From positions 1-25,066 of the IMG/VR virus record IMGVR_UViG_3300009079_000120: 25,066 nt of DNA. One strand, given 5' to 3'. This stretch comes from a virus. The notes beneath the pieces are model-generated. The model was not told the origin of the DNA and made no database searches. It was given only the letters and a program-made list of their open reading frames with translations. The position numbers and the translations under genes are program-made. Position 1 is the first letter of the stretch. Each line of letters starts with the position of its first letter. Below, piece after piece: positions 1-25,066 of this stretch.

Positions 1-384
1 CTTTGTGGAAAAGTTGTACGTGCCAGAGCCGGTAGTCAGAGCCGTGGGGGTAGCCGCTTGAGGAGTCTGGTAATAGAAAATAGCAGACTTCAGTAATTTT
101 GTTACGTCAGCCCCCAAACTGTAGCCGCTAAAGGGGGCAGTAAAGGTATTGGTTCCATCGTCAGTAGTGGCCGCCGCTGTCAGGGCGTGGAAAGTGGTAA
201 CCACCGCCCAGACTTTACCTGCCCCTGAAGTTGGAGCAACCAGACCCCATCCTGCTGGGGGAGTAACCGCCTTTGTGGAAAAGTTGTACGTGCCATCCCC
301 GGCAATAAGATCTGGGGTAGGTGTGGCGTCTTGTGCCGTCTGGTAGTAGAAGGTAAACGTGTGAGACAGCTTGGTAACGTCAGC
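1..384 (-). repeat. Tandem ~90-residue module at the end of the tail tip protein
   Basis: Two copies of a module start with ADVTKL (first at 384-367, second at 111-94), followed by an FYYQTxQxATPT segment and then GTYNFSTK. The first copy continues into AVTPPAGWGLVAPTSGAGK and VWAVVTTF. The second copy runs off the window. A 25-base block is identical in both (1-25 and 271-295), exactly 270 bp apart and in frame, while the flanking bases differ. Repeats of this kind are common in receptor-binding regions of siphophage tail proteins. Confidence 0.8.
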
Positions 385-3300
385 CGCGTCCTGTGGCTTT
401 AGACCGTCGTCAATCAGAGCTGACCATGTGGTTGGCTTATTTTCGTACCCGGTAACCTCTTTTATTTCGTCCGCCTGATATTGTTGATACCCTGCCTCTG
501 ACACGTCGATCCACTTAATCAGTAAATGTGCTCCTCCGTACCACCCAGTCCACTGAGAGGTCACGTCGTTGAACGCCTCTAATGCGAGAGAAGCGGGTAC
601 AGGAGGTGGGTACGTGTCGGACTTAAACTCGTCGTAAGGCACAATATAGTCGGCAGAAGCCTGAGGAGTGTCGCCTCTCTGCAGAACAAAATTGCTGGTG
701 GCAGGAGCGCTGGAGATGCTGCCGTCGATCAGTATTATACAGCCTCCGGGAGATCCTCCTATTCCGGGGGTAGCGTGAAAGGTTGTGGTGTACCCGGGGG
801 AGCTAAAAGCCTCAGAAGTCCCTGCCGTCCCTGCGGTCCCCGAGAGGTTTATCTTATCACCCACTCCGAAAGATATACCTCGGCAAACAATAGCAAGTCC
901 TGCACCCCCGGTCCCGCCGTCCCCCCCTTTACCAAGTAATCTCTCTAGTTCGCTGTTATAGTACCCCATCAGCAGCGCCGACCCTGATGCCCCTCCCACC
1001 CCTGTGAGATTATGCTGTAACAACCCTTCGATAGAAGTCCCGTTGTTATTCACAAACGTAAGGTCGCTTACGGACTTAATCCCTTTTGGCTGGTCTGCCG
1101 CAACATACTTCCCAAACAGCCTACTACCGCCCCACACTTTTATTCTAAAAGAGTCTAACCTAGAGTATCTTGTCCAAGCGTTTCCCCCGGACCATCCAAT
1201 GCCTCCAGATAATCCACCTGTCGGAGGCTGTGGGCCAAAGGTTTCCCATAAAGGGTATATCACCGAGTCTTGGTAGTCAGACCCGTTGTATGCCGGTGCC
1301 ACTCCTCCGGGCATACCGCCACCAACGCCGTTGATCTCCCCGTTAATGGTCAGTCCGCCTTTGATCTTAAGGGTCACATTACCGGTAATGGTAATGGTGG
1401 CCGCGTCCCCTATGGTGAGGTCTCCGTCGTAGTAATATACAGAGTCTCCAAGGGTGGGGCCGCCGTTGAGAGTGCCGTTAGCAGTGACTGTGTTAGTGCC
1501 CCCGTCTATGGTGAGCACGGACGCCAGATCGATCTCTCCGTTGGAAGTGTCTGTGTAATAGCTATCTTCCATCACCAAGGTAGTAGTCAACGGAGAGTGA
1601 GAGGCTTGGTCTACCCCGCCGAAGAGGTCAAGAGCCCCCTTACCGGTTACCCAGTCAGTGGTAATACCCTGAATCTCAAACACCCGGTCTAAGGTTCCCC
1701 CTACATTGTTATCTTGAAGATACGGGATGGTGACCCTGACCAACTCCCCGACCTCAAGTTTGTCCCATTCAGGCAATACTTCAATCTTCAGTTTAAGGGG
1801 AGGGGCGGAGTACCGATCCCTCAGCTGGTCAAAATACGACCTCACTATTTGGTCTGAATGCAGGCCTGTGAAGACCCCTTTAAACTCAAAGTCTTTACGG
1901 GTGGCGTACCCGTACCTAGAGATACTAACAGTGTCGATTAGCTGATCTTCTTTTGTGTACCGTTCAAGTGGTTCCACCCAGTTCCACTTTAAGGCGATGT
2001 TATTGATAACCGCTGTCTGGTCATAGGTTAATTCCCCGTAGCTGATTATCTGGCTAGTAGTCAGGTGGGCAGAGTACCCCAGCCCGTACGGCAGCACTGA
2101 GCCAAACCTCTGTAGCCCGTAAGACCCGTCGGCATGCACAGGCATGAAACAGGCCATCCACAGCAAAAGTTCTTTCTCTATAAAAGATTTTCCGGCGATG
2201 TCTTTGATGCCGTGGAATCTTACATACCTACCTTTGTGTGTGTCTGTGTCCCATAGGTCGTATCCAATGTTTTCGAATGCCTGCCTGTCTACATACTCCG
2301 GGGATATCCCTAGGTGCCAGTGAGACGGCAGAAATCCCCCACCGAAATGATTTCCTTTCATTAATACCGGGTTAAACACCTCTATTGTAGATACAGACGC
2401 AGGAGAGGAAAGAGCCGGGTACAGATAAACGTGGACCCCCGCGTCAGTACCCAAGGTGCTGTGCCCGGTTATCGACAGTACCCAGTACCCGGAAATCAGT
2501 TTAGCTGACCACTTATCTACAACCATTCCTGCGCTAGCCGCCGAGGAAGATACCCCTGTGCTCATGGTTAGCCTAACTTCTGCATAGGTGTTATTGGTCA
2601 GGTAAAGGCGAATCGACAATAGTTTAGAATTGGCTTTATCGTCTCTGATAACCACTTGGGCTGTGTACACGTCACCGGGGGTGTGCCCATCGCTAAACAA
2701 AGGGGACCGGACGGCGTCCCAAGAGTCAGTGCTAGCATCTTCAAGTCTCCACATTCCGTTCAGGTTAACCGGGTTTAGCGTGTCTGTTTTAGTGACAACA
2801 ACGTCACCAAGTGCAGTGAACGAGTCCACGTCACCGATCAGGTTAGGGCTGTCAGCCACCAACCCGGTCAACATCGAATAGATACATTGCGGTGCCGGCA
2901 GGGAGAGCACAACGTACTCCTCTACTTTTTTATTCTGGGCAGAAGAGGTGGTCCCTGTAGGGTTTTCATGCGCCACAGCCAGAGTCCCAAAGACCCCTCT
3001 TCCGATCACCGTCCCGCCTCCGTCAGTCAACAGGGTTAACTCTGTATAGCTGTTATCGGACCACCCGGTATGGGCCATTATTTCATCGTCGATCTGGATG
3101 TAACCAACGAATTGCTCTGGGTGGTCTTCATGCGTCAAATGGTGCGCAACCACGGGGAACTTCTTTTCCCCGTTCGCCACGGTAACCGCTATGGTCGCCG
3201 GGCCGGTTTCGGTGGCCGCTATATTTGTCGTTAGAACAGCCTGATGAACATTGAATATCTTTTCTTTGGTACTGCGCTGTATGTCAGAGGTCTGCAGCGT

Positions 3301-3732
3301 GTACACCCTGTCTTTGCTGGTGATGTTGTCGACCAAATACGTCAACCGTTTAGAGTAGTCTGCCCAATCTGTCAGAGACTCGTGCCCTTTATACAGAACC
3401 ACTCTCTTTCTGCGTATACCCTCCCCCGCATCTCGCTTAGTTTTTATTTTGGCAGACAACTCCCCGTTAACATCCAACAGCTCAAACGACAGGCTTCCTA
3501 TGGTGTGCTGGGCCGTGTCGGGGCTGATACGCTGGCTCTGCCCGCTGATGGACATGATACAGCCGTCTATGCGGTCTATCGCCGCAACCCCCGGAGGAAC
3601 CTGACAGTCGTTGTGGCTGGTCAGGTAGGTCACATCGGTATGGTCATCAGAAAACGACAGGGCTATGACATATCGCGGGAACAGGATGTCTTTAGAGGAT
3701 GCCTCAGCATAATTAGCTGTTTCTGTTTTCAT
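1..3732 (-). CDS. Large tail tip / host-recognition protein, C-terminus cut by window edge
   Basis: This frame is open for all 1244 codons from the ATG at 3732 to base 1, so the protein continues beyond the window. Its ATG overlaps the TAA of the upstream tail gene (TAATG), which shows translational coupling. Position and size, directly after the tape measure and a small distal-tail gene, fit the central tail hub or receptor-binding protein of siphophages (lambda J-like role). The first ~700 residues look like mixed beta-rich structural sequence. Residues ~730-800 include short repeated hydrophobic/Gly strands (for example VTLKIKGGLTINGEI) that suggest a beta-helix. Residues ~785-1000 are Gly-rich (GVGGG, GKGGDGGTGGAG, GIGGSPGGC). 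From ~1117 a module of about 90 residues begins and is followed by a second copy. Function is inferred from context; I recognise no enzymatic motif. Confidence 0.8.
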   Translation of the reverse strand, partial: MKTETANYAEASSKDILFPRYVIALSFSDDHTDVTYLTSHNDCQVPPGVAAIDRIDGCIMSISGQSQRISPDTAQHTIGSLSFELLDVNGELSAKIKTKRDAGEGIRRKRVVLYKGHESLTDWADYSKRLTYLVDNITSKDRVYTLQTSDIQRSTKEKIFNVHQAVLTTNIAATETGPATIAVTVANGEKKFPVVAHHLTHEDHPEQFVGYIQIDDEIMAHTGWSDNSYTELTLLTDGGGTVIGRGVFGTLAVAHENPTGTTSSAQNKKVEEYVVLSLPAPQCIYSMLTGLVADSPNLIGDVDSFTALGDVVVTKTDTLNPVNLNGMWRLEDASTDSWDAVRSPLFSDGHTPGDVYTAQVVIRDDKANSKLLSIRLYLTNNTYAEVRLTMSTGVSSSAASAGMVVDKWSAKLISGYWVLSITGHSTLGTDAGVHVYLYPALSSPASVSTIEVFNPVLMKGNHFGGGFLPSHWHLGISPEYVDRQAFENIGYDLWDTDTHKGRYVRFHGIKDIAGKSFIEKELLLWMACFMPVHADGSYGLQRFGSVLPYGLGYSAHLTTSQIISYGELTYDQTAVINNIALKWNWVEPLERYTKEDQLIDTVSISRYGYATRKDFEFKGVFTGLHSDQIVRSYFDQLRDRYSAPPLKLKIEVLPEWDKLEVGELVRVTIPYLQDNNVGGTLDRVFEIQGITTDWVTGKGALDLFGGVDQASHSPLTTTLVMEDSYYTDTSNGEIDLASVLTIDGGTNTVTANGTLNGGPTLGDSVYYYDGDLTIGDAATITITGNVTLKIKGGLTINGEINGVGGGMPGGVAPAYNGSDYQDSVIYPLWETFGPQPPTGGLSGGIGWSGGNAWTRYSRLDSFRIKVWGGSRLFGKYVAADQPKGIKSVSDLTFVNNNGTSIEGLLQHNLTGVGGASGSALLMGYYNSELERLLGKGGDGGTGGAGLAIVCRGISFGVGDKINLSGTAGTAGTSEAFSSPGYTTTFHATPGIGGSPGGCIILIDGSISSAPATSNFVLQRGDTPQASADYIVPYDEFKSDTYPPPVPASLALEAFNDVTSQWTGWYGGAHLLIKWIDVSEAGYQQYQADEIKEVTGYENKPTTWSALIDDGLKPQDAADVTKLSHTFTFYYQTAQDATPTPDLIAGDGTYNFSTKAVTPPAGWGLVAPTSGAGKVWAVVTTFHALTAAATTDDGTNTFTAPFSGYSLGADVTKLLKSAIFYYQTPQAATPTALTTGSGTYNFSTK

Positions 3733-4112
3733 TATAGGATTCTTACCGAGAAAGAAAATTGCTTGTAAACGTATCCGATGTGGCTCTCAGAATACGCCCC
3801 AGAAGGGTCTGATATGGTGGCGTCTTGGCCGTCTATCTGAAAGGTTTCCCCCAGCCTGACACTCTCCAAAAACTCCCGCATGTGAGAGATGTTCAGAACC
3901 GGATCTGTTTCGTCCAGAGCTATAGTGGTTATAGAATAGTCATGGCCAAACTCGTGAGTTAACGTAACAGCGTTTCCCGACAGTGCGCGATTAACCTGTC
4001 CCGTCCACCGAGGGGACCGGTCGAAAACCTCTACCCCGATGGTTATGGTGTAAGGGGTGTCCACTGAATGGCCACCCACCAGACTTCTTTTGGCTGTGTA
4101 ATCTATCTGCAT
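3732..4112 (-). CDS. Small tail protein after the tape measure (distal-tail-like)
   Basis: This 126-residue protein lies between the tape measure (12 bp downstream of its stop) and the large tip protein, whose ATG overlaps this stop by one base. In lambda-like tails the genes at this position encode tail-tip proteins joining the tube to the hub. The sequence has alternating hydrophobic strands (ITIGVEVF, AVTLTHEF, YSITTIALDE) and a C-terminal QFSFSVRIL strand, which suggests an all-beta fold. There is no signal peptide or membrane segment. The assignment rests on gene order; the family could not be identified from sequence alone. Confidence 0.75.
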   Translation of the reverse strand: MQIDYTAKRSLVGGHSVDTPYTITIGVEVFDRSPRWTGQVNRALSGNAVTLTHEFGHDYSITTIALDETDPVLNISHMREFLESVRLGETFQIDGQDATISDPSGAYSESHIGYVYKQFSFSVRIL

Positions 4113-4124
4113 TTAAACATTCCT

Positions 4125-7100
4125 TTAAAATATTCGTATCTCATCATTTGACTGCGCCAGTTCAAGGGTCTCTACCAGAGTCCTACGGAAGTCCTCATTA
4201 GCGTACATATTGCCCTCAATGTAAATAGTCACCCCTCTCCCTCCTTGATCTACCGGGGCAGCCGGAGCCGGGGCGGCTAAGCTAGCCCCTCCCCCTCCGG
4301 CTGAGCTAAAGGACCCTGAACCTCCTCCAGAGAACTCTTGGGCACGTATAGCCTTCACCGCAGCGAAGCCGTTAAGGGCCACCAGAGCCGCCATGGCTGG
4401 CCCTAGGATCGGTCCGTAGCCCCAAGCCTCTGCGATACCCTTCTGGGTAGAGATGATTGCTTGGGCAATCGCCAGACCCTTCTGGAGTTTAAATACCTTT
4501 TTACTTTGCTTGGCGCCGATGTCCAGCATGGCTATTCCGCTGGACAACATTCCTGCCTTGTCCTTCTTTCTGGCGGCCTCCCCAAAGTCAAAAACCTTTT
4601 GGTGGTGTCCTCCCCACAAGGCGTCTTGTTTCTTGGAGTTGGCTATGGCGAGTTGAAGTTTAGCATCTTGAAACTGTTGTTCTACAGCCAGCATGTCTTC
4701 ATTAGACCAAATTGCCAGAGCCTTTTCTTTTTCGTGCAAAACTCCTAAAAGCTCCAGCTGTTTGGCGTGATCTTCTGCCAGTGCGTCGGCCCCTGTCCTG
4801 CCTTCATCCCTGAGACCTTCAGTGAAGGATAAACCCTCTTTGACTGTTGGTTTGGCAGCCACCGTACTAAGCCTGCCGCCCTCAAAAGAGTACCCCTGAG
4901 CCAGCTGAAGATTACGCTGCAGCTCTACCCCTTTGGCCTTGAGTCCTTGGGTCTCCTTTTCGTGCGTCTCTGTCAGCTTGATTAAGGCTTCATTGGCACC
5001 TTCATATTCCTTCTGCCTACGGTCTAATGTGTCTGGGCCCACCCCTGAGCTAAGCTGCAGAGTATCCCTGAGATCTTTGGCTTTATCACGAGCCCTCTCA
5101 AGTTCTTTACGCTGTAGGTTATACGACTCATTCAAACTGTCCTGAGTTTTCTTTACCCGGCCTATGGAGGCTTCAATAGACTCAAACTCGCTTATATCCC
5201 CTATCTGCTCTGAAAAGTTTATGTTAGACAAACTATCTGACAGCTCTCTCTGAGCCCTAGCTATCTCAAGTTTGTACCCTTTTAACGCCTCTTTTGGGTC
5301 CTCGGACGCATCTACTTTACCTTTCTCTTGCAGAGATTTTCTATGAGCCTCGAAGGCCTGCTTAGATGCCAAGGAGGCAGCAGCCTCATCCTCTAACGCC
5401 TCTTTAGACCCTGCGTAAATGCCTAGAGATTTCATCTTTTCTACGTTAAGAGAACGCCTTGCCGACAGCTCATCTGCTAAGGCGGCATTAAGGGATTTAA
5501 CCTTCGCCTCTTGTTCCGGGGACAACAGTTTAACCGCGGGTTGCTCGATGCCTGCGGCCTTCTGGTTTTTAAATATGTTACGCTCGACAGCTGACCCTCC
5601 ACCTGCAGACATCTTACGTTTGGTGTCTGCTCCAAATCCTTCTATAGCCTGTATCTGACGTTTGATTTGGGCTATCTTCCCTTCCAGAGCGGTCTCCCTA
5701 GGGGCAAATGCCATGTTCACTTGCTTCTGCAGCTCTAGAGTGGCTTCTTCAGCCGATGTCTTAAGAGCCCTCTGAGACTCTGAAACGTCGTCTATAGACT
5801 GCTTGAAGTAGAAAAACGCTGCTGCCGCTGCTGCCGCCGCCGCGATTAAAGGGTGGGCAGAGATAGCCAACAAAGCCCCTCGGGCCAGAACCATAGCCTT
5901 AGCCCACACCCCGGTGGCCGCAGTAAGCCGTACAGTGGACGCAGTAAGGGCGTTCTTCGCTACCGTTAATGCTCCTACAGTCAAAACCTCTTTAGCTAAA
6001 GCTGAAGTAGCCAGAGCCGTTAAAGAGGTGATAAGGATAACCGACGCTATCAGGACCCCCGTAGCCTGCCCCAGAGCTATAAGCTCCACCCTGCTGTCCT
6101 GCAGAGAGTCCACCCAACTTTTTGCTTTTTTAACCAGATCTACCAAAGCTGGGCCAAACTCTGCAAACAGAATATGCTGCAGCTCCTCTACCGCTGATTT
6201 AAAGATTTGAAACTGATTGATCAGGTTCTGCTCTAACTGCTTCCTGAGCATCAAACTTGTCCCAGCTACGCTTTTCTGTGCGTCCTCGAACTTAACCATC
6301 TTGCGGTTGGCTTCAGCAATAACCTGAGTCCACGCGGCTACAGCTCTGGCGCCGAACAGAATTGATATCTGGGCGGGCTTTATCCCTTTCTCTGCCAACT
6401 GCTTAGAGATCCCCAACATAGAGCGCATTTCACCGCTGCCATCTCTGGTGCTTATGTTAAGGGCGTCTATTACGTCCTGCTGCTTTTTAGTTGGGTTAAG
6501 AAGGTTGACCATGCCACGTCTCAAGGCGGTCCCGGCTTTAGTCGCCTTTATGCCGGCATCGTGCATAAGTTCTAATATAATAACCGTGTCTTTAAAGCTG
6601 GTATTTGTGGCAGCGGCAAGTGGGCCAACATAGCTCAAAGACTGGGCCAACTGCTTTATGTCCATCATAGAGTCAGTCACTGCTACCGCCATACGGTCAA
6701 CAACCCTTTGCAACGAGGTGGCCTCCATCCCAAAAGCATTCAATATGTTGGCCGCTGTTCTGGCCGCTGTGGCCATATCGGTCATGCCGATGGCGGCCAA
6801 AGAGGCTGTTGCGCTCAAGGCTGAGGCAGAGTCTTCTGCGGTAAAGCCAGCCATGGCGAATTCTACCGCCCCCGCCGCAACCTCGTTAGCCGTAAATATA
6901 GTGCCTTTAGCCACGTCCCTGACAGCGAAGGCCATGGCCTTCATCTTATCTGTTACGTCCCCAGTCCTCTCCCCCAGTATCCCCGTAACTGCATAAACCC
7001 TTTGCATGGACTGAGACAACAGAGCCCCTGCGCTGACGGTGGCCCCTATAGCCTTTACAAAGGCGTAGGTTGCTGCGGCAGCTACCAGAGTGTGTGCTGT

Positions 7101-7829
7101 AAACAGTCCCATGCTCTGGCCGGAGGCCAGCAAACCTGCTCTAAACATGGCGGCTGCTTGGGTGGCATCCACCAAAGACTCCGCGTTCGCTACTGATGCC
7201 CCTCTGGCTTTCTTGTCAGCGGCGGCTTTATCTTTAGAGGCTTTGGCAGCCTTTTTTACTTCGTCCGCCTCTTTCTTAGAGGCTTCTTTTACCTTGTCAG
7301 AGGCCCGCGCTTTAGAAGCCGCCGCAGTAGTAGCTTTTTGATAGTTAGCGGCTAAGGTCGTCAGTTGGTGAGACAGCCCAGCCATAGTAGCAGTAAGCGC
7401 CTGCATCTCAGAGGATGTCCCTACATTCATCTTAATGGGGGTTTTGGCAAGCGCTATAGTCTGGGTTATTTTTGTCGATAAGGCAGTGACTGCAGCCATG
7501 GCAGCTGTGCTATCAACCTTCATTTTTGCAGACGAGCTGGCTGACTTGGTTGAGCCAGATAGGGTTTCAAGGGTTCTCATCCGGTTAATAGCGGTCAGCA
7601 CTTGGGCTGAGTTTACCTTGATCTGGATAGACGCCCTGACGGCGGCTTTAAATGTTTTAACTGAGGCGAGAGCTGAGTCAACACTGGCCTTTAGAGCATC
7701 TACCGACTTAGTGGCAGCCTTCACCTCCATCTTAGTATTGGCTGACTTAGCCAGCCTGTTCATAGAGGTTGTTAGTTTCTGAACCTCTTTATTGGCATTA
7801 TCCGTTGTGATTTTTATGTCATAAGCCAT
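4125..7829 (-). CDS. Tail tape measure protein
   Basis: This 1234-residue protein sets tail length and is expected to fill the tail tube until DNA ejection. Residues 1-220 are Ala/Lys/Ser-rich and predicted helical, with a highly charged stretch at ~175-210. Residues ~270-540 resemble the TP901-type tape measure core, with VRDVAKGTIFTANEVAAGA and AMAGFTAEDSASAL motifs. Hydrophobic segments lie at ~586-611 and ~650-676, the second with a run of nine alanines. A long charged coiled-coil region follows. The end has the usual tape measure pattern, KGLAIAQAIISTQKGIAEAW, then a Gly/Ser/Ala-rich tail. If the usual ~0.15 nm per residue holds, the tail would be about 185 nm. The gene is preceded by a strong hairpin rather than by close coupling to the chaperone gene. 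Confidence 0.95.
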   Translation of the reverse strand: MAYDIKITTDNANKEVQKLTTSMNRLAKSANTKMEVKAATKSVDALKASVDSALASVKTFKAAVRASIQIKVNSAQVLTAINRMRTLETLSGSTKSASSSAKMKVDSTAAMAAVTALSTKITQTIALAKTPIKMNVGTSSEMQALTATMAGLSHQLTTLAANYQKATTAAASKARASDKVKEASKKEADEVKKAAKASKDKAAADKKARGASVANAESLVDATQAAAMFRAGLLASGQSMGLFTAHTLVAAAATYAFVKAIGATVSAGALLSQSMQRVYAVTGILGERTGDVTDKMKAMAFAVRDVAKGTIFTANEVAAGAVEFAMAGFTAEDSASALSATASLAAIGMTDMATAARTAANILNAFGMEATSLQRVVDRMAVAVTDSMMDIKQLAQSLSYVGPLAAATNTSFKDTVIILELMHDAGIKATKAGTALRRGMVNLLNPTKKQQDVIDALNISTRDGSGEMRSMLGISKQLAEKGIKPAQISILFGARAVAAWTQVIAEANRKMVKFEDAQKSVAGTSLMLRKQLEQNLINQFQIFKSAVEELQHILFAEFGPALVDLVKKAKSWVDSLQDSRVELIALGQATGVLIASVILITSLTALATSALAKEVLTVGALTVAKNALTASTVRLTAATGVWAKAMVLARGALLAISAHPLIAAAAAAAAAFFYFKQSIDDVSESQRALKTSAEEATLELQKQVNMAFAPRETALEGKIAQIKRQIQAIEGFGADTKRKMSAGGGSAVERNIFKNQKAAGIEQPAVKLLSPEQEAKVKSLNAALADELSARRSLNVEKMKSLGIYAGSKEALEDEAAASLASKQAFEAHRKSLQEKGKVDASEDPKEALKGYKLEIARAQRELSDSLSNINFSEQIGDISEFESIEASIGRVKKTQDSLNESYNLQRKELERARDKAKDLRDTLQLSSGVGPDTLDRRQKEYEGANEALIKLTETHEKETQGLKAKGVELQRNLQLAQGYSFEGGRLSTVAAKPTVKEGLSFTEGLRDEGRTGADALAEDHAKQLELLGVLHEKEKALAIWSNEDMLAVEQQFQDAKLQLAIANSKKQDALWGGHHQKVFDFGEAARKKDKAGMLSSGIAMLDIGAKQSKKVFKLQKGLAIAQAIISTQKGIAEAWGYGPILGPAMAALVALNGFAAVKAIRAQEFSGGGSGSFSSAGGGGASLAAPAPAAPVDQGGRGVTIYIEGNMYANEDFRRTLVETLELAQSNDEIRIF

Positions 7830-7846
7830 TTTATTAAGGATCCAGT

Positions 7847-7884
7847 AAAAGATGAGGTATCAGCGAGTTTACCTCATCTTTTTT
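7847..7884 (-). terminator. Hairpin between tail chaperone and tape measure genes
   Basis: A perfect 13-bp stem (AAAAGATGAGGTA at 7847-7859 with its complement at 7870-7882) encloses a 10-base loop. On the minus strand it ends in TTTT. On the plus strand six T's follow, so it could act in both directions. It lies 22 bp after the stop of the chaperone gene and 18 bp before the tape measure start. Confidence 0.7.
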
Positions 7885-7905
7885 ATCTTGGACAGGAAGG
7901 TCTTG

Positions 7906-8244
7906 TCATTTGCGGGGTTTCAGCTTAGCGGTTCTGGCCCGCTCCTCCAGAGCAGAGTTTATAAAGGCTGAATCGCAGGCCGATATCATAGCCCAGTAAC
8001 GAAGCCTTTCTTCTCCGTCAAACTCTTGTATGCAGTCGCAATATTGCATTACGTCTGAGAAAGTGATCGGGTTTATGACGTGGTCTGAATTTTGCCGACC
8101 TCCGGATAAGGTGTTAAATGCCTCGTTATATATCTGGTTGCAGATCTCCAGAGTTGGCCTAGAGGCTAAGGCCGGGGGCATTACCCCTGTTCTCTCGTAG
8201 TGAGCGTGAAGGGTATTGAGGGCCTTTTCAGACCCCCAAAGCAT
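7906..8244 (-). CDS. Tail assembly chaperone, T-frame of a GT-type frameshift product
   Basis: This reading frame of 112 residues from its first ATG lies in the -1 frame relative to the preceding chaperone gene. It is most likely translated as an extension of that protein. A -1 slip at 8265-8259 reads through as VVEWG and then enters MLWGSEKAL in this frame, giving a fusion of about 255 residues (138 + 117). This matches the lambda gpG/gpGT system, in which both proteins bind the tape measure during tail assembly and are absent from the mature tail. Independent initiation at 8244 is possible because GAGTGGGG precedes the ATG, but it is not needed. The C-terminus is basic (RTAKLKPRK). Placement between tail tube and tape measure genes supports the call. 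Confidence 0.8.
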   Translation of the reverse strand: MLWGSEKALNTLHAHYERTGVMPPALASRPTLEICNQIYNEAFNTLSGGRQNSDHVINPITFSDVMQYCDCIQEFDGEERLRYWAMISACDSAFINSALEERARTAKLKPRK

Positions 8245-8255
8245 GCCCCACTCGA

Positions 8256-8265
8256 CTACTTTTTT
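8256..8265 (-). promoter_or_regulatory. Programmed -1 frameshift site A AAA AAG followed by TAG
   Basis: The last codons of the first chaperone ORF read CTA AAA AAG TAG on the minus strand. This contains the slippery heptamer A AAA AAG in the correct phase, right before the stop. This heptamer is the efficient one known from E. coli dnaX. A -1 slip continues as GTA GTC GAG TGG GGC ATG into the open frame that ends at 7906. The phase match was checked: 8259 and 8244 are in the same frame. Confidence 0.85.
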
Positions 8266-8672
8266 AGATTATCAGCATCTTCTGCCTGTCTTTCTGACAG
8301 GTAGTTGTCACGGTTTTCAGCGTACGCTTCGATATCCGCCCGCAGTTCGTCGTGGTCTTCCAAAACCTTCATGGCTACCCCGGGGGAGTATTTAATCTCT
8401 TTGCCGCCGTCGACAACTCCCTTCCATCCCAGCAACAGGTAAACAGCAGTAGCCTCCAGCATGATTTTTTCTGACACTTTATCAGCCTGTTCGGTATGGG
8501 AGAGGCTGGACACCAGACGCTCATTCTCCCGGTATTTTTTGGAGATGAACCCTTTGTACTTCTGGTTATTTTTGCGGGCCACAAGGAAGGAGACCCCGTC
8601 ACCGTATTCAAACCATGTACCTTGCTCTTCTAGATCACGGTTACGTTTATTCTTGGAAATGTCAAAAGCCAT
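8256..8672 (-). CDS. Tail assembly chaperone (lambda gpG-like)
   Basis: This 138-residue protein starts MAFDISKNKR at 8672, preceded by AGGTG. An upstream in-frame start at 8732 would fall inside the hairpin after the tail tube gene and is less likely. The sequence is mostly helical and charged, with GTWFEYGDGVSFLVARKNN near the N-terminus, typical of the small chaperones between tube and tape measure genes. It ends at a slippery heptamer that links it to the next frame. In known systems the short form is made in large excess over the fusion, and the ratio matters for tail assembly. The family is inferred from position, size and the frameshift. Confidence 0.85.
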   Translation of the reverse strand: MAFDISKNKRNRDLEEQGTWFEYGDGVSFLVARKNNQKYKGFISKKYRENERLVSSLSHTEQADKVSEKIMLEATAVYLLLGWKGVVDGGKEIKYSPGVAMKVLEDHDELRADIEAYAENRDNYLSERQAEDADNLKK

Positions 8673-8726
8673 ATAGCACCTGTAGAGTATGTGTGGAAAG
8701 AGGATCAAGGAAGAAGTATAAGGAAG

Positions 8727-8757
8727 CGTCAACAGGTTAGCAAGTAACCTGTTGACG
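8727..8757 (-). terminator. Hairpin after the tail tube gene (attenuator-like)
   Basis: A perfect 13-bp inverted repeat (CGTCAACAGGTTA at 8727-8739, complement at 8745-8757) has a 5-base loop. It starts 22 bp past the tail tube stop codon. On the minus strand it is followed only by CTTCCTTATAC, a weak U-tract, so partial termination or 3'-end protection is more likely than full termination. On the plus strand TTTT follows. Confidence 0.55.
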
Positions 8758-8778
8758 TTTTACAGCGAGGGTAGGGTA

Positions 8779-9960
8779 TTACGCAGCGATACGAGTCATG
8801 ATGATAGAAGCTGCTGTACCAGATCGGGTGTCTTTAACCCCGGAGAAAGTCACAGACGCCATAACGTCAGCATCGGCCCCAGAGGCGGTTACTTCGTGGG
8901 AGGCAATCTTCATTTCAGGCAGTACGATACCGTAGGTATTCCCTGCAGGGTCTGAGATTTTACACCGGATCTGAATAGAGCCATTGGCCAGAAACTGGTT
9001 AAAGAACGCCTGACTAGCAAAGTACAGAGAGGCTGTCGCTTCTACGTCGATCCGGCCAGACCCGATGCCCGCCGGGAATAAGCTGCCCACGGCTGTTTGG
9101 TCACGCAGGTTGTTATTCAGGTTAATGGATAACTCCTGAAACGTGCCAGACATAAGCGCCAAAACCCCAGCCGTGGTGACCGAATACATGGTCAAACCAG
9201 TAACGTCACTGACAGAGTTCATCAGCTCGTTAGTGGTCGTGGCTATATAGGTTCCAGCGTCCTGAGACGTAGTTCCTGTTCCCACTCCTGTGGCACCTTG
9301 TAGACCGATCTCTCCGGACAAGATGGAGCCTGAGGCCAAGCTCAGGGACATAGAGCCGGCCCGCATCCCAGACATATTGAAGTAATTGTTCACGCCGTCG
9401 ACCTGAAAGTTCTTCTCAAAGGTGTAAGACCGTTGAGTAGACCCGTTCTCGATGGTGCCAGAGTTGGTGATGGTGACAGAGGCCACCGCTTCGTCCGTCA
9501 GATTTTCCGCTGTCTCAAAGTGAGTGGGATCTGAAATAGCGTGAACGGTATAGATGTCATCCTCAGTGGTAGCAGCCAGTCCTGACAGCTTAACCAGCTT
9601 ACCTACTTTTAGTCCGGCGGTGGAGGTAACAGTAACGACGTTGCTGGTAATGTTGGTCCCTGTGTCGCTGTATCCAGCCGACCAGTCGGCTGACTGCAGA
9701 ACGGCTTCAAAGAAGTCATCGTACTCTGCGTAGGACAGCTGAAAGTTGACAGACCCGGCAGATGTACCAGACACGTGAACCGATCCTGTATATTGGCGGC
9801 TAGAGTCAATCTCGTCAGAACGGGCGGATTCCAAACTGGTGTTCAAAGATTCGCCTGTATTCCGGAGTAACTTGTAGACCCCTGTTCCAGCAACTGGTTC
9901 GTCGAATGTTGACTCTTTTGCATAAGCCAACGTGTAAGTGGAAGTATCGGCAAAAGCCAT
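8779..9960 (-). CDS. Major tail tube protein
   Basis: This 393-residue protein begins MAFADTSTYTLAYAKESTFD and has the NTGESLN ... ARSDEIDSSRQ ... GSVNFQLSYAEYDDFFEA pattern typical of the siphophage tail tube family. It should polymerise as hexameric rings around the tape measure. A long insert with two tandem Ig-like or beta-rich stretches may decorate the tube: VVTVTSTAGLKVGKLVKLSG is followed by a Thr/Val-rich segment. The length is about 1.5 times that of lambda gpV (246 aa). The start is supported by GAGGT seven bases upstream. The gene follows the tail terminator gene by 15 bp and is itself followed by a hairpin, as is usual for a highly expressed structural gene. Confidence 0.9.
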   Translation of the reverse strand: MAFADTSTYTLAYAKESTFDEPVAGTGVYKLLRNTGESLNTSLESARSDEIDSSRQYTGSVHVSGTSAGSVNFQLSYAEYDDFFEAVLQSADWSAGYSDTGTNITSNVVTVTSTAGLKVGKLVKLSGLAATTEDDIYTVHAISDPTHFETAENLTDEAVASVTITNSGTIENGSTQRSYTFEKNFQVDGVNNYFNMSGMRAGSMSLSLASGSILSGEIGLQGATGVGTGTTSQDAGTYIATTTNELMNSVSDVTGLTMYSVTTAGVLALMSGTFQELSINLNNNLRDQTAVGSLFPAGIGSGRIDVEATASLYFASQAFFNQFLANGSIQIRCKISDPAGNTYGIVLPEMKIASHEVTASGADADVMASVTFSGVKDTRSGTAASIIMTRIAA

Positions 9961-9975
9961 AAGAGTAACCTCGTA

Positions 9976-10398
9976 TTATCGGGTAAAGTAAAATCTCATC
10001 ATGACCGGCATAACGTACCAGCCCTCTGAGCGGAAGGGTGCCAATATTGACATCTCTTTGAACACGATACCACCAATGGTTTTGTATTCAAAGAGGGCAG
10101 ACAAAGCGTCTAAATTTGATTTGTGGGATTTAGTGCCCGCCGCCTGCCGCACATAGAAGTTGGCGGAAAGATGGCCCCACGATTGTTTAACGGCAGTAGG
10201 ACCTGTCTCTACTGCATATGAGTCTGAGAATAGGACCTTAATAGCCACGTAAGGAGCTGTACCGTTAGACAGCAGAGGCCGGGACACGTCTGAGTAGTCT
10301 AGAGGCTCCACGTTCTCATAAGCGACTCTGGAGTCCCCCCAACCAGCCTCCATGGTCGTCTGTATGACGCTGAGAGCGTCCACATAAGAAGCTGGCAT
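9976..10398 (-). CDS. Tail terminator protein (gpU-like)
   Basis: This 140-residue protein lies directly upstream of the tail tube gene, the position of lambda gpU. It is expected to cap the growing tail and form the tail side of the head-tail joint. It starts MPASYVDALSVIQTTMEAGW and ends GWYVMPVMMRFYFTR. A short N-terminal helix, a central strand (YVAIKVLFSD) and the MRFYFTR end are typical of these proteins (DUF4128/gpU-like). Its ATG overlaps the TAA of the upstream gene by one base. The family is recognised mainly from context and overall shape. Confidence 0.75.
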   Translation of the reverse strand: MPASYVDALSVIQTTMEAGWGDSRVAYENVEPLDYSDVSRPLLSNGTAPYVAIKVLFSDSYAVETGPTAVKQSWGHLSANFYVRQAAGTKSHKSNLDALSALFEYKTIGGIVFKEMSILAPFRSEGWYVMPVMMRFYFTR

Positions 10399-10880
10399 TA
10401 TCTAAACCTGCTGGCGGTGAACACCCGCCCTACTTCAGCATCTAACACCCCAGAGTTGCTGGCTATCTCAAAGGCTGTAGCCACGTCGGCATGGTTTTCG
10501 TCAGCGTATTTCCCATCCTGCCGTAACGTGGAGTAGATGGTGATAGACTGCAGGTCGCCTCGGGGTATAGCGTTCAGCTCGGCTTCGAACTCGGCTATCT
10601 TAGGGCGGGCTACAACAAAGGTATGCTGGTTGTCTGTCCTTTGATCCCCGCGCTTTCCTACGGTAGGCTCAGACCCGTCGTTGGCAATAACAAACGGGGC
10701 AGAGGTCATCGTGCTGTTGATAGAATACATGGTATTAAACGCCGCCTGACCAGAGTCCTGCTTGGTGTGCTGGATAGCCGACCTGTAGGCCTTCTTAGCC
10801 GCAGCCACCGCCATCCTTTTAGGGAGGTTCAATATCTCCTCCCGTATTCCCAGTGCGATAATGTCTGAGTTATATCCCAT
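10398..10880 (-). CDS. Neck / minor tail protein of the HK97 gp10 or lambda Z type
   Basis: This 160-residue protein sits between a stopper-like neck gene and the tail terminator, where lambda gpZ and HK97 gp10-like genes lie. These proteins are needed to finish the tail top before joining to the head. Visible features are an N-terminal helix (IREEILNLPKRMAVAAAKKA), a central PTVGKRGDQRTDNQHTFVVA stretch and an acidic C-terminal half ending RVFTASRFR. It starts at ATG 10880, two bases after the upstream stop, and overlaps the next gene by one base. The assignment is by gene order and size. Confidence 0.65.
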   Translation of the reverse strand: MGYNSDIIALGIREEILNLPKRMAVAAAKKAYRSAIQHTKQDSGQAAFNTMYSINSTMTSAPFVIANDGSEPTVGKRGDQRTDNQHTFVVARPKIAEFEAELNAIPRGDLQSITIYSTLRQDGKYADENHADVATAFEIASNSGVLDAEVGRVFTASRFR

Positions 10881-10882
10881 GG

Positions 10883-11773
10883 TTAGATCCTACAATGAAG
10901 GTGGTATTCGTGGCTCAGGAAGTCTTGTTGCACGGCTTTTATATTATACCTCTGCCCGTCCCATGTCAGCTGGTCCTCGGCAGAAGGCACTACCCCTATG
11001 TGGGTTTGTTGGATTATAAACTGAACGTCGCCGGACGATACGGCCTCGCCGTCTACGTCATCCAGAGAGAACCCTTTAAAAAACCCGGAAACCGTATAGT
11101 CGACCATACCTGAGGTGACCACATCAGTCGATGGATTGTACCCAGAACCTGCCCCTTTCTTGTGGAAAGTAACGTCAACTCGTGGGTCAATCCTCTCTAC
11201 CACTCGGCACATGGTCAGTCCTGAGTCGTTATAGCTAGCCTGCACCTCGTAGGTTTTGCCTAAGTAAGAGACGTAGTCCCATTGGGTAATGTCAGTGTGA
11301 GCAGGACAGGTCAAGAAAAAGTGGGACTCATAGGTCTGGACGGTCTCGTCGGCTTCTGACGCAGAGCGCAACTCAAGGTCCATGTAATGCACCCCAGTAG
11401 AGGAGGATACCAGAGCGCCGGGGTCGTTTACCGGGCCTACCGGGGCCTTTCTAAAAACTTCTGCTACGACATCACACCCGTGCAACACCCCCACGCTGTC
11501 ATAGTGTATGGCCTTGGCTGAGTCTCCTCTCACCAACCCCACCACATAGGCTTGCCCGGTAGCCGGGTCCCTTATGGTTCTGGAAGCGGGGAGGGTGGCA
11601 GAAGGGGGTAACCCTAACGCCCTACGTCTGGTAGCCCTGTGGAAGATAGACAGGAACCGATCGATCGGCATGATCTTACCGACCATTCCACCTGTTTCCC
11701 ACAGTTGTGTGGTCTCATTGAAAACATCAAACGAGGTAGTCTCAAATTTAGCGGCTACTCGGCGCAGGTCCAT
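10883..11773 (-). CDS. Head-tail connector / stopper-like protein with two similar C-terminal modules
   Basis: This 296-residue protein lies in the neck region, and its ATG overlaps the TAA of the upstream gene. The C-terminal part (VPSAEDQLTWDGQRYNIKAV) resembles the short beta-barrel head-closure (stopper) proteins, in which a 'D-x-x-x-W/Y-x-G-x-x-Y-x-I/V' pattern is common. A similar stretch occurs earlier (TDITQWDYVSYLGKTYEVQA), so the protein may carry two related barrels. The N-terminal ~120 residues (RFLSIFHRATRRRALGLPPS) have no match that I recognise. A role in closing the filled head or joining it to the tail is likely but not proven. It is longer than typical stoppers (~100-130 aa). 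Confidence 0.6.
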   Translation of the reverse strand: MDLRRVAAKFETTSFDVFNETTQLWETGGMVGKIMPIDRFLSIFHRATRRRALGLPPSATLPASRTIRDPATGQAYVVGLVRGDSAKAIHYDSVGVLHGCDVVAEVFRKAPVGPVNDPGALVSSSTGVHYMDLELRSASEADETVQTYESHFFLTCPAHTDITQWDYVSYLGKTYEVQASYNDSGLTMCRVVERIDPRVDVTFHKKGAGSGYNPSTDVVTSGMVDYTVSGFFKGFSLDDVDGEAVSSGDVQFIIQQTHIGVVPSAEDQLTWDGQRYNIKAVQQDFLSHEYHLHCRI

Positions 11774-12252
11774 TAGCTATTAACTACCGGATCGTAGTTG
11801 GGGGAAGCCACCCCGAATTGGGAGTATCCTGAGGTAGCAGAAGGGTCAATCAGTTCCCGTAGCTCTTCCTGATACTTGTCTGCTTCAGCCCGTAGGTAAG
11901 ACACCAGTTCAGAGATCTTAACATTTGTGAAACGAATAGCCTCGTTCGCCCCATCAGACTGTTTCTGCAGAATGGATAAGCTGCCCGAAGACGCAATCAA
12001 GGCAGAGAGGAAATATTTTGAATACAATTTAAGTTTAAGATATTTCAGTCTCTGCTCAGTAGTTGGCGACGCGGCGACTCCTTCTGTGATGACAGTCTGA
12101 TAGGTAGGCACCCACGTCAATAGATCAGCCTCCAGATCTTCTTCTGGCTTTCGATCTAAGATCACTTCATCAGAGAGGTCTGTGGTATCTACGCCGATGG
12201 CAGAGCGAATCTGGTCTACATCGGTGAGGGCCAAGAACGAGACGGCAGCCAT
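11773..12252 (-). CDS. Head-tail connector (adaptor-like) protein
   Basis: This 159-residue protein begins ATG AGC-free at 12252, three bases past the upstream stop. It carries a central block of predicted helices (TEQRLKYLKLKLYSKYFLSA, ISELVSYLRAEADKYQEELR). Helical proteins of this size directly downstream of the capsid gene are usually the adaptors that bind the portal ring (lambda FII/HK97 gp6-like position). It couples to the stopper-like gene through a TAATG overlap. I cannot confirm the family from sequence alone. Confidence 0.6.
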   Translation of the reverse strand: MAAVSFLALTDVDQIRSAIGVDTTDLSDEVILDRKPEEDLEADLLTWVPTYQTVITEGVAASPTTEQRLKYLKLKLYSKYFLSALIASSGSLSILQKQSDGANEAIRFTNVKISELVSYLRAEADKYQEELRELIDPSATSGYSQFGVASPNYDPVVNS

Positions 12253-12254
12253 TT

Positions 12255-12527
12255 TTACAGCTCGATTATTTCAAGGAAGCCAACGGTTTCTTGAAACTTA
12301 ACCCAGCCAGAAATAGAGGGGACAGGAACCATCACGTTTTGCTTCAGCATAACTTTGGTGCCGGGGTCCTGAATCTGTTGGGCTTTCAACAATTTAACCA
12401 GATACTTGGGTTTTTCTGTCTTGGCAGATTGCGGGTCTTGTTTTGGTTTGGCTGTCTGGTCGGTTTTACTCTGAGACGGGGCCACTATGGCAGCCGCTTG
12501 GGGTGTATTATTTTTCTTGAGGGCCAT
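12255..12527 (-). CDS. Small protein after the capsid gene (FI-like position), unknown function
   Basis: The protein is 90 residues if it starts at MALKKNN, preceded by GGAGA seven bases upstream; an ATG 15 bases earlier (MPENL) lies inside that ribosome-binding region. The N-terminal half is Lys/Gln/Pro/Ala-rich and low complexity (QSKTDQTAKPKQDPQSAKTE), so probably disordered. The C-terminal half looks like a small beta domain (GTKVMLKQNVMVPVPSISGW). It resembles in position the gene between E and FII of lambda, but no sequence relation is visible. The open frame extends further upstream into the terminator, which is not a likely coding region. Confidence 0.6.
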   Translation of the reverse strand: MALKKNNTPQAAAIVAPSQSKTDQTAKPKQDPQSAKTEKPKYLVKLLKAQQIQDPGTKVMLKQNVMVPVPSISGWVKFQETVGFLEIIEL

Positions 12528-12603
12528 TAGATTCTCCGGCATTAATATGGTGTTGTTGGATGATAGCTGTTTGTATAACCCCTGTCTAGCAAGGGGCTGA
12601 TAC

Positions 12604-12632
12604 AAAAAGGCCGGCTAATAGCCGGCCTTTTT
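12604..12632 (-). terminator. Bidirectional intrinsic terminator after the capsid gene
   Basis: AAAAAGGCCGGC (12604-12615) and its exact complement (12621-12632) enclose a 5-base loop, giving a GC-rich stem flanked by A5/T5 tracts. In the minus direction this is a classic terminator, 22 bp past the capsid stop codon. Downstream genes are also structural, so it should be partial or be passed by antitermination. Confidence 0.85.
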
Positions 12633-12653
12633 ACCTTAGTGGTGCTTTGGTTA

Positions 12654-13844
12654 TTACGTGTTGATCAGATCCATGACAGAGAACGCGTCGTCGTAAAGAC
12701 GAGTAGTAGTCTGGCCAAAGTCAACCCGCAGGGCACGAGCACGGCGTAACAGAAACTCTTCAACTGCCGCGTAAGAAGCAGAGACGTTAATGTAACGACG
12801 TAAAGCGAACTCGTTATCCAGACCCACAATGCGGTTTTCAGGGACCACAGAAGCTGGAACCAGAAACACGCGAGGAGGAGTAATACCCAGATTATCGATA
12901 GAGAACAAGGAATCGATACGAGGGCTGTTAGGGTTGTCTTCAGTGATAACAGGGCGACCGGTACGTCCTTCAATTGCCAGTGCGGTATCGATAGTACATA
13001 CCAGATTGGTCAGGGTGATGGTCTGGTAGTTGTCACGCAGATAGTGGATCCAAGCCTTCTGGGTCAGAACCCCGTCGGCGGTAATACTGTTGTCCAGTGT
13101 GTCTGCATTAAAAGAAACCAGAGCCGACAGGCCGATGTCAGGGTTACCGTTGAAGCAATCCGCCAGTGAGTTGTTCACCATGCGCAGCTTTTCACCTTTA
13201 GCCTGACGAGCCATGACCGTGTTCACCAGATCGAACGAAGTAGTCGCAACCGCCTGATCTGAGATCATGATACCGATACCTTTGGAAGGGATTGGCGTGG
13301 TGCTGTCAGCGGCAGTGATGCTAACCATTGACGCTGGCTCAGCCAACTGAGCGACAGACTGTGCTTCTGAACCTTCAGGGGCAGTCAAATCGATCTTGGC
13401 CCGCTTGAATTCAGGAGCGTTAACCGTTTCAGTGCCGGACAACAGGTTTTCATACCCAGCAAAGTAGTCGCCTTTATCCGCCTCCAGATTAGCCGCGATA
13501 GTCTGCAGGATAACCTCTGGGAAGAAGATACGGCCAGCCGGGGTAGTGTTTCCATTACCGTCAGGGGATACAATAGCTCCAGCGGCGATCTTAACGCCGT
13601 TCAAGACATCCTTCATTGAAGAAGACTTGATGCCAAGCTTTTGGTTGCCCTTAACATGCAGTCCATTCGAGGTCAGTGCCTGAGACAGCACGGAGCCGTA
13701 CTTGGCTTCGTCGGTCGGGAACTTACGAGACATGAACTGCGTCAGAGATAGGCCTTCGTCAGCGGCTGCAGCATAGTCAGTGACTGCTACGGAACCTTCG
13801 TGTAGTACGCCCGCATCATCACGGAATTTAAAGTTTGTTTTCAT
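12654..13844 (-). CDS. Major capsid protein
   Basis: This 396-residue protein follows the decoration protein gene by 14 bp and occupies the place of lambda gpE. It should form the hexamers and pentamers of the icosahedral shell with the HK97 fold. Recognisable stretches are GRIFFPEVILQTIAANLEAD, a likely spine region with EGRTGRPVITEDNPN and a C-terminal RRYINVSASYAAVEEFLLRR. Codon use appears more biased than in the neighbours, as expected for an abundant protein. It starts MKTNFKFRDDAG, with GGAG upstream. A strong terminator follows. Most other possible functions are excluded by position and size. Confidence 0.9.
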   Translation of the reverse strand: MKTNFKFRDDAGVLHEGSVAVTDYAAAADEGLSLTQFMSRKFPTDEAKYGSVLSQALTSNGLHVKGNQKLGIKSSSMKDVLNGVKIAAGAIVSPDGNGNTTPAGRIFFPEVILQTIAANLEADKGDYFAGYENLLSGTETVNAPEFKRAKIDLTAPEGSEAQSVAQLAEPASMVSITAADSTTPIPSKGIGIMISDQAVATTSFDLVNTVMARQAKGEKLRMVNNSLADCFNGNPDIGLSALVSFNADTLDNSITADGVLTQKAWIHYLRDNYQTITLTNLVCTIDTALAIEGRTGRPVITEDNPNSPRIDSLFSIDNLGITPPRVFLVPASVVPENRIVGLDNEFALRRYINVSASYAAVEEFLLRRARALRVDFGQTTTRLYDDAFSVMDLINT

Positions 13845-13858
13845 TTCATTCGCTCCAA

Positions 13859-14329
13859 TTAGATGCGTTCGATAAGGACAGTGTCACCGACGGTGCCTGT
13901 GCCAGTGACAATACGGATGCAGCGCCACTTAAACTCAGTGGGCGCGGCAAAACCAGTTCCTGCTGACAGCACAGTGACTTTACCGGCGGTTGCTGGAGCT
14001 ACCGGGATGCCGCTGCACACCAGAGCACCTACGGCCATCACCGGAGTTTGATTGGCAGCCACCGTAGCCATAGCGCGGCCTTTGGTCTGTACGCCGCCCC
14101 AGCTAAACCCGCTATTGCGGACGCCCGGTTCGACCGAGGTCACAATACCTTCGATTTCATCACCAACGGCCACGGCCACGTAAGAATCTGCTGCCATTTT
14201 TACGCCTTTGCCGATTTCGACATCAGTGTAAGTACCTACGCCAGCAGCGGCGGTGCCCAAAGCATCTGTAACAATTCCCATTACGGAAGTATCGACTAGC
14301 AGTGAGCGGACAAGAGTTGTAGAACCCAT
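13859..14329 (-). CDS. Head decoration / cement protein (lambda D position)
   Basis: This 156-residue protein lies between the protease/scaffold gene and the capsid gene, exactly as lambda D does. It is rich in Gly, Ala, Val and Thr, has few charges and looks all-beta: DVEIGKGVKMAADSYVAVAV, FSWGGVQTKGRAMATVAANQ and a C-terminal CIRIVTGTGTVGDTVLIERI. It would sit on the outside of the shell and stabilise it. The start at 14329 is supported by AGGTG seven bases upstream. It is larger than lambda D (110 aa). Function is inferred from order and composition. Confidence 0.75.
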   Translation of the reverse strand: MGSTTLVRSLLVDTSVMGIVTDALGTAAAGVGTYTDVEIGKGVKMAADSYVAVAVGDEIEGIVTSVEPGVRNSGFSWGGVQTKGRAMATVAANQTPVMAVGALVCSGIPVAPATAGKVTVLSAGTGFAAPTEFKWRCIRIVTGTGTVGDTVLIERI

Positions 14330-14354
14330 TTAATTCACCTGTATAAGTTAAAGT

Positions 14355-15005
14355 TTAAAGTTTGTTTGTCGCAATGGAAGCGCGTTCCATGAACGACAGG
14401 CCGTCACCGCTAGATGCTGGCAATTCCCCGTCCTCAACCTCAGCCGACGCTCCGATTTGGAATCGAGTCGTAAACTTTGATCTAACTTCGGTGTACTGAG
14501 CTAACAGTGTCGAAGTTTCCATGCCTGAGAGATTCATGGAAGACATGCCTAAACCGATGGCCATTCCCCCAATGTACTCACTGGCTAATTTTTTCAGAGC
14601 GCCCTCGTTCGTGTCCGCCAGCTGGAACTTGGCGCGAAGAGAGGTAAGCTCAGAGTCCATAGCTTTATTCTCTGCCCGCAGGGTGGCCAACTCGCCTTTA
14701 AGGTGAGCTATCAGACTGGTTGACTCGGAAGCGTCAGCTTTAGGGGCCGGAGCGCCGCCTTCAGCCTTAGGGTCTTCGCCTTCAGCCTTAGGGTCTTCGC
14801 CTTCGCCTTCAGCCTTAGGGTCTTCGCCTTCAGCCTTAGGGTCTTCGCCTTCAGCCTTAGGGTCTTCGCCTTCAGCCTTAGGGTCTTCGCCTTCAGCCTT
14901 AGGGTCTGCAGCGTCTCCTTCAGCCAGAAGGTCTTCAACAGCCCCTGTCGGAGCCCCAGAGGCCAGAGCGGCTACAGACGCGGCTGTAAGTACCTTCTTT
15001 TTCAT
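14355..15005 (-). CDS. Nested scaffold protein (Nu3-like internal start)
   Basis: An in-frame ATG at 15005 (residue 283 of the protease ORF) is preceded on the minus strand by TGAGGATATTGAC, giving an AGGA Shine-Dalgarno at good spacing. It would yield a separate 216-residue scaffold: MKKKVLTAASVAAL, the acidic heptad repeats, then a coiled coil. Lambda makes its Nu3 scaffold from the same kind of internal start inside gene C, and many copies are needed per prohead. The start site and frame are seen in the sequence. That it is used is an inference. The N-terminal MKKKVLTAASVAALASGA also looks like a signal peptide, but that makes little sense for a scaffold and is probably chance. Confidence 0.6.
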   Translation of the reverse strand: MKKKVLTAASVAALASGAPTGAVEDLLAEGDAADPKAEGEDPKAEGEDPKAEGEDPKAEGEDPKAEGEGEDPKAEGEDPKAEGGAPAPKADASESTSLIAHLKGELATLRAENKAMDSELTSLRAKFQLADTNEGALKKLASEYIGGMAIGLGMSSMNLSGMETSTLLAQYTEVRSKFTTRFQIGASAEVEDGELPASSGDGLSFMERASIATNKL

Positions 15006-15851
15006 GTCAATATCCTCAGATAAAACGGTTCTGCCAGCAGAACCTTGATTGGGCTGGTTAATCAGCCGGTTAAAAAGCGTGTCAAATGATATCACTTCAT
15101 CCATCAAACCGTTAGCGACGGATTCTTTCGCAAAGAAAGTAAGTCCTTCGCCAACTTGAGACTTCACTGAAGCCCGTGGGATGTTTCTATTTTCAGAAAC
15201 AGCGTCTAGGAAGAAACCTTCCATCACATCGATCTTTGCCTGAAATATCTTCTTGGCAGTATCGGTTAACTTTTCGTAGGGGTTGCCGAGGGCTTTGAAC
15301 TTACCGCCTCGCAAAACAGTGACCTGATAGCCTTTGTCTTTCAAGGCATCAGCCTGATTCATCAGGATGGCCACCACTCCGATGGATCCAGCTTCTGACA
15401 TCTTAGGGCCGTAGATTTTGTCGGTGGCCGAGGCGATCCAGTACCCGGCACTGAATGCCGCACCAGAGACGTACGTGTCTATGGGTTTGTGCTGTTTGGC
15501 CTGCAAAATGAAATCTGACAGTTCATTGACCCCTTTAGCGTCTCCGCCCGGGGTGTCCATGTCGAGCAGGATGCGGTCTACTTCATCGTCGTTAATGGCT
15601 TCTATGATCGCATTGCGAATCTCGTTATACGAGGTAATGCCAAACAACCGGTTCCAGAATGAATCGCTATTGGTCAGCGGGCCGTGAACAGCTACTGTCC
15701 CTACTCCCTCAGCAGTAGACAGCAGGTGGGAGCTTTCGTCATAGCCGATGTCGTCGGGGTCAGTCCGACCACGAAATTGGACTTGAGCGTCTACGACATG
15801 CCGTAAGCTGGATTCGTCACCAAGCCAAATTAAAGAGTTTTCTAATTTCAT
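14355..15851 (-). CDS. Head maturation protease (S49 family) fused to scaffold
   Basis: This 498-residue protein has two parts. Residues ~45-280 are an S49 (SppA/SohB/lambda C-like) protease: DMDTPGGDAKG at ~97-107 forms the oxyanion region, Ser134 in AAFSAGYWIAS is the likely nucleophile, GSIGVV lies at 155-160, and Lys184/Lys186 in LRGGKFKALGNP are candidates for the catalytic lysine. Residues ~283-498 are a scaffold part with a repeated acidic PKAEGED linker, a coiled coil (HLKGELATLRAENKAMDSEL) and a helical end. In lambda the C protease likewise carries the Nu3 scaffold in its C-terminus. The protein acts inside the prohead, cutting scaffold and itself before packaging. No strong Shine-Dalgarno is seen before 15851. 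Confidence 0.9.
   Translation of the reverse strand: MKLENSLIWLGDESSLRHVVDAQVQFRGRTDPDDIGYDESSHLLSTAEGVGTVAVHGPLTNSDSFWNRLFGITSYNEIRNAIIEAINDDEVDRILLDMDTPGGDAKGVNELSDFILQAKQHKPIDTYVSGAAFSAGYWIASATDKIYGPKMSEAGSIGVVAILMNQADALKDKGYQVTVLRGGKFKALGNPYEKLTDTAKKIFQAKIDVMEGFFLDAVSENRNIPRASVKSQVGEGLTFFAKESVANGLMDEVISFDTLFNRLINQPNQGSAGRTVLSEDIDMKKKVLTAASVAALASGAPTGAVEDLLAEGDAADPKAEGEDPKAEGEDPKAEGEDPKAEGEDPKAEGEGEDPKAEGEDPKAEGGAPAPKADASESTSLIAHLKGELATLRAENKAMDSELTSLRAKFQLADTNEGALKKLASEYIGGMAIGLGMSSMNLSGMETSTLLAQYTEVRSKFTTRFQIGASAEVEDGELPASSGDGLSFMERASIATNKL
14758..14907 (-). repeat. 21-bp tandem repeat encoding PKAEGED
   Basis: Seven copies of ttcagccttagggtc start at 14760, 14781, 14808, 14829, 14850, 14871 and 14892. 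The period is 21 bp except for one 27-bp step that inserts an extra Gly-Glu. The reading frame is kept throughout. It encodes an acidic, proline-containing linker between protease and scaffold coil. Confidence 0.95.
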
Positions 15852-15909
15852 AATCGGAAAGTACCAATAAATAGGGGGTTATGCAACTCGCAATACGAGG
15901 GGGAGAATG

Positions 15910-17367
15910 TCATTGGGACTTTCCACCGCCTTTTCTGGGGGCGTCTTGCGGGGGCTGCAGGTTGTCCTCTGCGGCTCCCCGGGTGGTGCTAGAGCCTTCG
16001 GTTTTTGGCTCAGCCTTGGCCGGTGAGTAGAACCCAGTGCCTGAAAGTGTAGGGGCCGCCCGGTTATACGGAATCTCCAACTCATACGCCGCCTGCCCAT
16101 CAGTGATCAGCCCTAAGCTTAACCGTTGCAGAATTCGAGCCTCTTTCATAGTCTTGAAGGCTTCCAGTTCTGACTCAGGGCGCAGATCGATAGCGTTAAA
16201 CGTAAACTTAACGTAAACGTCACTACCATACAGTCGACAGGCTGTGGTCAGTGCCCGGGACATGACCGACTCCACTGTGCTCTGCAGGGCTTTGGCTGTT
16301 TTCAAAAATATCAGGGTTTCCGTGTTGCTCAGGCTCTGGGAACCGGCGGCTCTCATACCCAGAACAGAGGGAGGGGTTTTCAAGCTGGTCGCTTCCATGT
16401 TTCCTAAAGCGGTCATCATCGGAGTGTAGTCAGCCTTTGTGCCACCGACATCTTGAGTATCAAATGTAACTGAGTCATAGGCCACTACGGCGTCTTCAGG
16501 AGAGATGTCCTTGAGGGCTTCTTCGACATCAGTTTTTACCTGAGACATGAATGCCTGCAGCTTTTTATCGTCCGCCCTAATTTCCTTAGGGGCTGACGCT
16601 CTGACCATCTCTGCATTTAGCGTGGTGACCAGACGGCTGTGACCTGTCTTGAACAGGACCCGGCGCATGTCAGCTATGAAGTCAGCCGAGGTAAACACCG
16701 AGTCTAACGCTGAGCGAAAGATGGAAACTGAATATGCCGTGTCCATCTCTTGGTGCAGGGACTCGGCATAGAAGGTAGGAATATCCAGCTTAATCGGGTC
16801 CCCGAACCCTACCTGCTGGGGGTACTTTGACCCTTTTCCGTCACTGACCCATTCCAAAGTGGAATAATCCACGGCTTGGAATCTTTCAGGATAGCGGGCT
16901 TTATCTAGTTCCAGCTCCATGGCACAGCCGCCGGTAATGGCGGTCTCTCGGAGAAGGGTCTGGACCAGCATGGATATGGGGCGTTTGCGGCCAAACCCTT
17001 TGGTATAGTCGTACAGGGTGTCCATAGAGGCCACAACATTGTTGGCCAGTATCGTGCCCTCAGTAGAAAACTCTGTACTGCCGGGGACGTAAGCTGCCAC
17101 CCGAAAGCCCGAGTCTGCAATCTGAACCATATGAAACAAGGAAGTAGAGACGTTGCCATTCTCTTTCCCTAAGATCCGGATGGCCTGTACGGTCTGCCCT
17201 TGAGTCCTAAGGACTCTGGGGTCACGGGTTACCCAAGTCTTATTAGAATCTATAATGGCCTGCCCGTTTTCCGACTTGGCCTCTACAGTTTTAGACTTCA
17301 GTACAGAGGTAACTGACCGCGGCAGAACTATCGGTTTAGCGGTCTTGTTGCTGGACTGAGTGGGCAT
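15910..17367 (-). CDS. Portal protein
   Basis: This 485-residue protein lies between the large terminase and the protease/scaffold genes, the place of lambda gpB. It should form the dodecameric ring at one capsid vertex through which DNA enters and leaves, and nucleate prohead assembly. Stretches typical of portals are the N-terminal RDPRVLRTQGQTVQAIRILG, the central PTFYAESLHQEMDTAYSVSI, a long helix region ~260-300 and GNMEATSLKTPPSVLGMRA with the following SLSNTETLIFLKTAKALQS (stem and wing-like helices). The last ~50 residues are Pro/Gly/Ser-rich and probably disordered. The ATG at 17367 has no clear Shine-Dalgarno, and the gap to the terminase stop is 70 bp. No lambda W-like gene separates terminase and portal. 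Confidence 0.9.
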   Translation of the reverse strand: MPTQSSNKTAKPIVLPRSVTSVLKSKTVEAKSENGQAIIDSNKTWVTRDPRVLRTQGQTVQAIRILGKENGNVSTSLFHMVQIADSGFRVAAYVPGSTEFSTEGTILANNVVASMDTLYDYTKGFGRKRPISMLVQTLLRETAITGGCAMELELDKARYPERFQAVDYSTLEWVSDGKGSKYPQQVGFGDPIKLDIPTFYAESLHQEMDTAYSVSIFRSALDSVFTSADFIADMRRVLFKTGHSRLVTTLNAEMVRASAPKEIRADDKKLQAFMSQVKTDVEEALKDISPEDAVVAYDSVTFDTQDVGGTKADYTPMMTALGNMEATSLKTPPSVLGMRAAGSQSLSNTETLIFLKTAKALQSTVESVMSRALTTACRLYGSDVYVKFTFNAIDLRPESELEAFKTMKEARILQRLSLGLITDGQAAYELEIPYNRAAPTLSGTGFYSPAKAEPKTEGSSTTRGAAEDNLQPPQDAPRKGGGKSQ

Positions 17368-17401
17368 ATTGAAAGCGTCACGGGGGTTGGAGAGATAGGG
17401 A

Positions 17402-17430
17402 ATGATTCAGCATATCCGCCGGGATGTCAA
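17402..17430 (-). promoter_or_regulatory. Possible sigma-70-like promoter upstream of the portal gene
   Basis: TTGACA (17430-17425) is followed after 17 bp by AATCAT (17407-17402), in the short gap between the large terminase and the portal gene. The -35 is perfect but the -10 matches only 4 of 6 consensus bases. It would boost the head genes relative to terminase, but it could be chance. Confidence 0.3.
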
Positions 17431-17437
17431 GCCGGGG

Positions 17438-19171
17438 CTACGATTTGGAGTTTGATCCTATACGGACAGCGGTGATCTGAGGCAGCGCTCCCACCGGTTG
17501 GCTCATGTAATCCTCCTTGTCTACCGCCATATCTGCGATAAACGCATAGTTGGTAGAGTGTGCGTAGTGGTCTGGCTGGCCGGGCTTCGGGTAGGAAACA
17601 ATGTCCCCCATCTCGCTTTTCCTGACTACCTTTTTAGTCACTTCCACGTGAGATTTAAGCGTGTCGGTCGTAGGGTGGTCCGGATAGTGAACCTTGGCTT
17701 TATTGTGTGCTTCCATGTAAGTAGACAGAGTACCTGACCGGTCGGCCTTAACAACTGCGTCTTCCTCTTTCAGCTCGATGTAAGAGTAGGCCTCTGGCAC
17801 AGAGCGATAGTATTCGCACCCGTATACCGTCCCGTACTGGTTATCATGTATCAACGTTTGTGACGTAGTGAAGTCAGGCCCTGCATCGAGCACGGTCATG
17901 GCCGGCTTAAAGGCGTCGATGTACTTTTGCACCTGCATCGCTATGGTGTTGCCCGGGCTTGACACCAGCTCGGCCAAATGGAGTATCCAGTAACCCTTGC
18001 CGCGTTTCTGCAGCACGGTAATGTGGCTGGTCTTGCCTATGTCCACCCCAATCCTTACGTTATTAAGGGTCAGGGTAGCCGCCCTCTCCAGCGTGATGAA
18101 ATGGGACTTTTCCGTGTTCTCAAAGATCGACATCAAGAACGAATTATTGGCGTCCTCGTGCGGTAGCCCGACAACAAAATTACGGTGATCCTGTTTCGTG
18201 TAGTCTGACAATTGCTTAAAGATAGAGGGGACCTTGTTGTAGTGAGGAACGTCTATCGGGCTGACCTGATACCCAGACAGATCTACCACGCTGGGGCACT
18301 CTGCCACCCATTGGCGGCACGTCGGGTCCATTAACGAGGACCATAAATCCTTCCCACAGTGCTGACATTTAACGAAAGCATCATCGACTTTGTACCGGCT
18401 GTTAAGCAGGTCTTCCGCCGCGAATAAGGCAATTTCCCCGTCATACCCCGGGATCACGTAGTCATGGTAGTACGAAGGTATCTGCCACGTATTACATTTC
18501 TTGCAGCGGACGTGGTAGGTCTTTTTGTCTGAGGCTTCGTAATGCTTGCTCACCCCATACTTGGGTATGGTGGGGGTAGAGAACCTGCGGCGCCTGCCGC
18601 GCAACCCAGTAGCCAGATCCTCTGGTGCATGCCTCAGGCGGGAGTTAAATTTACCAAGGACGTCAGGATCACAGAAGTTTTCCTCGTCCACGATCAGATC
18701 GGTTGCCGGTATAGAAATAGCCTGAGAGTCGGTAGACGCGCCAACAAAATAAACCGTAGAGTTCCCTATCTTGCGCATGGCAGCAGACTTTACGTTGGTG
18801 TGCAGCATAGAAAACAGCAGAGGGGAGTCTTTCAGTATGGGATAGAACCGGTCAGCTGACACCTTTTCAGAGAAGCGGGCGGACGGCAGAACGTAGATAA
18901 TTCTGGACCGGGTAACAGCGGCGATAGCCGCCACCAATCGCAAGGCCAGCTCCGTCAGACCCACCTGAGAGCATTTGGTAACCACGGTGTGTGGGTGTTG
19001 ATCAGACGCTATCTGTTCCTGCATCTCGTGGTGCTTAAAATTATAGGGCCGACCGTCCAACCTCAAGTTGTTGGTCATCCAGCGGGACAGGTGGGCCATC
19101 GCCGTCGAGCGATCAGCCGCCACCTGAATGCGGGAAATGAACCCCTTAATCAGGTTGGAGTTAGCCGACAC
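17438..19171 (-). CDS. terL: Terminase large subunit (GpA family)
   Basis: This 577-residue protein is the packaging motor and nuclease. It has an N-terminal ATPase with a Walker A-like KCSQVGLTE at 66-74 and a Walker B DLIVDEENF at 158-166 (acidic pair D162/E163). A four-cysteine zinc-type site lies at C223/C226 and C269/C272. A C-terminal RNase H-like nuclease has D377 in IGVDIGKTSHITVL, D429 in VLDAGPDF and D534 in GQPDHYAHS as the likely metal ligands. The layout agrees with lambda gpA rather than with T4-type terminases, so cohesive-end packaging is plausible. The start at 19171 overlaps the HTH protein gene by 11 bp. All catalytic residues that I can place are present, so it should be active. 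Confidence 0.95.
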   Translation of the reverse strand: MSANSNLIKGFISRIQVAADRSTAMAHLSRWMTNNLRLDGRPYNFKHHEMQEQIASDQHPHTVVTKCSQVGLTELALRLVAAIAAVTRSRIIYVLPSARFSEKVSADRFYPILKDSPLLFSMLHTNVKSAAMRKIGNSTVYFVGASTDSQAISIPATDLIVDEENFCDPDVLGKFNSRLRHAPEDLATGLRGRRRRFSTPTIPKYGVSKHYEASDKKTYHVRCKKCNTWQIPSYYHDYVIPGYDGEIALFAAEDLLNSRYKVDDAFVKCQHCGKDLWSSLMDPTCRQWVAECPSVVDLSGYQVSPIDVPHYNKVPSIFKQLSDYTKQDHRNFVVGLPHEDANNSFLMSIFENTEKSHFITLERAATLTLNNVRIGVDIGKTSHITVLQKRGKGYWILHLAELVSSPGNTIAMQVQKYIDAFKPAMTVLDAGPDFTTSQTLIHDNQYGTVYGCEYYRSVPEAYSYIELKEEDAVVKADRSGTLSTYMEAHNKAKVHYPDHPTTDTLKSHVEVTKKVVRKSEMGDIVSYPKPGQPDHYAHSTNYAFIADMAVDKEDYMSQPVGALPQITAVRIGSNSKS

Positions 19172-19364
19172 TGGCAGACTTTTCCTTTTGCGCTAACACC
19201 TTGGCTGACTTCCCTTGAAAGTCCTCAAAGGTGAGCGCTATGGTCAGTTCCTCAGGGGACGTGGCTTTAGAGACCCTCGCTGCCATAGCCTGTCTGGACA
19301 CCCCGGCCAAAGCTGCCCACTGAGTCAGGCTGAGTTTTTTGTTGCCTACGGTGTAGAGTTTCAA
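19161..19364 (-). CDS. Small helix-turn-helix protein next to terminase (possible small subunit part)
   Basis: The preferred start is TTG at 19364, overlapping the TGA of the upstream gene by four bases and preceded by GAGGGAGA at good spacing; this gives 67 residues. An ATG at 19415 would add 17 residues with a 55-bp overlap, also with a possible ribosome site (GGAAG). The N-terminal half has a helix-turn-helix pattern, LSLTQWAALAGVSRQAMAAR, as seen in DNA-binding proteins including lambda Nu1. The rest is short and charged (FEDFQGKSAKVLAQKEKSA). Between the putative small terminase gene and the large subunit it may recognise the packaging site or regulate the operon. Its function is not proven. 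Confidence 0.65.
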   Translation of the reverse strand: MKLYTVGNKKLSLTQWAALAGVSRQAMAARVSKATSPEELTIALTFEDFQGKSAKVLAQKEKSASVG

Positions 19365-19780
19365 ATCAGGTCTCCCTCTAAATAGTCTACTAAAGCGGTT
19401 ACGAACTCCGGGCATGGGCAGTCTTCCATAGCCATCTCAATAGCCATCTCCAGCCTTCGCACCTCGGCGTCGGTCTTCAGTGAGGACTCGAACGCCTGCA
19501 GCATGCCGAGGAGCTTCATGGATGAGTTCATGTACGAGGTTATTTCTGAGGCTTCAGTCTCTGTTTTTGGCCTACCATTGGCGTGGAATAGGTGGGATCG
19601 GATGGCCTTAAGAAGCCGGGTCTGCGCGTATATCTCAGCCCTAAGATCGAACTCTATCTCAGAGTCGGTTGTGGCTGGTGAGAATATATCGATGGCCGAT
19701 TCTTTCTCTTCAGCCGCCTCTGCCCTGAGTCTATCTCCTTCCTGTTCTTGCTCTATGTATTGCTCGAAGTCTTTGGACAT
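19361..19780 (-). CDS. Putative terminase small subunit
   Basis: This 139-residue, acidic, mostly helical protein is the first gene after the junction promoter and stands two genes before the large terminase. Residues ~45-125 (LRAEIYAQTRLLKAIRSHLF, SYMNSSMKLLGMLQAFESSL) look like the oligomerisation helices of small terminase subunits. No helix-turn-helix is evident, so DNA recognition may lie in the HTH protein encoded next. The ATG at 19780 lacks a clear Shine-Dalgarno and lies ~33 bp downstream of the -10 of the second promoter. The assignment is from place, size and helicity. Confidence 0.5.
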   Translation of the reverse strand: MSKDFEQYIEQEQEGDRLRAEAAEEKESAIDIFSPATTDSEIEFDLRAEIYAQTRLLKAIRSHLFHANGRPKTETEASEITSYMNSSMKLLGMLQAFESSLKTDAEVRRLEMAIEMAMEDCPCPEFVTALVDYLEGDLI

Positions 19781-19812
19781 GGTGGAGACACTTTTGCTGC
19801 TATAAAGCCCGC

Positions 19813-19842
19813 AGTGTAGGGGGTAGGGCTACAGTTTGTCAA
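19813..19842 (-). promoter_or_regulatory. Promoter for the terminase / structural operon
   Basis: TTGACA (19842-19837) with an 18-bp spacer to TACACT (19818-19813) forms a good sigma-70 promoter on the minus strand. It lies just past an intrinsic terminator and upstream of the first packaging gene. Transcription would start near 19806, giving a ~26-nt leader. Confidence 0.65.
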
Positions 19843-19862
19843 TAAGGGGCTGGAGTGAGAAC

Positions 19863-19892
19863 AAAAAACTCCAGAGGTTTTTACACCTCTGG
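19863..19892 (-). terminator. Intrinsic terminator upstream of the terminase operon
   Basis: On the minus strand CCAGAGGT (19892-19885), a 6-base loop and ACCTCTGG (19878-19871) form an 8-bp stem followed by AG and six T's (19868-19863). It would end transcripts arriving from the small-gene region and from the promoter at 19973. The arm overlaps an alternative hairpin (CTGGAGT/ACTCCAG, 19850-19874). Confidence 0.8.
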
Positions 19893-19937
19893 GAACAAGC
19901 TAAGGAGGAGTTATGTCACAGCATGAGCCAAAACACA
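19863..19937 (-). ncRNA. Possible short RNA of ~75 nt with an anti-Shine-Dalgarno-like segment
   Basis: The promoter at 19973-19944 and the terminator at 19892-19863 would define a transcript of about 75 nt. It contains no ORF with a ribosome site. At 19910-19901 it reads CUCCUCCUUA, which includes the CCUCCUUA of the 16S rRNA 3' tail. It could be a free RNA or an attenuated leader of the terminase operon. This is an inference from elements that are visible. Confidence 0.35.
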
Positions 19938-19943
19938 GGAGTT

Positions 19944-19973
19944 AGTATGCAAGTTTTTTGTATGGGTTGTCAA
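19944..19973 (-). promoter_or_regulatory. Promoter upstream of the terminator
   Basis: TTGACA (19973-19968), 18-bp spacer, CATACT (19949-19944) on the minus strand. The -35 overlaps the stop codon of the preceding gene. Spacer and -35 equal those of the second promoter 131 bp downstream. It fires into the short region that ends at the terminator. Confidence 0.6.
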
Positions 19974-20152
19974 TTAGTTTTGGTACCGGTCGACCGGTAC
20001 TTAGGTTTTATGGTTACCTGACTGCCGGCCACTTCTGCCAACCTCTGTAAGGCCAACTGCATTCCCTCAGGGGTGTAGCTGTCGGCATCTCTCACCAACA
20101 TACCAAGCTTCTCTTTGAAGTATCTGGAATCCAGACCGTATGGGTTACTCAT
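19970..20152 (-). CDS. Small phage protein, unknown function
   Basis: The protein is 60 residues from the ATG at 20152 (MSNPYGLDSRYFKEKLG), whose start overlaps the TAA of the upstream gene. A GTG 12 bases earlier is possible but would lie inside the AAAGAG ribosome site. It is mostly helical, with a YTPEGMQLALQRLAEVAGS stretch of a kind found in small accessory phage proteins. Its C-terminal codons contain an 18-bp palindrome, so the sequence KYRSTGTKTN may be shaped by DNA-level constraints. It is the last gene of the small-gene train before the junction. Its function is unknown. Confidence 0.65.
   Translation of the reverse strand: MSNPYGLDSRYFKEKLGMLVRDADSYTPEGMQLALQRLAEVAGSQVTIKPKYRSTGTKTN
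19983..20000. promoter_or_regulatory. Perfect 18-bp palindrome upstream of a promoter
   Basis: GTACCGGTCGACCGGTAC equals its own reverse complement. It lies 9 bp upstream of the -35 at 19973, inside the last codons of the preceding gene. Place and symmetry suit a binding site for a dimeric activator; a cos or packaging nick site is an alternative. Confidence 0.45.
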
Positions 20153-20478
20153 TAAAATGGACACTCTTTATTGGTTACTTTCTGGCTGCCTATTATCCCC
20201 AGATCTTGGTTAAACTCAGCAACCTCCACGTCGTATAAGTCAGCATGGATGCAGGTTCTGTTCTCTGACTCCACCCGTCCTTTAACGTGTGGCCAGTCAT
20301 TGCCCCGGCAGAAGCACCCCCTCCTTTGCCCTCTCAGGACTTCTTTGGCATTCACCGACTTAATATCTCCCCCACACTCCGGGCACATAGGCCTATTGCG
20401 GTAGAAGTGCCTAGGCTGCTTCAGGGTGACCCGCTTACCGCAGGCTCTTCTGTCGGTGCAGCGGTAGTTAATGCCCAC
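20152..20478 (-). CDS. Cys-rich putative zinc-binding phage protein
   Basis: This 108-residue protein starts with GTG at 20478, GGGAG ~9 bases upstream, overlapping the previous gene by 11 bp. Cysteines are arranged as YRCTDRRACGK, MCPECGGD, GCFCRGNDWPHVKG and RTCIHAD. This agrees with a small zinc-ribbon or treble-clef-like protein of a type common in phages of enterobacteria (CxxC pairs followed by a WPHxKG-like stretch). It may bind nucleic acid or protein; no catalytic residues are visible. The next gene overlaps its stop codon. Confidence 0.7.
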   Translation of the reverse strand: MGINYRCTDRRACGKRVTLKQPRHFYRNRPMCPECGGDIKSVNAKEVLRGQRRGCFCRGNDWPHVKGRVESENRTCIHADLYDVEVAEFNQDLGIIGSQKVTNKECPF

Positions 20479-20662
20479 TGATAGAAAACTCCCGAATCCG
20501 GTTGCGCATGTTTTGTCCCAAATCTCGGAGTTGTTTCTCAGTCTTCAGGTTGTGGCCCATCTTCCACAGCTCGTCCAGAAACTCTTCATATTTTCGTTTA
20601 GTGCACTTACATTCGTCGGTGGTTTCCGCCGTGCACCTTTCGTATATGCAGGTTGTGTTCAT
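20468..20662 (-). CDS. Small Cys-containing phage protein, unknown function
   Basis: This 64-residue protein begins MNTTCIYERCTAETTDECKC, giving four cysteines in the first 20 residues, then a charged helical part (KRKYEEFLDELWKMGHNLKT). The cysteines could bind a metal. Its ATG overlaps the upstream stop (ATGA) and is preceded by GAGGTGAGGC. I recognise no family. Confidence 0.65.
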   Translation of the reverse strand: MNTTCIYERCTAETTDECKCTKRKYEEFLDELWKMGHNLKTEKQLRDLGQNMRNRIREFSISGH

Positions 20663-20880
20663 GCCTCACCTCGCTCAACCGTAATCCGGTACTCTAAAGT
20701 GCCGTCAGGTCTGCTGATCTCAACAGGCTTTCCGAAGTGCAGCGCATGCTCTGCCACGGCGACCAGAGCCTCGATCGTCTTATCCTGCTTTCCAGACGCC
20801 CACGTCCTGCCATCTTTGAGGACTGCGCCGCAGAATATGGTGCCAGTGAGGGGGCTGGCGGCTATGTGTAGGTTTTTCAT
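20659..20880 (-). CDS. Conserved small phage protein (DUF7446-like)
   Basis: This 73-residue protein begins MKNLHIAASPLTGTIFCGAV, continues LKDGRTWASGKQDKTIEALV and ends YRITVERGEA. I recognise this as a conserved, uncharacterised protein of tailed phages of enterobacteria (I believe DUF7446, not checked). It has no catalytic motif or membrane segment and is a small alpha/beta protein. GGAGTAGAACG precedes the ATG, and the same 15-base start region occurs before the neighbouring gene at 21286. Function is unknown. Confidence 0.8.
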   Translation of the reverse strand: MKNLHIAASPLTGTIFCGAVLKDGRTWASGKQDKTIEALVAVAEHALHFGKPVEISRPDGTLEYRITVERGEA

Positions 20881-20884
20881 CGTT

Positions 20885-21286
20885 CTACTCCATCCAGTTC
20901 AGGCAGTCTTTGGTCTCGCACTGGCCATGCACGTGGCCGTTATACGAGGACACTGAAAAATGCAGGTTGTTGCCACAAACAGGGCAGGGGCGGGTTCCGC
21001 TGCCCCCCTCTTTGGAAAACTCTTGTTTCAGGGCTGCGATAAGCGGCAGGCAAGTCTCCATCCGTTGTATGACAGCTTCCCACTCTGCCTCATCTGCTGC
21101 CACCTCTTCAGGGGTTGGCTCACAGTATGAAGGGCAGACTACTCCGCTACGATTGTCAGCTACGCAAGGGATTCTCTTTAGCCAGCCGAACTGCTCTCCC
21201 CCGGTGATTTGACGGGGGCTAATTCCCGCCTTGCACAAGGGCTCCAGCATGCTGACACGGTGTTTACATTGGCCTTCTCTAGTCAT
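20885..21286 (-). CDS. Cys-rich phage protein with C-terminal zinc ribbon
   Basis: The protein is 133 residues from ATG 21286 (MTREGQCKHRVSMLEPLCKA), chosen because GGAG lies seven bases upstream; a longer version from 21325 would overlap the neighbour by 35 bp. The N-terminal part has scattered cysteines (GQCKHR, EPLCKAG, RIPCVAD, VVCPSYCEPTPEE). The C-terminus is RPCPVCGNNLHF then GHVHGQCETKDCLNWME, a CxxC ... CxxxxC zinc ribbon known from many small phage proteins. It may bind zinc and act as an adapter or nucleic-acid binding protein; its role is unknown. It is coupled to the next gene by a 4-base gap. Confidence 0.75.
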   Translation of the reverse strand: MTREGQCKHRVSMLEPLCKAGISPRQITGGEQFGWLKRIPCVADNRSGVVCPSYCEPTPEEVAADEAEWEAVIQRMETCLPLIAALKQEFSKEGGSGTRPCPVCGNNLHFSVSSYNGHVHGQCETKDCLNWME

Positions 21287-21290
21287 CGTT

Positions 21291-21473
21291 CTACTCCGGG
21301 TCGTTTTCGTCACACTCCCACTCAAGGGAGAATATTTCTTTGGTTACGACATCCTGCCAAGCCACGTTACGATGGTCCCCGCAGATATCGGCTTTGGTTG
21401 AGACGATATCGTGGTTCTTCAGCATGCGCTCGTACGCCCATTGATCGAATTGTTCTTTGTTGACTAAGTGCAT
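21291..21473 (-). CDS. Small phage protein, unknown function
   Basis: The protein is 60 residues from ATG 21473 (MHLVNKEQFDQWAYERMLKN), preceded by GAGGAGGA at 9-base spacing. The longer frame to 21572 overlaps a well-supported gene and is rejected. It has a helical N-terminus and an acidic end (LEWECDENDPE), with no known motif. It starts one base after the stop of the upstream gene and ends five bases before the next start, so it is part of the same transcript. Confidence 0.6.
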   Translation of the reverse strand: MHLVNKEQFDQWAYERMLKNHDIVSTKADICGDHRNVAWQDVVTKEIFSLEWECDENDPE

Positions 21474-21474
21474 T

Positions 21475-21915
21475 TTACCGATCCTCCTCAAATGTTCTGC
21501 CTTCCAAAGGCTCTCTGGATTTGGCAATCGCTGAGATCTGGTGGAACGCATCGTTCCAGACCACCTGCGCACGGCGCTCTGTATCCAGACAGGTTTGCAG
21601 TGCCGTCACTTTGTCGGACAGTTCCTGTATGCGGTCAGCCGCCGTCAGGCGGGCGTATACTTCATCTTCCATGCAGGTCGAGACCTCGGTTCTCAGCTTA
21701 TCGCACAGCTGGTCATCCGTCATGGACTCCTCCCTCGGCAAGTTAGGTTGGGCGGTCTTCAAGTCGTCCTCTTCAAACCAGATGGACCAGTTTCTAGCCA
21801 CTCTCACCTTATACTTTCGTAAAGGTTTGTCGTAGATAAGGACCACCCCTTCCCGCCTTTGGGCCAACGAGTTAGGCGCTGTTATCGTCACTCTCTCTCC
21901 TACCAAAAACTTCAT
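21475..21915 (-). CDS. Phage protein with KOW-like N-terminus and coiled-coil C-terminus
   Basis: This 146-residue protein has two parts. Residues ~1-45 (MKFLVGERVTITAPNSLAQR ... GVVLIYDKPLRKYKVRV) look like a small SH3/KOW-type barrel. The last ~80 residues (TAADRIQELSDKVTALQTCL) form a predicted coiled coil. The coiled-coil part resembles the short helical proteins found in the small-gene regions of many phages. The start at 21915 is supported by AGGAGA seven bases upstream. It lies downstream of a structured spacer. No function can be assigned. Confidence 0.65.
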   Translation of the reverse strand: MKFLVGERVTITAPNSLAQRREGVVLIYDKPLRKYKVRVARNWSIWFEEDDLKTAQPNLPREESMTDDQLCDKLRTEVSTCMEDEVYARLTAADRIQELSDKVTALQTCLDTERRAQVVWNDAFHQISAIAKSREPLEGRTFEEDR

Positions 21916-22086
21916 TCTTATTCTCCTGCTATTCAGTATTTAGGATGCCAATACCGGGCCGAGGGCTACACCCCCCGGCCCGGAACGGGACTTTGCCGGA
22001 TATCTGGCCCGGTTCCATGCTTCCCCGCCCACCAAGTAGCTGAGTGCTACTAGACTCAGGGGCGGTGAATTCCTCGCATCTGTAAT
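21916..22086 (-). other. GC-rich structured spacer between ThyA-like gene and its downstream neighbour
   Basis: This is the longest spacer in the small-gene region. It contains CCGGGCCG/CGGCCCGG (21954-21961 with 21976-21983) and a second structure CCGCCC/GGGCGG (22025-22030 with 22060-22065) enclosing TGAGT/ACTCA (22041-22045 with 22054-22058). Neither stem is followed by a U-tract, so neither is a normal terminator. A structured RNA controlling the next gene, or an mRNA processing site, is possible. Confidence 0.5.
21929..22018 (-). CDS. Possible 29-residue micro-ORF in the spacer after thymidylate synthase
   Basis: An ATG at 22018 preceded by GGGGAAGC opens a 29-codon frame that begins MEPGQISGKVPFRAGG and ends with TAG 13 bases before the next gene's ATG. 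The position is that of a coupled leader ORF. Composition is driven by the GC-rich hairpins within it, so the frame may be chance. Confidence 0.25.
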   Translation of the reverse strand: MEPGQISGKVPFRAGGCSPRPGIGILNTE

Positions 22087-22923
22087 CTAAACTGAGAATT
22101 CAAAGGCTATCGCTGGGTGGTGCTGATAATTAATGACTTGAAAGTCGTCCACCGTCACCCACGTATCCATGTCTTCCAATGTTTCAATTTTAGGGTTAAT
22201 GATTAACGATGGAGGATCGAAAGGTTTACGGGACAACTGCTGTCTCAGAGGTAGCATCTGATTCTCGTAGATATGGGCATTTACTATTTTATGGTAAGCG
22301 ATTCCCGGCTTAAGGCCAGTAATTTTCGCCATAACCATAAGCAACCAGCAGACCTGAATCATATTAAATCCAAGCCCCAGAGGGACATCAGCACTGCGCT
22401 GATAGGATGTAAGGTACAGAGTTCCATCCAGCACACTAAATATGTGCTGGTATAAACAAGGCCTTAAACAACCTTGGTTAAGCTCCCCCGGGTTCCAGTA
22501 GGTGATAATTTCACCACGATCATCGAGCCCCTTACGAAGGTCTTCATAAACCTTCTTGAGCTGATCCACGTTGTGACCCCAGTTTCTGCCTTGAACCCCA
22601 TACACTCGGCCCATATCCCCCGGACGGCGGCAGAATCTGCTACTTTTCCATATCGGAGCATTGGCATTAGCGTCCCAAGTGTCAGTGCCCAGTGCTTGAA
22701 ATTCTGCTACGTTATCGTAACCTCTCCAGTAGCCCAGCATCTCAGCGACGGCTTTACGCCAATAGGCTTTTTTGGTTGTCAGCAGGGCAATTTGCCCCTC
22801 ACGACAATCGTATTCTAGATTCGCATCGATAACGGTAAGACAACGAGCACCGGTACGTTCGTTTTTAACCCATTTACCGGTATCGATAATGCGATTAACT
22901 AAATCAATATATTGTTGAGACAT
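22087..22923 (-). CDS. thyA: Thymidylate synthase family protein (dTMP synthesis, or dUMP hydroxymethylase-like)
   Basis: This 278-residue ThyA-type enzyme converts dUMP with methylene-tetrahydrofolate to dTMP in the classical case. Compared with E. coli ThyA I place Arg23 (R21), Glu61 (E58), Trp83 (W80), Tyr108 (Y94), nucleophile Cys156 (C146), Gln175/Arg176/Ser177 (Q165-S167), Asp179, Asn187 (N177), His217 and Tyr219 (H207/Y209). Asn187 argues for a dUMP substrate rather than dCMP. The residue after Arg136 is Gly instead of the second phosphate-binding arginine, and the His after the nucleophile is Leu. There is an insert of ~10 residues before DMGRVYG. It supplies the phage with thymidylate or a modified pyrimidine. 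AAGGGGG precedes the ATG. Base composition looks more AT-rich than in the neighbours, consistent with separate acquisition. Confidence 0.9.
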   Translation of the reverse strand: MSQQYIDLVNRIIDTGKWVKNERTGARCLTVIDANLEYDCREGQIALLTTKKAYWRKAVAEMLGYWRGYDNVAEFQALGTDTWDANANAPIWKSSRFCRRPGDMGRVYGVQGRNWGHNVDQLKKVYEDLRKGLDDRGEIITYWNPGELNQGCLRPCLYQHIFSVLDGTLYLTSYQRSADVPLGLGFNMIQVCWLLMVMAKITGLKPGIAYHKIVNAHIYENQMLPLRQQLSRKPFDPPSLIINPKIETLEDMDTWVTVDDFQVINYQHHPAIAFEFSV

Positions 22924-22925
22924 TT

Positions 22926-23165
22926 TTAATCCCCCTTAGGTACTATCTTAATCTTTCCACAGTCGCACTGCAGCACAGTAGAGGTTGTCCACTCCCACCT
23001 GAACCCAGTCACCTGTGTGGCCTGTTTCCTGAACCCAGTCGCCTGTGTGGCCTGTTTCCTGCCCCCCGTTTCACGGTAATCATGCCACCCTATGAGGCAT
23101 CCCCAAGTTTTTGCACGAGGTTTTAAAGCGATAACCACGATTGCCAACAAATCGCCGAGGCTCAT
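22926..23165 (-). CDS. Small protein with split Cys motif and duplicated decapeptide
   Basis: This 79-residue protein starts with a hydrophobic helix (MSLGDLLAIVVIALK), then GCLIGWHDYRET, a perfectly placed 30-bp tandem duplication (RKQATQATGF, RKQATQVTGF) and finally TTSTVLQCDCGKIKIVPKGD. The C...GWH ... CDCGK pattern is like small prophage zinc proteins (DUF1660-like), with the repeat inserted between the two halves. The hydrophobic N-terminus could be a membrane anchor. The ATG overlaps the upstream stop (ATGA). Its function is unknown. Confidence 0.6.
   Translation of the reverse strand: MSLGDLLAIVVIALKPRAKTWGCLIGWHDYRETGGRKQATQATGFRKQATQVTGFRWEWTTSTVLQCDCGKIKIVPKGD
22998..23061 (-). repeat. 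30-bp tandem duplication inside a small gene
   Basis: Units at 22998-23027 and 23028-23057 differ in one base (A/G at 23011/23041), followed by four further bases of a third unit. The reading frame is kept, adding ten residues. Confidence 0.9.
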
Positions 23166-23440
23166 GCCACATACTCCTCGGCTTTTTCGGCACGAATTTG
23201 TGCCTCGAAAAAATTCAGGGCTTTATTTTTAAAAATGTTCAGGCAGGCCTCCCGAGCCGGAGGGCGCAATTGTGCGTACTGAAATTTTCTCCGGAACCCA
23301 GCCCGCTTGAAACGGCAAACAGGCACCGTTATAAGAACGGTCAGCTCACACTGCCCGTCTGGGAGGACGTTTACCGAGGCCTCGCATGAGTAACCTATAA
23401 AATCTTCGATTTCTTTCAGTGTTTTCGTATCTATAATCAT
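23162..23440 (-). CDS. Small phage protein, unknown function
   Basis: This 92-residue protein starts MIIDTKTLKEIEDFIGYSCE, with a beta-rich middle (CELTVLITVPVCRFKRAGF) and a basic-helical end that finishes in an acidic LNFFEAQIRAEKAEEYVA. The start at 23440 has GAGGT ten bases upstream; the stop overlaps the next ATG (ATGA). No motif is recognised. Confidence 0.65.
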   Translation of the reverse strand: MIIDTKTLKEIEDFIGYSCEASVNVLPDGQCELTVLITVPVCRFKRAGFRRKFQYAQLRPPAREACLNIFKNKALNFFEAQIRAEKAEEYVA

Positions 23441-23443
23441 TGG

Positions 23444-23683
23444 CTATAGTACCTCTTTGCATAGGTGGTCGATCAGGTTTATAAGCTCCGTATAGGTCTG
23501 GCTAACGGACCCTGCATTCTTTACCAGCTGCAGGGTTTCCTCCAGCTTTTCGATGCGGGAGGCGGCCTCTAGCGAGATCGGGGGTATGAAGTCTGCAAAG
23601 GATCGGGTGCCGTAGGCGCCGTCAGGACCGACCTGATACTGCCCGCGCAAGCGGTTTACCAACGTAGAATTATCAGGCCTCAT
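23444..23683 (-). CDS. Small phage protein, unknown function
   Basis: This 79-residue protein contains STLVNRLRGQYQVGPDGAYG, a RIEKLEETLQLVKNA helix and a C-terminal helix ending LCKEVL. The PIS-LEAASRIEKLE stretch is common in short phage accessory proteins of enterobacterial phages. It starts with an ATGA overlap with the upstream gene. No function is known. Confidence 0.65.
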   Translation of the reverse strand: MRPDNSTLVNRLRGQYQVGPDGAYGTRSFADFIPPISLEAASRIEKLEETLQLVKNAGSVSQTYTELINLIDHLCKEVL

Positions 23684-24201
23684 TTGGGGGCCTCCTTCTT
23701 TGCATGTTTATTCTCCAACTGCAGGTATTCAACGTTGGTTATCTCAACGCAGCCGTTCACCTTGTCGCAGGACTCTGGCATCATAAACACCATAGAATTG
23801 TGCCTTGGTTTATAGGTATAGCCCGGGCTGGTCGGAAAGTAAGTTAGGCGGTTAAACCCGAACAGCTCTTCCAGCTCCTTACCGTCTACCGCCACCTCTT
23901 TGGACATCAGGTTATACGCTTTATACAGCGGCGAAGATTTTTTGACCTTAGGACGAGTAATCCCCTCTTTGGGTATCGTCCACTCGTCCCTGTCCTCCCG
24001 CTTACTGTGGTCTGATCTGGAGGATTTAAACCCGGCTAGGGTCTGTCCGTACAGCCCTCTCAGGTAAAATACCGCTTGGGTAAGACCGTGGGCAGAGGCA
24101 AAGGCGTCTGCAACCTTCTGCGCAGCCTGTCTCTCATCTACTAGGTCTGCCATAGCGGCTAGCATGGCTGGGTCGGTTACTTTGAAGTACCGGGTAGTCA
24201 T
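23680..24201 (-). CDS. Phage protein of unknown function
   Basis: This 173-residue protein starts MTTRYFKVTDPAMLAAMADL, overlapping the upstream stop by four bases. The N-terminal half is helical (DERQAAQKVADAFASAHGLT, FYLRGLYGQTLAGF), followed by a charged segment (SSRSDHSKREDRDEWTIPKE) and a mixed end with FGFNRLTYFPTSPGYTYKP. No catalytic motif or membrane segment is seen. It is the largest gene of unknown function in the small-gene train. Being coupled on both sides, it is clearly expressed as part of one operon. Confidence 0.65.
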   Translation of the reverse strand: MTTRYFKVTDPAMLAAMADLVDERQAAQKVADAFASAHGLTQAVFYLRGLYGQTLAGFKSSRSDHSKREDRDEWTIPKEGITRPKVKKSSPLYKAYNLMSKEVAVDGKELEELFGFNRLTYFPTSPGYTYKPRHNSMVFMMPESCDKVNGCVEITNVEYLQLENKHAKKEAPK

Positions 24202-24491
24202 GACTTTTTAACCTGCAAAATAACCTTTCCCATCTCTCTGTGTATGCGGACATAGCTTAGGCTGTCCGCCCCGGAAAACTCTCTCAATACCTCCCACGCA
24301 GCCGCCGACTCTGTTGAGTGTTTATGCGCCAGTTTTTTGAACCTGCGGTAGGATATTTCACCGGTAATATAGTGTTTAGATAAGTCGGCCAGTATCATAT
24401 CGTTATACATAACCACCTTTTGCTGAGTGTACGCTTTAGTTCCTTTAGGGATTACGCACAGGTCTTCATAAACTTCATTTGTTCCAGTCAT
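24198..24491 (-). CDS. Small phage protein of unknown function
   Basis: This 97-residue protein begins MTGTNEVYEDLCVIPKGTKA, then a stretch of helices (MILADLSKHYITGEISYRRF, TESAAAWEVLREFSG), and ends REMGKVILQVKKS. Its ATG overlaps the upstream TGA and its stop overlaps the next ATG, both by four bases. No family is recognised. Confidence 0.65.
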   Translation of the reverse strand: MTGTNEVYEDLCVIPKGTKAYTQQKVVMYNDMILADLSKHYITGEISYRRFKKLAHKHSTESAAAWEVLREFSGADSLSYVRIHREMGKVILQVKKS

Positions 24492-24754
24492 TCTGGTTTC
24501 CTCTTTACGTTATTGTGATCGTTGTCAGGGTGCAGCGTTTTTGGCCACAGCCGGTTATGCGGTTCCAGTTGTTGAACGATGGTCAATACCTCTTTGACCC
24601 CTATTAAATCCTTCTCATACTCCTCACAGTGGGCAGTGAAGTGGTCAACCACTGTCTTTAGCTGGTTATCGTATGCGGTCACGTACTGACGCTCGGTGAT
24701 CACCTTAGGGTCATCATCTTTGGTGTATTCACACAGCACTTCAAATACTTTCAT
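24488..24754 (-). CDS. Small phage protein of unknown function
   Basis: This 88-residue protein begins MKVFEVLCEYTKDDDPKVIT, with AGGAGAT seven bases upstream of its ATG; the ribosome site overlaps the stop of the previous gene. It has a strand-helix layout (EVLCEYT, VTAYDNQLKTVVDHFTAHCE) and an ending rich in His, Asn and Lys. No family is recognised. Confidence 0.65.
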   Translation of the reverse strand: MKVFEVLCEYTKDDDPKVITERQYVTAYDNQLKTVVDHFTAHCEEYEKDLIGVKEVLTIVQQLEPHNRLWPKTLHPDNDHNNVKRKPE

Positions 24755-24758
24755 TGGT

Positions 24759-24947
24759 TCATCTCCTATCGATAGGCGGCAGGGTTTTGGGATTTGACGC
24801 CCGAATAACGGCTATCTGGGCGTTGGCTGCTGCCACCCCTGCGGCATCCCCTCTATTGGCCGCGGCAATAGCTGCCAATCGGAGGCGTTCAAGGGCTTCG
24901 TCGCGTCGTTCGTTACTATCGACAACTAGCTGGCGTTTTACGGTCAT
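24759..24947 (-). CDS. Small Ala/Arg-rich helical phage protein
   Basis: The protein is 62 residues from ATG 24947, which overlaps the TGA of the upstream gene (ATGA) and has GGAGA six bases before it. A longer frame from 24977 would overlap the neighbour and lacks a ribosome site. It is almost all helical (ERRDEALERLRLAAIAAANR, AAGVAAANAQIAVIRA), with repeated AAxA and charged positions. It may form a coiled coil or bind a partner; function unknown. Confidence 0.6.
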   Translation of the reverse strand: MTVKRQLVVDSNERRDEALERLRLAAIAAANRGDAAGVAAANAQIAVIRASNPKTLPPIDRR

Positions 24948-25066
24948 GCTGTGTCTCCGTAAAGCTCTGACCGGCACAAGATCATACCAGCGTAGTTAAT
25001 GACATCGACCATGTCCCCTTTTTCTACGTGCTCTTTAAGAGCTTCTAACAATATCTCGTTAGTGCA
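24944..25066 (-). CDS. C-terminal part of a small phage protein, N-terminus outside window
   Basis: An open frame enters from the right edge and ends with TGA at 24944-24946, giving 40 residues in the window (TNEILLEALKEHVEKGDMVD and on to SELYGDTA). The KGDMVDVINYAGMILCR stretch resembles the end of small phage proteins, often annotated as nucleotide-related or hypothetical, that finish with a DVxNYAxM motif. Coupling to the next gene by ATGA and the presence of GGAGA support real translation. The start and full length cannot be seen. Confidence 0.65.
   Translation of the reverse strand, partial: CTNEILLEALKEHVEKGDMVDVINYAGMILCRSELYGDTA

Follow-up and report, generated by a model that had tools for sequence, protein, structure and literature searches.

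Does the short stretch in front of the late operon of this phage give rise to an RNA of its own, and what would such an RNA do? The window, that is, the whole 25,066-base virus record analyzed here, carries a co-directional gene set on the minus strand, and an earlier note on it had proposed that a promoter and an intrinsic terminator bracket about 75 nt without an open reading frame (ORF). This bracket was confirmed on the minus strand, as was its position just upstream of the late operon, and the sequence elements of the promoter–motif–terminator unit (Table 1) are real. The reading that we favor, with a probability of about 0.5, is that of a short phage RNA of ~75 nt that would act in trans, extend from the first promoter (P1) to the terminator, and pair with Shine-Dalgarno (SD) sequences through an unpaired anti-SD (aSD) octamer, UCCUCCUU.

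Table 1. Features of the window at the boundary between the upstream and the late genes
Feature	Positions	Strand	Remarks
Terminase large subunit	17438–19171	-	phrog_675 6.5e-100; PF05876
First late gene, 139 aa, terminase-small-subunit-like by position, without Shine-Dalgarno sequence	19361–19780	-	
P2, second promoter, TTGACA-18-TACACT, -35 box TTGACAAA, late operon	19813–19842	-	
Intrinsic terminator	19865–19892	-	Stem 19892–19871 (8 pairs, 5 GC), then AGTTTTTT, U6 tract
Putative short non-coding RNA, ~75 nt	19863–19937	-	No ORF inside, as read from the sequence
UCCUCCUU, conserved anti-Shine-Dalgarno octamer, predicted unpaired	19902–19909	-	Inside CUCCUCCUUA (19910–19901)
Predicted 5' hairpin of the RNA	19912–19937	-	
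P1, first promoter, TTGACA-18-CATACT	19944–19973	-	10/12 consensus positions; arrangement recurs in L005 and L200
60-aa gene, stop codon overlaps P1	19970–20152	-	Homologue in L031

Upstream of the late genes, the window carries small genes and a thymidylate synthase gene, all on the minus strand, while the late side begins with the 139-aa gene, followed by an 84-aa gene, the terminase large subunit, and a 485-aa protein. Since PHROG and Pfam searches with the 139-aa protein gave no match, its name as a terminase small subunit follows from gene order, and the 485-aa protein is taken as the portal because its relatives match published-phage proteins annotated "portal protein". Lana, PMBT3, UAntarctica, and SHOU24, Pseudomonas and Vibrio phages of ~80 kb, are its nearest published neighbors, with terminase identities of 33–37%. 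No phage record was matched by blastn with the region, and a prophage scan of genome contigs found none. A perfect 18-bp palindrome, GTACCGGTCGACCGGTAC, lies just 5' of P1 (19983–20000), within the terminal (3') part of the 60-aa gene, and is absent from the corresponding place in the relative L005.

At the sequence level, the putative transcript has the attributes of an independent sRNA gene, with its own promoter, an intrinsic terminator, and no ORF wholly within its ~75 nt. ARAGORN detected no tRNA or tmRNA in the window, and Rfam returned no family there at the gathering threshold; membership of the RNA in an Rfam family was rejected, the matches being sub-threshold only. A leader peptide inside the RNA was also rejected, as there is no ORF in the window RNA and none is conserved in the other RNAs described below.

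The motif itself, CCTCCTTA, is located at 19908–19901 on the minus strand and extends to CTCCTCCTTA from 19910. It could simply be an octamer that arose by chance in ordinary intergenic DNA equipped with promoters and a terminator, and the window does not speak against this: composition predicts 1.24 copies of CCTCCTTA in the window, where one is found, and TCCTCCTT arises in 1.0% of dinucleotide shuffles of the window leader. The motif alone is therefore not beyond chance, and the comparison with relatives decides. The search for relatives started from the terminase, the portal, and the 139-aa protein, and promoters were reported from a threshold of 9/12 consensus positions.

At seven loci, grouped once the motif was already known, every octamer was counted over the 300 nt that precede the first late gene, and the counts were compared with dinucleotide shuffles (2000 trials). 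The most widely shared octamer was TTGACAAA, found at five of the seven loci, followed by TCCTCCTT and TTTTGACA at four each; apart from pieces of the second promoter, no other octamer was as widely shared as TCCTCCTT. The shuffles contained TCCTCCTT at a mean of 0.09 loci, and none of the 2000 reached four. With the window left out, three occurrences were observed versus 0.07 expected. Any octamer at all was present at four of the seven loci in 0.4% of the shuffles (P=0.004). For 19 loci, some octamer appeared in at least four in 18% of the shuffles, so that it is the closer group, together with the relative L018, that carries the claim. In 815 kb from 64 family loci, among which a few records appear repeatedly, the late-gene strand has 12 copies of the octamer. 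Four of these are in the slot before the late operon, and only four family members carry the motif there. The octamer thus stands out from chance only when relatives are taken into account. Chance as an explanation, consistent with the figure for 19 loci and with the absence of the octamer from L015, L031, L205, and most distant relatives, is at odds with the counts at the seven closer loci, and we regard it as unlikely.

The unit is conserved in relatives, where the earlier note had suggested looking for it, within intergenic DNA that is otherwise unalignable. The order of promoter, UCCUCCUU, hairpin with U-tract, late promoter, and terminase-small-like gene is kept in L005, L200, and L018, whose intergenic DNA could not be aligned with that of the window (by alignment for L005, by eye for the others). 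In L005, which shares 62% identity with the window in the 139-aa protein and 82% in the portal, TTGACA-16-TATACT lies over the preceding stop codon and is followed by UUUUCCUCCUUUAAG, a strong hairpin with U6, TTGACA-17-TACACT, and the first late gene. L200, with a terminase 59% identical to that of L005, has a modest P1 (TTGAAA-17-TAAACT, 9/12) at the preceding stop codon, then CUCCUCCUU near the RNA 5' end, a 17-pair hairpin with UACUUUUU, TTGACA-17-TACAAT, and the first late gene. In L018 (portal identity 50%), the terminator hairpin itself carries UUCCUCCUU as its loop: GCCCCGAC-AACCA-UUCCUCCUU-UGGUU-ACCGGGGC-UUUUUU. The promoters of L018 are weak: P1 matches 8/12 positions, as read by eye and below the 9/12 threshold, and the P2-like box is TTGCAA-18-TATACT, so near the ATG that the late mRNA may be leaderless. 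At none of the loci read (window, L005, L015, L018, L031, and L200) is the first late gene preceded by a clear SD.

Loss of CCUCCUU in close relatives that keep the flanking elements had been named as evidence against the RNA, and such loss was observed in part: L015 keeps the terminator and P2 with neither P1 nor the motif, and L031 retains P2 alone, likewise without the motif; in L205, a tRNA-Pro occupies the place of the short RNA. Nothing similar was seen at the late-operon boundary of more distant relatives. The published UAntarctica, SHOU24, PS14A.1, and PMBT3 have no motif beside the late-operon terminator, the CCTCC of PS14A.1 being in a terminator stem. A first DNA-pattern scan gave no relative of the group among the matches listed.

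Lana (L034, about 3930–3975) and PMBT3 (L035, about 2885–2925), which represent two phage genera, carry strong terminator-like hairpins with the identical loop CCTAGTCCT, upstream of tRNA and terminase genes; the Lana hairpin includes TCCTCCTT, partly in the stem and farther upstream. Genes for tRNAs lie upstream of terminase genes in L205 (7301–7377), L007 (4467–4787), L035 (4133–4493), and L034 (4728–4801). With tRNA genes in or near the place of the short RNA, this may be a slot for stable RNAs, and the region upstream of terminase genes would be a place to seek stable phage RNAs.

An arrangement of promoter and early terminator just before the late operon is familiar from the PR'-tR' unit of phage lambda, which produces the lambda 6S RNA. 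By analogy, P1 could be the real late promoter and the short RNA a prematurely terminated leader, with read-through by an antiterminator and with the aSD either incidental or part of antitermination or pausing. The immediate succession of promoter and terminator upstream of the late operon in several relatives fits this idea. The region's most conserved element, however, is a good P2 that follows the terminator, and because of this location read-through is not needed. The octamer, which varies in position from +8 to +137 relative to P1 and is found before or inside the terminator, does not behave like a pause or Q site tied to a promoter. The lambda stretch after gene Q lacks CCTCC. No antiterminator family was recognized among the upstream proteins scanned, most of which have no family at all. 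A lambda-like leader has little probability.

The arrangement was also encountered outside the family. A last pattern scan yielded 47 contigs, nine of them with a terminator-like fold, and among these matches was the unrelated phage L249. There, a perfect 12/12 promoter (TTGACA-17-TATAAT) precedes UUCCUCCUU at the RNA 5' end, with UCCUCCUU from about nt 8 of the RNA; 3' of the motif come a strong terminator, a second promoter with TTGACAAA, and then terminase, portal, protease, and capsid genes, with tail sheath genes of a different type farther on. Because it was picked from 47 pattern matches, L249 is suggestive support and not proof. In another unrelated contig (L233, position 7496), TCCTCCTT comes after the end of a gene and before a strong terminator, beyond which is a promoter with TTGACAAA.

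Two further explanations do without an RNA that carries the motif as its working part. The first is a DNA site, for packaging, for terminase binding, or for another protein. Packaging sites of the lambda type can lie just upstream of terminase genes, as the motif does in five phages. The site is nevertheless a single copy in each case, it is situated within a promoter–terminator unit in a stretch predicted to be single-stranded in the RNA, and its distance to the first late gene varies from about 60 nt (L018) to 180 nt (L200), all of which makes a DNA site very unlikely. The second is a ribosome-binding site on the plus strand, an option also raised in the earlier note, where AAGGAGGAGTTATG would serve a small gene encoding MSQHEPKHRS-stop. 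This gene has only 10 codons, and the window is the only locus with a start codon at good spacing: L005 and L249 have no usable start, the ATG of L018 is 1 nt away, and the start in L200 is 13 nt away and opens four codons. A plus-strand gene is accordingly extremely improbable.

The predicted folds are in agreement with an RNA whose aSD is exposed. With RNA ends assumed from the promoter and terminator positions, the window RNA would form one hairpin plus the terminator and carry one motif. In the predicted ensembles, the mean unpaired probability of the octamer is 0.98 in the window, 0.96 in L005, 1.00 in L018, 0.99 in L200 (lower when other ends are folded), and 0.97 in L249, as compared with RNA-wide means of 0.37–0.50 for the five RNAs. 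The expectation that the aSD stretch would be left unpaired was thereby borne out by prediction. The octamer ranks as the most accessible site in the window (0/68) and among the most accessible in L018 (1/155) and L005 (6/163), which also argues against a chance occurrence. A further suggestion, that the RNA might be a leader unfolded by ribosomes, found no support, as the RNA has no conserved reading frame and the motif is already unpaired in the predicted fold. This small, conserved, structured, and presumably non-coding unit with an exposed aSD is probably a real functional RNA element.

The composition of the motif bears on its partner. The earlier note read the motif at 19910–19901 as including the tail of 16S rRNA, but the conserved core UCCUCCUU has U where 16S has A: in all five RNAs, U and not A precedes CCUCC. 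Consequently, AAGGAGGA is the best complement, and a copy of the 16S tail is disfavored. This weighs on the possibility that the RNA is a decoy of the 16S rRNA 3' end, titrating a protein or nuclease that acts on the aSD, such as a host toxin cutting the 16S tail, instead of pairing with mRNAs. The motif does resemble the tail, and toxins that remove the aSD exist. Since a tRNA lies in the slot in L205 and, in UAntarctica and PMBT3, tRNAs precede the terminase genes, the slot may hold RNAs that counter host attack. The base after CCUCCUU nonetheless varies as well (A, U, U, G, and C), so that, with U replacing A, the 16S context is not copied, and a decoy appears quite improbable. The GGAGGAA stretch of 16S rRNA was dropped as a possible pairing partner of the RNA, as neither the window nor L200 shares the extra UU.

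Pairing of the RNA with SDs in trans, argued here by analogy, stands at roughly even odds. The RNA would be made from P1, a promoter of the sigma-70 type, and ended by the intrinsic terminator, and its working part would be the UCCUCCUU predicted to be unpaired between the 5' hairpin and the terminator. This stretch would base-pair with the SDs of host mRNAs and/or SD-rich phage mRNAs and thus block 30S binding, which would favor the late mRNAs, as these would start at the separate P2 and mostly lack an SD in the window phage. Several distantly related phages keep the unit at this position, and it may therefore serve phages as a device that shuts off the translation of other messages.

The SD strengths of the window are in line with such a device. 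With gene starts assigned by a simple rule and not by a trained gene finder, the upstream/early genes (19970–24977) average -7.15 kcal/mol (n=14) versus -3.43 (n=16) for the late genes (3700–19780), random sites being at -2.5 (P=1e-4), and L005 shows the same trend. The contrast does not, however, hold across the family: it is absent in L200, where the motif is present, and occurs in a weaker form in L031, where the motif is absent. Since L200 has the candidate RNA without the contrast, we dropped the contrast as proof and keep the favoring of late messages as a hypothesis. No extended target complementarity was conserved, and no target with long complementarity stood out; the best targets in the window, the gene at 22926–23165 and thymidylate synthase (22087–22923), reach only the top 2–3% of random sites.

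Several known systems resemble parts of this proposal. The unit is similar to lambda PR'-tR' in having a promoter and an early terminator upstream of the late operon, but at the sequence level it differs by the P2 that follows the terminator and precedes the first late gene, and by the aSD of its RNA. Homology to the lambda 6S RNA was rejected, since gene order and P2 differ and the motif is absent in lambda. The endoribonuclease RegB of T4 cuts the GGAG of SDs in early mRNAs (PMC3014915); it would be a parallel in effect only, being a protein nuclease and not an RNA. It is conceivable, though doubtful, that at least two unrelated phage lineages each put a small aSD RNA at the entrance to the late operon to shut off translation in general. 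Such an RNA counterpart of RegB would silence SD-led host and early messages while SD-poor late ones continue. The c4 RNA of phages P1 and P7 is a phage antisense RNA that blocks a ribosome-binding site (PMC12197685); it pairs with one specific mRNA (ant), whereas the RNA proposed here has a generic aSD seed.

The closest likeness is to NfeR1/alpha-r14, the "cuckoo" anti-SD sRNAs of Alphaproteobacteria, which are stable, structured sRNAs that silence mRNAs by blocking translation starts with an unpaired CCUCCUCCC (PMC10746234). Both share an unpaired aSD seed with a CCUCC core, predicted here at 0.96–1.00. The bacterial sRNAs, which are encoded on chromosomes, display CCUCCUCCC on each of three hairpins, while the phage RNA would carry one UCCUCCUU per RNA. 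The Rfam family ar14 (RF02344) had no match in the window, L005, or L200 and scored 19.1 bits in L018, versus a gathering score of 58.8. By analogy, and at evenly balanced odds for the SD pairing, the phage RNA may work like the known anti-SD sRNAs, yet it falls outside their described families by the tests run. These sRNAs are known from bacterial chromosomes, and no described example of a phage anti-SD sRNA was found in the open-access literature. If real, the RNA would be a very small tool (50–170 nt) with which a phage could redirect ribosomes from one infection stage to another, and it would offer a simple model for a generic anti-SD seed that is of use and not toxic.
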